Origin: Lysobacteraceae bacterium SCN 69-320
GTDB lineage: Bacteria > Pseudomonadota > Gammaproteobacteria > Xanthomonadales > Rhodanobacteraceae
Reading direction: 5' to 3'
Length of the DNA stretch: 64,000 nt
Assembly: GCA_001725155.1 (NCBI GenBank)
Contig: MEFP01000005.1
Coordinates: forward strand, 124,001 to 188,000
Part shown: positions 1 through 64,000 of the stretch, in pieces
How the letters are laid out: the number at the start of each line of letters is the position of its first letter
Position numbering within the stretch: position 1 is the stretch's first letter
Made by a program: the position numbers and the translations under genes
The notes under the pieces: generated by a model
The model's database searches: none
What the model was told of the DNA's origin: nothing
The model's input: the letters and a program-made list of their open reading frames with translations, nothing else

Positions 1-446
1 CCGACGCGATCGCCGCCGCGTATGGCGCTCCAGGCAATCAGCGCCGCCGCACGCGCCGCCTGCACCGACTTGAAGCAGACCCGCGTGCCGAAATGCATGC
101 TCGGCGCGTGGTCGAGCACGAGCAGCACGCTGCGCTCGCGTTCTTCCTGGAAAACCTTGGTATGCGGCTTGCCGCTGCGTGCGGTCACGCGCCAGTCCAT
201 GCTGCGGATGTCGTCGCCGGGCTGGTAGCCGCGCGATTCGACGTAGTCCACGCCGCGACCGCGGAAGCGCGACGCCTTGATGCCGGCCTGCGCCGTCGCG
301 GCCTTGCGCGACGCGGCGAGCACGAGCGCGCGCGCGGCCAGACGCTGGGCGATCAGCGCGTCGAGATCGACCTGCACGGCCGCATCGCCGCGCAGCATCG
401 CGCGCGACGAAGCGGAACCCGGCAGCGGCGCTGCGACCGAGGGCAC
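1..446 (-). CDS. DUF58 domain protein, 3' part missing (runs off the left edge)
   Basis: The translation contains the DUF58 hallmark SRGYQPGDDIRSMDWR followed by an ERER stretch and a degenerate VWA/MIDAS-like DHAPSM motif. DUF58 proteins are usually encoded next to MoxR ATPases, and here the gene lies directly downstream of moxR with only a few bases between stop and start. The family is thought to act with MoxR as a chaperone-like or metal-insertion system near the membrane, but the function here is unproven. The start is uncertain: TTG at 452, GTG at 446 (chosen) and ATG at 398 are all in frame, and no strong ribosome site separates them. Only about 148 N-terminal residues are present. Confidence 0.85.
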   Translation of the reverse strand, partial: MPSVAAPLPGSASSRAMLRGDAAVQVDLDALIAQRLAARALVLAASRKAATAQAGIKASRFRGRGVDYVESRGYQPGDDIRSMDWRVTARSGKPHTKVFQEERERSVLLVLDHAPSMHFGTRVCFKSVQAARAAALIAWSAIRGGDRV

Positions 447-454
447 CGGCAAAC

Positions 455-1450
<996 letters not shown>

Positions 1451-1593
1451 GAATGACTCGCCATCAGGTCGGAGCGGCCCGCTTGGACCGCGAGGTGGCT
1501 GGAAAGTTTGCGGGGCGGCGCGCTTGGAGGCAATCAGTACGTGATGGCGTGCGAGAAACTGTCTCACGTATGTCGATGGTCATGCGGGCGCGC

Positions 1594-1691
1594 GGGAATC
1601 GGGAATCGGGAATCGTTCAAGCAACAGCGGCGGTACCCCACGCTGGCCGCGCTCCGCAACTACGATTCCCGATTCCCGATTCCCGATTCCC
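1594..1691. repeat. Inverted GGGAATC heptamer repeat element
   Basis: Three tandem GGGAATC units at 1594-1614 face four tandem GATTCCC units at 1664-1691, separated by about 49 bases. The two arrays are exact inverted copies and could form a stem of about 21 bp. I associate short GGGAATC tandem arrays with intergenic regions of xanthomonad genomes. The mechanism is unknown. The right arm lies inside the end of the EAL gene and supplies its last codons. Confidence 0.85.
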
Positions 1692-2862
1692 GGCTAAGAG
1701 CCACCGCCTCGCCGAGCGGCAGCGGCCTGCCGATCAGATAGCCCTGCGCGTACTTGCAGCCGAGTTCGCCGAGAGCCTGCAGCTGGGCCTGGGTTTCCAC
1801 GCCTTCGGCGACGATGTTGCAGCCCAGTGAATGAGCCATCGCGACGACGGCGCGCACGATGGCGAGGCAGCGCGGATCGTGCATCTGGCGCACGAAACCC
1901 TGGTCCATCTTCAAGGTGTCGAACTCGAGCCGGTGCAGATGGCCGAGGTTGGAATAACCGGTGCCGAAGTCGTCCAGCGCGACCTTGATGCCGGCCGCAT
2001 GGCAGCGCGCAATGATGCCGGCGACCTGATCGTAGTCGAGCACCAGGCTTTCGGTGATCTCGATCTTGAGCTGCGCCGGCTGCAGGCCGTGGGCGCGCAA
2101 GGTGGCGAGAAAGCGGTCCAGCAGCGCCGCATCGCCGAGCTGGCGTCCCGACACGTTCAGCGCGACGAACAGGGGCTCGGCTTCGCCCTGCCCCTGCAGC
2201 TGCTGCAGGGCACCGCAGACCTGGTCGAGCACGTAGTCGCCGACCGGCACGATCAGCGAGGTTTCCTCGGCCAGTGCGATGAACTCGGCCGGCGAGACCG
2301 GCCCACGCTCCGGATGGGTCCAGCGCGTGAGTGCCTCGAAGCCCGCGATGCGATTGCGCGCGATGTCGAGGATGGGCTGCAGGCGCACTTCGAGGTCGCC
2401 CTTGTCGAGCGCCTCGCGCAGATGGCTTTCGAGACGGATCTTGTCCAGCGCGATCGCGGCGTCGCCGCTGCGCGGCGTCGGCAGCGCTGCTGCGGCCGGC
2501 TCGGCCTGGCCGGACAGCTGCGCCAGCGCCGAGCGGTAGCGCGAGATCTGGCTCAGCAGCAGGGCGCGTACGACCGGATCGGCCGATTCGAGCCGCTCGG
2601 CGAATTGCTTGCGGTCGATCGGCATCAGCACGCAGTCGCTGAGTGCGCGCGCCGTCGCGGTGCGCGGCGAATCGTCGAGCACGGCCATCTCGCCGAGCAG
2701 GTCGCCGGGACCGAGCACGCCGAGGCGGCGCGATCGGGCGCCCTGCGCCGTGGTGACTTCGATGGATCCGCTTTCGAGCAGGAAGGCCGAGGTCGGCGCA
2801 TCGCCCTGATGGAACAGAACGCTGCCGGCAGGCACGTCGACGCGAAACGAGCTGACTGACAT
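1660..2862 (-). CDS. Cyclic-nucleotide-binding domain plus EAL c-di-GMP phosphodiesterase
   Basis: A 400-residue cytoplasmic protein. Residues 1-120 form a cyclic-nucleotide-binding (CAP_ED) fold, with the glycine turns and PGDLLGEMAVLDDSPRTATA-type phosphate-binding cassette. Residues about 145-385 form an EAL domain with EALTRW, LNVSG, IEITES, DDFGTGYS, KMDQGFV and EGVE, so the metal-binding and catalytic residues are present and c-di-GMP hydrolysis is expected. There is no GGDEF domain. The architecture suggests that cAMP, cGMP or another ligand tunes c-di-GMP breakdown, which is an inference. The last ten residues (RESGIGNRES) and the stop codon are encoded by the GGGAATC repeat, so the native C-terminus was probably rewritten by that element. 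Confidence 0.9.
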   Translation of the reverse strand: MSVSSFRVDVPAGSVLFHQGDAPTSAFLLESGSIEVTTAQGARSRRLGVLGPGDLLGEMAVLDDSPRTATARALSDCVLMPIDRKQFAERLESADPVVRALLLSQISRYRSALAQLSGQAEPAAAALPTPRSGDAAIALDKIRLESHLREALDKGDLEVRLQPILDIARNRIAGFEALTRWTHPERGPVSPAEFIALAEETSLIVPVGDYVLDQVCGALQQLQGQGEAEPLFVALNVSGRQLGDAALLDRFLATLRAHGLQPAQLKIEITESLVLDYDQVAGIIARCHAAGIKVALDDFGTGYSNLGHLHRLEFDTLKMDQGFVRQMHDPRCLAIVRAVVAMAHSLGCNIVAEGVETQAQLQALGELGCKYAQGYLIGRPLPLGEAVALSRESGIGNRES

Positions 2863-2940
2863 CGGGCGGCTCCCTGGGCTGCGGCGATGCTAGCAGGGGC
2901 CGGCAGGCGTCGATACCCGCGTTCGCGCGGGGCCGGACAC

Positions 2941-2974
2941 AGAAAAGCCGAGGCCGCCTTGCGGCGGCCTCGGC
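2941..2974 (-). terminator. Rho-independent terminator after the Ig-like lipoprotein gene
   Basis: A perfect 12-bp stem (2947-2958 with 2963-2974) closes a TTGC tetraloop. Read on the minus strand it is followed by CTTTTCT. It lies about 22 bases beyond the stop at 2997 and is the first convincing terminator after the pilMNOPQ genes, so pil transcripts may run on to this point. Confidence 0.9.
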
Positions 2975-2996
2975 ATGTTGCACTGTCGGACCCGGA

Positions 2997-5705
2997 TCAG
3001 GGCGTGACGGTGACCGTCACGTTGCAGGTCTGCGCCGACGACAGGGTGACCGAGGCGGCGAGCGGTCCGGTCTGCGTACAGCCACCGCTGAACGTGACCG
3101 TCTTGTACGGCGGGGCCGGCGGCGTGCCGGTCAGCGGCGCCGTCGCACTCGGGCAGGTCGCGCCCGTGCCCACGGCGACCAGCTGCAGACTCTGGCCCTG
3201 GGTGAACGATGCGTTGCAACTCTGACTGCTGCCGCCGCCCGGCGCGCTGCAGGTGATGCCGGACGGGGCGCTCGACACGGTCAGGCCGCAGGCGTTGGCG
3301 CCGGCTGCCGTCGGTACCGCGACGACGGTCAGCTGGATCGGCGTCGTCGTACCGCCGCAGAGCTGCGGCGGCGGTGCCGGGCTCACGTCCGCATCGCACA
3401 GGTCGATGCCGGTGAACTCCACCTTGGTCTGCTCGCCGCTGGATGCAGTGAACGTGCAGGAACCGCTGTTGGCTTGCTGATACCCGTTCAGACCGTTGTC
3501 GTTGATGATGGCCGTGGTCTGGCCCTGGGCGTTCGTCACACCGGCCGGCGTGCCGACGCTGACCTTGCCTTCGCAGGCAGTGTTGATCATGACGCCAGAA
3601 ACGGGGTTGCCGGCGCTGTCGCGCAGGGTCAGCAGGACGGTGCCGCCGCTGCCGCGGAACGCGCTAGGTGCTGCGGTCAGCGAACCCTTGCCGCTGTTGG
3701 TGATCTTGACGGAATCGCTGTAGCTGCCGAACGAGAAGATCACGCTCGGCGTGGACGAGCCGCCGGTGCCGTCGCTGAGGCCCAAGGTGCGCACGGTCGC
3801 GAGCAGGCAGCCGTTCGCGCCGGTACGGTCACGCGTGAAGCCGGAGCCGCGCGTTTCGTCGACGAAGCCCTGGGCGCCCGGGCCGAGGCCGGAGAACGCG
3901 AAGTTGATCGCCAGGCCCTGCATCGGTGCGCCGAGCGCGTCGATGACGCAGACCGTGACCGCTGAGGTGCCGTTGCCGCTGATTTCTTCCGGGCTGGCCG
4001 TCAGCTGCAGATCGGCAATGCCGGCGAAGCGGTAGGCGCCGATGTCGGTGACCTTGCGCAGGCCGCCGGCGACGCCGACGCCGTCACCCTGGGCATACAG
4101 ATAGACGAGCTTGCCGAGACGGTTGTTCGGATAGTTCAGCACGGCCGTCGCGACGCCGTTCGCGTTCGTGATGCCGAGCGCACCGCCGTTGGCCGTGCCG
4201 CTGTCACGGATGTTGGCATCCTGGGCGCGGCCGATCACGTACGGGATGATGGGACCGCTGTTGAGACTGTTGCCCGAGTCGTCGTTGCGGTTGAACGGCA
4301 CCGAGACGTTGAGGCTGGTCGACGTGTTGATCGTCGTGATGGTGCGCGCGCTTTCGAGATCGCGGTTGCCTGGCACGAGATCGCCGAACACGAGCAGGGT
4401 ATCACCCGGCCCCGGGCGTTCGCCCGGACCCGTGCTGGCGCAGCGGGGGTTGGCCGTCGGCGGCCTGATGAAGCCCGTGAAGCAGCCCGACTGGGACGTG
4501 AACAAGGCGCCGCTTTCCTGCGGATCGCCGTCGGTGCCGAACATCAGGAACTGGCCCGGGCCGTCGTTCGGGAAACCGGTCAGCGGCGAGTCGATCGCAC
4601 CGAAGCGGATGTTGGTGCCGGCCGGAACCGGATTGCCCTGACGGTCGGTCGCCAGCGCGCTGACCACCAGCGAATAGGTACCGTTCGGGCTCGTCGTGCC
4701 CGTGATGCCGCCGGTGGTGATCGCTTCCTCGGTCGGCGAGGTGATCGCAAGGCTGAACAGCTTGCCGTCGGAGACGATGACGCTCTCGGTCACGGTCAGT
4801 GGATCGCTGATGCCGTTGTCGACGTTGTTGTCGGAACGGTCGACCGTCACGCGGACCTGCACTGGGCCCTGGATCGTGCCGGCGCGGAACGACGCCGAGG
4901 CGATGCCCTGCACCGTGCGCGCCTTGACGCTGGGACCGGTCGACGAACCGCCGGCGCCGAGCGCGCTCACGGTGCCGTAGCTGGCGCCGCCGACGACCTC
5001 GAACTGCACGTTGTTGAAGGCGGTGTTGCCGCTGGTCGGATCCGGCACGAACTGGCCGCCGCCATCGCGCACGACGGCGCTAATGATGGTGCTGTTGGAG
5101 CCGCCGCTTTCCTGGATGTAGACGTGGTTCGGGCTCGCCTGGGCGACCACCGAAGCCGGCAGGTTGGAGGTGACGTTGGCGACGGTGATCTGGACCGACT
5201 TGCTGATCGTCGTCGGCGATCCGCCGGCCGTGTCACGGGCGGTGACCGTGACGGTCGCAACACCGGCGACGTCGGACGAGTGCACGAAGATGGTGGCGTG
5301 GCCGCCAGTCACGTGGATCGGGCCATTGCCCATGAGATCCCAGAACTCGTTGCCGTGATCGTAGGCGCCGTTCGCGTCGAGAACGACCGGCGTGCTCGGA
5401 TCATCGAGCGTCGAGTACGCGGCCACGGTGACCGGATTGATGGACACTGCAATGTCCTGGCCCGACACGAGGTCGCCGTTCGCACGGCGCCAGGTCACAT
5501 CGAGTTCGGCGATGTACGGCGATCCGAGGAACGGGAAGCCGCTGGTCCGGTTCAACGGCAAGGTGGTCGTCGTCGCCGTGATCGTGAGGGTGCCGCTCGG
5601 CGCCGGCTGGAAGGCGCCGTCGCCGCCGCTGCCGCCCCCGCCGCCGCAACTGGCCAGCATCAGGCTGGTCGCCAGCAGGCCGAGGCATTGTTTAAGGACT
5701 CTCAT
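2997..5705 (-). CDS. Large secreted lipoprotein with Ig-like (invasin/Big-type) repeats
   Basis: A 902-residue exported protein. Residues 1-20 are a lipoprotein signal ending in LASC with Cys20 as the lipidation site, followed by a glycine-rich stretch. The rest is beta-rich with repeated bacterial Ig-like blocks (for example ITNANGVATAVLNYPNN and VTNAQGQTTAIIND), as in invasin/intimin-type domains, and a cysteine-containing C-terminal region of about 150 residues. The ATG at 5705 was chosen because GGAGAG lies just upstream and the signal peptide begins there. The gene starts 81 nt after pilQ with no terminator between, so co-transcription with the pilus genes is possible. A surface, adhesive or pilus-associated role is an inference. 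Confidence 0.85.
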   Translation of the reverse strand: MRVLKQCLGLLATSLMLASCGGGGGSGGDGAFQPAPSGTLTITATTTTLPLNRTSGFPFLGSPYIAELDVTWRRANGDLVSGQDIAVSINPVTVAAYSTLDDPSTPVVLDANGAYDHGNEFWDLMGNGPIHVTGGHATIFVHSSDVAGVATVTVTARDTAGGSPTTISKSVQITVANVTSNLPASVVAQASPNHVYIQESGGSNSTIISAVVRDGGGQFVPDPTSGNTAFNNVQFEVVGGASYGTVSALGAGGSSTGPSVKARTVQGIASASFRAGTIQGPVQVRVTVDRSDNNVDNGISDPLTVTESVIVSDGKLFSLAITSPTEEAITTGGITGTTSPNGTYSLVVSALATDRQGNPVPAGTNIRFGAIDSPLTGFPNDGPGQFLMFGTDGDPQESGALFTSQSGCFTGFIRPPTANPRCASTGPGERPGPGDTLLVFGDLVPGNRDLESARTITTINTSTSLNVSVPFNRNDDSGNSLNSGPIIPYVIGRAQDANIRDSGTANGGALGITNANGVATAVLNYPNNRLGKLVYLYAQGDGVGVAGGLRKVTDIGAYRFAGIADLQLTASPEEISGNGTSAVTVCVIDALGAPMQGLAINFAFSGLGPGAQGFVDETRGSGFTRDRTGANGCLLATVRTLGLSDGTGGSSTPSVIFSFGSYSDSVKITNSGKGSLTAAPSAFRGSGGTVLLTLRDSAGNPVSGVMINTACEGKVSVGTPAGVTNAQGQTTAIINDNGLNGYQQANSGSCTFTASSGEQTKVEFTGIDLCDADVSPAPPPQLCGGTTTPIQLTVVAVPTAAGANACGLTVSSAPSGITCSAPGGGSSQSCNASFTQGQSLQLVAVGTGATCPSATAPLTGTPPAPPYKTVTFSGGCTQTGPLAASVTLSSAQTCNVTVTVTP

Positions 5706-5786
5706 GTCGTCTCTCCAAGCTCGCAATAGCATCGCGTCTAGGGCCGCAACGCCGGGCCAGGGGCCCGGCGTGTGCGAGCTCAAGCG

Positions 5787-8078
5787 TTATTTCAGGCTTT
5801 CGTTGAGGATGCGCGGGGTCACGAAGATCAGCAGTTCTTTCTTGTCGTTGTTGTTCTTCTTGTTGCGGAACAACGCTCCAAGACCCGGCACGTCGCCGAG
5901 GAAAGGAACCTTCTTGACGTCGTCGCGCGTTTCGATTTCGTAGACGCCGCCGAGCACCACGGTCTGGCCGTCGTCGACGAGCACCGTCGTGTTGATCTCG
6001 CGCTTGTCGATCTGCGGCACGAAGCCGCCGCCCGGGTTGGGCACCAGCGCCGCGATGTTGTCCTTCTTGACGTTCAGCGCCAGCACGACGCGCTCGTCGT
6101 TCGTGATCGTCGGAGTGACCTTGAGTTCGAGCACGGCGTCCTTGAACTGCACGGTGGCCTGACCGGTGCCGCCGGCGCCGCCCTGCTGGAACGTCACGTA
6201 GCCGATTTCCTGACCCTGCTTGATGACGGCTTCCTGCTGGTTGGCCGTGATCACGCGCGGGCTGGAAATGACTTCGCCGCGCGCTTCGGTCTGCGCCGCC
6301 GAGAGCTCGAGGTCGAGCAGGTAGTCGGCGCCGAGAATGGCCAGACCGAAGCTGCCGGCCGGCGTGGAGGCCGGCAGGTTCACGCCGAGGCGATTGCCCA
6401 GCGACGGCGTGAAGATGCCGCGGTTCTCGTCGTACGGCACGCGCGGAACGCTCAGCGGCGTGCCGTTCTGGCCGTTGAACCGGTTGTTCAGTGCGACGTT
6501 GGCCATCGTGTCGGCGCCGACCTGGGTGCCGGACAGCGCGACCACGTTGCCGTTGCTGTCTTCGTAGCCGCCGCTCACGCCGAAGCGCACGCCGAGCTCC
6601 TTGGCGAAGCTGTCGGTCGCAATGACGATGCGCGATTCGATCAGCACCTGCTGCACCGGACGGTCCAGGGTCAGCACGAGTTCGCGGACTTCGCGGAGCT
6701 TGTCCGGCGTGTCGTTGACGAGCAGCGTGTTGGTGCGCTCGTCGAACGTGACCGAGCCGCGCGACGACAGGAAGCCGCGCGAGACTTCGCTCGAACCGCC
6801 GCCGCCGCTGGCACCACCACCACCGCCGCTGGCACCACCCGACGAACCACCACCCGAGCGGCTGGCCAGCAGCGCGGCGATGTCCTTGGCCTTGCCGTAG
6901 CTGACCTTGATGTAGGCCGAGTCGAGCTCGACGCGCTGTTCCAGCGCGATGCGCGCATCTTCCAGCGCCTGCTCGCGTTCGGCGATTTCCTTCTGCGGCG
7001 CAACCCAGATCACGTTGTCGCGGCGGCGCTTGTCGAGACCCTTGGCCTGCAGCACGAGATCCAGCGCCTGGTCCCAGGGCACATTGATCAGGCGCAGGGT
7101 GACGTTGCCGCCGACCGTGTCGGCCACCACGATGTTCAGATCGGACACGTCGGCGATCAGCTGCAGCACCGAACGCGTCGGGATGTCCTGGAAATTGAAG
7201 GTCACGCGTGCGCCGGTGTATTCGGGCTCGGCGTTCTTGTCCTTCTTCTTCTCGGCGTCAGCCTTCTTCGGCGCGATTTCGAGCACGTATTCGTTGCCGG
7301 ACTGATAGGCAAGTTGCTCGTACGGGCCCTTGGCGGTGATCTCCAGGCGCGCACCGTTGCCACGCGAGCGCGCTTCGACGAACTGCACCGGCGTGGCGAA
7401 ATCGAGCAGGTCCAGGCGCTGGGCGAGATTGTTCGGCAGACGCGCGTTGTAGAGATCGAGCGTGATGTTGTCGCCGTCGCGCTTGACGTCGGTCGTGGCG
7501 CCTTCGCCGGAGAACGTCACGACGACGCGGCCTTCGCCGTTCTTGCCGCGGCGGAAGTCGATGTTGGACACCTCGACGTCGCGCGCGGCAATGGACTTGG
7601 TCGGATCGTTCGTGACCATCGCGGTCGCGGTGGCCGATCCGGTGACGCCGTTGCCGATGGTCAGGATCAGGTTGCGGCCGTCGATCTTGCTTTCGTAACT
7701 CGACGGGCGGACCAGATCGACGACGACGCGGGTACGTCCGGCGGCTTCCACTGCGGACACGGCCGTGGTCGAGCCGGTATTGATCTCGACGTTGCGCTGG
7801 GTGAGCCCGCTGCGCGTGTCGGCGAGGTCGAGCGCGATGCGCGGCGGCGTATCGGTCGTGAAGATCTGTGGATCGCTCGGCGGGCTGGCGAGCTGCAAGG
7901 TGACTTCCACCTTGCCGCCCGGCAGCGTGTTGTAGCCGATCTTCTCGAGCACATTCTCGGCGTTGGCCGCGCCGGATCCCAGCGACGCCACGAGCATCAG
8001 TGCCGGCAGGCAGTGGCGCAAGAGGCGGGTCAGGGGACCGGGCTTACGTCCCAGGTTGTTGGCAGCTGTCGTAATCAT
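5787..8078 (-). CDS. pilQ: Type IV pilus secretin PilQ
   Basis: A 763-residue outer-membrane secretin through which type IV pili are extruded. A signal peptide ending near ANAENV is followed by an AMIN domain (about 40-150) that binds peptidoglycan, secretin N-domains, and the C-terminal secretin core with the conserved VPFLGDVPGLGALFR and LLIFVTPRIL motifs. An unusual Gly/Ser-rich linker at about residues 408-431 splits the N-domains. An upstream TTG (8093) is in frame, but the ATG at 8078 begins the signal peptide. It is the last gene of pilMNOPQ, 23 nt after pilP. Confidence 0.97.
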   Translation of the reverse strand: MITTAANNLGRKPGPLTRLLRHCLPALMLVASLGSGAANAENVLEKIGYNTLPGGKVEVTLQLASPPSDPQIFTTDTPPRIALDLADTRSGLTQRNVEINTGSTTAVSAVEAAGRTRVVVDLVRPSSYESKIDGRNLILTIGNGVTGSATATAMVTNDPTKSIAARDVEVSNIDFRRGKNGEGRVVVTFSGEGATTDVKRDGDNITLDLYNARLPNNLAQRLDLLDFATPVQFVEARSRGNGARLEITAKGPYEQLAYQSGNEYVLEIAPKKADAEKKKDKNAEPEYTGARVTFNFQDIPTRSVLQLIADVSDLNIVVADTVGGNVTLRLINVPWDQALDLVLQAKGLDKRRRDNVIWVAPQKEIAEREQALEDARIALEQRVELDSAYIKVSYGKAKDIAALLASRSGGGSSGGASGGGGGASGGGGSSEVSRGFLSSRGSVTFDERTNTLLVNDTPDKLREVRELVLTLDRPVQQVLIESRIVIATDSFAKELGVRFGVSGGYEDSNGNVVALSGTQVGADTMANVALNNRFNGQNGTPLSVPRVPYDENRGIFTPSLGNRLGVNLPASTPAGSFGLAILGADYLLDLELSAAQTEARGEVISSPRVITANQQEAVIKQGQEIGYVTFQQGGAGGTGQATVQFKDAVLELKVTPTITNDERVVLALNVKKDNIAALVPNPGGGFVPQIDKREINTTVLVDDGQTVVLGGVYEIETRDDVKKVPFLGDVPGLGALFRNKKNNNDKKELLIFVTPRILNESLK

Positions 8079-8101
8079 GAAAGTTACCCCCAATGGGCCT
8101 C

Positions 8102-8650
8102 TTATTGGTCACCAAGCGCGATCGACGCCTGGCGTTCCATCCAGCCGCCGGCCCCGTTGGGAACCAGCTCGACGAGTTCGATGCGGTCTTCGGCGATCGT
8201 CGTGATACGGCCGTAGTTTTGTCCGAGATAGTTGTCTTTATGTACGCGGTGCACGACGCCTTCCGGATCCTTCACGAGTCCTTCGATCGCGTCGCCGATA
8301 CCGAGCGTACCGACCATCGACAAACCGTCCAGCGGGTATTTCTCGAGCAGTTCCGGCGGACGGCTCTTGTCGGGACCTTCGCCGTTGCCGGCCACCTCGG
8401 CGAGTTCCTGGCGGCGCTCTTCGGCGCTCGCGCTGAACGGATCGCGCATCTCCTGGCCGTTGACGTCCTGGCTCTTGTACTCGAACGTCTCGAACGTCTT
8501 GACCACGGGCAGCGGCGTGATTGGTGCGCCCTTCTTCGCCTTTTCGGCAGCGACCCAGTCTTCGAGGTCACGCCGGCCGGCCGTACAGCCGGCCAGGGTC
8601 AGCAGCGCCAGGGCCGATACGAACATCGGTCGCAAATGCAGCTTCATCAT
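8102..8650 (-). CDS. pilP: Type IV pilus lipoprotein PilP
   Basis: A 182-residue inner-membrane lipoprotein with the lipobox LAGC (Cys22). PilP links the PilN/PilO inner-membrane platform to the secretin PilQ. The central MRDPFSAS is followed by the C-terminal HR-type beta domain (LSMVGTLGI, VHRVHKDNYLGQNYGRI) that contacts PilQ. The ATG at 8650 overlaps the pilO stop, and a second ATG follows immediately at 8647. Its size and its place between pilO and pilQ are typical. Confidence 0.95.
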   Translation of the reverse strand: MMKLHLRPMFVSALALLTLAGCTAGRRDLEDWVAAEKAKKGAPITPLPVVKTFETFEYKSQDVNGQEMRDPFSASAEERRQELAEVAGNGEGPDKSRPPELLEKYPLDGLSMVGTLGIGDAIEGLVKDPEGVVHRVHKDNYLGQNYGRITTIAEDRIELVELVPNGAGGWMERQASIALGDQ

Positions 8651-9357
8651 TGCATTCCCCCGTGTCCGCCGGCAGCGGGTTTCGGCGGCGGCACGCCGGG
8701 CTTGCCCGGTACGGGCGGCGCATTGGCGGCCTGTTCGTCGTCGTCGACGTAGCGATAAGTCTTGACCGTGCCTTCGAGCGCGAGCGGCCCGCTCATCAGC
8801 GCCGGCTTGGCGCCGGCGGCACCGCCCGCATTCTGCTGCGGTCGCAGCGACACGTCGTGCATGGTCAGGATCACCACGCGCGGCAGCGACGCGACGCCGC
8901 TGATGAACGCGCCGAACTGGTGATACGAGCCCACCATGCGCAAGGTGATCGGCTTCTCGGCGTAGAACTCCTTGATCTGCTCGGCGCCGGGCTGGAACAG
9001 GTCGTTCTCGATGCCCGACGACAGTGCGGTCTGCGAGATGTCGACCAGCAGTTCCGGCATCTCGGTCTTGCTCGGCAGCTGCAGCAGCATCTGGCGCAGC
9101 ATGTCCTTCATTTCCTCGAGTTGCTGGCGCAGCGCTTCGAGGTTGACCGCCTTGGCCTGCTTGACGGAGAAGTCCTGTTTGAGCGTGCGCTCCTGGTTCT
9201 GCTTGCTCTCCAGATCGTCCTGCTGACCGCGGATCTGGAAATACCAGCCGAGCAGGCAGATCAGCAGGAACAGCAGCGCGCAGAACGTCAACTTCACGCC
9301 CTGCGGCCAGTTGCCCGCATTCTGATAATCGAGGTCGCGGAAATCCGAGAGCTTCAT
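8647..9357 (-). CDS. pilO: Type IV pilus alignment protein PilO
   Basis: A 236-residue bitopic inner-membrane protein. A short cytoplasmic N-terminus (LSDFRDLDYQNAGNWP) precedes one membrane segment at about 22-42, a periplasmic coiled coil (about 45-100) and a ferredoxin-like C-terminal domain. PilO dimerises with PilN to form the alignment complex between motor and secretin. The proline/glycine-rich tail after about residue 215 is longer than the usual core. It overlaps pilN by 4 nt and pilP by 4 nt, indicating translational coupling. Confidence 0.95.
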   Translation of the reverse strand: MKLSDFRDLDYQNAGNWPQGVKLTFCALLFLLICLLGWYFQIRGQQDDLESKQNQERTLKQDFSVKQAKAVNLEALRQQLEEMKDMLRQMLLQLPSKTEMPELLVDISQTALSSGIENDLFQPGAEQIKEFYAEKPITLRMVGSYHQFGAFISGVASLPRVVILTMHDVSLRPQQNAGGAAGAKPALMSGPLALEGTVKTYRYVDDDEQAANAPPVPGKPGVPPPKPAAGGHGGMQ

Positions 9358-9979
9358 GGCTGCTTGGCTCCCTGGGCGGCCGGCGGCACCGGCGCGGCCG
9401 GATTGGCACCGTCGGCGCCTTCTTCTTCCGACGTCTGCTTGCGCAGCTTCACGTCCATCGAAAAGTCGTAGGGCATGCGCTTCTCGTTGTTGCTCTTCTT
9501 GATCTCGGTCTTGCGCAGGTCCGGATGACCGAGCCAGGGCGAAGCCTCGACGTTGCGCATGTAGGTCGCGACGCTGGCGTTGGACTGGGCAACGCCTTCG
9601 AGCGTGAGGATCTCGCCGACCTGCTTGAGCGAGGTCAGGCGCACGCCGTCGGGAATCGTGTGCACGAGTTCGTCGAACATATGCACCATCTGCGAACGGC
9701 TGGCCTGCAGCTGCTCGATGACCTGCTTGCGCCTGAGCAGCTTGTCGCGGGTCTTGTCGAGTTCCTTGATCTCGTCGAGCTTCTTCTCGACTTCCTTGAT
9801 CTGCGCCTGGAGATAGCTGTTGCGGTCGACCTGATTGTCGATGCGCGCGTTCATCCAGGTCATGACGCCGATGAACACGGCTACGCCGGCGGCGGCGGCC
9901 ATGCCGAGCATGACCAGGAACTCGCGCTTGCGCACCGCGCGCCGTTCGGCGCGCCAGGGCAATAGATTGATTCTTGCCA

Positions 9980-9980
<1 letters not shown>
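9354..9980 (-). CDS. pilN: Type IV pilus assembly protein PilN
   Basis: A 208-residue bitopic inner-membrane protein. The conserved N-terminal INLLPWR motif, which docks into cytoplasmic PilM, is visible at residues 4-10. It is followed by a membrane segment (about 23-43), a coiled coil (about 50-95) and a ferredoxin-like periplasmic domain. The C-terminal tail is alanine/proline rich. Its start codon shares one base with the pilM stop. Confidence 0.96.
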
Positions 9981-11161
<1,181 letters not shown>

Positions 11162-11220
11162 TCACACAAAGCTGGCTGTTGCGCGGAAATTTCGGCTATC
11201 GGCGCAAGCGGGGCAGGATC

Positions 11221-11226
11221 TATACT
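11221..11226 (+). promoter_or_regulatory. Possible -10 element for mrcA
   Basis: TATACT lies 50 nt before the mrcA start and matches the -10 consensus at five of six positions. No convincing -35 hexamer is found at 16-18 bases, so this is a weak call. The position in the divergent pilM/mrcA gap supports it. Confidence 0.35.
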
Positions 11227-11275
11227 CTGGCCCCACTTGGGTCAACTTTGACTGCCATCACATTCCCGGTTCACG

Positions 11276-13804
11276 ATGCGCGTTTTCCTCCGTTTGACCC
11301 GCTACGCGCTGTATCTCGCGCTTACCGGAATCGTGCTCGGCTGCGCCGCCATCGGTGTCGCCTATTGGCTGATCTCCCCTCGCCTGCCGTCGGTCGAGAC
11401 CCTGCGCGACGTGCGCTTGCAGGTGCCGCTGCGAGTCTATACCGCCGATGACAAGCTCATCGCGACGTTCGGCGAGACGCGGCGTATCCCCGTCGCGATC
11501 GAGAACGTGCCGGCCAAGGTCAAGAACGCGTTCCTCGCTGCCGAGGATGCCCGCTTCTATGACCACCCCGGTTTCGACGTCCAGGGCATCTTCCGCGCCG
11601 TGTGGCACCTCGTGCGCACGGGCGGCGACAAGGGCCCCGGCGGCTCGACGATCACCCAGCAGGTCGCGCGCAATTTCTTCCTGAGCCCGGAACAGACCTA
11701 TACCCGCAAGATCTCCGAGCTGTTCCTGGCCCTGCGCATCGAGCGTGCGCTGAGCAAGGACGAGATCCTTTCCCTCTATCTGAACAAGATCTTCCTCGGT
11801 CACCGCGCCTACGGCGTCGGCGCCGCTGCCGAGTTCTACTATGGCAAGACCCTGGACCAGCTCGAACTCGGCGAGTGCGCCATGCTGGCCTCGCTGCCCA
11901 AGTTTCCGTCCACCGGCAACCCGCTGTTCAACCGCAAGCGCGCCGAAGATCGCCGCAACTACGTGCTCGCGCGCATGTTCGAGAACAACTTCATCAGCGA
12001 AGCCGAGATGAAGGCGGCCATGGCCGAGCCCGACAAATCCTATGCCCACGAGCCGCCGATCGAGGTTGAAGCGCCCTACCTCGCCGAAATGGTCCGGGTC
12101 GAGGCGCTGGACCGGCTGGGTGCCGATGCGCTGACCGACGGCTACAACATCAGGACCACCCTGGACAGCCGCATGCAGGACGCGGCCAACCAGGCCGTGC
12201 GCAATGCGCTGATCGACTACGACCGTCGCCACGGCTACCGCGGCGCCGAGGCCCACGTCGACCTCGCCGCCGACGCGACGCCGGAAGTCTACGCGCGCGA
12301 GCTCGCGAGCTTCCGCCCGCTGGCCGGGCTGATCCCTGCCCTGGTCACCGAGACCGCCAAGGATCATGCCCAGCTCTACCTCGCCGACGGCCAGGCCGTC
12401 GTGCTCGACAAGAAATCGGTGGAATGGGCCCGTCCGTACCAGAGCGAAAGCAGCCGCGGCGCCGCACCCAAGAGCGTGGACGCGGTCGTCAAGGTCGGCG
12501 ACATCGTGCGTGTCGCGCGCGGCGACGAGGAAACCTGGACCCTGGCTCAGCTGCCGGCCGCGCAGGCCGCGCTGGTCTCGCTGGACCCGGACGACGGCGC
12601 CATCCGCGCGCTGGTCGGCGGCTTCAGTTTCGGCCGCAGCAAGTTCAACCGCGCGACGCAGAGCGCGCGCCAGCCCGGCTCGAGCTTCAAGCCGTTTCTC
12701 TACGCGGCGGCGTTCGAGCACGGCTTCACGCCGGCTTCCATCCTCAACGACGCGCCGCTGGTGTTCCCGGATCCGTCGCGTCCCGACGGCATCTGGGCGC
12801 CGTCCAACGACGACGACAAGTTCGAAGGCCCGATGCGCCTGCGTGAAGCGCTGGTCAAGTCGGTCAACCTGATCTCGGTGCGCCTGCTCGACGCGATCGG
12901 TGTGCGCTATGCGCGCGAGTTCATCACGCGCTTCGGCCTGCCGCTGGAGGCCATGCCGGAAAACCTGTCCATGTCCCTGGGCACGGCCTCGGTCGCGCCG
13001 CTGATGATGGCGCGCGGTTATTCCGTGTTCGCCAACGGCGGCATGCTCGTCGATCCCTATTTCGTCGCCAGCATCCGCGACCGCGACGGCAAGGACGTCT
13101 ACGTCGCCCAGCCGCCGCGCGCCTGCCGCGGCTGCCCGGAACGCCTGCTCGACGATGCGCGTCTGGCGCGCGAAGCCGCATCCCCCGCCCTGCCGAACGC
13201 CGCCGCCCCTGCCGCCACGACGCCGAGCGGCAGCCCGCGCTTCACGCCCATAAGCAGTGCGAACGCGGCGGCGACGCCAGTCGCAGCGACCGAGCCCGGC
13301 AAGCCGCGCCTGGCACCGCGCACGCTGGACGTACGCACGGCGCACCTCGTGAGCTCGCTGATGCGCGACGTGATCCGCCGCGGCACCGGCCGCGCCGCGA
13401 TGGACCTCAAGCGCAACGACCTGGCCGGCAAGACTGGCACGACCAACGATCATCGCGACGCCTGGTTCAGCGGTTTCAACGACCAGCTCGTGACCAGCGT
13501 CTGGGTCGGCTTCGACGACTTCAGCTCGCTGGGCCGCGGCGAATTCGGCGCCAAGGCCGCGCTGCCGATCTGGATCGACTACATGCGCGTCGCGCTGGAC
13601 GGCAAGCCCGAAACGCCGTTCGTGCCGCCGCCGGGCATCAGCACCGCGCGCATTGATCCGGCTACCGGTTATCTCGCCTCCAGCGACGACAGCAGCGCCA
13701 TCCTCGAAATCTTCAAGAGCGAGGACATCGAACGCCTGAGTGCGCCGCCGCCGGAATCCGCCGTCGACGAAAGCCACCAGGGCGAGGCCTACGACATCTT
13801 CTGA
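11276..13804 (+). CDS. mrcA: Penicillin-binding protein 1A (bifunctional class A PBP)
   Basis: An 842-residue peptidoglycan synthase anchored by an N-terminal membrane helix (about 8-32). The glycosyltransferase domain has EDARFYDHPG, GGSTITQQ and the LSLYLNKIFLG stretch. An OB-like domain follows (about 315-430). The transpeptidase domain carries SSFK (about residue 470), the KSVN motif and KTG (about 719), so both activities look intact. An alanine/proline-rich insert lies at about 640-685, before KTG. The arrangement of pilMNOPQ divergent from mrcA is common in gammaproteobacteria. The next gene overlaps its stop by one base. Confidence 0.97.
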   Translation: MRVFLRLTRYALYLALTGIVLGCAAIGVAYWLISPRLPSVETLRDVRLQVPLRVYTADDKLIATFGETRRIPVAIENVPAKVKNAFLAAEDARFYDHPGFDVQGIFRAVWHLVRTGGDKGPGGSTITQQVARNFFLSPEQTYTRKISELFLALRIERALSKDEILSLYLNKIFLGHRAYGVGAAAEFYYGKTLDQLELGECAMLASLPKFPSTGNPLFNRKRAEDRRNYVLARMFENNFISEAEMKAAMAEPDKSYAHEPPIEVEAPYLAEMVRVEALDRLGADALTDGYNIRTTLDSRMQDAANQAVRNALIDYDRRHGYRGAEAHVDLAADATPEVYARELASFRPLAGLIPALVTETAKDHAQLYLADGQAVVLDKKSVEWARPYQSESSRGAAPKSVDAVVKVGDIVRVARGDEETWTLAQLPAAQAALVSLDPDDGAIRALVGGFSFGRSKFNRATQSARQPGSSFKPFLYAAAFEHGFTPASILNDAPLVFPDPSRPDGIWAPSNDDDKFEGPMRLREALVKSVNLISVRLLDAIGVRYAREFITRFGLPLEAMPENLSMSLGTASVAPLMMARGYSVFANGGMLVDPYFVASIRDRDGKDVYVAQPPRACRGCPERLLDDARLAREAASPALPNAAAPAATTPSGSPRFTPISSANAAATPVAATEPGKPRLAPRTLDVRTAHLVSSLMRDVIRRGTGRAAMDLKRNDLAGKTGTTNDHRDAWFSGFNDQLVTSVWVGFDDFSSLGRGEFGAKAALPIWIDYMRVALDGKPETPFVPPPGISTARIDPATGYLASSDDSSAILEIFKSEDIERLSAPPPESAVDESHQGEAYDIF

Positions 13805-14442
13805 TGGCCGAGCGCCGCCAACGCAGCCGTCGACCCGCCGATGACCGGCGCGACGACCAGCGTCAGCGCATCGCCGCGGAAGCCGCGCGCCTGATCAGCG
13901 AGCTCGGCCTGCGCGACTACCACCAGGCCAAGCTGCGCGCGGCGCAGCGCCTGGGCATACAGGACGAGCGCCATCTGCCGCGCAACACCGAGATCGAAAC
14001 GGCGCTACGCGACTATCAGCGCCTGTTCGGCGGCGAGGAACGACTGACCTGCCTGCGCCGCCTGCGCGAAACCGCAGTCGAAGCCCTGCGCTTCTTCGCG
14101 CGCTTCGAACCGCGCCTGGTCGGCGCCGTGCTCGACGGCACGGCGGACCAGCATTCCGCGGTCTGTCTGCATCTGCACAGCGACGATGCCGACAGCCTGG
14201 CCCTGTTCCTCAACGAACACGGCATTCCCTACGACCAGATCGAGCGCCAGCTGCGCTGGTCGGCCGACGAGGCCGAACGCTTCGACGCCTACCGCTTCAG
14301 TGCCGACGACGTACCCGTGGACCTGACCTTGCTGCCGCTGTCCGCGCTGCGCCAGGCGCCGCTGGACCGCGTCGACGGCAAACCCATGCGCCGCGCGAAC
14401 CTCGCCGCCGCGCAGTTGCTGCTGCAGGAATCCGGGACGTAA
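13804..14442 (+). CDS. Conserved hypothetical protein coupled to mrcA
   Basis: A 212-residue cytoplasmic protein with an Arg/Asp-rich N-terminus. The ATG overlaps the mrcA stop (TGATG), so the two are probably co-translated. No signal peptide or membrane segment is visible. The middle (FARFEPRLVGAVLDGTADQHSAVCLHLHSDD) resembles what I recall of a family conserved beside PBP1A in xanthomonads, with a nucleotidyltransferase-like flavour, but I cannot name the function. A terminator lies downstream at 14574. Confidence 0.8.
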   Translation: MAERRQRSRRPADDRRDDQRQRIAAEAARLISELGLRDYHQAKLRAAQRLGIQDERHLPRNTEIETALRDYQRLFGGEERLTCLRRLRETAVEALRFFARFEPRLVGAVLDGTADQHSAVCLHLHSDDADSLALFLNEHGIPYDQIERQLRWSADEAERFDAYRFSADDVPVDLTLLPLSALRQAPLDRVDGKPMRRANLAAAQLLLQESGT

Positions 14443-14573
14443 CCGGAGTTTCCGGACACGCGTCGAACAGGAGGTTGCGGTTCGCCGCGCTCGCCGCAAC
14501 CTGCGCGAGACAATCTGCATGCGACGACCTGCGCATGCGAGATGCCGACTGCGTGCCCCGGCAGCAACAACGA

Positions 14574-14597
14574 AAAACCCGGCCTAAGCCGGGTTTT
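14574..14597. terminator. Bidirectional terminator between the mrcA partner gene and gltA
   Basis: AAAACCCGGC (14574-14583) pairs with GCCGGGTTTT (14588-14597) around a four-base loop. A-rich and T-rich arms on each side let it serve both converging transcription units. Confidence 0.85.
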
Positions 14598-14621
14598 CGC
14601 TTCCGCAGGAACCGGAACGGA

Positions 14622-15914
14622 TCAGCGCTTGTCGGCGGCGACGTAGTCGCGCGTCGAGGCGCCGGTATAGATCTGGCGCGGACGACCGATCTTCGCATCC
14701 GGCGTCTCGTGCTGTTCCAGCCAATGAGCGACCCAGCCGGCCGTACGCGCGATCGCGAACATCACGGTGAACATCTCGGTCGGGATACCCAGCGCCTTGT
14801 AGATGATGCCCGAGTAGAAGTCGACGTTCGGGTAGAGCTTGCGTTCGACGAAGTACGGATCCTTCAGCGCGGCCTGCTCCAGCTCCATCGCGACGTCGAG
14901 CAGCGGGTCGTTGACGCCGAGTTCGCCGAGCACCTTGTGGCACATCTCGCGGATGATCGTCGCGCGCGGGTCGAAATTCTTGTAGACGCGATGACCGAAG
15001 CCCATCAGGCGGAAGCCCGAGTTCTTGTCCTTGGCACGTTCCACGGCCTTGCCGACGCTCTTCGCATCGCCGATCTCGGCGAGCATCTTGAGCACGGCTT
15101 CGTTGGCGCCGCCGTGGGCCGGGCCCCAGAGCGCGGCGATACCGGCCGCGACGCAGGCATACGGATTGGCGCCGGTGGAACCGACCAGGCGCACGGTCGA
15201 GGTCGACGCGTTCTGCTCGTGGTCGGCATGCAGGATGAACAGCAGGTCCAGCGCCTTGGCTGCGACCGGGCTCATCTGCAGTGGCTCGCTCGGCACTTCG
15301 AACATCATGTGCAGGAAGCGCGAGCAGTATTCGAGGTTGTTGCGCGGATAGCGGATCGGCCAGCCGATCGAGTAGCGGTACGCCGCCGCCGCGATCGTCG
15401 GCATCTTGGCGATCAGGCGGATCGCTGCGAGCTTGCGCTGGGCCGGATCGGCGATGTCGAGCGAGTCGTGGTAGAACGCCGCGAGCGAACCGACCGCGGC
15501 CATGCACATGGCCATCGGGTGCGCGTCGTAGTGGAAGCCCTGGAAGAAGTTCTTCAGTGACTCGCGCATCATCGTGTGATGCGTGACGTCGTGTTCGAAC
15601 TTGGCGAACTCGTCGGCCCTGGGCAGTTCGCCGTTGATCAGCAGGTAGGCGACTTCGAGAAAATTGGAATTCTTCGCGAGTTGCTCGATCGGATAGCCGC
15701 GGTACAGCAGCACGCCCTGGTCGCCGTCGATGAAGGTGACCGCACTCTTGGTCGCGGCCGTCGACATGAACCCCGGATCGTAGGTGAAGTAGCCGGTGTC
15801 CTTGTTCAGCTTGCCGATGTCGAAGGCGGGATCGCCCATCGTTCCGGCGACTACCGGCAGCGAGGCCGAACGGTTGGACGCAGCATCGGTGAGGACAACG
15901 GTCTTGTCGGACAC
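14622..15914 (-). CDS. gltA: Citrate synthase (type II)
   Basis: A 430-residue cytoplasmic enzyme that condenses acetyl-CoA and oxaloacetate to citrate, the entry step of the TCA cycle. The active-site regions [17 protein letters not shown] and PNVDFYSG carry the catalytic His, His and Asp. The length and N-terminal beta domain match the hexameric, NADH-sensitive gram-negative type. The start is GTG at 15914, with AGGAG 8 nt upstream; the longer open frame has no such site. It is a single gene with its own terminator. Confidence 0.97.
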
Positions 15915-16008
15915 GGGCAAACTCCTGGTCGCAGTACGGGCCGGAGCGGGCTTTCCGCTACCGGCAGGTGCGCAGCCGGCAGAGCCGGAACGCGCGCGGT
16001 AATACGCA

Positions 16009-16014
16009 ATTATC
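16009..16014 (-). promoter_or_regulatory. Possible -10 element for gltA
   Basis: GATAAT on the minus strand, about 95 nt upstream of the gltA start. A weak TTTCCG lies 16 bases further up. The rest of the 294-nt gap between gltA and rpmE2 holds the rpmE2 terminator and nothing else that I recognise. Confidence 0.4.
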
Positions 16015-16130
16015 GCACAGGCGTTTGAATCGGAAACCCGGCAACGGGACGCCTCGGGCTCGGGACGTTGCGACTTTGGTCCAGTGGCGCCGCAGCGCCG
16101 TTCCTGTACCCGGCGGCGATGCCGGCGCAA

Positions 16131-16159
16131 ACGAAAACGCCGACCCGGAGGTCGGCGTT
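16131..16159 (-). terminator. Rho-independent terminator of rpmE2
   Basis: A 10-bp stem (16136-16145 with 16150-16159) around a CGGA loop. Read on the minus strand it is followed by TTTTCG. It lies 50 nt after the rpmE2 stop. Confidence 0.85.
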
Positions 16160-16208
16160 CGCTGCCGCGGTGAGCGGCTTCCGGGGCGCGGCCAGGCCGC
16201 GCGGCGGA

Positions 16209-16457
16209 TTACTTCTTCGCCGCGTAGCGACGGTTGAACTTGTCCACGCGACCACCGGTGTCGACGATCTTGTGCTTGCCGGTATAGAACGGGTGCGAGG
16301 CGCTGGAGATATCGACCTTGATCAGCGGGTATTCCTGGCCGTCTTCCCACTTGATCTTTTCCTTGCTCGACATCGTCGAACGGGTCAGGAACGAGAAGTC
16401 GGTGGTGACATCCTGGAACACCACCGGGTGGTACTTGGGATGAATGTCGGCTTTCAT
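16209..16457 (-). CDS. rpmE2: 50S ribosomal protein L31 type B
   Basis: An 82-residue ribosomal protein. The [16 protein letters not shown] start, the [10 protein letters not shown] block and the VDKFNRRY tail identify L31. There is no cysteine anywhere, so this is the zinc-independent (C-) type B form, which in many bacteria replaces the zinc-binding paralogue during zinc limitation. No Zur box is obvious upstream, and in this lineage type B may be the main copy. GGAG sits 7 nt before the ATG. Confidence 0.95.
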
Positions 16458-16670
16458 GGTGGCTCCGGAATGAAACGTAGGCGGAAAAGAGCGGCATGGT
16501 AGCGTCCGGACCGCCTCCGGCGCAAGCCCGGCATGCGCCGATGCGCTGCGACGGCCGCCCGCGGCCTGCACCGGCCGATTAACGCCGCCCCAGCGAGCGG
16601 TTGCAGGAATTCCGGCGCCGCGGAAGGGCTGCGGCATAATTCTGCGCCCCCGAAAGGAATCAGCCTGCCG

Positions 16671-19600
16671 ATGAGCCTCTGGTCGCGACTGTTCACAGGT
16701 TTGCTGGTGCTGCTGTCCTGCGCGTCGGCGCGGGCCGCCGAGGACTCGCTGCAGGCCTGGCGGGCGCAGCATACGGAAATCCGCGTCGCGCCGGATCCGG
16801 AGTTTGCGCCGATCGACGGTCTCGACGGCAACGGCCAGCAGGTCGGCCTGGCTGCCGATTATCTGCGCCTGATCGCCGAACGCTCGGGGCTGCGTTTCCG
16901 CGTCGTGCCGGTAAAGAGCTGGAACGAGGCGCTGCAGGCCCTGCGCGAGCGCCGCGTCGACATGCTGTCCAGCGCTTTCGCCTCGCCCGAGCGCAGCGAG
17001 ATCGCCCTGTTCAGTGCGGCCTATCTGCGCCTGCCCTGCGCCGCCTTCGTGCGCCGCGGCACGAACGGTCTGGAACGGCTGGACCAGATCGAATCGCACC
17101 GCATCGCGGTGGCCGAGCAGCACGTCTGCCACGAAGCGCTGGGCCGGCTTGCGCCCAAGGCGCAGATCCTGCCCTATCCGTCGACCGCGCGGGCGCTCGC
17201 GGCACTGCTGCAGGGCAAGGCCGACGTGCTCGTCGGCGACCTCGTCACGGCCCAGGCCGCCGCCAATCGCAGCGGGGTGCGCGATCAGCTCGTCGTACTC
17301 GGCCAGATCGGCAGCGACGAAGCGCTGGGCTTCGCCGTGCGCCGGGACTGGCCCGAGCTCAAGCAGATCCTCGACACGACCCTGGCGGGCATCGGCGTCG
17401 CCGACGAGACGCGCCTGCGTCAGCGCTGGCTCAAGGACCTGCTGCCCGAGGCCGGCGCCGGCGCGACGACCGCGGCCGATTCGCTGCCGGCATCCGTGTT
17501 GCCGGCGATCAAGGCCGCGCGCCAGGCGCTGACCGACGGCAAGAGCAGCGACGCCCTGCAGACCGAAGCGATCAAGACCCTGCTCGACGCAGCCCAGAGC
17601 GACGACGAGCAGGCCAGCGCGCTGGTCGAGGAATTGCGCAAGCTGCGCGCGACCGCGACGACGGCAGCCAGCGACGCCGAAGCGCTGGAGCAACAGCTGC
17701 TGCGCGACAACACGGCCGATCTGCTGGCCTGGCGCGCCAGCCTGTCCGAACGCGCCAGCGTGACTCAGCTCGAAGCGCAGCGCAGCGACGAGCGCGCCGC
17801 GCTGGCCGACGCCCAGGCCGACGTGGCACAGCTCCAGCAGCGCGTCGCCGGCCAGCACGAACGACCGGCGCAGATCCGCGACGAACTCAAGCAGGCGCAG
17901 GCCGACGCCGAAAAGGCCGGCATGGCGACCGCTGCCGAAAAAGATGCCGCTGCTCCGCTGGCCGACGCGCAGCGGCTGCGTCGGCGTGCCGCGCTGCGCC
18001 TGGCCCTCGTGCGCATCGCCGAGCTCGAAGAGGAACTGCGCAGCTACGAGCCGCGCGTACGCCTGGAATCGGCCAAGCTGCGCCTGCGCCAGCGCGAGGT
18101 CGGCGAACGCCAGCACAAGGTCGATGCGCTGCAGAGCCTGATCCTCGACCGCACGCGCGCCGTCGCGCTGAGCCTGAGCTCGCGCCTGCAGGAAGAAGCG
18201 GCCGAGCTGGCCAACGGCAATCCGGTACTGCGCGACGTCGCGCGGCAGAACGCGACCTACGGGCTGGAGCTCGTGCAGCGCGTCGCGCATCTGGCGGAAG
18301 TGCGCGAGAGCCGCGATACCTATGCGCGCCAGCGCCGCGAAACCGCGCTCGCGCTGAAGAACACCAGCGAGCGCGTCAAATACAGCGGCGTCAGCGAGGC
18401 GGTCGGCCTCGTGCTGCTCGCCGAGCGCAGCAAGCTGCAGCCGGTCGCCGTGCTCAAGCGCAAGCTCGGTGCGCTGCAGACCGAGCTGGCCCAGACGCGC
18501 ATCGCGCTGGTCGAGCTGCGCGAGACCAGCGATCTGCTGGCAGATCCGTCGGTGCCCGTTGCTGCCGAACTCAAGCGCCTACCGCCGGACGCGGCCGAGG
18601 CCGGCGGCCCGCTGCGCCAGACCCTGTACCGTCTGTTCGCCACGCGCGCCGAAGTCGTGCCGCAGCTGAGCCTCGTGCAGAACCGCCTGGCCGACAGCCT
18701 GGCCGACGCCGAGCAGGAGCTGTCCGGCCTCGTCAAGGACACGGCTACATTGCGCGACCTGCTCGACGAACGCCTGCTGTGGACGCCGAGCCACGCGCCA
18801 CTGGACCGGCACGTGTTCAGCGAGGCCGCACGCGGCGCACTCGACATGGTCCAGCCTGCACGCTGGTGGGATGCGCTGCGCCAGAGCGCGCTGCTGGCCT
18901 GGGCCCAGCCGCTGCCGGCGCTGCTCGGCCTGGGGCTCTCGATCGGCCTGTGGATCTGGCGCCGCCGCGTGCCGGCGCGACTCGACCAGCTCGCCCAGCC
19001 GACCCGGCGCATCCGCACCGACCGCTACCGGCTCAGCGGCCAGGCGCTGCTGCTGAGCCTCGCCGCCGCCCTGCCCTGGCCGCTGCTGATCTGGATCGTC
19101 GCGCGTCTGCTCGCGCGCGCCGGTGAGGCCGGCTATACCTTCGCCGACGCGCTGAGCCTGGCCTTCGGCGAACTCGTCGCACCGCTGTATGCGCTGGAAT
19201 TCCTGCGCTGGCTCGGCGTCGACAAGGGCCTGGCCACGGCGCATTTCCGCTGGCCCCAGGGCCGACGCCAGGCGCTGGAGCTGCTGCGCCGCTGGACCAC
19301 GGCCGTGCTGCTGCCGATCCTGTTCTTCCTGTCGCTGTACTTCCTCTACGGCGAACAACTGGCCAGCGCCGATCTCGCGCGTCTCGTGTTCATCGTCGCG
19401 AGCCTGCTGCTTGCCTGGCTCAGCTGGCGCCTGCTCGCGCCGGGCGCGCTGTGGACGCAGCGCAGCAGCAACCAGCCGCAGCGTCTGCGCCGGCTGCTGC
19501 GTCTGGTGCTGACGGTGTATTCGCTGGGCCTGGGCGTGCTCGCGGCCGCGGGCTACTTCCTGACCGCGATGGCGCTGGCCGCACACCTGATCGAATCGGC

Positions 19601-20771
19601 GATCGCTTTCTTCGCGATCAGCGTGCTCAACGGCATGGCCCTGCGCTGGCTGTCCCTGGGCGAGCGGCGGCTCGCGCTCAAACGCATGGAGGACAAGCGC
19701 GACGACCAGGCCACGCGCGACGATCCCGACCTGGAGTCGCGCCCCGAATTCGCCGCCGAAGCCGAGCAGATAACACTGGCCAGCATCAACCAGCAGACCC
19801 GACGCCTGCTGCGCGCGCTGACCTATGTCGCGCTGGCCGGCATGCTGCTGTGGATCTGGCAGGACGTGACGCCGGCGCTGGGGTATCTCGGCGACATCGG
19901 CGCCTGGAAGACCACCTACACCGCCGACGGCAAGAGCGTGACCGTGCAGGTCACCCTGCGCTCGCTGCTGTTCGCCTCGGTCGCGCTGATGCTGACCTGG
20001 ATCGCCACGCGCAACATTCCCGGCCTGCTCGAAATCGGCGTGCTGCGCCGGCTCGACGTCGACGCGCCGACGCGCTACGCGATCACCGCCGTCTCGCGCT
20101 ATGCGCTGGCCATCGTCGGCAGCGTGTTCGGCCTGTCGCTGCTGGGCCTTCGCTGGGGCCAGCTGCAGTGGATGGCCGCGGCACTGACCGTGGGTCTGGG
20201 CTTCGGCCTGCAGGAGATCTTCGCCAACTTCGTCTCCGGCCTGATCGTGCTGTTCGAGCGCCCGATCCGCATCGGCGACGTCATCACGATCCGCGGCATC
20301 GAAGGCACGGTCACGCGCATACGCACGCGCGCGACGACCATCGTCGACTGGGACAACCGCGAGGTCGTGATCCCGAACAAGGCCTTCATCACCGACCAGC
20401 TGACGAACTGGACCCTCAGCGACACGATCACGCGCGTCGTCATCAAGCTCGGCGTGGCCTACGCCAACGATCCGGAACAGGTGCGCGCGCTGCTGCTCGA
20501 ACTCGCGCGCGCGCATCCGAAGGTGCTCAAGGAACCGGGGCCGAACTGCTGGTGCGTCCTGCTGGGCACCAGCTCGCTGGATTTCGAGCTGCGCGTGTTC
20601 GTCGGCACGACGCCGGAACGCAGCGTCGTGCGCAACGACCTGCATGCGGCGATCCTGCGCGAGTTCCGCGCGCGCAACATTCCGTTCTCGCTGACGCCGC
20701 AGATGGACGTGAACCTGCGCCGGCAGGCGCTCGCCGCCGACAAGCCAGAAGGAGACGCGGCGGCGCCGTAA
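16671..20771 (+). CDS. MscK/KefA-type mechanosensitive channel with an N-terminal substrate-binding-protein domain
   Basis: A 1366-residue envelope protein. Residues 1-23 are a signal peptide (cleavage near ARA-AED). Residues about 33-255 form a family 3 periplasmic solute-binding (Venus flytrap) domain of the kind found in BvgS/EvgS sensors ([36 protein letters not shown]). A long coiled-coil periplasmic region follows (about 260-740), as in MscK, then about eleven membrane segments and a C-terminal MscS domain (about 1130-1320) with [17 protein letters not shown] and VIPNKAF. The E. coli MscK lacks the flytrap domain. The ATG at 16671 begins the signal peptide, and AAGGAA precedes it. CATAAT at 16635 may be the -10. 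A ligand-modulated osmotic channel is an inference. Confidence 0.9.
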
Positions 20772-20782
20772 GGCGCGCGTCA

Positions 20783-20817
20783 GCGGCACCTGAAGCGTTC
20801 TGCGCTTCGGGTGCCGC
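20783..20817 (+). terminator. Strong hairpin after the channel gene
   Basis: A 15-bp stem with one G-T pair (20783-20797 with 20803-20817) and a five-base loop begins 12 nt after the channel stop codon. There is no T tract on either side, so it may be a Rho-linked 3' end or a processing hairpin rather than a classical terminator. Confidence 0.5.
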
Positions 20818-20942
20818 CGGCAGAAAGCTGTTGCCGATCGACTGTCGCGGCGCGCGCAGGGCCGGCGCAGCCTCGCGATGGAGGTCCTGCGCGAAGACGC
20901 CCGGATTGCCGCCGCCGGCGCAAACGCCGGAAGACGCCTCCC

Positions 20943-21866
20943 TCAGACCGCGCCGAGCGCTCCGGCGATCATCGCCTCGAAACGCGCCTGATCCAGTTCC
21001 AGCACGATGCGCGCATTGGCCGGCTGGCCGTTGCGGCCTTCCCAGTCGACCACGGTCGCGCCGCGTGTGAGGCTGCCGTCGAGTTCGATCGCGACATGAC
21101 GGTGTTCGGCACGCGTGACGCAGGCCGGATCGAGCACGACGGCCATGGCCAGCGCGTCGGCCAGCACCAGACCAGGGCGCTCGCGCTCGCGCATGAAGCC
21201 GCGGATCTTGCGCGAGATCGCGTCGTAGAAACGCGCGCGCGCATCGCCCGCGGCCAGCCAGGCCTCGAAGCGCTGCAGGGTTATGCCATGGCGCATGGTC
21301 GCTTCCCAGTCGACGAGTTCGAACTGCGGCCAGGCCGAAAACACGATATGCGCGGCCTCCGGATCGAAGCCGATGTTGAACTCGGCCGGCACCGTCGTGT
21401 TGCCGCGGCCGGTGACGGCGCCGCCCATGATGACCAGGCGCGCGACGCGCTGCGGCAGGGCCGGGTCCAGGCGCAACGCCAGCGCGAGATTGGTCAGCGG
21501 ACCGAGCGCGACGAGGGTCAGCTCCCCGGGCCGCTCGCGCGTCAACCGGATCAGCGCGAGCGCGCCGTGCTCGGCCTCGGCCTGACGTTGCGCCGGCGCC
21601 AGTCCCGCGTCACCGAAACCGTCGGCACCATGCACGAAGGCCGCATCGGCTGCCGGCCGCACCAGCGGCTCGGCAGCGCCGGCATACACCGGCGTCGCCG
21701 CCGCGACGAGCTCGGTCAGGCGCAGCGCGTTGGTCACCGTGTGGCCGAGGCCGACGTTGCCGGCAGCGATGGTCAGCGCGGCGACGTCGGCCTGGTCATA
21801 GGCCATCAGCAGCGCGAGGGCATCGTCGACGCCCGGATCGGTGTCGATCAGCAGAACCTGTTTCAT
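20943..21866 (-). CDS. Inosine-uridine-preferring nucleoside hydrolase
   Basis: A 307-residue cytoplasmic enzyme that hydrolyses the N-glycosidic bond of ribonucleosides for nucleoside salvage. The calcium-binding DTDPGVDD motif is at residues 8-15. LTLVALGPLTNLALAL, VIMGGAV and EFNIGFDPEAA follow as in the family, and a histidine/aspartate pair is present near the C-terminus (ALAMAVVLDP). It stands alone and converges on the channel gene. Confidence 0.95.
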   Translation of the reverse strand: MKQVLLIDTDPGVDDALALLMAYDQADVAALTIAAGNVGLGHTVTNALRLTELVAAATPVYAGAAEPLVRPAADAAFVHGADGFGDAGLAPAQRQAEAEHGALALIRLTRERPGELTLVALGPLTNLALALRLDPALPQRVARLVIMGGAVTGRGNTTVPAEFNIGFDPEAAHIVFSAWPQFELVDWEATMRHGITLQRFEAWLAAGDARARFYDAISRKIRGFMRERERPGLVLADALAMAVVLDPACVTRAEHRHVAIELDGSLTRGATVVDWEGRNGQPANARIVLELDQARFEAMIAGALGAV

Positions 21867-22167
21867 GGATGTCCTTGTGGCGTTCCGCAGCCGCAGCCGG
21901 CACGGATAGACCGGTCAGCATAACGCGAATCGCCAGGCCGGGCGGATCGTTTGGCCGGGCTCGCGCCGCTTGTCGCGATGAGGCGCGTCACTGTCGACGC
22001 TCGAGACAGCCAGTCGCTGCTCTCCGGTTCGATTCGAGCGAGCGTCTCAGCTGCAGCCTCGTTCAAAAGCCCTTCGCTTCGATCTGGGCGAAGGGCCTTC
22101 GCTCAGAACCGCAGGCTCCGACGGCTTGAACGCCCCACGCGCCAAAGCGCATGGGCAGCGATGGACT
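21867..22167. other. Intergenic stretch with a weak minus-strand terminator
   Basis: No gene is supported here. A 9-bp stem (22069-22077 with 22088-22096, ten-base loop) is followed by CTTTTG on the minus strand, about 70 nt after the stop of the gene at 22168, and is the likely terminator of that gene. The rest holds nothing that I recognise. Confidence 0.5.
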
Positions 22168-22755
22168 TCACTCGAACGAGCCGGAGAACAGCAGCTGGCT
22201 GTCCCATTCGACGTGGTCGAAATGGCAGTAGCTGTAACCCGGCTGGGCCGCGCCGGTCTGGCGGTGGATCAGCGAGACCCAGGCCGCGCCGCTGTGCAGC
22301 GGTGCCGTGCGCGCGACTTCCAGGGTCTCGAAACCGGCGTTGTTCGTGACGTTGCCGACGCTGGCCGTCAGCAGCACGCCGGCCGAGGTGTTGCAGTCGG
22401 GCTGGTTCAGCACCTCGATGCGCAGTTCGCAGGACGCGTTGGCCTTGAGCTGCGGCGACACGGCCGCGCGCAGCGTGAATGCTCCCGGCGCGAGCCTGAC
22501 GCACTGCGCCCAGAAATCCTCGCGCGCGCCGCTGCGGAAATTGCGCACGCGGCCGCTGCCGGCGGACGGCGAGCCGACCGTCGCATCCCAGACCAGTTCG
22601 CCGCCGGTGCCGCTGTCGAGGTACCAGCGCCAGTTGGTCGGCGCGGCGGCGGTGACCGGATCCGTATCGAAATCGGGGTTGCGCAGCACCGCCAGCGGCG
22701 GCGGCAGCGGTTCCATCCACGCGACAGCGAGCAGCAGACTGGCTAGGGCTTGCAT
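22168..22755 (-). CDS. Secreted hypothetical protein, carbohydrate-binding-module-like
   Basis: A 195-residue exported protein. A hydrophobic N-terminus (MQALASLLLAVAWM) acts as the signal peptide. The mature part starts NPDFDTD and is rich in Trp, Asn and beta-type sequence (NWRWYLDSGTG, GRVRNF, FETLEVARTA), as in jelly-roll carbohydrate-binding modules. It ends LLFSGSFE, a short tail seen on exported proteins of this group. There is no catalytic motif. The ATG at 22755 was chosen over an upstream one because the signal peptide starts there. The binding role is an inference. Confidence 0.75.
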   Translation of the reverse strand: MQALASLLLAVAWMEPLPPPLAVLRNPDFDTDPVTAAAPTNWRWYLDSGTGGELVWDATVGSPSAGSGRVRNFRSGAREDFWAQCVRLAPGAFTLRAAVSPQLKANASCELRIEVLNQPDCNTSAGVLLTASVGNVTNNAGFETLEVARTAPLHSGAAWVSLIHRQTGAAQPGYSYCHFDHVEWDSQLLFSGSFE

Positions 22756-22848
22756 GGCGGGCGCTCCCCGGTGAGGCGCCGGCACTATAGCGCGGCACCG
22801 ACCGGGCCAAGGTGAACGGTTGTCGCAGTCCGGCCGCCGCCGGTCGGC

Positions 22849-24930
22849 TCAGGCGCCGGCGTAGCGGGCCGAAGCGCCTATCCAGCGCGCGACGATGCGA
22901 TCGGCCAATCCGGCGTGGCTGCCGAGCAGGGCTTCGCCGATACGCTGCACGTCGGGCAGCAGGGCAGCGTCGCGACGGATGTCGGCGATGCGGAATTCGA
23001 GCCGGCCGGTCTGGCGCGTGCCGAGCATTTCGCCGGGCCCGCGCAGTTCCAGATCCTTTTCCGCGATGCGGAAGCCGTCGCTGGTCTCGCGCATGACCTC
23101 CAGGCGCGCGCGCGCCAGCGGGGACAGCGGCGGCTGGTACAGCAGCACGCAGTTGGACGCGACGTGGCCGCGGCCGACGCGGCCGCGCAGCTGGTGCAGC
23201 TGGGCCAGACCCAGGCGCTCGGCATTCTCGATGATCATGAGGCTCGCGTTGGGCACGTCAACGCCGACCTCGATCACCGTGGTCGCCACCAGCACGGCGA
23301 TCTCGCCGGCCTTGAACGCGTCCATCAGCGCAGTCTTTTCCTTGGGCTTGAGGCGGCCGTGCACGAGGCCGACCTTGAGTTCGGGCAGCGCGGCGCTGAG
23401 CTCGACATGGGTCACCTCGGCGGCCTGTGCCTGCAGCAGTTCGGTCTCCTCGATCAGGGTGCAGACCCAATAGGCCTGATGGCCCTGCAGGCAGGCCGCG
23501 CGAATGCGCGCGATGACTTCGGCGCGACGCCCGTTGGCGACGACGACGGTCGTGACCGGCGTGCGTCCGGGCGGAAGCTGGTCGATGACCGAGACGTCGA
23601 GGTCCGCATAGGCGGTCATGGCCAGCGTGCGCGGAATCGGCGTGGCAGTCAGCACGAGCTGATGCGGCACGCGCTCGCCTTCGCGGCCCTTGTCGCGCAG
23701 CGCCAGTCGCTGATGCACGCCGAAGCGATGCTGCTCGTCGATGATGGCCAGTCCGAGCTGGCGGAACGCGACGCCTTCCTGCATCAGCGCATGCGTGCCG
23801 ACGACGACGCCGGCGCCGCCGGCCACGGCGTCCAGCGCCGCCTTGCGCGCGCGGCCCTGCACCTTGCCGGCAAGCCAGACCACCTCGACGCCGAGCGGCT
23901 CCAGCCAGCCGCGCAAGGTGCGCAGATGCTGTTCGGCCAGCAGTTCGGTAGGCGCCATCAGCGCCGCCTGATGGCCGGCTTCGACGGCGCTCAGCGCGGC
24001 CAGCGCGGCGACCACAGTCTTGCCCGAGCCGACATCGCCCTGGACCAGGCGCAGCATGGGTTCGCTGCCACGCAGGTCGGCGGCGATCTCGGCGCCGACG
24101 CGGCGTTGTGCGCCGGTCAGCGCATAGGGCAGCGCGGCGAGCAGGCGCCGGCGCAGGTGACCGTCGCCGGCCAGCGCCGGCGCGGCCTGACGGCGCACGG
24201 TATTGCGCAGCTGGCGCAGGCTCAGGTGATGGCTCAGCAATTCCTCGAATGCGAGCCGCTGCTGCGCCGGATGCACGCCGGCCAGCAGCTGCGCGACGTT
24301 CGCGTCCGGCGGCGGCCGGTGTACGAACAGCAGCGCCTCGCGCAGCGACGCCAGTTCCAGCCCGGCGCGCAGCGAATCCGGAATCAGCTCCAGCGCGTCG
24401 TCGTCGGGCAGACGCTGCAGGGCGTGCTGGATCAGGCTGCCGAGCCGGCGCTGGCCGAGTCCTTCGGTGGTCGGATAGACCGGCGTCAGGTTTTCCTCGA
24501 CCGTGCTCGTCGCGTCGTCGACCAGGCGCTGGTACTGCGGATGCACCATTTCCAGGCTGTTCTGGCCGCGCCGCACTTCGCCGTAGCAGCGCAGTCGCGC
24601 GCCGGGCTTGAGCTGGTCGGCCTGGGCGCCGCGAAAGTGAAAAAAGCGCAGCACCAGCGTTTCCTGCGAACCGTCGCTGAGCGCGACGCGCAGCTGCGGG
24701 CGGCCGCGGAAGCCGCGCTGCACCACATCGACGATCCCTTCGACCTGGGCCGACTCGCCTTCGCGCAAATCGGCGATCGGCACGAGGCGCGTACGGTCCT
24801 CGTAGCGCAGCGGCAGGTGGAACCAGAGGTCCTGCAGCACCGTCATGCCGAGCCGCGCGAGCGTTTCGCGCAGCGCCGGCCCGACGCCGGGCAATCCGGT
24901 CAGCGGCTGCAGTCCCGCCTCGGTGGGCAT
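22849..24930 (-). CDS. recG: ATP-dependent DNA helicase RecG
   Basis: A 693-residue branch-migration helicase that remodels stalled replication forks and Holliday junctions. The N-terminal wedge/OB region (about 50-160) precedes helicase motifs GDVGSGKT (Walker A), IIDEQHRFGVHQR (DEQH box), LTATPIPRTLAMT and LRGRVGRG (motif VI). The C-terminus with ADIRRDAALLPDVQ is typical. It starts 22 nt after ridA, in the order rpoZ-spoT-ridA-recG. Confidence 0.97.
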   Translation of the reverse strand: MPTEAGLQPLTGLPGVGPALRETLARLGMTVLQDLWFHLPLRYEDRTRLVPIADLREGESAQVEGIVDVVQRGFRGRPQLRVALSDGSQETLVLRFFHFRGAQADQLKPGARLRCYGEVRRGQNSLEMVHPQYQRLVDDATSTVEENLTPVYPTTEGLGQRRLGSLIQHALQRLPDDDALELIPDSLRAGLELASLREALLFVHRPPPDANVAQLLAGVHPAQQRLAFEELLSHHLSLRQLRNTVRRQAAPALAGDGHLRRRLLAALPYALTGAQRRVGAEIAADLRGSEPMLRLVQGDVGSGKTVVAALAALSAVEAGHQAALMAPTELLAEQHLRTLRGWLEPLGVEVVWLAGKVQGRARKAALDAVAGGAGVVVGTHALMQEGVAFRQLGLAIIDEQHRFGVHQRLALRDKGREGERVPHQLVLTATPIPRTLAMTAYADLDVSVIDQLPPGRTPVTTVVVANGRRAEVIARIRAACLQGHQAYWVCTLIEETELLQAQAAEVTHVELSAALPELKVGLVHGRLKPKEKTALMDAFKAGEIAVLVATTVIEVGVDVPNASLMIIENAERLGLAQLHQLRGRVGRGHVASNCVLLYQPPLSPLARARLEVMRETSDGFRIAEKDLELRGPGEMLGTRQTGRLEFRIADIRRDAALLPDVQRIGEALLGSHAGLADRIVARWIGASARYAGA

Positions 24931-24952
24931 GCCGGCCTTACGCGGATGCGCG

Positions 24953-25336
24953 TCAGCCGCGCACGAGCACGAGGTCGACCTCGACCTGCGCGCCGCGCGG
25001 CAGAGCCGCGACGCCGATCGTCGAGCGCGCCGGATACGGCGGCTGGAAGTATTCGGTCATGACCGCGTTGACTGCGGCAAAGTTGGACAGATCGGTCAGA
25101 TAGATGCCGACGCGCGCAACGTCGGAGAAGCTGGCGCCAGCCGCCTCGATCACCGCCTTCAGATTGTCGAACACGCGATGCGCCTGGGCGGCGATGTCGC
25201 CGGCGACGAGCTCGCCGCTGGCCGGGTCCAGCGGGATCTGTCCCGAGGTGTAGATCGTGTTGCCGACCTGCACGGCCTGGGAATACGGGCCTATGGCCTT
25301 GGGAGCGGCGTCGCTGGCGATCACGGTGCGGGACAT
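24953..25336 (-). CDS. ridA: RidA-family 2-iminobutanoate/2-iminopropanoate deaminase
   Basis: A 127-residue trimeric enzyme that hydrolyses reactive enamine/imine intermediates made by PLP enzymes. The family signature is present: [32 protein letters not shown]-like [10 protein letters not shown], and [20 protein letters not shown] with the catalytic arginine. It lies between spoT and recG, as in many proteobacteria. Confidence 0.96.
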
Positions 25337-25438
25337 GACTCATCCTCGAGGGCTGGGGCGAGTCGGCGATTCTAGCGAGGCGGCGCGGCAGCGGCTAATG
25401 CATCGACGGCGCGGCGATTCCGGAGCGGCGGCCCGCGC

Positions 25439-27604
25439 TCAGACCGGATGGCGATAGACGCCATGCACGACGCCGAGCCGGCGCACGCGCCGCATGACGT
25501 CGGCCAGATGCTTGCGGTTGCGCACCTCGATCGTGAACACGATGATCGCCGACATCACGCCGCGGTCCTGGTATTCGACGTTCTCGATGTTGGAATTGCT
25601 CTCGGCGATGGCCGCGGCGACCGAGGCCAGCACGCCGGGCTTGTTCTGGATGTCGACGCGCAGCTCGCACTTGTAGTCACCGCTGACGTCGCGGTCCCAT
25701 TCCATCGCGATGCAGCGCTCGGGCGACTTGCGGAACTCGGGCACGTTCGGACACTCGAGCCGGTGCACGACGATGCCCTTGCCGGCCGACATGAAGCCCA
25801 TGATGTCGTCGCCCGGCAGCGGGTGGCAGCAGTTGGCGAAGGTCAGTACGCCGCGCTCGGCGCCGGTGATGCGTATGCTCTCGGCCGTGCGCGACGCGCG
25901 CAGGCGCGTCTTGCCGCCCTTGAGACGCAGCAGCTGCGTGGCGACGTGCTCGGCGACGCGGTTGCCCAGCGCGATGTCGGCGAGCAGTTCCTCGAGGCGG
26001 CGGAATTTCTGCTCCGCCAGATAGCTGTCGAGCACTTCGCCCGGAATGCCCTCGAGCGAAATGCCGACCTGGTCCAGCGCACGATCCAGCATGCGGTGGC
26101 CGAGCTCGACGGCGTCCTCGTGCTGCAGGCGCTTCAGATGATGGCGTATCGCAGTGCGCGCCTTGGCCGACACCACCCATTCCAGCCACTGCGGATGCGG
26201 TTGCGCCGACGGCGCGGTGATGATTTCCACGGTCTGGCCGCTGACCAGGCGCGTGCGCAGCGGCGCCAGCTTCTTGTCCACGCGCGCATGCACCGCGTGC
26301 TGGCCGACCTCGCTGTGCACGGCGTAGGCGAAATCCAGCGCCGTCGCATTGCGCGGCAAGGCGAGGATGCGGCCCTTCGGCGAGAACAGATAGACGTCGT
26401 CGGGGAACAGGTCGACCTTGACGTTCTCGATGAATTCCAGCGACGAGGCGGTGCGCGCCTGGCTGTCGACGAGCCCTTCGACCCACTCGCGTGCGCGCGA
26501 CTGCGCGGCATTTCCCTGACCGCCGCCGGACTTGTAGGCCCAGTGCGCCGCGACGCCGCGCTCGGCCACCGAGTCCATTTCCTCGGTGCGGATCTGGATC
26601 TCGATCGGTGCGCCGAACGGCCCGAACACGACCGTGTGCAGCGACTGGTAGCCGTTGACCTTCGGAATCGCGATGAAGTCACGGAAGCGCGCGTCCATCG
26701 GCTTGTACAGGCCATGCACGGCGCCGAGCGCGTGATAGCAGCGCATGACGCTGTCGGTCACGACGCGGAAGCCGTAGACGTCCATGACCTGAGCGAAGGA
26801 TTTGTGCTCGTTGCGCATCTTCGTGTAGATGCTGAACGGCGATTTGATGCGGCTGACGACGCGCGCGACGATGCCTTCGGAGGCCAGTCGCGCGGCCAGC
26901 GCGCTCTCGATCTTGCTCATGGCCTCGCGGCGATTGCCCAGGGTGCTCTTGATCCGCGTCTCGATGACGCGGTGGCGGTCCGGGTACATCGCGCGGAAGC
27001 CCAGCTCCTGCAGCTCGCCTTTGAAGCGGTTCATGCCCAGGCGCTGGGCGATCGGCGCGTAGATCTCCAAGGTCTCGCGCGCGATGCGCCGACGCGCGGA
27101 GTGCTCCATCGCGCCGAGCGTGCGCATGTTGTGCAGGCGATCGGCGAGCTTGATCAGGATCACACGCAGATCGCGCGCCATCGCCAGCAGCATCTTGCGG
27201 AAGCTCTCGGCGGCGGCTTCCTGACGGCTCTTGAACTGCAGCTTGTCGAGCTTGGTCACGCCGTCGACGAGTTCGGCGACGGGCTCGCCGAATTCCGCGG
27301 CGAGTTCGGCCCGCGTCAGGTCGGTGTCTTCGAGCGTGTCGTGCAGGATCGCGGCGATGATGGTCTCGTGGTCGAGACCGAGGTCGGCCATGATCGAGGC
27401 CACGGCGACCGGATGCGTGATGTACGGCTCGCCGCTCTTGCGTTTCTGCTCCCGATGCGCGTGCGCGCCGACTTCATAGGCGCGACGCACGAGAGCCACC
27501 TGCGCCAACGGCAGGTAGCTCTGCAGCTTTTCTTCCAGCGCGCGAACGTAGGCGGGAGGATCGCTCACCGCCGGCGCCTGCTGCGGGATCAGGGCCGTAC
27601 TCAC
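25439..27604 (-). CDS. spoT: Bifunctional (p)ppGpp synthetase/hydrolase SpoT
   Basis: A 721-residue stringent-response enzyme. The HD hydrolase domain has His64 and the HDTLEDT motif (88-94), so ppGpp hydrolysis is expected. The synthetase domain includes YGFRVV, IPKVNGYQSLHT and the downstream TEEMD. A TGS domain (about 405-465, FSPKGRILALPRNATALDFAYAVHS) and a C-terminal ACT domain (about 645-718) follow. It starts with GTG at 27604, and GGAG lies upstream. It is 51 nt after rpoZ, so the two are probably co-transcribed. Confidence 0.96.
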   Translation of the reverse strand: MSTALIPQQAPAVSDPPAYVRALEEKLQSYLPLAQVALVRRAYEVGAHAHREQKRKSGEPYITHPVAVASIMADLGLDHETIIAAILHDTLEDTDLTRAELAAEFGEPVAELVDGVTKLDKLQFKSRQEAAAESFRKMLLAMARDLRVILIKLADRLHNMRTLGAMEHSARRRIARETLEIYAPIAQRLGMNRFKGELQELGFRAMYPDRHRVIETRIKSTLGNRREAMSKIESALAARLASEGIVARVVSRIKSPFSIYTKMRNEHKSFAQVMDVYGFRVVTDSVMRCYHALGAVHGLYKPMDARFRDFIAIPKVNGYQSLHTVVFGPFGAPIEIQIRTEEMDSVAERGVAAHWAYKSGGGQGNAAQSRAREWVEGLVDSQARTASSLEFIENVKVDLFPDDVYLFSPKGRILALPRNATALDFAYAVHSEVGQHAVHARVDKKLAPLRTRLVSGQTVEIITAPSAQPHPQWLEWVVSAKARTAIRHHLKRLQHEDAVELGHRMLDRALDQVGISLEGIPGEVLDSYLAEQKFRRLEELLADIALGNRVAEHVATQLLRLKGGKTRLRASRTAESIRITGAERGVLTFANCCHPLPGDDIMGFMSAGKGIVVHRLECPNVPEFRKSPERCIAMEWDRDVSGDYKCELRVDIQNKPGVLASVAAAIAESNSNIENVEYQDRGVMSAIIVFTIEVRNRKHLADVMRRVRRLGVVHGVYRHPV

Positions 27605-27655
27605 GAGGTGCTCCGCTGGAAGCAGCGCCGGCGAACGCCGGCCGGGATGGAGGTA

Positions 27656-27949
27656 TTACAGATCGTCGCCGCCGCCCTTGAGGTCGTCGTCGACTTCGGC
27701 GGCAGCCCATTCCAGGGCTTCTCGTTCAGCGCGCTCGCGTTCGAGCTTGTCAACCTGTTCGATCAGCGCGTTGTCGACCTTGCCTTCGGCGATCTCACGC
27801 AGGGCGAGCACGGTGGGCTTGTCGTTTTCGGCGGTGACGAGGGAGTCGGCGCCCTTGGCCAGCTGACGCGCGCGCTTGGTCGCCATCAGCACCAGTTCGA
27901 AGCGGTTGTCGACGACCTGCAGGCAGTCTTCTACGGTTACTCGAGCCAT
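27656..27949 (-). CDS. rpoZ: RNA polymerase omega subunit
   Basis: A 97-residue subunit that stabilises beta-prime folding and is part of the ppGpp site 1 of RNA polymerase. [20 protein letters not shown] and the ARQLAKGA stretch are family-typical. The C-terminus is acidic. gmk, which usually precedes rpoZ, is instead about 8 kb away at 35.7 kb. Confidence 0.97.
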
Positions 27950-27991
27950 GTGAACCTCAAAATCAAAAAAATCAGACGCTTGTATGCCGGC

Positions 27992-28021
27992 ATTGTAGCC
28001 GGCGCGCTCGCCGGCGCGCAA
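27992..28021 (-). promoter_or_regulatory. Sigma-70-type promoter for rpoZ-spoT
   Basis: On the minus strand TTGCGC (28016-28021) and TACAAT (27992-27997) are 18 bases apart, giving a leader of about 35-40 nt before rpoZ. The other half of this divergent gap drives mlaA; I see no clear hexamers for it. Confidence 0.55.
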
Positions 28022-28195
28022 ACGGCGGCTGTAACCAGGCCGTGATACCGGTGTAAACTTCCGGGTTCGCGCGCATCCGGACACCCCGCCGCCGTGGCAT
28101 ATTTCGAGCACCCTGGTCGGATGCCCGGCCCGGCTTGATTGTGCAAAGATCGGCCCGACTGTCCGCTCGCGCCCCGCCCGCAGGAAGCAGTCCGC

Positions 28196-29029
28196 ATGTC
28201 ATTTCCATTGCGTTGCACGTCGCTGAAGCCGCTGGCCCTGATCGCCTTCAGCGTTATGCTGGCCGGCTGCTCCATCGCCAAGCCGCGTACCGACGATCCG
28301 TGGGAGCGCTGGAACCGCAAGGCCTACGCGTTCAACGAGACCGCCGACCGCGCCGTGATCCGCCCGGTCGCCGTCGGCTACCGCAAGGTCACCACCCCGA
28401 ACATGCGCCGCGTGCTGAGCAACTTCTTCAGCAACCTGCGCCTGCCGATCACGATGGTGAACAACCTGCTGCAGGGCCGTCCGAAGGACTTCACCCGCAG
28501 CACCGGCCGCCTGCTCGTCAACACCACCCTGGGCCTGGTCGGCTTCTTCGACCCGGCCAGCCAGATGGGCCTGAAACTGCAGGAGCAGGACTTCGGCACC
28601 ACCCTGGCCAAATGGGGCGTGCCCGACGGCCCCTACCTCGTGCTGCCGCTGCTCGGTTCGACCACGGCCCGCGACGTATTTCGCTTCCCGGTCGACCGCT
28701 TCTTCGATCCGCTGGCCTGGTACGCCAGCGATCGCAACCTGCAATACAAGGCCCAGTACATGCCGACCTGGCTGTTCCTGGTGACCCTGCGCTCGCGCGG
28801 CATCGACGCCGAGGGTCTGCTCGAAGGCGTCTACGACCCGTACGTGTTCTACCGCGACGCTTATCGCCAGCAGCGGGTCTACCAGATCTACGACGGCAAC
28901 CCGCCGGTGGAGGTCATCGAACAGCTGCAGGGCGTCGGCGACGATTTCGATCCCGACGAGCTGCTGCGCGAACAGCAGCAGTACGAGAAGAACAAGGCCG
29001 GCAACGAGCACCAGGCCACGACGCCCTGA
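28196..29029 (+). CDS. mlaA: Outer-membrane lipoprotein MlaA (VacJ)
   Basis: A 277-residue lipoprotein that removes misplaced phospholipid from the outer leaflet of the outer membrane and passes it to MlaC. The lipobox LAGC places the lipidated Cys at 25. [33 protein letters not shown] and [15 protein letters not shown] are hallmark MlaA segments. AGGAAG precedes the ATG. The partner genes mlaFEDCB are 3.5 kb away on the other strand. Confidence 0.96.
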
Positions 29030-29124
29030 TCCGGACCACGGCGTTCTCCGGCACGGTGCCGGGCGCCGATCTCCCGGCCGACGCCCGGAAAGTACCGACG
29101 CCGGCCCCGGCCGACACAGCCATG

Positions 29125-29160
29125 AAAAAGGCCAGCCGCCGGCAACGCCGGCGGCTGGCC
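29125..29160 (-). terminator. Terminator hairpin between mlaA and the gene at 29223
   Basis: A perfect 14-bp stem (29130-29143 with 29147-29160) with an AAC loop. The minus strand continues with CTTTTTC, so it terminates the gene ending at 29223. mlaA transcripts also run into it, but without a T tract. Confidence 0.8.
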
Positions 29161-29222
29161 TGATCACGACGCAGGCCGGCAGACCGCGACTGCAGTACCG
29201 CCGCCTCTCGCCCGGTCCATCC

Positions 29223-29669
29223 TCAGGGCTTAGGCGCCGGCCACAGCGAACGCTGCAGTTCCTGCTGCGCGCGCTCGTAGTCGTCTGCCCGGAAGCGTTC
29301 GCGCAGTTCCTTCGTGCCGTCGAGGAAACGCTGCACCACCTCGTGCGGCAGTTCGCTGGCGGTAGTGGTTCCGGACTCGGGATCGCCGATCGGCGTCACG
29401 AAGCTCTCGAACTTCTGCGCGCAGACATGGCACCCCTCGATGCTGGTGATGCCTCCTCCCGTCGCGATGCCTTCGTCCAGTTTCTGCTGGCATTTGAGCA
29501 TCGTGGCTTCCATGACGCCCCAGCCGGACTGTCCGCGCCAGATCTGGGCGCAATAGCGGCTGTACGGCAGGTTGCCGTTGACCGAGATCACATAGAACGC
29601 ATTGCTCGAACCTGCCGCGGCCAGCAAGCCAAGCGCCAGCACCATCTTCGTCATCCGAATAGACATCAT
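29223..29669 (-). CDS. Small secreted cysteine-containing hypothetical protein
   Basis: A 148-residue exported protein. The signal peptide ends near SNA (residue 24), leaving FYVISVNGNLPYSRYC. Four cysteines remain (RYC, KCQ and GCHVC), including a CxxC-like GCHVC. The C-terminal third is helical and charged. GGGAG lies 3-8 nt before the first of two adjacent ATGs (29669), which fixes the start. I do not recognise the family. Export and disulfide formation are inferred from the signal peptide and cysteines. Confidence 0.7.
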   Translation of the reverse strand: MMSIRMTKMVLALGLLAAAGSSNAFYVISVNGNLPYSRYCAQIWRGQSGWGVMEATMLKCQQKLDEGIATGGGITSIEGCHVCAQKFESFVTPIGDPESGTTTASELPHEVVQRFLDGTKELRERFRADDYERAQQELQRSLWPAPKP

Positions 29670-29944
29670 GTTCTCCCGTGATTGATTGACGCGTCCTTGC
29701 GACCGGACGCGGCGACGAACGCTAGGCACGGGGCCGCAGGCGCGCGAGCGAAATGCGGTGACGACATCGGGACGGCTGCGGATGCGATCGGGAACAGATC
29801 GCCCGGAACGCCCGCGGAATCCACCACAAAATCAAATAAAATCAATCAGATAATTGGATACATTCCCGTCACGGTCCCAATCCGCGCTGGCGTGCGGCGA
29901 CGGCGTCGCTACGATCCGGCCACCACCACCGAGGAAACACGCCG

Positions 29945-30424
29945 ATGATTTCGACCCGCCTCGCCTTCGCGCTCGCCGCCGGCCTTGCCGGCTGCGGCAG
30001 TGCCGCGGCGCACAGCGAGCTCCACAGCGCAAACTGGTGCTCGACCGGAACCGTCGCGTACACCGGCGAAATCTTCTACACGGCCGATGAGCTCCACGCC
30101 GAATACAACCGACGCCAGCAGGACGCCCTGCGACGCTGCCTACAGGAGACCGGCAACCCGAACACCACCAGCGGCGGCGTCGGCACCTGCGGCGTGTTCG
30201 ATCCGCCGTATGAAATGGCTGTGTCCATGGCCCGGGCGGCCTGCGGCGATCCCGGATCCACCACGCCGACCCCGGATAGCCCGGTCGTGGTCTTCATCGA
30301 CGAGCCGCAGGCCTTCAACGACCCGGACCATCACCAGCTCTTCAACCTCGACAGCGGGCTGCACGGCATGTGCGGCATCTGCGTGAACAGCGGGCCCATC
30401 CCCGTGCCACGCGACCAGAACTGA
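29945..30424 (+). CDS. Secreted hypothetical protein
   Basis: A 159-residue exported protein with the signal MISTRLAFALAAGLAGCGSAAA. Six cysteines occur in the mature part, with an acidic, proline-rich centre (TTPTPDSP) and the tail GMCGICVNSGP. It starts at ATG 29945 after GAGGAAAC and converges on the TPR gene only 5 nt away. The AT-rich patch at about 29826-29875 upstream probably carries promoters for this gene and the divergent one at 29669. The family is unknown. Confidence 0.65.
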   Translation: MISTRLAFALAAGLAGCGSAAAHSELHSANWCSTGTVAYTGEIFYTADELHAEYNRRQQDALRRCLQETGNPNTTSGGVGTCGVFDPPYEMAVSMARAACGDPGSTTPTPDSPVVVFIDEPQAFNDPDHHQLFNLDSGLHGMCGICVNSGPIPVPRDQN

Positions 30425-30429
30425 CGGCG

Positions 30430-32520
30430 TCAGGCCAGCGAACGGCGCTTGACCGCGTCCTGCACCTGCTCGAGCTTGCCCTTGAGCGCTTCGCGCTCGG
30501 CCGGTTCGAGCGGGCATTCGGTCAGCACGTAGTAGACCGTGCGCAGCACCTCGCGCCAGCGCGGCCGGCGCGGCAGCTTGGCCAGGCTCAGATAGCGCTC
30601 CAGCGCGCGCACGCGCAGCCGCCCCTCGTCGATCGTGATGCGCCAGATGCGGCTTTCGCTGGCCAGATCCATGCGCGTCTTGCCGGTGCTGCGCTCCCAG
30701 GCCGCGACCGAAGCCAGCATCAGCTCGACCAGGGCGCGCCGGTAGACGTCGCGCTCCTCGACGCTGTCCGCGTCGAGCGCAATGGCGTCGCCGCCGGGCG
30801 CGGCGGCGTCCACGGCGAAACTCAATACCGCAAGGCCGCTGCCGCCGCCGAGTGGCGCGAGCGTCGCGTCGTCGAGACCGGCGAGATCCAGCGCCACCCG
30901 CGCATCGCATTCGTCCATGTCGTCCAGCGCCGCGTCGAAGCGCGCGGCGTCATCGGGCGAGAGCAGCGTGCGCACATCGGTGCCGATCGTGCGATCGGCC
31001 GCCAGCGCCCAGCGCTGCGCCGCCGGCGCGTTCAGGGCGACGATGCTGCCGGCCGCATCGAGCGCGACGACCGCATACGCCGCATTGTCGAGCAGCGCCT
31101 GCAGCCGTCCGCGATCCAGCGCCAGCGCCGCGGCCTCCCGCCGATAGCGCTCGACCTCGTCGGCGAGCTGCGCCGCACGCACGGCCCGGCGCATGCGTTC
31201 GCGCTGGCGCCAGCGCCACACGGCCGCGACGATCAGCAGCAGGGCGACCAGCGCAGCGAGCACCGTTGCGCGCTGCATCGCCGCGCGGCGTTCGAGCTCC
31301 AAAGTGCGCAGGCGGTTCTCCGCATCCAGCGCGGCGATGCGCCGCTCTTTCTCGGCGACATCGAAGCGCACGCGCAGTTGTTCGAGGCGCCGGTCGTGTT
31401 CGCTCTTGAGCCGTTCGACATCGGCGTCGTGCCACGCCCGCCAGTCCTTGAGCGCCGTTGCGGAGTCGCCGCCGGCTTCGCTCGTCGCGGCAAGTTCGTG
31501 CAGCAGGTCGATGCGCGCGTTGCGGTCGTCGTGCGCACGGTCGAGCGCCGCGCGCAGCAGTTCGCGCACGCCGTCGAGGCGCCCCGACACGCGCAGCAGG
31601 CGCGCGCGCTGCGCGACGAGCGCCGGCGGCTCGGGCTGCCCGAGCTGGCGCGCGAGCGCGGCACCGCGCTCGGCCTGCGCCGCCGCCGCGTCGGTGTCGC
31701 CGGCATCGAGCGCCGCGCGCACGAGCAGCGCCGCCAGACGCAACTGGTCGCCGGCGCCTCCGGCGCGCGCATAGTCGGCCGCCGCCTGCGCATACAGGCG
31801 AGCGGATGCCACGCTGTCGCCGGCTTCGGCCGCGAGCAGCCCCAGGCCTTCGCGCGCATGCGCCGCGTCGAGCGTACGGCCGCCGGCTTCGAACGCCGCC
31901 AGTGCTTCGCCGTAGCGCTGGCGCGCCGAGTCGGCGTCGTCGAGTTCGCGATAGACGTCGCCGAGATTGTTCAGCAGCGCGCCCAGTGCCTCGTCGCCGG
32001 CGGCGCGCTTGCGTTGGAGGCTGGCCAGGAAGGCTTCGAGCGCGCCGTGCAGGTCGCCGGTGCGACGCAGCGCGATGCCGATGTCGTTCCAGCTCTGCCC
32101 TTGCGCGCGCGCGTCGCCGTGCGCGGTCGCGAGCGCCAGCGCGGCGCGGAACGGCGTCAGCGACTCGGCGATCTGTCCCTGGCGATAGGCGAGCATGCCG
32201 CGCCGCCGCGCGAGGCGGAACTGCGATTCCCAGGCGTTCGCGCCGGGCAGTACGGCCACACGATCGAGCGTGTGCGCCGCGGCCGCATAGTCGCCGAGCG
32301 CGAGTTCCGCGTCGCTGCGCCGCGCGAGCGCGTCTTCGGCAGCGCGCGCATCATTGCGCGCTGCCGCCGCGGCGTAGGCGCTTTCGCACAGTGCTATCGC
32401 CGAACGCGGCTGCTGCTGGATCTGCTCGCGGCAGCGCTCGTCATCGTCAGCGGCCCGCGCGCAGCCGGCGCCGGCAAACAGGGCGGCGAGCACGAACAGG
32501 CGGAGCGCGATGCGGCGCAC
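30430..32520 (-). CDS. TPR-repeat membrane sensor-like protein downstream of mlaB
   Basis: About 696 residues. A signal-like N-terminus (RRIALRLFVLAALFAGAG) precedes tetratricopeptide repeats (about 40-330), a coiled coil, one membrane helix (about 420-438), a PAS-like segment (about 470-550, NAAYAVVALDAAGSIVALN) and a C-terminal helical domain with ESRIWRITIDEGRLRVR and RWREVLRTVYYVL. This suggests a periplasmic TPR sensor that signals to a cytoplasmic PAS/helical output. No kinase, cyclase or DNA-binding motif was found. GTG at 32520 was preferred because the signal peptide begins there; TTG at 32568, directly after the mlaB stop, is also open. Its place at the end of the mla operon suggests that it senses envelope or lipid state, which is an inference. 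Confidence 0.75.
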   Translation of the reverse strand: MRRIALRLFVLAALFAGAGCARAADDDERCREQIQQQPRSAIALCESAYAAAAARNDARAAEDALARRSDAELALGDYAAAAHTLDRVAVLPGANAWESQFRLARRRGMLAYRQGQIAESLTPFRAALALATAHGDARAQGQSWNDIGIALRRTGDLHGALEAFLASLQRKRAAGDEALGALLNNLGDVYRELDDADSARQRYGEALAAFEAGGRTLDAAHAREGLGLLAAEAGDSVASARLYAQAAADYARAGGAGDQLRLAALLVRAALDAGDTDAAAAQAERGAALARQLGQPEPPALVAQRARLLRVSGRLDGVRELLRAALDRAHDDRNARIDLLHELAATSEAGGDSATALKDWRAWHDADVERLKSEHDRRLEQLRVRFDVAEKERRIAALDAENRLRTLELERRAAMQRATVLAALVALLLIVAAVWRWRQRERMRRAVRAAQLADEVERYRREAAALALDRGRLQALLDNAAYAVVALDAAGSIVALNAPAAQRWALAADRTIGTDVRTLLSPDDAARFDAALDDMDECDARVALDLAGLDDATLAPLGGGSGLAVLSFAVDAAAPGGDAIALDADSVEERDVYRRALVELMLASVAAWERSTGKTRMDLASESRIWRITIDEGRLRVRALERYLSLAKLPRRPRWREVLRTVYYVLTECPLEPAEREALKGKLEQVQDAVKRRSLA

Positions 32521-32568
32521 TGCCGACGTCGGCAGCGCCGTGTCGCCGGCTGCCGCGCCGCAAGTCAA

Positions 32569-32874
32569 TCAGGCGAAACCGAGCAGGCCGTCGACTTCGG
32601 CGAGCTGCGCCAGCGCGCGCAGGCTTTCGGGCGCACGGACGATGCGCAGCGCGCCGCCGCGCCGGCGCGCGTCGCCGGCCAGCGCGAGCAGTACCGCGAG
32701 ACCGGCACTGTCGGCTTCCGCAATGCCGGCGAGATCGAGCGTCGCATCGCCGCGCTGCAGGTGCTTGCGGCACGCCGCGAGCGCCGCGGCGGCCGTCGCG
32801 AACGTGAACGAGCCGGACGCAGCGAGCGTGTCCGGCGCCGCCACGGTCACCGCGAACGAGGCCGCGGTACTCAC
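32569..32874 (-). CDS. mlaB: MlaB-like STAS-domain protein
   Basis: A 101-residue cytoplasmic STAS domain that stabilises the MlaFE ABC transporter. DLAGIAEADSAGLAVLLALAGDARRRG has the Asp-Ser-Ala-Gly loop of the family. GTG at 32874 overlaps the mlaC stop (GTGA), which is why the longer upstream frame was not used. The sequence is diverged but the position is canonical. Confidence 0.88.
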   Translation of the reverse strand: MSTAASFAVTVAAPDTLAASGSFTFATAAAALAACRKHLQRGDATLDLAGIAEADSAGLAVLLALAGDARRRGGALRIVRAPESLRALAQLAEVDGLLGFA

Positions 32875-33509
32875 TTGGCGTTCTTTTCCAGGCTTTCGAG
32901 CGCCTTGTCGCCCTGGGTTTCCAGGCGCGTGATCAGCTCGTCCAGGCTGGACTTGGCAATTTCCGCCGAGACCTGGTTGCGGTAGTTGGTCACGTAGGAA
33001 ATGCCTTCGATGATGACGTCGTAGGCCTTCCACTCGCCGTCCCTGGTCTTGCGGAACGCATAGTCGACCGGCACGCGCTTGCCGTCGTCGAGGATGACTT
33101 CGGTGCGCACGAGCGAACGCTTGTCGTTGAGCTCGCCCTTGTACGGCGAGATGTCGATGCGGCCGCGCGTGTAGTTGAGCAGGCCTTCCGCATAGCGGTG
33201 GGCGATGGAGTTGTAGAAGGCCTTGGCGAAGCGTGTGCGCTGTTCCGGGGTCGCGCTCCGGGCATTCTGGCCGAGCACGAGAATGGACGCATAGTCGATG
33301 TCGAAATGCGGCAGGACGATGCCGTCGATGAGCTTGATCAGCTTGTCGCGGTCGTTGCGCAGCTCTTCCTTGCGCCCTTCCAGTGCCTTGCCGAGGTCGT
33401 CGGCGATGCCCTGCACCACGGCGTTCGGATCGGCCTGCACGGCCTGGACTGCAGGCAGCGCCAGCAGCGACAGGACAACGAGCAGCAGCAGTTTGCGCAG
33501 AACACTCAT
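32871..33509 (-). CDS. mlaC: Periplasmic phospholipid-binding protein MlaC
   Basis: A 212-residue periplasmic carrier that shuttles phospholipid between MlaA and the inner-membrane MlaFEDB complex. The signal peptide ends near VQA (about residue 26). VLPHFDIDYASILVLGQ, FYNSIAHRYAEGLLNY, and the DVIIEGISYVTNYRNQ segment are typical. It starts 9 nt after mlaD and overlaps mlaB. Confidence 0.95.
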   Translation of the reverse strand: MSVLRKLLLLVVLSLLALPAVQAVQADPNAVVQGIADDLGKALEGRKEELRNDRDKLIKLIDGIVLPHFDIDYASILVLGQNARSATPEQRTRFAKAFYNSIAHRYAEGLLNYTRGRIDISPYKGELNDKRSLVRTEVILDDGKRVPVDYAFRKTRDGEWKAYDVIIEGISYVTNYRNQVSAEIAKSSLDELITRLETQGDKALESLEKNAK

Positions 33510-33518
33510 GGGTCTACC

Positions 33519-34037
33519 TCAATGAGTCTCGGATTCGGGAGTTGCGGGCTTGGCGGCCGCGGCCGGCTTGCTGCCGGGCGCATCGCCGCCGCCGACCAGG
33601 TATTTGCCGATCAGCTCTTCGAGCTGCATGGAGCTCTGGGTCAGGATGATCTCGTCGCCGTCCTTGAACATCTCCGGCGACCCGCCCGGCTTCAGCGCAA
33701 CGTACTGATCGCCCAGTAAACCACTGGTGAACACGGCCGCCGCCGAATCGTCGGGCAACTGGTTGTAACTGTTGTCGATCGCCAGGGTGACCAGCGCCTC
33801 GAGGCGGTCCGGCTCCAGCTGGATGCCGCTGACGCTGCCGATGCGCACGCCGGCGATCTTCACCGGCGCACGCAGCTTGAGCTGGCCGACATTGGTGAAG
33901 CGCGCCTTCAGCGCATACGTCGGGCCCTGCCGATAGTTGGCGAGGCTGGTGGTCTGCGTCGCGAGATAGGCGAGCGCGGCAAAGCCCAGCAGGATGAAAA
34001 GGCCGGTACCGATCTGGTGGGAACGTCGTTGGGTCAT
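33519..34037 (-). CDS. mlaD: MlaD, MCE-domain phospholipid transport protein
   Basis: A 172-residue inner-membrane protein with one N-terminal helix (about 10-28) and a periplasmic MCE domain (TYALKARFTNVGQLKLRAPVKIAGVRIG), which forms the hexameric lipid channel of the Mla transporter. SGLLGDQYVALKPGG is the conserved tail of the domain. The final 25 residues are a proline/alanine-rich extension. Confidence 0.95.
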   Translation of the reverse strand: MTQRRSHQIGTGLFILLGFAALAYLATQTTSLANYRQGPTYALKARFTNVGQLKLRAPVKIAGVRIGSVSGIQLEPDRLEALVTLAIDNSYNQLPDDSAAAVFTSGLLGDQYVALKPGGSPEMFKDGDEIILTQSSMQLEELIGKYLVGGGDAPGSKPAAAAKPATPESETH

Positions 34038-34053
34038 GGCATCACTCGCCGCA

Positions 34054-34824
34054 TCACATCAGGAACGCCGTCATCAGGAAATCGATGGCGAGGGTAAGAA
34101 TCGAGGAATAGACCACCGTGCGCGTCGTCGCGTAGGCCACGCCTTCGCTGGTCGGTGCGGTGGAATAGCCCTGGAAGGTCGCGACCAGGGTGACGATGGC
34201 GCCGAACACGGCGCTCTTCCAGACACCGTTCATGACGTCGGTCCAGACGTCGACGGCGCCGGTCATGTTGGACCAGAACGTGCCGTTGTCCAGGCCCAGC
34301 CAGCTGACCGCGACCATGTGCGAGCCGAGGATGGCCATCGCGTTGAAGACGCTCGCGAGCAGCGGCATCGCAATGATGCCGGCGAGGAAGCGCGGCGCGA
34401 CCACGTAGGCCAGGGGATCGACCGCCATCATCTCCATGGCTGCCAGCTGGTCGGTCGCACGCATCAGGCCGATCTCGGCCGTGATCGAGGTGCCCGCGCG
34501 GCCGGCGAACAGCAGCGCGGTGACGACCGGGCCGAGCTCGCGGTACAGCGCGATCGCGACGACCGTGCCGACCGACGCCGTACTGCCGAAGCGCGACAGC
34601 ACGTCGTAGAGCTGCAGGCCGAGGACCAGGCCGATGAACAGGCCGCAGGTCACGATGATGACGAGGCTCATCGCGCCGACGAAGAAGATCTGGCGCACGG
34701 TCTCGGTGAAATAGCGCAGGCTGCGCGGCACGGCCGCGAGGATCTGCAGCAGGAACAAGCCCAACGCGCCTATCTGCGCGAGGCCGTCGCCGATCAGGCT
34801 GCCGCGGGCGGGTTTGTCGCTCAT
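34054..34824 (-). CDS. mlaE: MlaE, ABC transporter permease
   Basis: A 256-residue integral membrane permease of the phospholipid-transport ABC complex. It has the family segments RQIFFVGAMSLVIIVTCGLFIGLVLGLQ, GRAGTSITAEIGLMRATDQ, LAAMEMMAVDP and about five membrane helices. Its start overlaps the mlaF stop by 4 nt. Confidence 0.96.
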   Translation of the reverse strand: MSDKPARGSLIGDGLAQIGALGLFLLQILAAVPRSLRYFTETVRQIFFVGAMSLVIIVTCGLFIGLVLGLQLYDVLSRFGSTASVGTVVAIALYRELGPVVTALLFAGRAGTSITAEIGLMRATDQLAAMEMMAVDPLAYVVAPRFLAGIIAMPLLASVFNAMAILGSHMVAVSWLGLDNGTFWSNMTGAVDVWTDVMNGVWKSAVFGAIVTLVATFQGYSTAPTSEGVAYATTRTVVYSSILTLAIDFLMTAFLM

Positions 34825-35651
34825 GCCTTCACCTGCACGAAACCGAGATCGACCGCGTAGTCGCGCGCCGGATAATGGAACGGCACCGGCCCGTCGGCCT
34901 CGCCGCCGAAGAACTGGCGCGTCCAGTCGGTATCGCCGCGCACCAGCTCATCGGGCATGCCGTGGGCGGCGATCCTGCCGTCGGCGAGCAGGTAGATGTG
35001 ATCGGCGACGCGGCGCACCGCCGACAACTCGTGAGCGACGACGATGCTGGTCAGGCCCAAGGTATGGTTCAGCACGCGGATCAGCTTGAGCACCTGGTTC
35101 AGCGCGATCGGATCGAGACCGACGAACGGTTCGTCGTAGATCAGCAGCATCGGATCGCGCACGATGGCGCGAGCCAGCGCGACGCGGCGCGCCATGCCGC
35201 CGGACAGTTCCGCGGGCATCAGATCGGCCGCGCCGCGCAGGCCGACAGCCTGCAGCTTCGGCAGCACGATGTTGCGGATCAGCTCTTCGGGCAGGCGCGC
35301 ATGCTGGCGCAGCGGGAAGGCGACATTCTCGAACACGCTGAAATCGGTCAGCAGGGCCGAGTTCTGGAACAGATAGCCGATGCGCTCGCGCAGTTCGAAC
35401 AGGCCGTTGCGGTCCAGCCGCGCGAGGTCGTGCCCGTCGACGGCGATCTCGCCGGCATCCGGCACGAGCTGGCCGGTGATATGACGCAGCAGCGTGGTCT
35501 TGCCGGTGCCGCTGGGGCCCATGACAGCGGTGACGCGACCGCGCGGTATGTCGAGGTCGACGCCGTCGAAAATCACTTTTGCGCCCAGCCGCGTGCGCAG
35601 GCCGCGGATGCGCACGAGCGCATCAGGTGACGATGTGGAAACTTCGCTCAT
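34821..35651 (-). CDS. mlaF: MlaF, ABC transporter ATP-binding protein
   Basis: A 276-residue cytoplasmic ATPase that powers phospholipid transport with MlaE. Walker A is GPSGTGKTT, the signature is LSGGMARRVALARA, Walker B is LLIYDEPFVGLDP, and the switch histidine lies in VVAHEL. The C-terminal extension (AVDLGFVQVKA) is typical of Mla ATPases. It is 79 nt downstream of gmk with no terminator seen, so the operon may begin at gmk. Confidence 0.97.
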   Translation of the reverse strand: MSEVSTSSPDALVRIRGLRTRLGAKVIFDGVDLDIPRGRVTAVMGPSGTGKTTLLRHITGQLVPDAGEIAVDGHDLARLDRNGLFELRERIGYLFQNSALLTDFSVFENVAFPLRQHARLPEELIRNIVLPKLQAVGLRGAADLMPAELSGGMARRVALARAIVRDPMLLIYDEPFVGLDPIALNQVLKLIRVLNHTLGLTSIVVAHELSAVRRVADHIYLLADGRIAAHGMPDELVRGDTDWTRQFFGGEADGPVPFHYPARDYAVDLGFVQVKA

Positions 35652-35730
35652 CGAGGGCCCGGCGGAATTCGGTCGGAGTATGCCGCGCTGACTTATAAGC
35701 CATGCCCGGCGGCGGCGGAAGCGGGCGCAT

Positions 35731-36345
35731 TCAGTCCGGTTTCAGCAGGTCGGCGATCTGCGCTTCGTGGCGCGCGAGCTGTTTTTCGCTGCGCAGGCGC
35801 TGGCTGGTCACGATGGCCTGCAGTTCCGCCAGCGCGGTCGCGAAATCGTCGTTGACGATGATGTAGTCGAACTCGCGGCAATGGATCATCTCGGCGCGGG
35901 CCTCGGCCGTGCGCCGGGCGATCACCGCCTCGCTGTCCGAGCCGCGCGAACGCAGCCGGCGCAGCAGCTCCTCGCGCGACGGCGGCAGGATGAAGATGCT
36001 GACGCAGGGCAACTTCTCGCGCACCTGCTTGGCGCCCTGCCAGTCGATCTCCAGCAACACGTCATGACCGGCGGCGAAGCGTTCGGCGACGGTCGCGCGC
36101 GAGGTGCCGTACAGATTGCCGAACACCTCGGCGTGTTCGAGAAACGCGCCCTTGCTGATCAGCAGCTCGAACTCGGCGCGCTTGACGAAGTGGTAGTGGG
36201 TGCCGTCCTTGTCGTTGGGCCGCGGCGGCCGTGTCGTATGCGAGATCGACAGCACGATGCCGGGCTCGCGCTCGAGCAGGGCGTTGACCAGGCTGGACTT
36301 GCCCGCGCCCGAGGGCGCCGCGACGATGAACAAGGTGCCGGACAT
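35731..36345 (-). CDS. gmk: Guanylate kinase
   Basis: A 204-residue enzyme that phosphorylates GMP to GDP. The P-loop APSGAGKSS is at residues 9-17. [16 protein letters not shown] and [10 protein letters not shown] are the GMP-binding and lid segments. The length is normal. In many gammaproteobacteria gmk precedes rpoZ-spoT; here the two are separated by the mla genes. Confidence 0.97.
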
Positions 36346-36939
36346 CGCGATTTACCCGATGCCCAGCGCCTGCCCCGGAGAGCAGAGCACAACCGATTGA
36401 TCCAGCATGTTTTTCCCTTGGCTCGTCGAGCGACCCCGGATGACGTCCCGGGTTCCGGCCGGGCGGCGGCCCACCGCGGCGGGCCGGGGAGTCTAGCAGA
36501 GCCGCCGGATCTTCAAGAGACCGCCGCCGGAACGCTTCGCCGGCCCGCTGCCGGCAATCCCGTCCAGGGCACCTCGAAACACGTCGCGGCGCCCGCGGCA
36601 CGGTTACGTGCCGTTCGCGATCGAGCGCGTAAGCGCCCGATCAGCGGAGACGAGTCCGGACCTGCGCCGGATTCGTCGACTCGGCAAACCGTCGGAACGA
36701 CGGTTTGCCGAGCTTCCCTGCAACTGATCGGCTGCCTGCGAGCAGGCCGGTGCGCAGTCCGCAAACGGTCACGGGGCTCGGCGGGGACTGGCCGGAGCAC
36801 GCCGAGTTCCCAGGCGACGAACCATCCCGCATAGTGCGGCCCGGCGTCCGCGGACGCCGGCGCATCGCGCTGTCAGCAGGACACGCATCCGCAGCGACGA
36901 CCGTAACCCATGAAACATCAACGCAAGTGGAGACCGTCC
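36346..36939. other. Long intergenic stretch with a perfect 14-bp inverted repeat
   Basis: No gene is supported in about 590 nt between gmk and the secreted protein at 36940. The clearest structure is a perfect 14-bp palindromic arm pair at 36681-36694 and 36698-36711 with a three-base GAA loop; there is no T tract. The region is also unusually rich in other short G/C palindromes (for example near 36430-36490). I saw no tRNA or repeat family that I recognise. Confidence 0.55.
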
Positions 36940-37662
36940 GTGAGCAAGCGATCCGTTCCGGCGACCTGCCTCGCAGCCGCATTCGCCGTGACGGCCGTTC
37001 CGGCAGCGCACGCGCAGCAATGGCTGGTCAACAGCGCGATCCAGAACCAGATCGTCGAAACGGCCATCTGCGACAGCGCACTGAAGAAACACCAGAAACT
37101 GCCGGACATCTGCGCCAGGTATTCGAAATACGCCTCCGGCGCAGCGACGAACGCAACGGCGCCGAAACCCGCCGCGAGCTCGGCGAAATTCTCGCCGGTC
37201 GCCGGCGACGACTCGCTGCAGAAACTCGCCGACAGCCTCGGCAGCGATGCGCAGGAGCGGCAGCAGATGCTGCAGCTCATCGGTGCGGGCAAGCAGCTGT
37301 TCGAACAGAAATACGCCGGCAAGGGCTGGAACGACAACGTCGCCGGCGCGCTGGCATTCTTCATCATCGCCACGAGCACGATATACGCCGACCGGGAACC
37401 GACGGCCGCCGCGCAGGACAACCTGTTCGCCGCGCTCGAATCGACCTTGGCGCAGTCGCCGGAGCTGGTCAAAGCCTCGGCCCAGGAAAAGACCGCGCTG
37501 TACAACTCGCTGACCGCCTGCGCCGGCCTGCAGCTGCTGTTCTATATCGACGGCAAGCAGCAGGGCAACGCGGCGGAGATCGGCAAAGCCAAGGAGATGG
37601 CCGCGGGCTTCAGCAGGAAACTGCTGAACGTCGAACCGCAGGCGCTGGCGGCGATGCTGTAG
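36940..37662 (+). CDS. Secreted protein resembling DUF6683
   Basis: A 240-residue exported protein. The signal peptide ends near AHA, before QQWLVNS. The conserved-looking region KGWNDNVAGALAFFIIATSTIYA, followed by QDNLFAALESTLAQSPEL and EKTALYNSLTACAGLQ, matches my memory of the DUF6683 family. The start is taken as GTG 36940 because TGGAGA lies 8 nt upstream; the earlier ATG at 36910 has no ribosome site. The function is unknown. Confidence 0.75.
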   Translation: MSKRSVPATCLAAAFAVTAVPAAHAQQWLVNSAIQNQIVETAICDSALKKHQKLPDICARYSKYASGAATNATAPKPAASSAKFSPVAGDDSLQKLADSLGSDAQERQQMLQLIGAGKQLFEQKYAGKGWNDNVAGALAFFIIATSTIYADREPTAAAQDNLFAALESTLAQSPELVKASAQEKTALYNSLTACAGLQLLFYIDGKQQGNAAEIGKAKEMAAGFSRKLLNVEPQALAAML

Positions 37663-37850
37663 CTGCGCACGACGCCGCGAAGCCAGGCCCGCGAGCGGCG
37701 TCCTGCTGCCGATCGCGCAAATTGCGCGAGTGCGCTGCCGGCGTCACGCATGCGGCCGGCCCGCCGCCGCGACGCCGGCCGCAAACCAGCCGACGGCGAA
37801 GGCGCGGGCGGCTCGAGAACAATTGATAAAAATAGATACTGCCCGATGCA

Positions 37851-38747
37851 TCACTGGGTTCGCGCATACCGGCTCGGCGACTGCCCCACGTGCCGCGAGA
37901 ACGCCACGCTGAACGCGCTGCCCGATCCGTAGCCGACGCGCTCGGCCACTTCCGTCACGGTCAATCCGTCGCGCCGCAGCAGGCCCTTGGCAATTTCCAT
38001 GCGCCAGGACAGCAGGTACTCCATCGGCGCCATGCCGACCTTGCGCAGGAAGCGTTCGAAGAAGCTGGAACGCGACAACGCGGCGGCCTTGGCCATCTCG
38101 CTGACGGTCCAGGCGTGATCGACCCGGGCGTGAATCCGCGTCAGCGCCACCGCCAGCCGCTCGTCGCCGAGGCCGCGCAGCAGACCCGGCGGCGCGTTGC
38201 GGGACGTCGTCGAGCGCAGGGCTTCGATGAGCAGCATGTCGACGAGCCGGGACAACATGATCTCGCTGCCGGGCTTGCCGTCCGCCGATTCCTCGCCGAC
38301 CAGCTTCACGAGCTGCGACAGCCGTGCGGAGCCCTGGACATGCACCACGGTCGGCAGCAGGGACACCAGCAGCGCCGGGTCCGATTCCTCGAACAGGAAG
38401 GAGCCGCCGAGCGAGCGCATGTCCGGCACGCCGGTCTGCTCGCCGTAGCGGACTTCGCCGCGCGTCTCCAGCAGGGAGTTCGGATCGAGATGGACCGGCG
38501 GCGCGGGCGCTTCGCTCGAAATCGTGAATGGCGGCGTCGTCGGCAGCAGCACGAAATCTCCCGCCTGGATCGTGACCGGCTCGTGCCCATCCACGGACAG
38601 GCGGGAACGTCCTTCGAGCACGATGCAAAAGCTGGGCTGACCGAATTCCGAAAAGCGGACGGCCCAGTTGCCCTTGCCGCTGATGACGTTGGCGAACACC
38701 GCACGCGGGTGCAGAAGCCGGATGACCTGGGACAGTGGATCGCTCAT
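37851..38747 (-). CDS. AraC-family transcriptional regulator with cupin sensor
   Basis: A 298-residue regulator. The N-terminal cupin-like sensor (about 1-170; GQPSFCIVLEGRSRLSVDG, GDFVLLPTTPPF) precedes a C-terminal double helix-turn-helix (about 205-295; VSEMAKAAALSRSSFFERF, VTEVAERVGYGSGSAFSVAF). Family members respond to a small molecule and often act on the divergent gene, here the SDR at 38848. The ATG at 38747 was chosen because a minus-strand -10 (TATAGT) and GAGAG lie just upstream; an open extension runs further. Confidence 0.9.
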   Translation of the reverse strand: MSDPLSQVIRLLHPRAVFANVISGKGNWAVRFSEFGQPSFCIVLEGRSRLSVDGHEPVTIQAGDFVLLPTTPPFTISSEAPAPPVHLDPNSLLETRGEVRYGEQTGVPDMRSLGGSFLFEESDPALLVSLLPTVVHVQGSARLSQLVKLVGEESADGKPGSEIMLSRLVDMLLIEALRSTTSRNAPPGLLRGLGDERLAVALTRIHARVDHAWTVSEMAKAAALSRSSFFERFLRKVGMAPMEYLLSWRMEIAKGLLRRDGLTVTEVAERVGYGSGSAFSVAFSRHVGQSPSRYARTQ

Positions 38748-38750
38748 ATC

Positions 38751-38780
38751 CGGACTCTCGCTAAAATCATTCGGACTATA
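38751..38780. promoter_or_regulatory. Direct-repeat operator and -10 in the AraC/SDR divergent gap
   Basis: CGGACT occurs at 38751-38756 and 38772-38777, exactly 21 bp apart, the spacing typical of tandem AraC half-sites. The second copy overlaps a minus-strand TATAGT (38775-38780) suited to be the -10 of the regulator gene. Autoregulation and control of the SDR gene are inferences. Confidence 0.5.
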
Positions 38781-38847
38781 AGCCATCGAAGATCCTGATT
38801 CTGCACCGTATCGTTTGCCCCGAGTCAACCCACCACTCGGAGCCGAC

Positions 38848-39591
38848 ATGAAAACCGTACTGATCACCGGCTGTTCCTCGGGCTACGGCCTGGAGACCGC
38901 CCGCCACTTCCTCGCGCAGGGCTGGAACGTCGTCGCGACGATGCGCGATCCGCGACACGACTTGCTGCCGGCGGCGGGCAACCTGCGCATCCTCGCGCTG
39001 GACGTCACGCAGCCGCAGAGCATCGAGCAGGCCCTGGCCGCAGCCGGTCCCGTCGACGTACTGGTCAACAACGCGGGCCTGGGCCTGTTCGGCGCATTCG
39101 AAGCCACGCCGATGTCGACCGTGCGCGAGATCTTCGAGACCAACACGTTCGGCACGATGGCGATGTGCCGGGCGGCCATTCCGGGATTCCGCGAGCGCGG
39201 CGGCGGCACGATCGTGAACGTCACCTCCAGCGCCACGCTCGCGCCGTTCCCGCTGGTCGCCGCCTACTCGGCCAGCAAGACGGCGATCGAAGGATTCACC
39301 GCTTCGCTGAAATTCGAACTCGAAGCCTTCGATGTGCGCGTCAAGCTCGTCGAGCCGGGCTACGGTCCGTCCACGCGCTTCACCGCGAACGGCCAGCAGC
39401 GCATGCAGGGGCTGATCCCGGAAGCCTACGAGCCTTTTGCCCGCCGCGTGTTCGCCGGCTACGAGCAGATCCGCGCCGTGACCCATCCGGCCGACGTCGC
39501 CGAAGGCGTCTGGCGCGCGGCGAACGACGGCTCGGACCGGCTGCGCTTCGCCGCGGGCGCCGACGCCGTCGCACTGGTGCAGGCTGCATAG
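38848..39591 (+). CDS. Short-chain dehydrogenase/reductase
   Basis: A 247-residue NAD(P)-dependent oxidoreductase of the classical SDR type. The TGCSSGYG cofactor motif is at residues 7-14. NNAG and the catalytic Ser with YSASK (Tyr, Lys) are present. The substrate is unknown. It is the likely target of the divergent AraC regulator. The start is the ATG at 38848; the longer frame has no signal for initiation. Confidence 0.93.
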   Translation: MKTVLITGCSSGYGLETARHFLAQGWNVVATMRDPRHDLLPAAGNLRILALDVTQPQSIEQALAAAGPVDVLVNNAGLGLFGAFEATPMSTVREIFETNTFGTMAMCRAAIPGFRERGGGTIVNVTSSATLAPFPLVAAYSASKTAIEGFTASLKFELEAFDVRVKLVEPGYGPSTRFTANGQQRMQGLIPEAYEPFARRVFAGYEQIRAVTHPADVAEGVWRAANDGSDRLRFAAGADAVALVQAA

Positions 39592-39680
39592 TTCGCAAGC
39601 CTCCGAGCGACGGGCGGAAAATGACGCCAGCTGCGGTTCGCGAAGCATCGCGGGGATGCCATGGCATTCCCGCGGAATTC

Positions 39681-40544
39681 CTACTCGATGTTCTGCACCT
39701 GCTCGCGCATCTGCTCGATCAGCACCTTGAGCTCGACCGCGGCCTGGGTCGTGCGCTGGTCGACGGACTTGGAGCCGAGCGTATTCGCCTCGCGATTGAA
39801 TTCCTGCATCAGGAAGTCGAGGCGGCGGCCGTTCGCGTCGCTGAGCTTGAGGATGCGGCGCGCTTCGGCCAGATGCGCGCTGAGGCGGTCGAGTTCCTCG
39901 TCGACGTCGATGCGCGAGAGCTGCAGCACGAGTTCCTGCTCCAGCCGCGTCGCGTCGGTGCCCTGGCGGAAGTCGGCGAGTTTGGTTTCGAGCTTCTGGC
40001 GCAGTGCCGCGCGGATCTCCGGCAGCCAGCCGCGCACCCGGACGACGATCGCGGCGATGCCGTCGAGGCGCTCGGCAATGAAGCCGGCCAGACGCTCGCC
40101 TTCGCGCAGCCGCGTGGCGACCATGTCGTCGAGTGCCTGGTCCAGCAGGGCCAGTGCGTCGGCATGCAGCTCGCTCTGGTCGACGTCGGGCTTGACCAGC
40201 ACGCCATCGACGCCGAGCAGGCCGACGAAATCGGTGGTGAGCCCTGGAAAGCGCGGCGCCAGCTGCGCGGCGGCCTGGGCCAGCTGGCCCAAAAGCACGT
40301 CATTGAGCTGCAGCCCGGTCGTCGCCGCGCCGTTGCTGCGCAGGCGCATGCCCAGATCGACCTTGCCGCGCGTGAGCTTGTTCGCGACGCGTTCGCGCAT
40401 CTGCGATTCCAGCGCGCGCAGCTCTTCGGGCAGGCGCGGGCTCAGCTCCAGGTATCGGTGGTTGACCGAACGCAGTTCGCAGGACAACAGGCCGAGCGGG
40501 GTCGTGCTCTCGGCGCAGGCATACGCGGTCATGCTGCGGATCAT
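39681..40544 (-). CDS. yicC: YicC-family endoribonuclease
   Basis: A 287-residue protein of the YicC/YloC family, linked in other bacteria to RNA turnover. The N-terminus MIRSMTAYA and the C-terminus MQEFNREANTLGSKS, with the tail KVLIEQMREQVQNIE, are diagnostic. It is divergent from rph. gmk, which often sits next to yicC, is 4 kb away. Confidence 0.95.
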   Translation of the reverse strand: MIRSMTAYACAESTTPLGLLSCELRSVNHRYLELSPRLPEELRALESQMRERVANKLTRGKVDLGMRLRSNGAATTGLQLNDVLLGQLAQAAAQLAPRFPGLTTDFVGLLGVDGVLVKPDVDQSELHADALALLDQALDDMVATRLREGERLAGFIAERLDGIAAIVVRVRGWLPEIRAALRQKLETKLADFRQGTDATRLEQELVLQLSRIDVDEELDRLSAHLAEARRILKLSDANGRRLDFLMQEFNREANTLGSKSVDQRTTQAAVELKVLIEQMREQVQNIE

Positions 40545-40741
40545 GGCGGTCCCGGTCGGGAAAAGGGCGGCAATGGTAAACTCGCCGCCCGCTTTCCCCA
40601 AGCTTCGGCCGATCAGGTGTCCGCAGCCGAGCTCCCCGCCCTGGCTGCCGGCGCCCTGTCCCGACCCCGCGTTCGGCGGCAAGCACGGCCCCCGTTCGGG
40701 CCGACCTCCGAAACCGAATTCCGACCGTCCAGAGATTTCCA

Positions 40742-41470
40742 ATGAGCTCCTTCCAGCGCCCCTCGGGCCGCGCGCCCGACCAGTTGCGCCCGCTGTCCCT
40801 GCAACGCCGTTTCACCTGCCATGCCGAAGGATCCGTGCTGATCGCCTGCGGCGACACGCGCGTGCTTTGCACCGCCAGCGTCGAGGAAAAAGTGCCGCCG
40901 TTCCTGCGCGGCAAGGGCGAGGGCTGGGTCACCGCCGAATACGGCATGCTGCCGCGCGCGACCAAGGAGCGCACCCAGCGCGAGGCCGCCCGCGGCGGCC
41001 AGGGCGGCCGCACCATGGAAATCCAGCGACTGATCGGCCGCAGCCTGCGCGCCTGCGTCGACCGCGCCGCGCTCGGCGAACGCACGATCACCCTGGACTG
41101 CGACGTGCTGCAGGCCGACGGCGGCACACGCTGCGCGGCGATCACCGGCGCCTACGTCGCGCTCGTCGATGCGATCCGTTCGCTGCAGGCGCGCAAGCTG
41201 ATCAAGAAGGACCCGATCTTCGGCGCGATCGCCGCGGTCTCGGTCGGCATCGTCAAGGGCGTGCCGGTGCTCGACCTCGACTACGCCGAAGACGCCAACT
41301 GCGACACCGACATGAACGTCGTCATGAACGACGGCGGCGGCTTCATCGAGCTGCAGGGCACGGCCGAAGGCCATGCATTCCGCGCCGAAGAGCTGCAGAC
41401 CATGCTCGGCCTGGCCGGCAAGGGCGTGGCCGAGCTGATCGCCGCGCAGCGCGCGGCGCTGGCGGATTGA
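40742..41470 (+). CDS. rph: Ribonuclease PH
   Basis: A 242-residue phosphorolytic 3'-5' exoribonuclease that trims tRNA 3' ends. [39 protein letters not shown] and [16 protein letters not shown] (phosphate and RNA binding) are all present, and [16 protein letters not shown] carries the metal-binding aspartates. The gene is followed by rdgB after 11 nt. Confidence 0.97.
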
Positions 41471-41481
41471 CGGCCGCCGCC

Positions 41482-42099
41482 ATGCGCAGCGTGGTCCTCG
41501 CCAGCGGCAACCGCGGCAAGCTCGCCGAATTCGGCGCGATGCTGGCCGCGCTCGATCTCGACGTGCTGCCGCAGACCCGCTTCGGCGTCACCGATGCGGC
41601 GGAAACCGGCCTGACCTTCATCGAGAACGCGCTGATCAAGGCGCGCCACGCGGCGCGGGCCACCGGCCTGGCCGCCCTGGCCGACGACTCCGGCCTCTGC
41701 GTCGATGCACTGGCCGGTGCGCCGGGCCTGTATTCGGCGCGCTATGCCGGCCGCCACGGCGACGACGCGGCGAACAACGCGCGCCTGCTCGCCGAGCTGG
41801 CCAGCATGCCCGACGACCGGCGCGGCGCGTATTTCTACTGCTGTCTCGTGCTGCTGCGCCATGCCGAGGATCCGTCGCCGCTGATCGCCGAAGGCCGCTG
41901 GTACGGCCGCGTGCTGCGTGCGCCGCGCGGCGCCGGCGGCTTCGGCTACGACCCGCTGTTCCTGCCCGAAGGCCTGACCGTATCGGCGGCACAGCTGGAT
42001 GACGCCAGCAAGAACCGCCTGAGCCACCGCGGCCTGGCGCTGCAGGCGCTGCTGCAGCGTCTGCGCGACGAGCGCCTCCACCACGCCATCCTGCCGTGA
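41482..42099 (+). CDS. rdgB: RdgB/HAM1-type non-canonical purine NTP pyrophosphatase
   Basis: A 205-residue enzyme that hydrolyses ITP, dITP and XTP to prevent their incorporation. LASGNRGKLAEF, TGLTFIENALIKARHAA, ALADDSGLCVDAL and GFGYDPLF match the family. It shares the GTGA stop/start with hemW. Confidence 0.95.
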   Translation: MRSVVLASGNRGKLAEFGAMLAALDLDVLPQTRFGVTDAAETGLTFIENALIKARHAARATGLAALADDSGLCVDALAGAPGLYSARYAGRHGDDAANNARLLAELASMPDDRRGAYFYCCLVLLRHAEDPSPLIAEGRWYGRVLRAPRGAGGFGYDPLFLPEGLTVSAAQLDDASKNRLSHRGLALQALLQRLRDERLHHAILP

Positions 42100-43253
42100 T
42101 CGCGCCGCCGCTCGCGCTGTACGTACACATCCCCTGGTGCGTGCGCAAATGCCCGTACTGCGATTTCAATTCGCATACGGCGCCCCAGGGCCTGCCCGAG
42201 ACGGACTACGTCGCCGCGCTGATGGCCGATCTGGACCGGGATCTCGCCGACTACGCGACCGCGCTGGCCGGCCGGCCGCTGGTCAGCCTGTTCTTCGGCG
42301 GCGGCACGCCGAGTCTGTTTTCGCCCGCGGCAATCGGCGCGATCCTCGACGGCGTACACGCGCGGCTGGCCTTCGCCGAGACGGCAGAGATCACTCTGGA
42401 AACGAATCCCGGCACGGTGGAACACGGCCGTTTCGAGGACTACCGCCGCGCCGGCGTCAACCGCCTGAGTTTCGGCGTGCAGAGTTTCGACGACGCCAAG
42501 CTCGCACGCCTCGGCCGCATCCACAGTGCCGCCGAAGTGCGCAATGCGGTCGAGCTCGCGCGCGCGGCCGGCTACGACAATTTCAATCTCGACCTGATGT
42601 ACGCGTTGCCCGGGCAGACCCTGGCCCAGGCCCTGGCCGACGTCGACGCGGCTCTCGCATTGCAACCGGCACATATCTCGCACTACCAGCTCACCCTGGA
42701 GCCGAACACGGCTTTCGCCCACGCGCCGCCGCCGCTGCCCGACGACGATCTGGCCTGGGACATGCAGGAAGCCTGTCAGCAGCGCCTGGCCGCGGCCGGC
42801 TTCGAACACTACGAGACTTCGGCCTATGCGCAGCCGGGCCGGCGCAGCCTGCACAACCTGAATTACTGGCAGTTCGGCGACTATCTCGGCATCGGCGCCG
42901 GCGCTCACGCCAAGATCAGCGACGCGGCCGGCGGCGGCGCGCGGCGGCGCTGGAAGATCCGCGCGCCCAAGGCCTATCTGAGCCATGCCGGCACGCCGCG
43001 CGGCATCGGCGCCGACGAGGCGATCGCGCCGGAACAGCTGCCGTTCGAGTTCATGCTCAACGCGCTGCGCCTGGAACAGGGCTATCCGCGCGCATTGTTC
43101 GCCGAGCGCAGCGGCCTGGCGGAAACGACCATCGCCGCGGCGCTGGAGCAGGCGCAGCAGCGCGGCTGGTTGCAGGTCGACAGCGGGCGCGTGCGCCCGA
43201 CCGATCTCGGCAAGCGCTTCCTCAACGACGTGATCGGCCTGTTCCTGCCGTGA
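42096..43253 (+). CDS. hemW: HemW-type radical SAM heme chaperone
   Basis: A 385-residue radical SAM protein, formerly called oxygen-independent coproporphyrinogen III oxidase-like, now regarded as a heme chaperone. The cluster cysteines are at 15, 19 and 22 (CVRKCPYC). FFGGGTPSLF and NRLSFGVQSFDD follow. It lacks the extra N-terminal region of true HemN. It starts with GTG overlapping the rdgB stop. Confidence 0.93.
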   Translation: MIAPPLALYVHIPWCVRKCPYCDFNSHTAPQGLPETDYVAALMADLDRDLADYATALAGRPLVSLFFGGGTPSLFSPAAIGAILDGVHARLAFAETAEITLETNPGTVEHGRFEDYRRAGVNRLSFGVQSFDDAKLARLGRIHSAAEVRNAVELARAAGYDNFNLDLMYALPGQTLAQALADVDAALALQPAHISHYQLTLEPNTAFAHAPPPLPDDDLAWDMQEACQQRLAAAGFEHYETSAYAQPGRRSLHNLNYWQFGDYLGIGAGAHAKISDAAGGGARRRWKIRAPKAYLSHAGTPRGIGADEAIAPEQLPFEFMLNALRLEQGYPRALFAERSGLAETTIAAALEQAQQRGWLQVDSGRVRPTDLGKRFLNDVIGLFLP

Positions 43254-43347
43254 AGCCGGCGCTGCAGCGGCCCGCTTGACGCCGACACGTCGCCGCCCTA
43301 CCTGTAGGGCGGGCGCTGCCGGCGCCCGACCCGTGACCGGAGGCCGC

Positions 43348-43542
43348 ATGCTCGAACTCGAATACGTCCGCCTGCACTGCCCGTACTGCGGCGAGTCCTT
43401 CGACAGCAGCGTCGACCTGTCTGCCGGCGACCAGGTCTACGTCGAGGACTGCGCGGTCTGCTGCCGGCCGATCACGGTCAGCGTGCGCGTGGATGCCGAC
43501 GGCCTGCTCGGCGACGTGACCACGCGCCGCGACCAGGACTGA
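43348..43542 (+). CDS. CPXCG-motif cysteine-rich protein
   Basis: A 64-residue protein with HCPYCGES near the N-terminus and EDCAVCCRP in the second half, four cysteines expected to bind zinc. A small family of this type is widespread in gammaproteobacteria with no assigned function. GGAGG 4 nt before the ATG at 43348 gives a firm start. Confidence 0.88.
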   Translation: MLELEYVRLHCPYCGESFDSSVDLSAGDQVYVEDCAVCCRPITVSVRVDADGLLGDVTTRRDQD

Positions 43543-43572
43543 AAACCCGGGCCTGCCCCCAGGACTGAAAAC
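43533..43572 (+). repeat. Two-copy 14-bp direct repeat over a stop codon
   Basis: CCAGGACTGAAAAC occurs exactly at 43533-43546 and 43559-43572, a 26-base period. The first copy encodes the last two residues and the stop of the CPXCG gene. It looks like a recent tandem duplication and leaves the gene intact. Confidence 0.7.
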
Positions 43573-43658
43573 AAAGTTTACGAGCGCGGAATCCGTCGAC
43601 TTCGCCACGGACGACGGCCGGGCATACAATCTGCCCACCGGAAAATCAGGGGCCGGTT

Positions 43659-46088
43659 ATGCAATCCATGGATCTGGCAGCGGCGCCACGGCCGAACGAT
43701 GACGTTCGCCTGATCAGCCTCAGTGCGCGGCCCGCGCTGCCGACACGCGTACGCAGTGTGCTCGAAGGCGTGCTGGCCCTGACCGGCGGCCTGGTCGAGC
43801 GCTGGATTTCGCTGAGCCTCAACGAACACGAGCAGCAGCTGTTCAAGCTCGCCGAGAAGGCCCGCAGCAGCAACGAGCAGCACGCCGTGTTCGAGTCATT
43901 GCGCGAGGTCAAGCGCGGCCGCGCCGACGTCGCGCCGCGCTTCATGCTGTTCCTCGAATCGGCGCTGGCCGGGCTCGACGCAAAACCCGCCACTCCCGCT
44001 TCGCCCAGGCGCTTCCAGGAGCTGGCCCTGGTCGAAACCCGCGATCTCGAAGAATCCATCGCGCTGCAGGAGATGACGGCCAAGGCCGAGATCCGCCACA
44101 GCCAGGCGCTGTACGCGCTGGGCCACCGCTTCGGCGTACTGGCCGGCGCGCCGGCGCTGGACGCCGAAAGCCTGCCGCTGGGTCCGCAGCGCCTCGGCGC
44201 GGCGCTGCGCTACGCGACGGCCTGCCTGAGCCTGACCATCGAGCATCGCCTGCTGCTGTATCGCCAGTTCGACCGCCTCGGCATGGCCGAAGCCGGCGTG
44301 CTGTTCGGCGCGGTCAACGACTATCTCGCCGAAAAACGCATCCTGCGCCATCTGCAGACCGCGCCGCGCTACGGCGCGCCGGCACCGACTTCGGCACCGG
44401 CGACAGCCGCCGCGGCCGACGATGCCGGCAGGGCATCGCCGCCGAACGACGCCGACACGACGGCAACGGCGACCGCTGCCGCGGCAGACGCCGCCGCCGT
44501 GCAGACGCCGGCCATGGCGGCATCCGCTGCAACCGGCGGCGGCGCCGGTGACGACCCGCGCGACGCCGAACTGTTCGACACCTTGCGCGAACTGCTGGCC
44601 GGCCGGCGCAATGGGGCGCCGGCAACGACCGGCAGCAGCGCCGTCCTGTCGGACTATGTCGCGACCGGCGAGGATCTGCAGGCCGTGCTCGGCAGCCTGC
44701 AGAGCCGCCCGGCCACACCGCTCGTGCTCGGCGGGCGCGTGGTCCAGCGCAGCGTCGCGCACCTGCGGCAGGATCTGCTGAACCAGTTGCGCCAGTTCAC
44801 GCCGGACGGACGGCCGCCGCGGCTCAGCGAGGTCGACGCCGACACGCTCGACCTCGTCGGCATGCTGTTCGATTTCATCGCCAGGGACATGCGGCCGACC
44901 AGCGCGACCCAGGCGCTGATGACCAAGCTGCAGGTGCCGGTGCTGCGCGTCGCGCTGCGCGACAAGAATTTCTTCACCCGGCGCAACCATCCGGCGCGCC
45001 AGCTGCTCAACGCCGTGGCCGAGACCGGCCAGTACTGGATCGACGACAGCGACGGCGATGCCGATCGCATGCTGGTCGAGAAGATGCAGCTCGTCGTCGA
45101 TCGCGTCGGCAGCGAGTTCGACGGCCGCGAAGAACTGTTCGACGAGCTGCTGACCGACCTGAGCCGGCACATGGGCACCCTGGCGCGCAAGGCCGAAGTC
45201 GCCGAGCGCCGCCACATCGATGCGGCCAAGGGGCGCGAACGTCTCGAGGTCGCGCGCGAGGGCGCGGTGCAGGCCGTCAGCGGACGGCTGCACGAGCGCA
45301 AGGTGCCCCGTCTCGTACGCGCGCTGCTGGAACAGGCCTGGACCGACGTGCTCGCGCTGACCATCCTGCGTCAGGGCGAGGATTCGGACGCTTATCGGCG
45401 CCGGCTCGCCGTGGTCGATCGTCTCGTCGCCGGCACTGCCACCGACGACGCCGAGCTGCGCGGCGAGATCGAACAGGGGCTAGGCCAGGTCGGTTTCCAC
45501 GGCGACGACGTGCAGAGCATGCTGCTGCAGCTCCTCGACGGCGGCGAGGCGAACAAGGACGACAGCACCGCCAGCCGCACCGAACTCGCGCTCAAGCTCA
45601 AGAACAAGGCCCGCCTCGGCGAGGAATCGTCGCCCGCCGAACCGGTCCGCGCACCGGCGACGCTTGCGGCGGCAGCGCCGCCCGGGTCCGCTGCGCCCAC
45701 CGCCACGGCACCTGCATCCGTGGCCGCAACACCCGCGTCCGCTCCGGCCGGTCCGCCGGCGCTGAACGCCGAGGAACGGCAGACTCTCGAACGCCTGAAG
45801 ACCTTGCCCTACGGCACCTGGTTCGAGTTCGTCGTCAACCAGCAGGGCGACACGGTGCGGCGCAAGCTGTCCTGGTTCTCGACCCTGACCGGCCGCTGCC
45901 TGTTCGTGAACCAGCGCGGCGCGCGCACCGACGAGCGCAGCCTGCAGCAACTGGCCCGCGACATCGCGCGCGGGCAGGCGCATATCGTCGTCGAGCGGCA
46001 CGACTCGCTGATCGACCGCGCCTGGTCGGCCATCGTCGGCACCTTGCGCCAGTTCTCCGGCAAGCCCGCGCCCCAGCCTGCCACCTGA
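43659..46088 (+). CDS. DUF1631 family protein
   Basis: An 809-residue cytoplasmic protein of the DUF1631 family (often misannotated as thymidine phosphorylase). The N-terminal part is helical (SLNEHEQQLFKLAEKARSSN) and the middle has an alanine-rich linker (about 245-300). The C-terminal region (about 700-800; YGTWFEFVVNQ, RRKLSWFSTLTGRCLFVN) is beta-rich and PilZ-like in character, so c-di-GMP signalling is possible but not shown. A PilZ gene lies 10 nt downstream. Confidence 0.85.
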   Translation: MQSMDLAAAPRPNDDVRLISLSARPALPTRVRSVLEGVLALTGGLVERWISLSLNEHEQQLFKLAEKARSSNEQHAVFESLREVKRGRADVAPRFMLFLESALAGLDAKPATPASPRRFQELALVETRDLEESIALQEMTAKAEIRHSQALYALGHRFGVLAGAPALDAESLPLGPQRLGAALRYATACLSLTIEHRLLLYRQFDRLGMAEAGVLFGAVNDYLAEKRILRHLQTAPRYGAPAPTSAPATAAAADDAGRASPPNDADTTATATAAAADAAAVQTPAMAASAATGGGAGDDPRDAELFDTLRELLAGRRNGAPATTGSSAVLSDYVATGEDLQAVLGSLQSRPATPLVLGGRVVQRSVAHLRQDLLNQLRQFTPDGRPPRLSEVDADTLDLVGMLFDFIARDMRPTSATQALMTKLQVPVLRVALRDKNFFTRRNHPARQLLNAVAETGQYWIDDSDGDADRMLVEKMQLVVDRVGSEFDGREELFDELLTDLSRHMGTLARKAEVAERRHIDAAKGRERLEVAREGAVQAVSGRLHERKVPRLVRALLEQAWTDVLALTILRQGEDSDAYRRRLAVVDRLVAGTATDDAELRGEIEQGLGQVGFHGDDVQSMLLQLLDGGEANKDDSTASRTELALKLKNKARLGEESSPAEPVRAPATLAAAAPPGSAAPTATAPASVAATPASAPAGPPALNAEERQTLERLKTLPYGTWFEFVVNQQGDTVRRKLSWFSTLTGRCLFVNQRGARTDERSLQQLARDIARGQAHIVVERHDSLIDRAWSAIVGTLRQFSGKPAPQPAT

Positions 46089-46098
46089 GGAATCCGCC

Positions 46099-46446
46099 AT
46101 GGTCGAGCACCGCCGCGCGCCGCGCCGCCGCGTCGAGGAAGTCATCCAGGTCACCAACGCGATCACCGGCGAGCCGGCCGGGCGCATCGGCAACCTGTCG
46201 ATCGACGGCATGATGCTGGTCACCGAACGACCGGCGCGCGAGAACGCGCTGTACCAGTTCGCCTTCCAGCTGCCGGACGAACGCGGCCGGCCGCAACAGG
46301 TGGAGATCGGCATGCACGAGCAGTGGACCGAGGCGGCCAGCGTGCCGGGGCAGCACTGGGTCGGCCTGCGCTTCATCGACGTGAGTGCGGAAGATCAGGC
46401 GCTGGTCAAAGGCTGGCTTGACCGGAGCCGGCACGGCCGGGGCTGA
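46099..46446 (+). CDS. PilZ-domain c-di-GMP effector
   Basis: A 115-residue single-domain protein. The RxxxR element lies in HRRAPRRR and the D/NxSxxG element is NLSIDG, the c-di-GMP-binding motifs. It is linked to the upstream DUF1631 gene and overlaps nothing. The output is unknown. A consensus-like AGGAA site lies before the ATG. Confidence 0.93.
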   Translation: MVEHRRAPRRRVEEVIQVTNAITGEPAGRIGNLSIDGMMLVTERPARENALYQFAFQLPDERGRPQQVEIGMHEQWTEAASVPGQHWVGLRFIDVSAEDQALVKGWLDRSRHGRG

Positions 46447-46453
46447 CCCGCCC

Positions 46454-47557
46454 ATGCGCCGCCTCGCCGTGTTCGCCGCGCTGGCCGTCGCGCTGCTGCT
46501 CGGCGGAGCCTGGCTGTACCGGCAACAGCAGGCGCAGATCCCGCGCCGGGCCAGTTTCGTGATCTTCGGCGGACTGACCGAGGTCGAACTGCGCGGCGTG
46601 CCCGAGCCGGCCGCCGCGGCCGCGTTCGGCGCGGTCGGCGAAACCCTGCAACGCGACCAGCGCGCCTGGCATCCCTGGGAAATGAGCGATCTGCTGCGCC
46701 TGAACGCGGCGATCGCCCAGGGCGAGTCCTACCAGACCTCCGACGAACTCGCCGGCCTGCTGCGCGCGGCGCAGCGCGCCTATGTCGGCAGCGACGGCCT
46801 GTTCAATGCGGCCGTCGGCAGCCTCGTCGATCTCTGGGGTTTTCATACCAGCGACTACCCGATCACCGCGCCGCCGCCGCCCGACGGCAACATCGCCGCG
46901 ATCCTCGCGATGCGGCCGCGCATGAGCGAACTGCGCATCGCCGACGACGGCACGGTGACATCGAGCAACCGCGCGATCCAGCTCGATCTGAACGGGCTGG
47001 CCGAAGGCTATGCGGCCGAACAGATCGCCGCCGTGCTGCACGAACGCGGCATCGCCGATGCATTGATCAATGTCGGCGGCGACGTGCTCGCGCTGGGCAG
47101 CGCCGGCGCGCGGGCCTGGCGCGTCGCGATCAGTTCACCGCAGCACCAAGCGCTGGCCGAGGTCGAACTGCAGGGCCACGAGGCGTTGTTCTCGTCGGGC
47201 AACTACAACAAGTTCCGCGAAGTCGAAGGCCGGCGCTGGGGCCATGTGCTCGATCCGCGCACCGGTCGCCCGGCCCGCGGCACTGCCGCGGTCAGCGTGA
47301 TCCATGGCGACGCGGTCGTCGCCGACGTGGCGTCGACCACCCTGATGATTGCCGGCCCGACGGATCTCGTGCGCATCGCGCGCCGGCTTGGCGTGGCCTG
47401 CGTCGTGCTCGTCGCCGACGACGGCGCGATCTGGATCACCCCGGCCATGCAGCGCCGGCTGCGCTTCACGACAGCGCCGGCGCGACTGAGCGTGACCGAA
47501 GACATCGGCAACGACTGCAGCAGCGCGGCGCCGGTGGCCGCGCCGGCACCTCAGTAA
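46454..47557 (+). CDS. apbE: FAD:protein FMN transferase (ApbE family), membrane-anchored
   Basis: A 367-residue enzyme that covalently attaches FMN to a threonine of target proteins. An N-terminal membrane helix (about 5-20) without a lipobox is followed by DLNGLAEGYAAEQIA, NVGGDVLALG, GRRWGHVLDPRTGRPA and DVASTTLMI, the substrate and metal-binding segments. The target flavoprotein (NQR or RNF type) is not in this window. It overlaps the convergent outer-membrane gene by 7 nt. Confidence 0.92.
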   Translation: MRRLAVFAALAVALLLGGAWLYRQQQAQIPRRASFVIFGGLTEVELRGVPEPAAAAAFGAVGETLQRDQRAWHPWEMSDLLRLNAAIAQGESYQTSDELAGLLRAAQRAYVGSDGLFNAAVGSLVDLWGFHTSDYPITAPPPPDGNIAAILAMRPRMSELRIADDGTVTSSNRAIQLDLNGLAEGYAAEQIAAVLHERGIADALINVGGDVLALGSAGARAWRVAISSPQHQALAEVELQGHEALFSSGNYNKFREVEGRRWGHVLDPRTGRPARGTAAVSVIHGDAVVADVASTTLMIAGPTDLVRIARRLGVACVVLVADDGAIWITPAMQRRLRFTTAPARLSVTEDIGNDCSSAAPVAAPAPQ

Positions 47558-48369
47558 CGCAGCTTCACGAACGCCGACGGTCCGCTCAGGCGCACGTTCA
47601 GCACACCGTCGAAACTGCGCTTGTCGGCTTCCACGCGGATGCGTTGCGCGCCGTATTCAAACCCGACGCCGAGGTTGCGCCAGGGGAAGAATTCCAGGCC
47701 CAGCGACAGGTTGTAGATGTGCCCCGTCAGCGAGCCGTTGTTCTTTCGCACGCCGGCCACGTCGGCGTAGATGCGTGCCGAATCGCCGAGCGCATGACGC
47801 CAGCCGAGTTCGATCAGCGGCGCCCAGGCCGACGCGCTTTCGTGCAGATCCAGCAGCTGCACGCTGCCGTTGAGCGAGCCCTGGCCGGTGACGTTGCCGG
47901 CGACGCGGTAGTACCCGCCGCCCAACCCGAGTCCCCACACATCGCGGTCACCGACCGGCAGCCACCAGCGCCAGGCCACGCTCGCAAAATCCATGTCGAG
48001 CTTGCCGCGCACGTCGGCGTCGACCTCGAACGTGCTGCCGTCGTAGACGATGGAGCGGTCCAGCGTCTTGCGTGCGCTGCGGTGGAAGCGGTAGCCGTCG
48101 ACCTCGATGCCCTGGCTGTCGCCGACAAGGAAGCCGAAACGCAGCCGGCCGACGACGCGATCCTTGGTCAGGCCGAAATCGTCCTCGAAGTTCACGTCGC
48201 TGCCGACCACGCCGTTGCCGCCGTCGATGCGCGCATCGGCATTGCTGTCGGCCTGATAGGCACCGGCGGATATATAGATGCGGTCGAGGGCGAGCGGCTT
48301 CTCGGCCCAGGCGGCCGGTGCGAGCACGGCGAGCAGCGCGGCCGGCAGTAGGCGTTTTGTCGTTGTCAT
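47551..48369 (-). CDS. Outer-membrane beta-barrel protein
   Basis: A 272-residue protein with a signal peptide ending near AWA. Alternating amphipathic strands and a C-terminal aromatic residue (KLRY) are typical of 8- to 12-stranded barrels, for example YISAGAYQADSNAD, GYRFHRSARKT and GVGFEYGAQRIRVEAD. The function is unknown. Its start is the ATG at 48369; the longer frame begins in non-signal sequence. Confidence 0.8.
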   Translation of the reverse strand: MTTTKRLLPAALLAVLAPAAWAEKPLALDRIYISAGAYQADSNADARIDGGNGVVGSDVNFEDDFGLTKDRVVGRLRFGFLVGDSQGIEVDGYRFHRSARKTLDRSIVYDGSTFEVDADVRGKLDMDFASVAWRWWLPVGDRDVWGLGLGGGYYRVAGNVTGQGSLNGSVQLLDLHESASAWAPLIELGWRHALGDSARIYADVAGVRKNNGSLTGHIYNLSLGLEFFPWRNLGVGFEYGAQRIRVEADKRSFDGVLNVRLSGPSAFVKLRY

Positions 48370-48472
48370 TTCCGTACGTTCCTGATCAGCGTGAGCACAG
48401 GCCGACCTGCGGCCGGCGGCATTCTGACATGCCCGTGCCGGCGCCGCGTCCCGCGGCAGCACATCGCCGGCA

Positions 48473-49213
48473 TCATGGCTTGCGCAGGCGTCGAAGACGC
48501 GTGAACTCGGAAAACTCCCATTGGCGCAGCGCCAGCATCAGGCTGAAGCCGTCGCGCTCGGCCAGCGGCAGGCGCGCGTCCTGGCGTGCGAGTTCGTCGA
48601 ATTCCTGCGCGAGCCGTCCGAGCGCGGCCTTCATGCGCGTGCGCGAGCCCAGCGAGAGCATGCCGCTCAGAAAACGCAGTTCGTCGCCGATGCCGTCGAA
48701 GGCGCCGCGCAGGAATTCGCCGGCCACGCGAGCCAGGAAGAACTCGTGCACCGGCCCGTCCTTGCGCCAGGCGAAGTTGCGCGCGGTCAGCTTCTTGACC
48801 CGGCGCGGCGGCCGATAGTCGACGATGCCCAGTTCGTCCAGCTTCAGCAGCGCACTGACCAGGCGCGCCTCGTCGAACGCGTAGGTCGTCATGATCTCGG
48901 CGAGCTTCCACTCGTTGACGAGCAGGTAGGTCAGCAGGAGCAGCTGCGGATCGCGCACGAGCGCGCGCTCCTGCGCCTCGCTGAGCTCATGCAGCGCACC
49001 GGTTGCCTGGCCGCCGTCGACGAGATCGGACAGGCTCAGGTCCAGCACTTCGCAGATGCGGTCGAGCCGGCCCAGCGAGAAATCGCCGCGGCTCAGGTCG
49101 CGCTTGATCGTCGGCTCGCTCAAGCCCAGCAGCTCGGCCAGCTGGCGATAGGTCATGCCGCGCTGGCGCAGCACATGACGGATGTTGCGCACGAGGGTCT
49201 GGCCCGCACTCAT
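48473..49213 (-). CDS. XRE-family transcriptional regulator with C-terminal extension
   Basis: A 246-residue regulator with an XRE-type helix-turn-helix at about residues 20-65 and a long helical C-terminal domain (about 85-240) of the kind used for ligand sensing or dimerisation. It is divergent from the condensing-enzyme cluster at 49346, with 132 nt between the two starts, so it probably controls that cluster (inference from position). Confidence 0.85.
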   Translation of the reverse strand: MSAGQTLVRNIRHVLRQRGMTYRQLAELLGLSEPTIKRDLSRGDFSLGRLDRICEVLDLSLSDLVDGGQATGALHELSEAQERALVRDPQLLLLTYLLVNEWKLAEIMTTYAFDEARLVSALLKLDELGIVDYRPPRRVKKLTARNFAWRKDGPVHEFFLARVAGEFLRGAFDGIGDELRFLSGMLSLGSRTRMKAALGRLAQEFDELARQDARLPLAERDGFSLMLALRQWEFSEFTRLRRLRKP

Positions 49214-49345
49214 GGCCCGTTCCGGTATCAGAATCCGATACCGCATCAGACAACAGGGATAAGCCCGCGCGCAAGAATTTGCGCCGGCGCCCGGCGCTGC
49301 GGCAGTCTCTGCGCGCCACTCAGTCACTGCGCAAGGATCGGCCGC

Positions 49346-50398
49346 ATGAGCGTCATGGCGTCTTCCCTCGCGGCGCGGCCGACCGCCGTGCCGGCCGGCC
49401 TGCGGCCGTTGCGACTGCTCGGCAGCGGCGTGGCCGGAGCGCTGGAGGCGCTGCCGAGCAGCGCGATCGACGCGCGCCTGGGCCTGCCGGCCGGCAGCGT
49501 GGAGAAACGCAGCGGCGTGCGCGTGCGCGGCGTGGAAACCCGGCGCAGCGCCGCCGAACTCGGCGCCGCAGCGGCCCGCGAGGCGCTGGCCGCCGCCGCG
49601 CTGGAGCTGGCCGACGTCGATCTGCTGATGGCCGCGAGCGCGACCATGGACCAGGCCATGCCCTGCAATGCCGCGCTGATCCACCACGAGCTCGGCCCGG
49701 CCGCACGGGGCCTGCCGGCCTTCGACGTCGGCGCGAGCTGCCTGGGCTTCCTCGTCGCGCTGGACACGGCCGCCGCACTGATCGCCGCAGGACGCTACCG
49801 CCGCGTGCTGATCGTCGCTTCGGACATCGCGTCCTGCGGACTGGACTGGAGCCATCTCGAAGCCAGCGCGATCTTCGGCGACGGCGCCGCCGCATTCATC
49901 GTCGACGGCGGGAATTGCGCCACGACCGTGCCGGCGGGCCTGCTCGCCGCCGCGTTCGCGACCTACAGCGAAGGCGCGCATTTCTGCGAGATCCGCGGCG
50001 GCGGCTCGCGCTACCACCCCAGCCGCATCGACGAACCGTTCGCGCCGCTGGCCCGCTTCCGCATGGACGGCCAGGCCGTGTTCCGCCTGGCCGCACGCCA
50101 TCTCGGCGACTTCATCGACGCGCTGCTGGCCCGCGCCGGACTGCAACGCGGCGCGATCGACCTGGTCGTGCCCCATCAGGCCAGCCGGCACGGCCTGGAT
50201 TTCCTGCGGCGCCTGCTGCGCCTGCCGGCCGCGCGGATCGTCGACATCTTCGCCACCCACGGCAACCAGGTCGCCGCCTCGCTGCCGAGCGCGCTGCATG
50301 CAGCGCACGCCGGCGGACGCCTGCAGGCCGGCATGAACGTGCTGCTGATCGGCACCGGTGCCGGCGTCAGCCTGGGCGGCCTGGTGTTGCGGAGCTGA
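49346..50398 (+). CDS. KAS III-like (FabH/OleA-type) condensing enzyme
   Basis: A 350-residue thiolase-fold enzyme. The catalytic triad is complete: Cys132 (VGASCLGF), His277 (VPHQAS) and Asn307 (THGN). It would form a carbon-carbon bond between acyl thioesters to give a beta-keto product. It is not the housekeeping fabH, because it stands alone in a cluster with hydrolase, reductase and glycosyltransferases and no other fatty-acid genes. The ATG at 49346 follows AAGGA; a second ATG lies three codons later. FabH versus OleA specificity cannot be decided from sequence. Confidence 0.88.
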   Translation: MSVMASSLAARPTAVPAGLRPLRLLGSGVAGALEALPSSAIDARLGLPAGSVEKRSGVRVRGVETRRSAAELGAAAAREALAAAALELADVDLLMAASATMDQAMPCNAALIHHELGPAARGLPAFDVGASCLGFLVALDTAAALIAAGRYRRVLIVASDIASCGLDWSHLEASAIFGDGAAAFIVDGGNCATTVPAGLLAAAFATYSEGAHFCEIRGGGSRYHPSRIDEPFAPLARFRMDGQAVFRLAARHLGDFIDALLARAGLQRGAIDLVVPHQASRHGLDFLRRLLRLPAARIVDIFATHGNQVAASLPSALHAAHAGGRLQAGMNVLLIGTGAGVSLGGLVLRS

Positions 50399-50401
50399 GC
50401 G

Positions 50402-51271
50402 ATGACGGGAACCGCGCCGCGCATCGAAGTGCATCTGCTGCAGGTCGGCCAGTGCCGCCACCCCGAGTGGGTCACCCTGCGCGGCGGACGCTGGTCGGCG
50501 GCGGAATTTCCGGCGCTGAGCGCGCTGCTGATCCATCCCACGCGCGGCGCGCTGCTCTACGACACGGGCTATGCGACCCATTTCGACGCGGCGACCGCGC
50601 GCTTTCCGGAACGCCTGTACCGCTGGATCACGCCGGTACAGCTGGCGCCGGCGCAGACCCTGCAGCACCAGCTTGCCGCGCGCGGCATCGCGCTCGGCGA
50701 CGTGAGCCGCGTGCTGATCTCGCATCTGCATGCGGACCATGTCGCCGGTCTGCGCGATCTGCCGAATGCGCGCTTCAGCGCGCTGCGCGCCGAGATCGCC
50801 GGACTGGCCGGCCTGTCGCGCCTGCGCGGATTGACCCAGGCGATATTGCCGGCGCTGCTGCCGGCGGATTTCGCCGCCCGGCTGGACTGTGCCGACGATG
50901 CACAGGGCATCGCGCTCGGACCGTTGTGGGCGCCGTTCGACCACGGCTACGACCTGCTCGGTGACCGCAGCCTGATCGGCGTGCCGCTGCCGGGCCACAG
51001 CCGCGCGCAGATGGGCGTGCTGCTGCGCGACCGCGACGACCGGCCGCTGCTGCTCGCCGCCGACGCCTGCTGGTCGGCGCGTGCCTGGCGCGAGCAGCGC
51101 ATGCCGTCGCTGCTGGCGCGGCCGCTGATGCACAACTGGCACGCCTATCGCGCGACCCTGGCCGGCCTGCAGGCGGTTGCGCTGCGCCAGCCCGAACTGC
51201 TGATCGTGCCGTCGCATTGCGCCGAAACCTTGCGGGCCTATGCACGATCCACGGCGAGGGCGGCCGCATGA
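50402..51271 (+). CDS. Metallo-beta-lactamase-fold hydrolase
   Basis: A 289-residue protein with HLHADH (108-113), VPLPGHSRAQMGV and AADACW, the zinc-binding residues of the MBL fold. It begins 4 nt after the condensing-enzyme gene and overlaps the next by 4 nt. Possible roles in the pathway are thioester or lactone hydrolysis. It shows no signal peptide. Confidence 0.9.
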   Translation: MTGTAPRIEVHLLQVGQCRHPEWVTLRGGRWSAAEFPALSALLIHPTRGALLYDTGYATHFDAATARFPERLYRWITPVQLAPAQTLQHQLAARGIALGDVSRVLISHLHADHVAGLRDLPNARFSALRAEIAGLAGLSRLRGLTQAILPALLPADFAARLDCADDAQGIALGPLWAPFDHGYDLLGDRSLIGVPLPGHSRAQMGVLLRDRDDRPLLLAADACWSARAWREQRMPSLLARPLMHNWHAYRATLAGLQAVALRQPELLIVPSHCAETLRAYARSTARAAA

Positions 51272-52221
51272 AGCGCATCCTGCTGACCGGCGCATCGGGC
51301 TTCATCGGCACGGCCCTGCTCGAACGCTTCGCCGGCCGCGCCGATCTGCACTGGCACGGCCTGGGCCGGCGCGCATTGGCGCAGGCGAACTACAGCGCGA
51401 TCGATCTGTCTCGTCCGTTCGATCTGGATTTCCGCGCCGACGTCGTCATCCATGCGGCCGCGCGCTCCTCGCCCTGGGGCACGCGCGCCGACTACGAACG
51501 CCACAACGTGACCGCGACGCGCGAGCTGCTGGACTGGTGCCGCCGCAACGGCCTGCCGCGCGTGGTCTACGTGTCGTCGAGTTCGGTGTTCTACCGCGAC
51601 CACGATCAGTTCGGCCTGACCGAGGACAGCCCGACAGGCCCGGCCTTCGTCAACGACTACGCCGCGACCAAGTATGCCGGCGAACGACTCGTCGCCGGTT
51701 ACGAAGGCGCCTGGGTCATCGCCCGGCCGCGCGCGGTGTTCGGGCCCGGCGACACGGTTCTGTTTCCGCGCATCCTGCGCGCCGCGCGGCGCGGCCGCCT
51801 GCCGCTGATCGACACCGGCGGCGCACCGGCCGTCGGCGATCTGATCTACATCGAGACTCTGTGCGACTACCTGCTCGCGCTGGCTCTGCGCGACGACCTC
51901 GGCGGCAGCTACAACCTGACCAACAACGAGCCGGTCGCGATCCAGGATTTCCTGCTGACCGCGTTCGCGAAGCTCGGCCTGCCGCGGCCGCGGCGGCGCG
52001 TCTCGCTGCGCGTCGCGCGCGCGGCGGCGACGGCCGGCGAATGGCTCTACCGGCTGCTGCATCTGCCCGGCGAGCCGCCGATCACACGCTTCGGCGTCGG
52101 CGTGTTCACCCAGTCCAAGACCTTCGACGTGGCCCGCGCGCTGCGCGATCTCGGTCCGCCCTCGGTATCGCTGGCCGAGGGGGTGGACCGCTTCGTCGCC
52201 TGGCAGCGCGAACAATGCTGA
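51268..52221 (+). CDS. NAD-dependent epimerase/dehydratase (OleD-like extended SDR)
   Basis: A 317-residue Rossmann protein. TGASGFIG (residues 7-14) binds NAD(P). YVSSSSVFY and the DYAATKYAGE YxxxK motif complete the catalytic site. The C-terminal PPITRFGVGVFTQSKTFDV stretch resembles 3-beta-hydroxysteroid-dehydrogenase/OleD types that reduce beta-keto acids. It starts with ATG at 51268 overlapping the MBL stop (ATGA). Confidence 0.88.
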   Translation: MKRILLTGASGFIGTALLERFAGRADLHWHGLGRRALAQANYSAIDLSRPFDLDFRADVVIHAAARSSPWGTRADYERHNVTATRELLDWCRRNGLPRVVYVSSSSVFYRDHDQFGLTEDSPTGPAFVNDYAATKYAGERLVAGYEGAWVIARPRAVFGPGDTVLFPRILRAARRGRLPLIDTGGAPAVGDLIYIETLCDYLLALALRDDLGGSYNLTNNEPVAIQDFLLTAFAKLGLPRPRRRVSLRVARAAATAGEWLYRLLHLPGEPPITRFGVGVFTQSKTFDVARALRDLGPPSVSLAEGVDRFVAWQREQC

Positions 52222-53354
52222 GCCTCGCGCTCGCGCTGTGCCTGGCCTATGCAGCGCTGCTGCTGGTCAAGATCGTGCTGGCGCTGCGCCGCGGCGCGGC
52301 GCCGGACGGCACGGCCATCGCGCCGGTCACGACCGTGCTGCAAGCGATACTCGGCGGCGATCCGGCGCTGGCCGCCGTGCTCGAACGCAATCTGCTCGCA
52401 CTGCCGCAGTGCCGCTTCCTGTGGCTGCTCGACACGGACGATGCGATCGGCCGCGAGGTCGCGCAGCGGCTGCGCGAGCGGCATGCGACGCTCGCCATCG
52501 AATGCCTGGTTCTGCCACCGGCGCCGGCCGGACACAATCCGAAGATGCACAAGCTCGCCCTCGCCGCTTCCCAGGTGGCCACGCCGCATCTGGTCGTGCT
52601 CGACGACGATACCGAGCTGCCGGCGGCGAGCCTGGCCGCGCTGCTGGCCGCGCTGGACGAAGCCGATCTCGCGACCGGCCTGCCCTGCTATCTCGACGAC
52701 GGCCGCTTCGCCTCGCGCCTGCTGGCCCAGTTCGTGAACAACAACGCCGTGCTGACCTACCTGCCGCTGCTGAATTTCTGGCCGCCGCCGAGCATCAACG
52801 GCATGGGCTATGCGCTGCGCCTGGACGCGCTCGCGCGCATGGGCGGCTTCGCGCCGCTGACCCGGCAACTGACCGACGACCTCGCCGTCGCAACGCAGTT
52901 GCAGCGCTGCGGCGGCCGCATCCGGCAGAGCACGGCGCCGCTGTTCGTACGCACGAGCGTGCGCGACCTGCGCCACTACGCGCAGCTGCTGCATCGCTGG
53001 TTCCTGTTCGCGCTGCTGCTGATGCAATGCCAGACGCCCATGCTGCGCGCGAGCATCGTGCTGCTGCACGGCCTGCCGCCGCTGCTGCTCTGGGCCGCGC
53101 TGATCGCCGCCGTATGCGCCACGCAGCCGGCGGCGCCGATCGCGCTTGCCGCGTTGCTGCTGCTGCGCAGTCTCGGCCTGCGCCTCGTGCAGCGGCATTT
53201 CACCGGCGCGCCGCGGCATGCCCTCGTGCCGTCGCTCGCGGCCGAACTCCTGCAGCCGCTGCATGCGCTGCACGCACTGCTGCAGCGGCGCATCCGCTGG
53301 CGCACGCGGCACTACCGTGTGCGTGCGAACGACGACTTCGAGCCGGTGCAATGA
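52215..53354 (+). CDS. GT21-like (ceramide glucosyltransferase-type) membrane glycosyltransferase
   Basis: A 379-residue membrane protein. A helix (about 3-23) precedes the GT domain with NPKMHKL, DDDT (130-133), GMGYALRLDAL and TDD (220-222), then several C-terminal membrane helices (about 255-320) and RIRWRTRHYRV, the counterpart of the R/QxxRW region of ceramide glucosyltransferases and HpnI. A lipid acceptor and membrane location follow from this. It overlaps the previous gene by 7 nt and the next by 4 nt. Confidence 0.85.
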   Translation: MLSLALALCLAYAALLLVKIVLALRRGAAPDGTAIAPVTTVLQAILGGDPALAAVLERNLLALPQCRFLWLLDTDDAIGREVAQRLRERHATLAIECLVLPPAPAGHNPKMHKLALAASQVATPHLVVLDDDTELPAASLAALLAALDEADLATGLPCYLDDGRFASRLLAQFVNNNAVLTYLPLLNFWPPPSINGMGYALRLDALARMGGFAPLTRQLTDDLAVATQLQRCGGRIRQSTAPLFVRTSVRDLRHYAQLLHRWFLFALLLMQCQTPMLRASIVLLHGLPPLLLWAALIAAVCATQPAAPIALAALLLLRSLGLRLVQRHFTGAPRHALVPSLAAELLQPLHALHALLQRRIRWRTRHYRVRANDDFEPVQ

Positions 53355-53908
53355 ACCCGCGCTGGCAGGTCGCGTTCCTGACGGGCCAGAGCGATCCGCT
53401 GCGCTGCGCCCTGAGTCCGCTGCAGCAGCGCTTCATCGACGCACTCGCCGCGCCGCTGGCCGTGCCGCACAACTTCCCGTACGACCCGGCCACAGCGGCG
53501 TTCCGCGCCACGCCGCTGTGGCGCGCGAGCATCGCGAACGCGCGGCAATACCTGGGCTCGCGCGGACTGGCATTCCGCCGCCGCCATCGTCCGGCCGTCG
53601 AAGCGCTGCTCGCACGACGCGAGCGCAGTCTGCTGCTGGCCGGCAGCTGCGGCCTCGAACTGCTGGTCAACCTGCATCTGCCGCGCGACCTGCTCGATCG
53701 CGTCGCCGTGTTCGCGTACGGGCCGGTCGCACGCCGGCGCCCCGACTGCGACTGCCTGTTGCTGCAGGGCCATGACGATCGGCTGTCGCGCTGGTATTTC
53801 CCGCAGGTCGACGTGCGCGTCAGCGCAGGGCACATGGACTATCTCGCCCAGTCCAGCGTGCTGCAGCACTGCCGCGGCTATCTCGCCGCGCGGCAGACGC
53901 CGGCATGA
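53351..53908 (+). CDS. Orphan protein with alpha/beta-hydrolase-like triad
   Basis: A 185-residue protein with no recognised family. The pattern AGSCG (Ser99) looks like a nucleophile elbow, HDD (141-143) lies in loop position and GHMDYL (His161) sits near the C-terminus, as expected for a short alpha/beta hydrolase. Start and stop overlap both neighbours by 4 nt, so it is translated as part of the cluster. The enzymatic role is inferred from the triad only. Confidence 0.65.
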   Translation: MNPRWQVAFLTGQSDPLRCALSPLQQRFIDALAAPLAVPHNFPYDPATAAFRATPLWRASIANARQYLGSRGLAFRRRHRPAVEALLARRERSLLLAGSCGLELLVNLHLPRDLLDRVAVFAYGPVARRRPDCDCLLLQGHDDRLSRWYFPQVDVRVSAGHMDYLAQSSVLQHCRGYLAARQTPA

Positions 53909-55143
53909 AGCGTGTCGCCCTCGTCGCACCGCCGTTCAGCGGCCACCTGCATCCGCTGCTCGGCATCGGCCGTGCGCTGGCCGGCATCGCCGAGGTCCGC
54001 GTCTTCAGCAGCGCCGCCGCACAGGGCGCGATCGCCGGCGCGGGCCTGGGTGGAACGACCTTGCTGGCCGGCGCAGACGCCGCCATCGCCGCGATCGCGA
54101 ATCCGCCGCGGCGCGCCGGCAGCAATCCGCTGCGCCTGCATGCGCAGCTGCGCGCGAATCTCGCGCTGATGCAGCGCTTCCGCGCCGAGCTTTGCGCAGT
54201 ACTGGACAGTTGGACGCCGCAGCTGCTGATCGCCGACTTCACCGTGCCGGTCGCCGGCAGCGTCGCACGCGCATTGCAGATCCCGTGGTGGACCAGCCTG
54301 CCCTCGCCCTGCGTGCTCGAAGCGCCTGGCGGGCCGCCGGCCTATCTCGGTGGCTGGCGACCGCGCAGCGGCGCATACGGCCGGCTGCGCGACGCACTCG
54401 GACGGCTCGCGATCCGCGCGTTCAAGCGCGGCATCGGCCGGCTCTACCGGCGCGAACTCGCCGCACTCGGCATCGCCTCGCTGTACCGCGCCGACGGCAG
54501 CGAGGCGGCCTATTCCGACGAACGCATACTCGCGCTGGGCCTGCGCGAGTTCGAATACGCGCGCGCCTGGCCGACTGCACTGGAGTTCACCGGCCCCGTA
54601 CTCTACACGCCGCCCTACGCCGGTCCGGCGCCGACCTTCCGCGGCGGCAAATCGCGGGTGCTCGTGACGCTCGGCACGCACCTGCACTGGCACAAGCAGG
54701 CCGCGCTCGCGGCCGTGCACACGGCCGCGCAGTCCCTGCCCGATGTCGACTTCCATTTCAGCCGCGGCGAGGCGAACGGCATGCAGCAGCAACGCCGCGG
54801 CAACGTCGAGGAACTGGACTACGTGTCGTATGCGCGCGATCTGCCGCACTACGACCTCGTCGTGCATCACGGCGGCGCCGGCATTCTCTATCGCTGCCTG
54901 CAGCTCGGCATCCCGTCGCTGGTGCTGCCGCTGGACTACGACCAGTTCGACCACGCCGCGCGCCTGCACAGCGCCGGCCTCGCAAGGCGCCTGACGTCGC
55001 TGGACCGGCTGGCGCCGGCCGTCGCCGCCGCGCTGAACGACACGGCGCTGCGCGAGCGTTGCCTGGCCTGGTGCGCACGGTTCGCGGGACCGCCGGCGGA
55101 AGCGCGCATCGCTGCGGCCGTGGCCGAGCGCCTGTACGGCTGA
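53905..55143 (+). CDS. GT1-like nucleotide-sugar-dependent glycosyltransferase
   Basis: A 412-residue GT-B enzyme. The N-terminal GHLHP has the catalytic-type His14, and the C-terminal domain has VLVTLGTH and HHGGAGI (321-327) with the LPLDYDQFDHA sugar-binding stretch, as in MGT/UGT natural-product and glycolipid transferases. It is the last gene of the six-gene cluster. The convergent lysR gene follows 13 nt later. Confidence 0.88.
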   Translation: MKRVALVAPPFSGHLHPLLGIGRALAGIAEVRVFSSAAAQGAIAGAGLGGTTLLAGADAAIAAIANPPRRAGSNPLRLHAQLRANLALMQRFRAELCAVLDSWTPQLLIADFTVPVAGSVARALQIPWWTSLPSPCVLEAPGGPPAYLGGWRPRSGAYGRLRDALGRLAIRAFKRGIGRLYRRELAALGIASLYRADGSEAAYSDERILALGLREFEYARAWPTALEFTGPVLYTPPYAGPAPTFRGGKSRVLVTLGTHLHWHKQAALAAVHTAAQSLPDVDFHFSRGEANGMQQQRRGNVEELDYVSYARDLPHYDLVVHHGGAGILYRCLQLGIPSLVLPLDYDQFDHAARLHSAGLARRLTSLDRLAPAVAAALNDTALRERCLAWCARFAGPPAEARIAAAVAERLYG

Positions 55144-55156
55144 GCGCCGGGTCGGC

Positions 55157-56053
55157 TCAGGCCTGCGCGCCCGTGTAGGCGAGCAGGCCCTGCGCCAGCG
55201 CGTCGAACGTCACGCGACAGCGCGCGCTGTGGCGCAGATCCTCGTGCATGGCCAGCCAGACCGGCAGCGGGACCGCGAACTGTTCGGGCAGCACGCGCAC
55301 CAGCCGCGCATCGCGCGCGGCGATGGCCGCCTGGCAGATGCCGATGCCGGCGCCGGCGCGGATCAGTGCGAGCTGGGCCAGATCGCTGTCGGCGCGCAGC
55401 GCGAACGCGGCCCGGTCCCAGACCGGCAGCCACTGCCGCGCGGCGCGCAGGAACGGCGTTTCCTCGTCGTAGCCGATCAGCGCGTGCGCGCGCAGCTCGG
55501 CAGTGCTCTGTGGCATGCCGCGGCGCTGCAGATAGTCGGCATGCGCATAGAGGCCGAGTTCGACGTCGCCGATGCGGCGCGCGACCAGTTGCTCCTGCCG
55601 CGGCTGGGTCATGCGCACGGCGATGTCGGCCTCGCGCTGCAGCAGGTCCTGCACGCGATTGCTCAGCACGAGCTCGATCGCCAGCCGCGGCTGCTCCGCC
55701 CGCAGCCGCGCCAGCAGTGGCGGCAGCACTTCGGTGCCCACGATTTCGCTGGCCGAGACACGCACCGCGCCGGCGACGCCGGAGCCCGCGCCGGCAGCGG
55801 CGCGCCGCAATGCGGAGGCATGGCTGCGCATGGCCTCGGCGTGGCGGCGCAGTTCCAACGCGGCATCCGTCGGCAGCAGCCCGCTCGGCGAGCGTGTGAA
55901 CAGAACCAGGCCCAGCGTTTTTTCCAGCGCGGCGACATGCCGGCCGACCGTGGGCTGAGCCAGACCCAGCGCCCGCGCCGCCGCGGACAGCGAAGCGTGC
56001 TCAAGCACGCCGAGAAAGGTCCGGTAGTGTTCCCAGTCGTCCGCGTCAGCCAT
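55157..56053 (-). CDS. LysR-family transcriptional regulator
   Basis: A 298-residue regulator. The winged helix-turn-helix (about 12-60; LSAAARALGLAQPTVGRHVAALE) and the substrate-binding domain (about 90-290) are typical. It is divergent from the gene at 56145. The ATG at 56053 has no ribosome-binding sequence, and the likely -10 lies only 7 nt upstream, so the mRNA may be leaderless. Confidence 0.93.
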   Translation of the reverse strand: MADADDWEHYRTFLGVLEHASLSAAARALGLAQPTVGRHVAALEKTLGLVLFTRSPSGLLPTDAALELRRHAEAMRSHASALRRAAAGAGSGVAGAVRVSASEIVGTEVLPPLLARLRAEQPRLAIELVLSNRVQDLLQREADIAVRMTQPRQEQLVARRIGDVELGLYAHADYLQRRGMPQSTAELRAHALIGYDEETPFLRAARQWLPVWDRAAFALRADSDLAQLALIRAGAGIGICQAAIAARDARLVRVLPEQFAVPLPVWLAMHEDLRHSARCRVTFDALAQGLLAYTGAQA

Positions 56054-56060
56054 GCAAAAA

Positions 56061-56101
56061 CGTATAGCCGCTACGAAATCCTTGTCAATTTATTCGTAGC
56101 G
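56061..56101 (-). promoter_or_regulatory. lysR promoter with overlapping operator palindrome
   Basis: On the minus strand, TTGACA (56083-56088) and TATACG (56061-56066) are 16 bases apart. A palindrome, CGCTACGAA (56069-56077) with TTCGTAGCG (56093-56101), exactly 9 bp per arm with a 15-base spacer, spans the -35. LysR regulators bind such sites and often repress their own gene. Confidence 0.7.
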
Positions 56102-56144
56102 ACCGGCAGCGCAGCATGGACTCACCAACCTTGCGGAGACGGAC

Positions 56145-57131
56145 ATGAACACGACGAAGACGGCCCTGGTGCTCGGCGCAACCGGCGGCATCGGCGGCGA
56201 AACCGCCCGCCAGCTGCGCGCGGCCGGCTGGCGCGTGCGGGCCCTGGCCCGCCGCGCTGCAGAAGGCGAAGGCCTGGAATGGGTACGCGGCGATGCGATG
56301 AACCGCAGCGACGTCGCCCGTGCCGCCGCCGGCTGCGCGGTCATCGTGCATGCGGTGAATCCGCCGGGCTATCGGCGCTGGGCCGAGCTCGTGCTGCCCA
56401 TGCTCGACAACACCATCGCGGCCGCCCTCGCCGAGCAGGCCACCATCGTGCTGCCCGGCACCGTCTACAACTACGGTCCCGACGCCTTTCCGCTGATCGC
56501 CGAAGACGCGCCGCAGAACCCGCGCACGCGCAAGGGGCGCATCCGCGTCGCGCTGGAGCAGCGGCTGCAGGCCGCCACCGGCCGAGGCTGCCGCGTGCTC
56601 ATCGTGCGCGCCGGCGATTTCTTCGGCCCGCGCGCCGGCAACAGTTGGTTCGCCCAGGGCCTGGTCAAGCCCGGCCGGCCGGTCGCGCGGATCGCATTGC
56701 CGGGACGCGGCGTGGGCCATCAATGGTCGTATCTGCCCGACGTGGCGCGGACCCTGGTCGCGCTGCTGGAACGGCGCGGCGAGTTGCAGCCTTTTGAAAA
56801 TTTCCACATGGCCGGCCACTGGGATGCCGACGGCGAACAGATGGCCGCGGCGATCCGCCGCGCCGTCCTGCGCCGCGGCGGCGCGAAGCCGTCCACCGCG
56901 CCGTTTCCGTGGTGGCTGGTAACGCTGGCTTCGCCGTTCGTCGCGACCCTGCGCGAGCTGCGCGAAATGCGCTACCTCTGGCGCCAGCCCGTACGCATGA
57001 GCAATGCGCGTCTGATCGGGATACTGGGCGCCGAGCCGCATACGCCGCTGGATGAAGCGGTCGAAGCCACCCTGGATGGGCTCGGCTGCTTCGCCGACAG
57101 CACGGCAGCGGTCGGTCCGATGCTGCGCTGA
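56145..57131 (+). CDS. NAD(P)-binding epimerase/reductase
   Basis: A 328-residue extended SDR-type protein. LVLGATGGIGGETA is the nucleotide-binding motif. GTVYNYGPD with a following RxxxE-like region resembles sugar epimerases or flavonoid/isomerase-type reductases (NAD-dependent epimerase family). The C-terminus includes a long hydrophobic/amphipathic segment (PFPWWLVTLASPFVATL). GGAGA lies before the ATG. It is the likely LysR target. Confidence 0.85.
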   Translation: MNTTKTALVLGATGGIGGETARQLRAAGWRVRALARRAAEGEGLEWVRGDAMNRSDVARAAAGCAVIVHAVNPPGYRRWAELVLPMLDNTIAAALAEQATIVLPGTVYNYGPDAFPLIAEDAPQNPRTRKGRIRVALEQRLQAATGRGCRVLIVRAGDFFGPRAGNSWFAQGLVKPGRPVARIALPGRGVGHQWSYLPDVARTLVALLERRGELQPFENFHMAGHWDADGEQMAAAIRRAVLRRGGAKPSTAPFPWWLVTLASPFVATLRELREMRYLWRQPVRMSNARLIGILGAEPHTPLDEAVEATLDGLGCFADSTAAVGPMLR

Positions 57132-57627
57132 GCCGCTAAGGCTGCCGTCGCATGGCCCGCCCCCGCGGCGGGCTGCGGCCGATCGTGTACTTCATGCGGT
57201 GCTCGGCAATGACACGTGCCGACCTCGCGCAGCGGCTCAGTCCGGTTTCGGCCGCCGCCATCCGCCGAAACATCGCAGGCGGCCCGCAAACGAACGTGCG
57301 ATCGGATGCAAAGGCCCCGAAGGCGCAAGCGCCCCGGGGCCGCCGGATCGGTCACAGGACTTGTTCATCCCATCGGCGTTACGGATCTCCTGTCCGCCGC
57401 ATGCCTGCATCTTCACCAGCCGAAGAAGCTTGCCGGCATCGACCTGCGGCGCACATCGGGGAAATCCCTCGCGGCAGCTCGGATTGTCGCGACGGCCCAT
57501 CCGTCTGGCGCAGTAGGTAATTTCTTCCTGCGCCCCGGCGGCCAACCTTCGACACTTCAATGAAGCACAACAGTCATGCTAGTTTCAGAAGACTGCCTTG
57601 CAACAACCAACCCCCAGGGGAACCGTA
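57132..57627. other. Intergenic stretch with repeat copy A and a G/C hairpin
   Basis: No gene is supported in about 490 nt. It holds a strong stem, GGCCCCG with CGGGGCC, near 57313-57341, directly followed by dispersed repeat copy A (57342-57422). The following 200 nt contain nothing that I recognise. The secreted-protein gene begins at 57628 after AGGGGAA. Confidence 0.6.
57342..57422. repeat. Dispersed structured repeat, copy A
   Basis: An 81-nt block aligns without gaps to 62258-62338, with 64 of 81 positions identical by hand count. The core hairpin (57382-57386 with 57392-57396, loop CTCCT) is kept in the other copy by paired base changes. The block is non-coding and its function is unknown. 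Confidence 0.75.
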
Positions 57628-58386
57628 ATGAAATTTGCACTGAAGCTGCTGGCCACCGCCGTGCTGACCGTTACCGCCACCGGTGCCGGCGCTGCGCAGA
57701 ACGAACCGAGCGCCGCTCCGATGGCCTTCGGTGGACACATCACCGTCGGCGCCCCGCGCGGCGCCGACCCGGTCGTCTATGACGCCACCGGCACCTCGCT
57801 CACGATCACCACCGGCACGCCGCGCACCTACATCGGCGGTGTCGCCAACATCGCCGGCGCGGGCCCGCAGGTCGACATCTCCAGCGTCGACCTCTCCCTG
57901 GCCTCGGCCGCCGCGGTGAGTTACACCAACATCCGCGCGCGCATCCAGTTCTGGGACGTCTATACCGCTGCCGGCACACCGGTGTTCTCCAGCCCGGCCG
58001 GCGCGACGATCGAAGCCGACCTCGGTCCGCAGACGCTCGCCGCGAACAACGTCTATACGATCACCCTGAACCTGCCGACGCCGCTGCGCCTGAACAGCCT
58101 GGCCGCCAAGGGCTTCGGCGTGAACTTCCAGGGCGACACCGGTGCCGGCCTCGTCGACGATACGAACCTGACCACCGCGCTGACCTACGGCTCGGCGCAG
58201 CCCGTCGGCACCAGCGCCCTCGGCGGCGGCAACGGCTTCTTCCGCAATGCCTCGGGCCGCACCGATTTCAACTTCCTGTCGACGGACGCGCGCACCTTCA
58301 CCGGTATCACCGACGCACGCACGATGCTCGTGATCCGCGGCAACGCCACCGTGCCGGTCTCGCTGCAGTCGTTCAACGTCGAATAA
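57628..58386 (+). CDS. Secreted hypothetical protein
   Basis: A 252-residue exported protein. The signal peptide (MKFALKLLATAVLTVTATGAGA) ends near AAQNE. The mature chain is beta-rich, Gly/Ala/Thr rich and has no cysteine (TGTPRTYIGGVANIAGAG, NVYTITLNLPTPLRL). I do not recognise the family. It has its own terminator just downstream. Confidence 0.75.
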   Translation: MKFALKLLATAVLTVTATGAGAAQNEPSAAPMAFGGHITVGAPRGADPVVYDATGTSLTITTGTPRTYIGGVANIAGAGPQVDISSVDLSLASAAAVSYTNIRARIQFWDVYTAAGTPVFSSPAGATIEADLGPQTLAANNVYTITLNLPTPLRLNSLAAKGFGVNFQGDTGAGLVDDTNLTTALTYGSAQPVGTSALGGGNGFFRNASGRTDFNFLSTDARTFTGITDARTMLVIRGNATVPVSLQSFNVE

Positions 58387-58412
58387 CGCGTTTCCCGCCA
58401 TCGGCGAATCGG

Positions 58413-58442
58413 ACACCCGGCCCAGGCCGGGTGTTTTTTTTT
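58413..58442 (+). terminator. Rho-independent terminator of the secreted-protein gene
   Basis: ACACCCGGC (58413-58421) pairs with GCCGGGTGT (58426-58434) around a four-base loop, followed by a run of eight or more T. It begins 27 nt after the stop codon. Confidence 0.95.
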
Positions 58443-58808
58443 GCGCCCGAAAAAGACCGCGACGGCTTCGGGTCCGGTCCGGCAACACGCACCTTCCGTC
58501 ATTCGCCGCGGCGACAGATCTGACCCGACCACCACCACGCGAAAGCTGTCCGCGGACGAAAGCACCGGCGACATTGGCGCGTCTGCACCGGCGACGGCAA
58601 TTCGCCTGATGAATTGCCGTCATGTGCTTAGAAGCCGCGCGGCCCGCCGATGACCGCGACGATGTCGTGCAGGCGTGGAATTCTGCCGCTCGCAGCACCC
58701 CGCAGGTCAGCGCCGGCGAGGACATTTCGCCAACCCGTGCTTAACCGATGAATAACCGCCGGCTTCCAACAATCGGCCGGCAGCACACGGCTGCGTCCGG
58801 AGACCGCC
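58443..58808. other. Intergenic stretch with a perfect 11-bp inverted repeat
   Basis: About 365 nt follow the terminator without a supported gene. GACGGCAATTC (58593-58603) and its exact reverse complement (58611-58621) flank a 7-base loop and lack a T tract. No promoter hexamers convince me. The cysteine dioxygenase-like gene starts at 58809. Confidence 0.55.
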
Positions 58809-59438
58809 ATGATCTTTCCGTCGTCACGCGATTCGTCTGTGCTGCACGCCACCAGCCATACGCGCTGCGGCCCCGGCGAGTTCCCGGGCATACGCCAGAT
58901 CGTGCGCGAGGTCGAGAACGCGCTGGCCCTGCGCGAAAGCAGCGCCATCGTCGGCGCCTTGAACGCGGCGATGCCCGCGCTGATCGCGCATTACGGCGCG
59001 CAGTTGCCCCTCTGGGCCGTACAGGCGCGCGAGCGCGCCTATCGGCGCATCGAACTGCACCACTGCCCGGTGCAGGGTTTCCAGATACTTGCCCTGGTCT
59101 GGGGGCCGGGCCAGGGCACGCCGGTGCACGACCATCGCGAACTGTGGGGCATCGAGTCGGTCTGGCAGGGCGAACTCGACGTGATCGACTTCGCCGTCAA
59201 GGAAACCGCCGGCAGCTTGCTGCGGCTGGAACCCAGTCAGGTCTCGCGCATTCCGGCCGGCCAGTCGCTGGGCTTCACCCCCGAACACGGCCTGCACCTG
59301 TGCCGCAACTCCGCGCCGCGCGACGTGACGATCTCCGTCCACGTCTATGCACGCGCGCTCGACGCCTTCAACCAGTACGTCGATGTCGGCAACGGCTGGT
59401 ACGAACGGCGCGAGCACGTGCCGGCGCTGGAGTTCTGA
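58809..59438 (+). CDS. Cysteine dioxygenase-type cupin protein
   Basis: A 209-residue cupin. HDH (107-109) provides two iron ligands and GLHLCRN (His163) is the probable third, as in cysteine dioxygenases that oxidise cysteine to the sulfinate. The sequence after PVHDHRELWGIESVWQG is family-like. The thiol substrate (cysteine versus 3-mercaptopropionate) cannot be assigned. It appears monocistronic. Confidence 0.85.
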   Translation: MIFPSSRDSSVLHATSHTRCGPGEFPGIRQIVREVENALALRESSAIVGALNAAMPALIAHYGAQLPLWAVQARERAYRRIELHHCPVQGFQILALVWGPGQGTPVHDHRELWGIESVWQGELDVIDFAVKETAGSLLRLEPSQVSRIPAGQSLGFTPEHGLHLCRNSAPRDVTISVHVYARALDAFNQYVDVGNGWYERREHVPALEF

Positions 59439-59602
59439 CAGCGTCCGGCACGAACGCCGTCGCGCGGAACGAGGGTCGCTGCCGCCGGACGCGCGAGGCC
59501 GTCCGATGCGGCGTTGCGCGACGCGTGCGCGCGAGAAGCGAATGCACCGGCGGACTGCCGGCAGCGCGGATCATGCCGCCATCCGGCGGAGTCCGGCGGT
59601 CT

Positions 59603-60343
59603 CTACTGGTCCGATCGCGTGCCATCTGCATAGAGAAACCGGCCCGGTTTGAACGCGACTCTCAGATCGCCGGCCGCCTGGTCGCGCAGGCGCCGATGGC
59701 GATCCATGAACTGATTGAATTCCAGCTCACCGTCCCAGCGGATCGTTGCGCCGGCAGCGACCGGATCGGATATGGAGACGCGCGCCCCAAGGATCTCGTT
59801 GTCGAGCAGATCCGTGAAGACGAGAGCGCCGTCGAATGCACGGATGTCCTTGCTGCCGCTGTTCGAGAAATCCACCGCGAACGTGATCGCGTCGGTAACC
59901 ACCCGGCTGCCGGAAAAATCCTGGTCCCTGAATCCCTTCTTCACCAGAGTCACGCTGAGCGGCGATTCCTCGGCAATGACCTTGCTTTCCGGAGGCGCCG
60001 GCCGGACCGGAGCCGGCGATTCCCGCGCAAGGGCTTTCGCCGCACCGCCGAAGGCGTCGGACACGGCAGCCACGATCTTCATCTGCAGATACATCTGGCC
60101 CGCATAGAACCCGACGAGGAGCGCGAGCAAGCCGACCGCGCCGTGCGTCAGCAACGACCGGCGATTCCGCGCGAACCTGTCCGCAACGGCCGCCGACGGT
60201 CTCGGCACAGGTCGACGAACTTCGGGAACGACCAGCGCGCCGTACTTGGCGTAGATGACTTCGCAGCGCGGACAGGCCTCCATGGGTTTCCACGTGGCCC
60301 GCTCGTTTACATGCCCACATTTCCTGCAGGTTCTGGCTTCCAT
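59603..60343 (-). CDS. Zinc-ribbon membrane protein of unknown function
   Basis: A 246-residue protein. An N-terminal zinc ribbon with CRKC (6-9) and CPRC (24-27) precedes a basic proline-rich linker, a membrane helix (about 68-88) and an extracytoplasmic beta-type domain (about 130-240; ITFAVDFSNSGSKDIRAFDGALVFTDLL). The topology suggests a cytoplasmic ribbon and a periplasmic domain. I do not recognise a partner, and the gene stands alone. Confidence 0.8.
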   Translation of the reverse strand: MEARTCRKCGHVNERATWKPMEACPRCEVIYAKYGALVVPEVRRPVPRPSAAVADRFARNRRSLLTHGAVGLLALLVGFYAGQMYLQMKIVAAVSDAFGGAAKALARESPAPVRPAPPESKVIAEESPLSVTLVKKGFRDQDFSGSRVVTDAITFAVDFSNSGSKDIRAFDGALVFTDLLDNEILGARVSISDPVAAGATIRWDGELEFNQFMDRHRRLRDQAAGDLRVAFKPGRFLYADGTRSDQ

Positions 60344-60732
60344 GGATCACCCCCGGTCTGCGCGGACAGAAACTGCCGGCAGGGCACGATGCCTCTCAGC
60401 AACCGGCCGATTTCCGGCCGTTCATGCGGCTCCACGGCGCACCGTGATCGTGTGATCCAACCCGGCGGGGAAACCGCCTTCGTGACCGCGTTGCTGGCAC
60501 GAAACACCGCCGCGGCCACCGGCAGCGACCCAGCGACGGCACGCCGCGATCAACTGCCGGCGAGCTGGCGGCGCCAGCCGATGCGCCGGCAGGCCCCGCG
60601 CGAGGTCGGGAGTTCCGGTTCGATGCGCGCGGCCGGCTGTGCGGATCCCTATGCCGGTCAGCCAACAGCGGCGTGGGAGTTCCGATGCCGTGAGCGCAGG
60701 TATAAGCCCGCCCCTCACCGGAAGATGGACCG
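60344..60732. other. Intergenic stretch without a supported gene
   Basis: About 390 nt between divergent genes. I see a TATAAG at about 60697-60702 that could be a -10 for the DUF2511-type gene, and no matching -35. No repeat or RNA that I recognise was seen. Confidence 0.45.
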
Positions 60733-61056
60733 ATGCTGACCCGAATCGCGATTGCCTTGCTGCTGGGAGCGACGTCGCTGGCTGCGGCCGCCGGCGATCG
60801 TGTCGTCACCAGCGCCGATCTCGGCGACAAGTGGCCGCTCACGATCGACTCCGGAACGCTGCAGTGCCGGCCGTTCATGGGAAGCCTGCAGATCCTGACG
60901 ATCAGGGCCGACGGCAAGACCTGGGCGGTCAACGGCACGGCGATCGGCCAGGGCTTTCCGGAGATAGACCCGATCTGGAAAGGCAATCCGGAAATTTCCG
61001 GCGCCAGGATCAACATCGGCCCGCTGATTGATCTGGCGAAAAGCCTCTGCCAGTAA
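60733..61056 (+). CDS. Secreted DUF2511-like (YebY-type) protein
   Basis: A 107-residue exported protein. The signal peptide ends near AAA, before GDRVVTS. WPLTIDSGTLQCRP and DGKTWAVNGTAIGQGFPEIDPIW match the DUF2511 pattern known from E. coli YebY. Two cysteines, one near the C-terminal end (LCQ), could form a disulfide. It ends in a terminator at 61071. Confidence 0.8.
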   Translation: MLTRIAIALLLGATSLAAAAGDRVVTSADLGDKWPLTIDSGTLQCRPFMGSLQILTIRADGKTWAVNGTAIGQGFPEIDPIWKGNPEISGARINIGPLIDLAKSLCQ

Positions 61057-61070
61057 ACCTCGCGGCCGAA

Positions 61071-61098
61071 CGAACCGCCGGTCGGCGGTTCGATTCTT
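61071..61098 (+). terminator. Hairpin terminator after the DUF2511-like gene
   Basis: CGAACCGCC (61071-61079) pairs with GGCGGTTCG (61084-61092) around a short loop, followed by ATTCTT. It is modest but well placed, 14 nt after the stop. Confidence 0.6.
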
Positions 61099-61143
61099 CG
61101 GTATCCCCGCGTCGCCGCGCCGGCTGGCCCGGCGGATCGCCCG

Positions 61144-61446
61144 CTACTGTCCGATCACGTCGCGAACGCCGTAGACCGTGCCGTCCAGCCGGAACTCGAT
61201 GATCGTGTAGCGCGCGTTCCCGGTCTTGTAGGCCCAGCGCTCGCCGAGCTTGACGCCGAGACCGTTGACCAGATCGACTCGCCGCGCGGGCTCGCCGCCC
61301 GCGTCGACCACCTTCTGCCGCGAATCTCCCGCGGAGATCACCTTGGAGCCCAGCCGGACAGTCGTGCTCGACGATGCGGTAAAGCCGGTTTCGGCCGACG
61401 CCGATGCGGCGAACAGCGCGACAGACAGGATTGCCAGAGCCTTCAT
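61144..61446 (-). CDS. Secreted DUF2845-like small protein
   Basis: A 100-residue exported protein. The signal peptide ends near ASA, before ETGFTA. SAGDSRQKVVDAGGEPARRV and GERWAYKTG fit DUF2845, but the usual cysteine before GEP is absent. The function is unknown. It is the last chromosomal gene before the tRNA fragment. Confidence 0.75.
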   Translation of the reverse strand: MKALAILSVALFAASASAETGFTASSSTTVRLGSKVISAGDSRQKVVDAGGEPARRVDLVNGLGVKLGERWAYKTGNARYTIIEFRLDGTVYGVRDVIGQ

Positions 61447-61619
61447 GCGATTCCCCGGTTCGCCACGGCGGCGTGGCGACTTCCTGGTGCCGCATGCGGC
61501 AACGACCTCTCACCGGCCTCGCCGCCTTCCAGACCTCGGCACTCGCCGAGGTCCCGACGCGGGAAACCCGGGGGATGCTGCGGGATTCGGGAGATCGGCG
61601 GATACGCCGGACTTGGCGA

Positions 61620-61669
61620 TGGTGCCGGCTGTCGGAATCGAACCGACGACCTACTGATTACAAAACAGT
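61620..61669 (-). tRNA. 3' fragment of tRNA-Thr(TGT), probable attachment site
   Basis: Read on the minus strand the segment gives the anticodon loop (TGT, 61660-61662), the TCGGTTCGATTCCGA T-arm and the acceptor 3' strand with GCCGGCACCA ending at 61620. The 5' half is missing: the upstream DNA (AT-rich, 61670-61700) cannot form the acceptor or D-arm, apart from a short degenerate resemblance. This is typical of the junction left when a phage or island integrates into a tRNA 3' end. Confidence 0.85.
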
Positions 61670-61786
61670 CGCACTAGCTGAATTTTTTCAAATGCTTAGA
61701 CCTAAATCGTCCAATATCAGAGCCGCCGCTAACCCGCTGTTTTGCCTCGTTTCTGGGTACTCTTATTGGACGCCAAGGAGATCGAC

Positions 61787-62134
61787 ATGGGGCCGCAAAC
61801 TAAGACGCCGATCGCTGCGCTGTGCACTTTGACGCGAGCGGTGCGCCGCCCTATCGACCAGCTCATCGACGATGCGGCGCAGTGGTGGTTCGAACAGAAA
61901 GAGGCGCTGCTGCGCGAGGCGTTCGAAGCGGGCATCCATCCTGCTTCGGTCGTTGTGCGCTATAACGATCCGGACCCTTCGCGGCAGTGGGCCGAAGATA
62001 GGCAGACGATCACGATCTGGCTCGACACCAGCAACGCACGGCTCATGACGATCGAGGAAAAGGCCGAGATCGATCGGCTCCTTGCGGAGCGAGGATGGCC
62101 GCGCGAAGATTCTGTCACGTGGCGCACGCCGTAA
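61787..62134 (+). CDS. Hypothetical protein of the putative prophage/island
   Basis: A 115-residue protein without signal or membrane segment. The sequence WWFEQKEALLREAFEAGIHPASVVVRY and TIEEKAEIDRLLAERGWP is helical and charged. I do not recognise it. AAGGAG lies 7 nt before the ATG at 61787, an excellent start. It is the first gene beyond the tRNA fragment. Confidence 0.75.
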   Translation: MGPQTKTPIAALCTLTRAVRRPIDQLIDDAAQWWFEQKEALLREAFEAGIHPASVVVRYNDPDPSRQWAEDRQTITIWLDTSNARLMTIEEKAEIDRLLAERGWPREDSVTWRTP

Positions 62135-62257
62135 CAGGCGGCTTCGGTCAGGGGTGAGAGTCGGCGATGCTGCCTAGCCGGCGATCACGTAACCCCCGAA
62201 GGCGGCAGCGGCCACCGCAGCAAAGATCCCAGCCGCGCTGCAGTCGCGCCGGGCTTG

Positions 62258-62338
62258 GCTGGATCGGTCACGGGGCTTATTCGTCCCATCAGCGTTACGG
62301 GCTTCCTGCCCGCCGCGGGCCCGCGGCCTCACCAGCGG
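62258..62338. repeat. Dispersed structured repeat, copy B
   Basis: Partner of copy A at 57342. It carries the hairpin CGGGC (62298-62302) with GCCCG (62308-62312) and the loop TTCCT. Shared bases extend weakly on both sides, but the alignment needs an extra segment of about 45 nt on the left in this copy. It lies in the 314-nt gap between the genes at 62134 and 62449; the rest of that gap holds nothing that I recognise. Confidence 0.75.
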
Positions 62339-62448
62339 GGACAGTTTCGCCGTCCGTGCGGCGCGGCGCATCCGGAATTCGCCGCGCCGGAGCCTCGGAG
62401 TTTTCCGAGCGGATCACGCCGTGAGACGGCCGCGCGCATACTGCCGGC

Positions 62449-62706
62449 ATGCCTCGCTACGACAAGCTCCTCTTCGGCCCGGCCGGCGCGTGCGACGCGT
62501 GCGGGCGCTTCTGCATGTCGTTGCATCAAGCGGGAGCGCCTGGCGTCGCCGGCATCGCCTGCTATCACTGCGGACGCGGGCGGTTCCGGCATCGTGCCGA
62601 CTGGACGTTCGCGAACTGCCCGGCTTGCGGCGGCAGATGCTGCGGCGAATGCCACTACACCGGGGTCGTCGCGACGCCGCGGCCGGACGCGTTGCCTGCG
62701 CCCTGA
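62449..62706 (+). CDS. Small cysteine-rich zinc-ribbon-like protein
   Basis: An 85-residue protein with ten cysteines in patterned clusters: CDACGRFC (15-22), CYHC (38-41) and CPACGGRCCGEC (57-68). Such spacing is unlikely in a random GC-rich frame and suggests two or three zinc sites. No good ribosome site is seen before the ATG, and the neighbouring genes are on the other strand, so the call is tentative. No family recognised. Confidence 0.55.
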   Translation: MPRYDKLLFGPAGACDACGRFCMSLHQAGAPGVAGIACYHCGRGRFRHRADWTFANCPACGGRCCGECHYTGVVATPRPDALPAP

Positions 62707-62709
62707 CCG

Positions 62710-62883
62710 CTACCGCTTCGCCACCCCAAGCACGCGCGATGCCACGGCGCGCACCTTGCTGCAGGTGCCGCAGCTGGTCGGCGTGCCGGCCCAGCTACGG
62801 GCGCGCGCCAGTGCGCGCTGCATGCCGGCGCTGACGGCGCTGCCGTGGCGCGGCGCGGGCTTCGGTTTCGGCGGCCGCTGCAT
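62710..62883 (-). CDS. Small basic protein, probable phage gene
   Basis: A 57-residue Arg/Pro-rich protein (MQRPPKPKPAPRHGSAV). GTG at 62889 overlaps the stop of the upstream gene and ATG at 62883 is also possible. Tight coupling to the two minus-strand genes upstream supports it. The family is unknown. Confidence 0.5.
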   Translation of the reverse strand: MQRPPKPKPAPRHGSAVSAGMQRALARARSWAGTPTSCGTCSKVRAVASRVLGVAKR

Positions 62884-62885
62884 GA

Positions 62886-63224
62886 TCACGTCAGCGCCCC
62901 GTACTCGGCAGTCCCGATCACGTTGCCGTTCACCGCGGCCGTGACGGTGCCGCCGTCGCCGCCCTGGTAGACGACCAGCAGCGAATGCCGGTCGCGCACG
63001 TCGTCCGGCACGAAGTCGAACTCGCCGAGCACCGTTGTCCACTCGACGACGTCGCCGTCAGCGAGTCCGTACAAGCCGAACACCCAAGTCGTGCCGTCGC
63101 CCGTCGGGAATGGCCGCAGGACTTGAGTCGCATACGGCCCCGACAGGCCGGCCGGCGGCCCCGGGTTGCCGCTGCCGGGGTCGACTGTGCGGCGCAGGCG
63201 CGCCATGACGCGAATCTGTGGCAT
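62886..63224 (-). CDS. Hypothetical protein, probable phage structural region
   Basis: A 112-residue protein with beta-type content (TTWVFGLYGLADGDVVEW, LLVVYQGGDGGTVTAAVNG). Its start overlaps the end of the large upstream gene by 1 nt, and its end overlaps the next gene. This packing is typical of phage morphogenesis operons. I do not recognise the family. Confidence 0.65.
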   Translation of the reverse strand: MPQIRVMARLRRTVDPGSGNPGPPAGLSGPYATQVLRPFPTGDGTTWVFGLYGLADGDVVEWTTVLGEFDFVPDDVRDRHSLLVVYQGGDGGTVTAAVNGNVIGTAEYGALT

Positions 63225-64000
63225 CAGGTCACCGTGAGGATGAGCGTCGCCGGGTCGCGGCCGGGGGCGACGGCGACGATCATGTGCTGCCCAGGCGTCG
63301 CGTAGCGGCTCGGGAATTCGACGCGGCCGGCGCTGTCAGCGCGGCGCGTGATCAGTCCGTCGAGCGTGCAGTCGGCGCCGGCGAGCGGCAGGCCCGTCTC
63401 GTCGTCAACGAGGGTGACGACGAATTCGGACGCGGCCGCGGAGGCACTGATCTCGAGCTGCGGCATCGCCTCGCTGGCATTCGTATTGCGCACGAGCTTG
63501 ATCGCCGGAACGGCGCCGGCCGGCGCGCGAAGGGTAATGCTCGTCCGCTCACCGGCGTCGCCGATCTCGTACTCGCGGGACTGGGCCATGTGCACACCGG
63601 TCACCGGCAGCAGCGGATGGGTGAGATCGACGGCGTCGCCGACTCGCAGATCGCCGCGGAAGCCGCGCACACTGACGACGTACTGCGGCCGCGCGCGCAA
63701 GCGCAGCAAGCGCGCGCAGACTTGCGACGCAACACGGCTCGAGCTCACCCATGGCGCGTCGACGACGGCGGGACGCGGCCCGGCGGCCGGCGCGCGCGCG
63801 ACGACGTACTGCACGGCGCCGCGCGGCGTGCCGGCTTGCCAGGCATAGCGCAGCGTCAGATCCGTGACGATGTCGTCGAGATCGGCTTGCGCCGAGACCT
63901 CGATGTCGCCCGGACCGATCGTCGTCACGGCCGGTCCGTCGAACTCCGGCCACAGCCGTGCAAAGCCGGTCATGTCCGGGGAGCAGATCGCTCCGATGCT
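63224..64000 (-). CDS. Large phage-type structural protein, C-terminal part (runs off the right edge)
   Basis: At least 249 residues from the first ATG at 63973, but the frame stays open to the window edge, so the protein is probably longer. QYVVSVRGFRGDLRVGDAVDLTHPLLPV resembles tail or baseplate proteins that carry a beta domain. The C-terminal VTLVDDETGLPLAGADCTLDGLITRRADSAGRVEFPSRYATPG resembles a carboxypeptidase-regulatory-like/Ig-type domain seen in tail or adhesin proteins. The assignment rests on pattern and context. Confidence 0.6.
   Translation of the reverse strand, partial: SIGAICSPDMTGFARLWPEFDGPAVTTIGPGDIEVSAQADLDDIVTDLTLRYAWQAGTPRGAVQYVVARAPAAGPRPAVVDAPWVSSSRVASQVCARLLRLRARPQYVVSVRGFRGDLRVGDAVDLTHPLLPVTGVHMAQSREYEIGDAGERTSITLRAPAGAVPAIKLVRNTNASEAMPQLEISASAAASEFVVTLVDDETGLPLAGADCTLDGLITRRADSAGRVEFPSRYATPGQHMIVAVAPGRDPATLILTVT

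Follow-up and report, generated by a model that had tools for sequence, protein, structure and literature searches.

What would a bacterium make with a fatty-acid-type condensing enzyme, a reductase, a lactonase-fold hydrolase and two glycosyltransferases encoded side by side, and does such an arrangement stand on its own? We addressed these questions for a locus in the window, by which we mean the whole 64-kb stretch of DNA that was analysed.

A six-gene operon beside a divergent regulator

Positions 49346-55143 carry six plus-strand genes in one operon-like run, with a gap of 3 bases between the first two (KAS and MBL) and overlaps of 4, 7, 4 and 4 bases at the four junctions that follow. 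A sequence-only reading of this DNA had described six tightly spaced genes divergent from an XRE regulator, and the coordinates bear this out:

48473..49213, minus strand: XRE/HTH_26 regulator (Pfam), transcribed away from the operon
49224..49242, no strand: inverted repeat GGTATC-N7-GATACC between regulator and operon, candidate operator
49346..50398, plus strand: KAS III-like condensing enzyme (beta-ketoacyl-ACP synthase III-like; KAS), 350 aa; Cys132/His277/Asn307
50402..51271, plus strand: metallo-beta-lactamase-fold hydrolase of lactonase type (MBL), 289 aa; H108 H110 D112 H113 H199 D221 H272
51268..52221, plus strand: extended SDR, OleD-/3beta-HSD-like reductase, 317 aa; Tyr131, Lys135
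52215..53354, plus strand: GT21 glycosyltransferase (Pfam GT21), ceramide-glucosyltransferase/HpnI-like, 379 aa
53351..53908, plus strand: ORF5, possible small alpha/beta-hydrolase, 185 aa; S99, D143, H161
53905..55143, plus strand: GT1/GT28-type (GT-B) glycosyltransferase (Pfam EryCIII-like_C), 412 aa

Pfam matches above gathering score in the operon proteins were ACP_syn_III with its C-terminal domain, Lactamase_B, Epimerase, Glyco_transf_21 and EryCIII-like_C, in agreement with the earlier MBL-fold, GT21-like and GT1-like calls. By Pfam, none of the six genes encodes a PKS, an ACP or a transporter. Nothing in the region 46000-64000 reached an Rfam gathering score, and the three proteins to the right of the operon had no match in PHROGs.

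The sequence-only reading had also proposed looking for the six-gene order in other genomes, and the identical order was recovered in five more: three of the same genus and two from another family of the order. Three of the five are flawed, as G065 is split inside KAS over two contigs with its GT1 running off the contig, the GT1 of G103 leaves the contig end after about 38 residues and the GT21 of G036 is spread over two frames. Within the genus the cluster is patchy (4/8 genomes). ORF5 was found in 4/197 (one protein), 1/369, 4/8, 1/398 and 3/230 genomes, in draws that overlap one another and include the genome of the window. No ORF5 was found on plasmids, no relative of KAS in the viral contigs searched with it, and a DNA search of phages gave no match.

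The regulator does not appear to be dedicated to the operon. Matches to XRE at E<=1e-30 numbered 21, spread over 20 of the 194 genomes of the family, and only 6 of these 21 have KAS adjoining within 1.5-kb flanks. XRE is also not exclusive to the operon, because it occurs in three congeners that lack the cluster. The inverted repeat has a single match in the window, compared with a mean of 0.0 across 50 mononucleotide shuffles, and is a possible operator. Its exact pattern was present in 7 of 30 scanned stretches, one of which (L081) copies the window region. It lies beside XRE in two of the cluster-less congeners (L083, L086); the same exact-pattern scan found none in the third (L085), in L077, L078 and L080, or in the cluster-bearing G103 (L084, L009).

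Core enzymes

The KAS catalytic residues, previously reported as intact, are kept among all readable relatives: Cys132 in 38/38 (one further row gapped), His277 in 39/39 and Asn307 in 39/39. These counts and the KAS tree cover the 39 readable loci of 44, with L118 and L119 outside the counts. The best NCBIfam match of KAS, PRK07204 (beta-ketoacyl-ACP synthase III), scored 324.1 of the 402 bits of its cut-off. Against solved structures, KAS scored 185 bits with MxnB, 178 with CorB and 144 with the highest-scoring FabH-type entry, compared with about 58 bits for 5vxf and 3fk5, which we take to be OleA structures.

The column occupied by Glu117 in OleA, ahead of an invariant proline, reads Met in 6, Ile in 19 and Leu in 13 of 38 readable KAS rows (1/39 gapped) and Glu in none. 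The window enzyme has M105 there, and the separate OleA of the same genome has Glu. The role of Glu117 is described in the available portions of PMC4578411 and PMC7064751; the former equates it with Glu105 of PpyS, and the latter reports it in all but two OleA proteins of its set. The PpyS-type Glu105, which falls in the same alignment column, is likewise not present in the window KAS. Because this glutamate is missing, condensation of the OleA/PpyS head-to-head type, which the earlier reading had allowed for, appears unlikely. Two chains may still be joined in the manner of MxnB.

The SDR residues Tyr131 and Lys135 are kept in 43/43 rows. OleD is its best NCBIfam match, but at 161.4 bits against a cut-off of 580, so the earlier label 'OleD-like' is only loosely true. 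For the MBL, an AF2 model (pLDDT 93.4) had AHL lactonases and 4-pyridoxolactonase as its top PDB fold matches, and the sequence carries the pattern HxHxDH, H, D, H, which we take to be the metal ligands of AHL lactonases. Its score against the AttM family model, 72.5 of 390 bits, is under the cut-off. A PqsE-like thioesterase role was dropped, with no PqsE in the best 50 fold matches; judging from the modelled structure, a simple thioester-release role would poorly explain the lactonase fold.

A branch of a widespread cassette

The operon does not stand alone: its gene set is one form of a widespread KAS-SDR-MBL cassette. Among the matches listed, KAS III, OleD-like SDR and lactonase-fold MBL recur jointly in Pseudomonadota, Bacillota, Bacteroidota and Chloroflexota. 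We gathered at least 41 loci via MBL patterns in genome contigs, and the counts are biased to that query. Around the 30 full-length MBL genes among the matches listed (L046-L056, 11 of the 41 loci with short MBL matches only, are left out), KAS was found in 27/30, SDR in 29/30 and an adenylate-forming, TIGR02304-like gene, counted as a tblastn match at 1e-6, in 26/30. Of three such adenylate-forming proteins scored, two passed the cut-off of TIGR02304 ('F390 synthetase-related') and one failed it.

In core trees under a mixture model, the window, L008, L009, L010, L118, L119 and L024 form one clade with 100/100 support. Some deep joins in the core trees are weak or unite long branches. L024, a metagenome bin labelled Verrucomicrobia, possibly wrongly, is the one relative that carries the complete set of six together with a ligase gene, the latter inside the operon, and it branches at an uncertain point within the clade. 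An AU test (LG+G4, p 6.5e-5) rejected a shared origin with L077-L080, which are ligase-bearing clusters of the same family; this group was chosen after the first tree.

A genome search found no TIGR02304 match in any of the six six-gene genomes, the window's included (at E 1e-5); the absence is less sure in two of them, since completeness is 87 percent for G103 and G065 is broken into 680 contigs. The earlier statement that there is no AMP-ligase thus stands for the operon and for TIGR02304 in the genome, but the cassette usually has such an enzyme, L024 has it in the operon, and an OleC-like ligase is present in the window's genome on another contig. The window pathway may be shorter than that of its relatives or may use an unlinked enzyme.

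Lipid-tailoring genes lie near the core in 10 of 30 related loci (fatty-acid hydroxylase in 7, PAP2 in 6, desaturase in 4 and sulfotransferase in 4), a pattern that suits a membrane lipid whose decoration varies; the six lipid-tailoring queries had no match in the other 20. The window operon appears, by gene content and kinship, to be the sugar-headgroup branch of a cassette that is unnamed and uncharacterized as far as we searched. The literature searched on the cassette and its genes gave no product, substrate or phenotype for any member, and the available parts of PMC5467263, PMC10849742 and PMC5501837 name F390-type or adenylate-forming genes and do not describe the cassette. That a cassette of lipid type, present in several phyla and in 672/5426 complete E. 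coli genomes (about one in eight), has no product in that literature is what gives the locus wider interest. Its branch here is a compact six-gene operon whose lipid-type glycosyltransferase offers a chemical handle on the cassette product.

Glycosyltransferases and ORF5

GT21 scored 109.8 bits in Pfam against a gathering score of 21.7, and among PDB sequences ceramide glucosyltransferase alone matched it at E up to 1 (best 1.1e-6). Its best NCBIfam match was HpnI, at 86 bits against a cut-off of 310. The acceptors of ceramide glucosyltransferase and HpnI are membrane lipids. Conserved Asp stretches are present and the final motif reads LLHRW, the GT21 motifs being, as we assume, D1, D2, D3 and (Q/R)XXRW. 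GT1 resembles macrolide and rhamnosyl transferases (NCBIfam, PDB), its best PDB sequence match being a rhamnosyltransferase, a resemblance that might suit a secreted molecule better than a membrane lipid.

ORF5 had no match in Pfam or NCBIfam at E 0.1, nor did any PDB sequence match it at an E value below 0.31, in keeping with its description as an orphan. The hydrolase part of that description has behind it a weak AF2 model (pLDDT 59, pTM 0.61) with cutinases as best fold matches, none at E<=0.001. S99, D143 and H161 are invariant in 5/5 sequences, and ORF5 is possibly a small alpha/beta-hydrolase in which these residues would be catalytic.

Proposed product and alternatives

On balance, we think that the operon probably directs the synthesis of a glycosylated hydroxy lipid starting from fatty-acid precursors, with KAS, SDR and MBL acting before GT21 and GT1 add one or two sugars, and that it is by descent the sugar branch of the cassette. 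We infer the substrates, reaction order, ORF5 and MBL roles and final product as follows. KAS III would join two acyl thioesters in a FabH- or MxnB-like Claisen step, borrowing ACP or CoA thioesters because the operon has no ACP gene. The SDR would reduce the 3-keto group so formed to a hydroxyl, and the lactonase-fold MBL would free or open the acyl product. At the membrane, GT21 would place a first sugar on the lipid hydroxyl and GT1 a second, and ORF5, as a small esterase-type hydrolase, might trim or transfer an acyl group. The glycosylated beta-hydroxy lipid of the earlier reading thus remains the best guess, given a condensing enzyme, a reductase and two glycosyltransferases, but probably without OleA-type head-to-head joining.

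An unlikely alternative is a secreted glycosylated pyrone or lactone, acting as signal or antibiotic and made in the manner of MxnB; the MBL would then be the lactonase by which this product is opened or detoxified. The best-scoring solved KAS relatives, MxnB and CorB, form alpha-pyrones according to the available portions of PMC5724707 and PMC4578411, and the lactonase fold, the macrolide/rhamnosyl type of GT1 and the patchy presence in the genus (4/8) agree with such a product. PKS, ACP and transporter genes are nevertheless missing from the six, GT21 belongs to a lipid-type family, and the tailoring genes near the core in 10/30 related loci speak of lipids.

We regard as distinctly unlikely an Ole-like route, in which a head-to-head 2-alkyl-3-hydroxy acid is lactonized in trans by the genome's OleC-like ligase and receives its sugars later. 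The genome does hold, on contig C17, an OleA (461.9 bits against a cut-off of 285 for PRK09258, which we take to be the OleA model), an OleB-like hydrolase whose best match, haloalkane dehalogenase, stays below its cut-off, and an OleC-like ligase that narrowly misses the cut-off of olefin beta-lactone synthetase (854 of 900 bits), and both the lactonase fold and the OleD match would suit this route. However, the Glu117 column is M/I/L in 38/38 readable KAS rows, whereas the OleA encoded by this genome has E there, and the SDR falls well short of the cut-off for OleD. A direct assignment to OleABCD is rejected on three grounds: Glu117, that cut-off, and OleB and OleC, neither of which is in the operon. 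The earlier exclusion of an OleABCD pathway was therefore right.

Quite improbable is a ceramide-like route: a 3-hydroxy long-chain backbone would come from KAS III and SDR, and GT21 would handle it like ceramide. This route draws on the ceramide glucosyltransferase match and on genes for PAP2/PAP2_C, fatty-acid hydroxylase, desaturase and sulfotransferase that some relatives carry close to the core, but the operon contains no amine donor or N-acyltransferase and no TIGR02304 or ATP-grasp gene as potential amide former. We give equally little credence to a broader version, in which the cassette is a widespread PLP-free ceramide-like polar lipid route (KAS III 3-keto backbone, SDR reduction, TIGR02304/ATP-grasp amide, lineage-swapped head groups) and the window its nitrogen-free, doubly glycosylated form. 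Head groups under that version would be GT21/GT1 sugars in the window and PAP2, hydroxylase, desaturase or sulfotransferase products elsewhere, including E. coli. That the genes are vestiges of a cassette degenerating after loss of its adenylating enzyme is very improbable: the 0/6 count for an otherwise usual TIGR02304 gene and the two-frame GT21 of G036 would fit, but the checked KAS, MBL and SDR catalytic residues are intact in the window, gene order and overlaps are kept, and KAS, MBL and SDR of the window share 91.3, 91.0 and 90.5 percent identity with what is readable of them in G065.

Comparison with known systems

The glycosylated-lipid operon that we favour shares parts with several known systems. 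With OleABCD it has in common a thiolase-superfamily condensing enzyme and an OleD-like SDR, and differs in lacking the OleA glutamate, OleB and OleC, a separate oleABC-like set being present in the genome. The stand-alone ketosynthases MxnB and CorB, top-scoring solved relatives of KAS, also have a hydrophobic residue where OleA and PpyS carry Glu, according to the available part of PMC4578411; the operon differs in having no PKS genes, and KAS is likened by sequence alone to MxnB, which condenses two carrier-bound beta-keto chains (PMC5724707, available part). The AHL lactonases AttM, AhlX and GcL share fold and metal-ligand pattern with the MBL, which differs in its sub-threshold AttM score and its biosynthetic-looking operon. 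GT21 resembles ceramide glucosyltransferase and HpnI through Pfam GT21 and the PDB match, and differs in scoring below the HpnI cut-off. With the KAS-SDR-MBL-TIGR02304 cassette it shares three homologous and mostly adjacent core genes, and core trees nest the window within that cassette; the window branch differs from it in having no TIGR02304 gene, in the order KAS-MBL-SDR and in the addition of GT21-ORF5-GT1.

Operon layout and conservation

The operon and its regulator are laid out as the sequence-only reading had described them, with six tightly spaced genes divergent from an XRE gene and junctions that are either overlaps of 4 to 7 bases or 3-base spacings:

48473-49213, minus strand, XRE regulator, upstream of and divergent from the operon
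49346-55143, plus strand, six-gene operon: KAS III, MBL, extended SDR, GT21, ORF5 and a GT-B glycosyltransferase (GT1)

Pfam and NCBIfam support all of these assignments except ORF5 (185 amino acids), which matched neither. The ORF5 structure model was weak and had no fold match at E 0.001, but the protein may be a small alpha/beta-hydrolase. The Cys132/His277/Asn307 triad of KAS is intact, as originally read. The predicted MBL structure (pLDDT 93.4) most resembled AHL lactonases and 4-pyridoxolactonase; methyl parathion hydrolases ranked lower. Five of its seven metal-ligand columns are invariant across all 44 rows, and the remaining two are broken only by gaps, in one and three rows. For GT21, ceramide glucosyltransferase was the only solved sequence relative at E up to 1. 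A LysR regulator and a divergent SDR gene (55157-57131) lie immediately right of the operon.

The six-gene order, for which the sequence-only reading had proposed a genome search, recurs elsewhere. ORF5 occurs in 4 of 197 genomes of the sampled family. All four belong to the window's genus, where 8 genomes were sampled, and their loci share the order KAS-MBL-SDR-GT21-ORF5-GT1; two genomes from another family of the same order carry all six genes in an identical arrangement. One congeneric locus (G065) spans two contigs with a break inside KAS, and its GT1 runs past the contig end, as does that of G103. In G036, GT21 is spread over two frames (L010:8688-9850), reflecting a sequencing error or a true lesion.

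In three congeners without the cluster, synteny breaks just beyond XRE, at 49225-49278. GGTATC-N7-GATACC, an inverted repeat at 49224-49242, is present in two of the three and was not found in G103, although G103 has the cluster, suggesting that the repeat may serve XRE itself. A tRNA-Thr and then a gene that is XerD-like by eye follow XRE in one congener, whereas tRNA-Thr is 63 kb from XRE in the window's genome, which places the cluster in a region of variable content. Separately, a 57-base copy of a tRNA-Thr segment lies at 61620-61676. The full tRNA is some 51 kb to the right of it on the contig, and the interval contains ORFs judged phage-tail-like by eye; a prophage at tRNA-Thr is thus possible. 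Three proteins right of the operon had no match in PHROGs. A dispersed 79-base repeat (57342-57420 and 62258-62336, 79.7 percent identical) also occurs near XRE of a cluster-less congener (L104).

A widespread cassette, possibly with variable decoration

Scanning with the MBL alignment returned at least 41 loci, 30 with a long match. Of the 30 listed, 29 have SDR nearby, 27 KAS, 26 a TIGR02304-like adenylate-forming gene (AFL), 13 an ATP-grasp and 7 a Rieske protein. GT21, ORF5 and GT1 together accompanied only one of the 30, L024, a metagenome bin labelled Verrucomicrobia that has the ligase too (KAS-MBL-AFL-SDR-GT21-ORF5-GT1). By gene content, the window operon is a sugar-bearing variant of a far wider KAS-SDR-MBL core. 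A full-text literature search found no description of the cassette and no product for any member of it; most subscription papers lie outside its coverage, and an existing description could have been missed.

Three ligase proteins were scored against the TIGR02304 cut-off: those of L041 and L024 pass and that of L014 falls below. Genes above it occur in 5 of 194 family genomes, all within KAS-SDR-MBL-AFL clusters (L076-L080). TIGR02304 had no match in the window's genome, in any of its seven congeners sampled or in the two six-gene genomes of the other family. The earlier claim that there is no AMP-ligase therefore holds for the operon and for TIGR02304 in its genome, but is tempered by an OleC-like ligase elsewhere in that genome and by the AFL of the relative L024.

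In a KAS+SDR+MBL tree of 43 rows, the five sugar-arm (GT21-ORF5-GT1) rows formed one clade (SH-aLRT 100; 100/100 in a further run), and a mixture-model tree of 29 rows with two sugar-arm rows added gave a seven-row clade at 100/100. The position of L024 within this clade is not settled by the tree, so a single ligase loss in the sugar-arm branch is likely rather than certain. L077-L080 fall elsewhere than the window's branch, although in L077, L078 and L080 a related XRE gene adjoins KAS; joining them to that branch was rejected by a tree test, the group having been chosen after the first tree was viewed. A contig labelled Campylobacter jejuni (L036) carries the cassette and falls on a long branch of the tree; its label may be wrong. 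On the Pseudomonas megaplasmids pBASL58 and pMPPla107 (L061, L059), small ORFs separate the cassette genes, or the F390-related gene is the only one of them in the stretch shown.

Six tailoring queries, two each for PAP2 and sulfotransferase and one each for fatty-acid hydroxylase and desaturase, were run against 30 loci. Ten of those listed matched, two being query sources, and 20 matched none; hydroxylase was found at 7, PAP2 at 6, desaturase at 4 and sulfotransferase at 4. In Providencia, Erwinia and Pectobacterium, and at one Pseudomonas locus, the cassette is followed by genes for PAP2, hydroxylase and desaturase, as in an E. coli record; three Bacteroidota loci have hydroxylase and sulfotransferase genes nearby, and a PAP2_C protein adjoins the cassette at one Legionella locus. 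A lipid core with variable decoration, the window variant using sugars, would account for this pattern. In the E. coli record (L057:6185-13066), a KAS-SDR-MBL-TIGR02304-type cassette lies between narI and purU together with genes for PAP2, fatty-acid hydroxylase and desaturase; this stretch was matched in 672 of 5426 complete E. coli genomes, in 671 over at least 80 percent.

Comparison with known condensing enzymes

The window's genome encodes adjoining OleA, OleB-like hydrolase and OleC-like ligase genes (L074:6305-10846); the ligase scored 854 against a cut-off of 900 bits, and an OleD of this set was not located. Passages of two reports (PMC4578411, PMC7064751) describe a glutamate from the partner subunit as the base in OleA and PpyS, and Val at that position in MxnB and CorB. 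The genome's own OleA has Glu in this column, whereas the window KAS has Met105, and the 38 readable KAS rows have Met, Ile or Leu. The condensing step is thus probably not Ole-type, and head-to-head condensation, one option in the sequence-only reading, is unlikely in its OleA-type form. Among solved relatives of the window KAS, MxnB and CorB scored best, followed by FabH-type enzymes.
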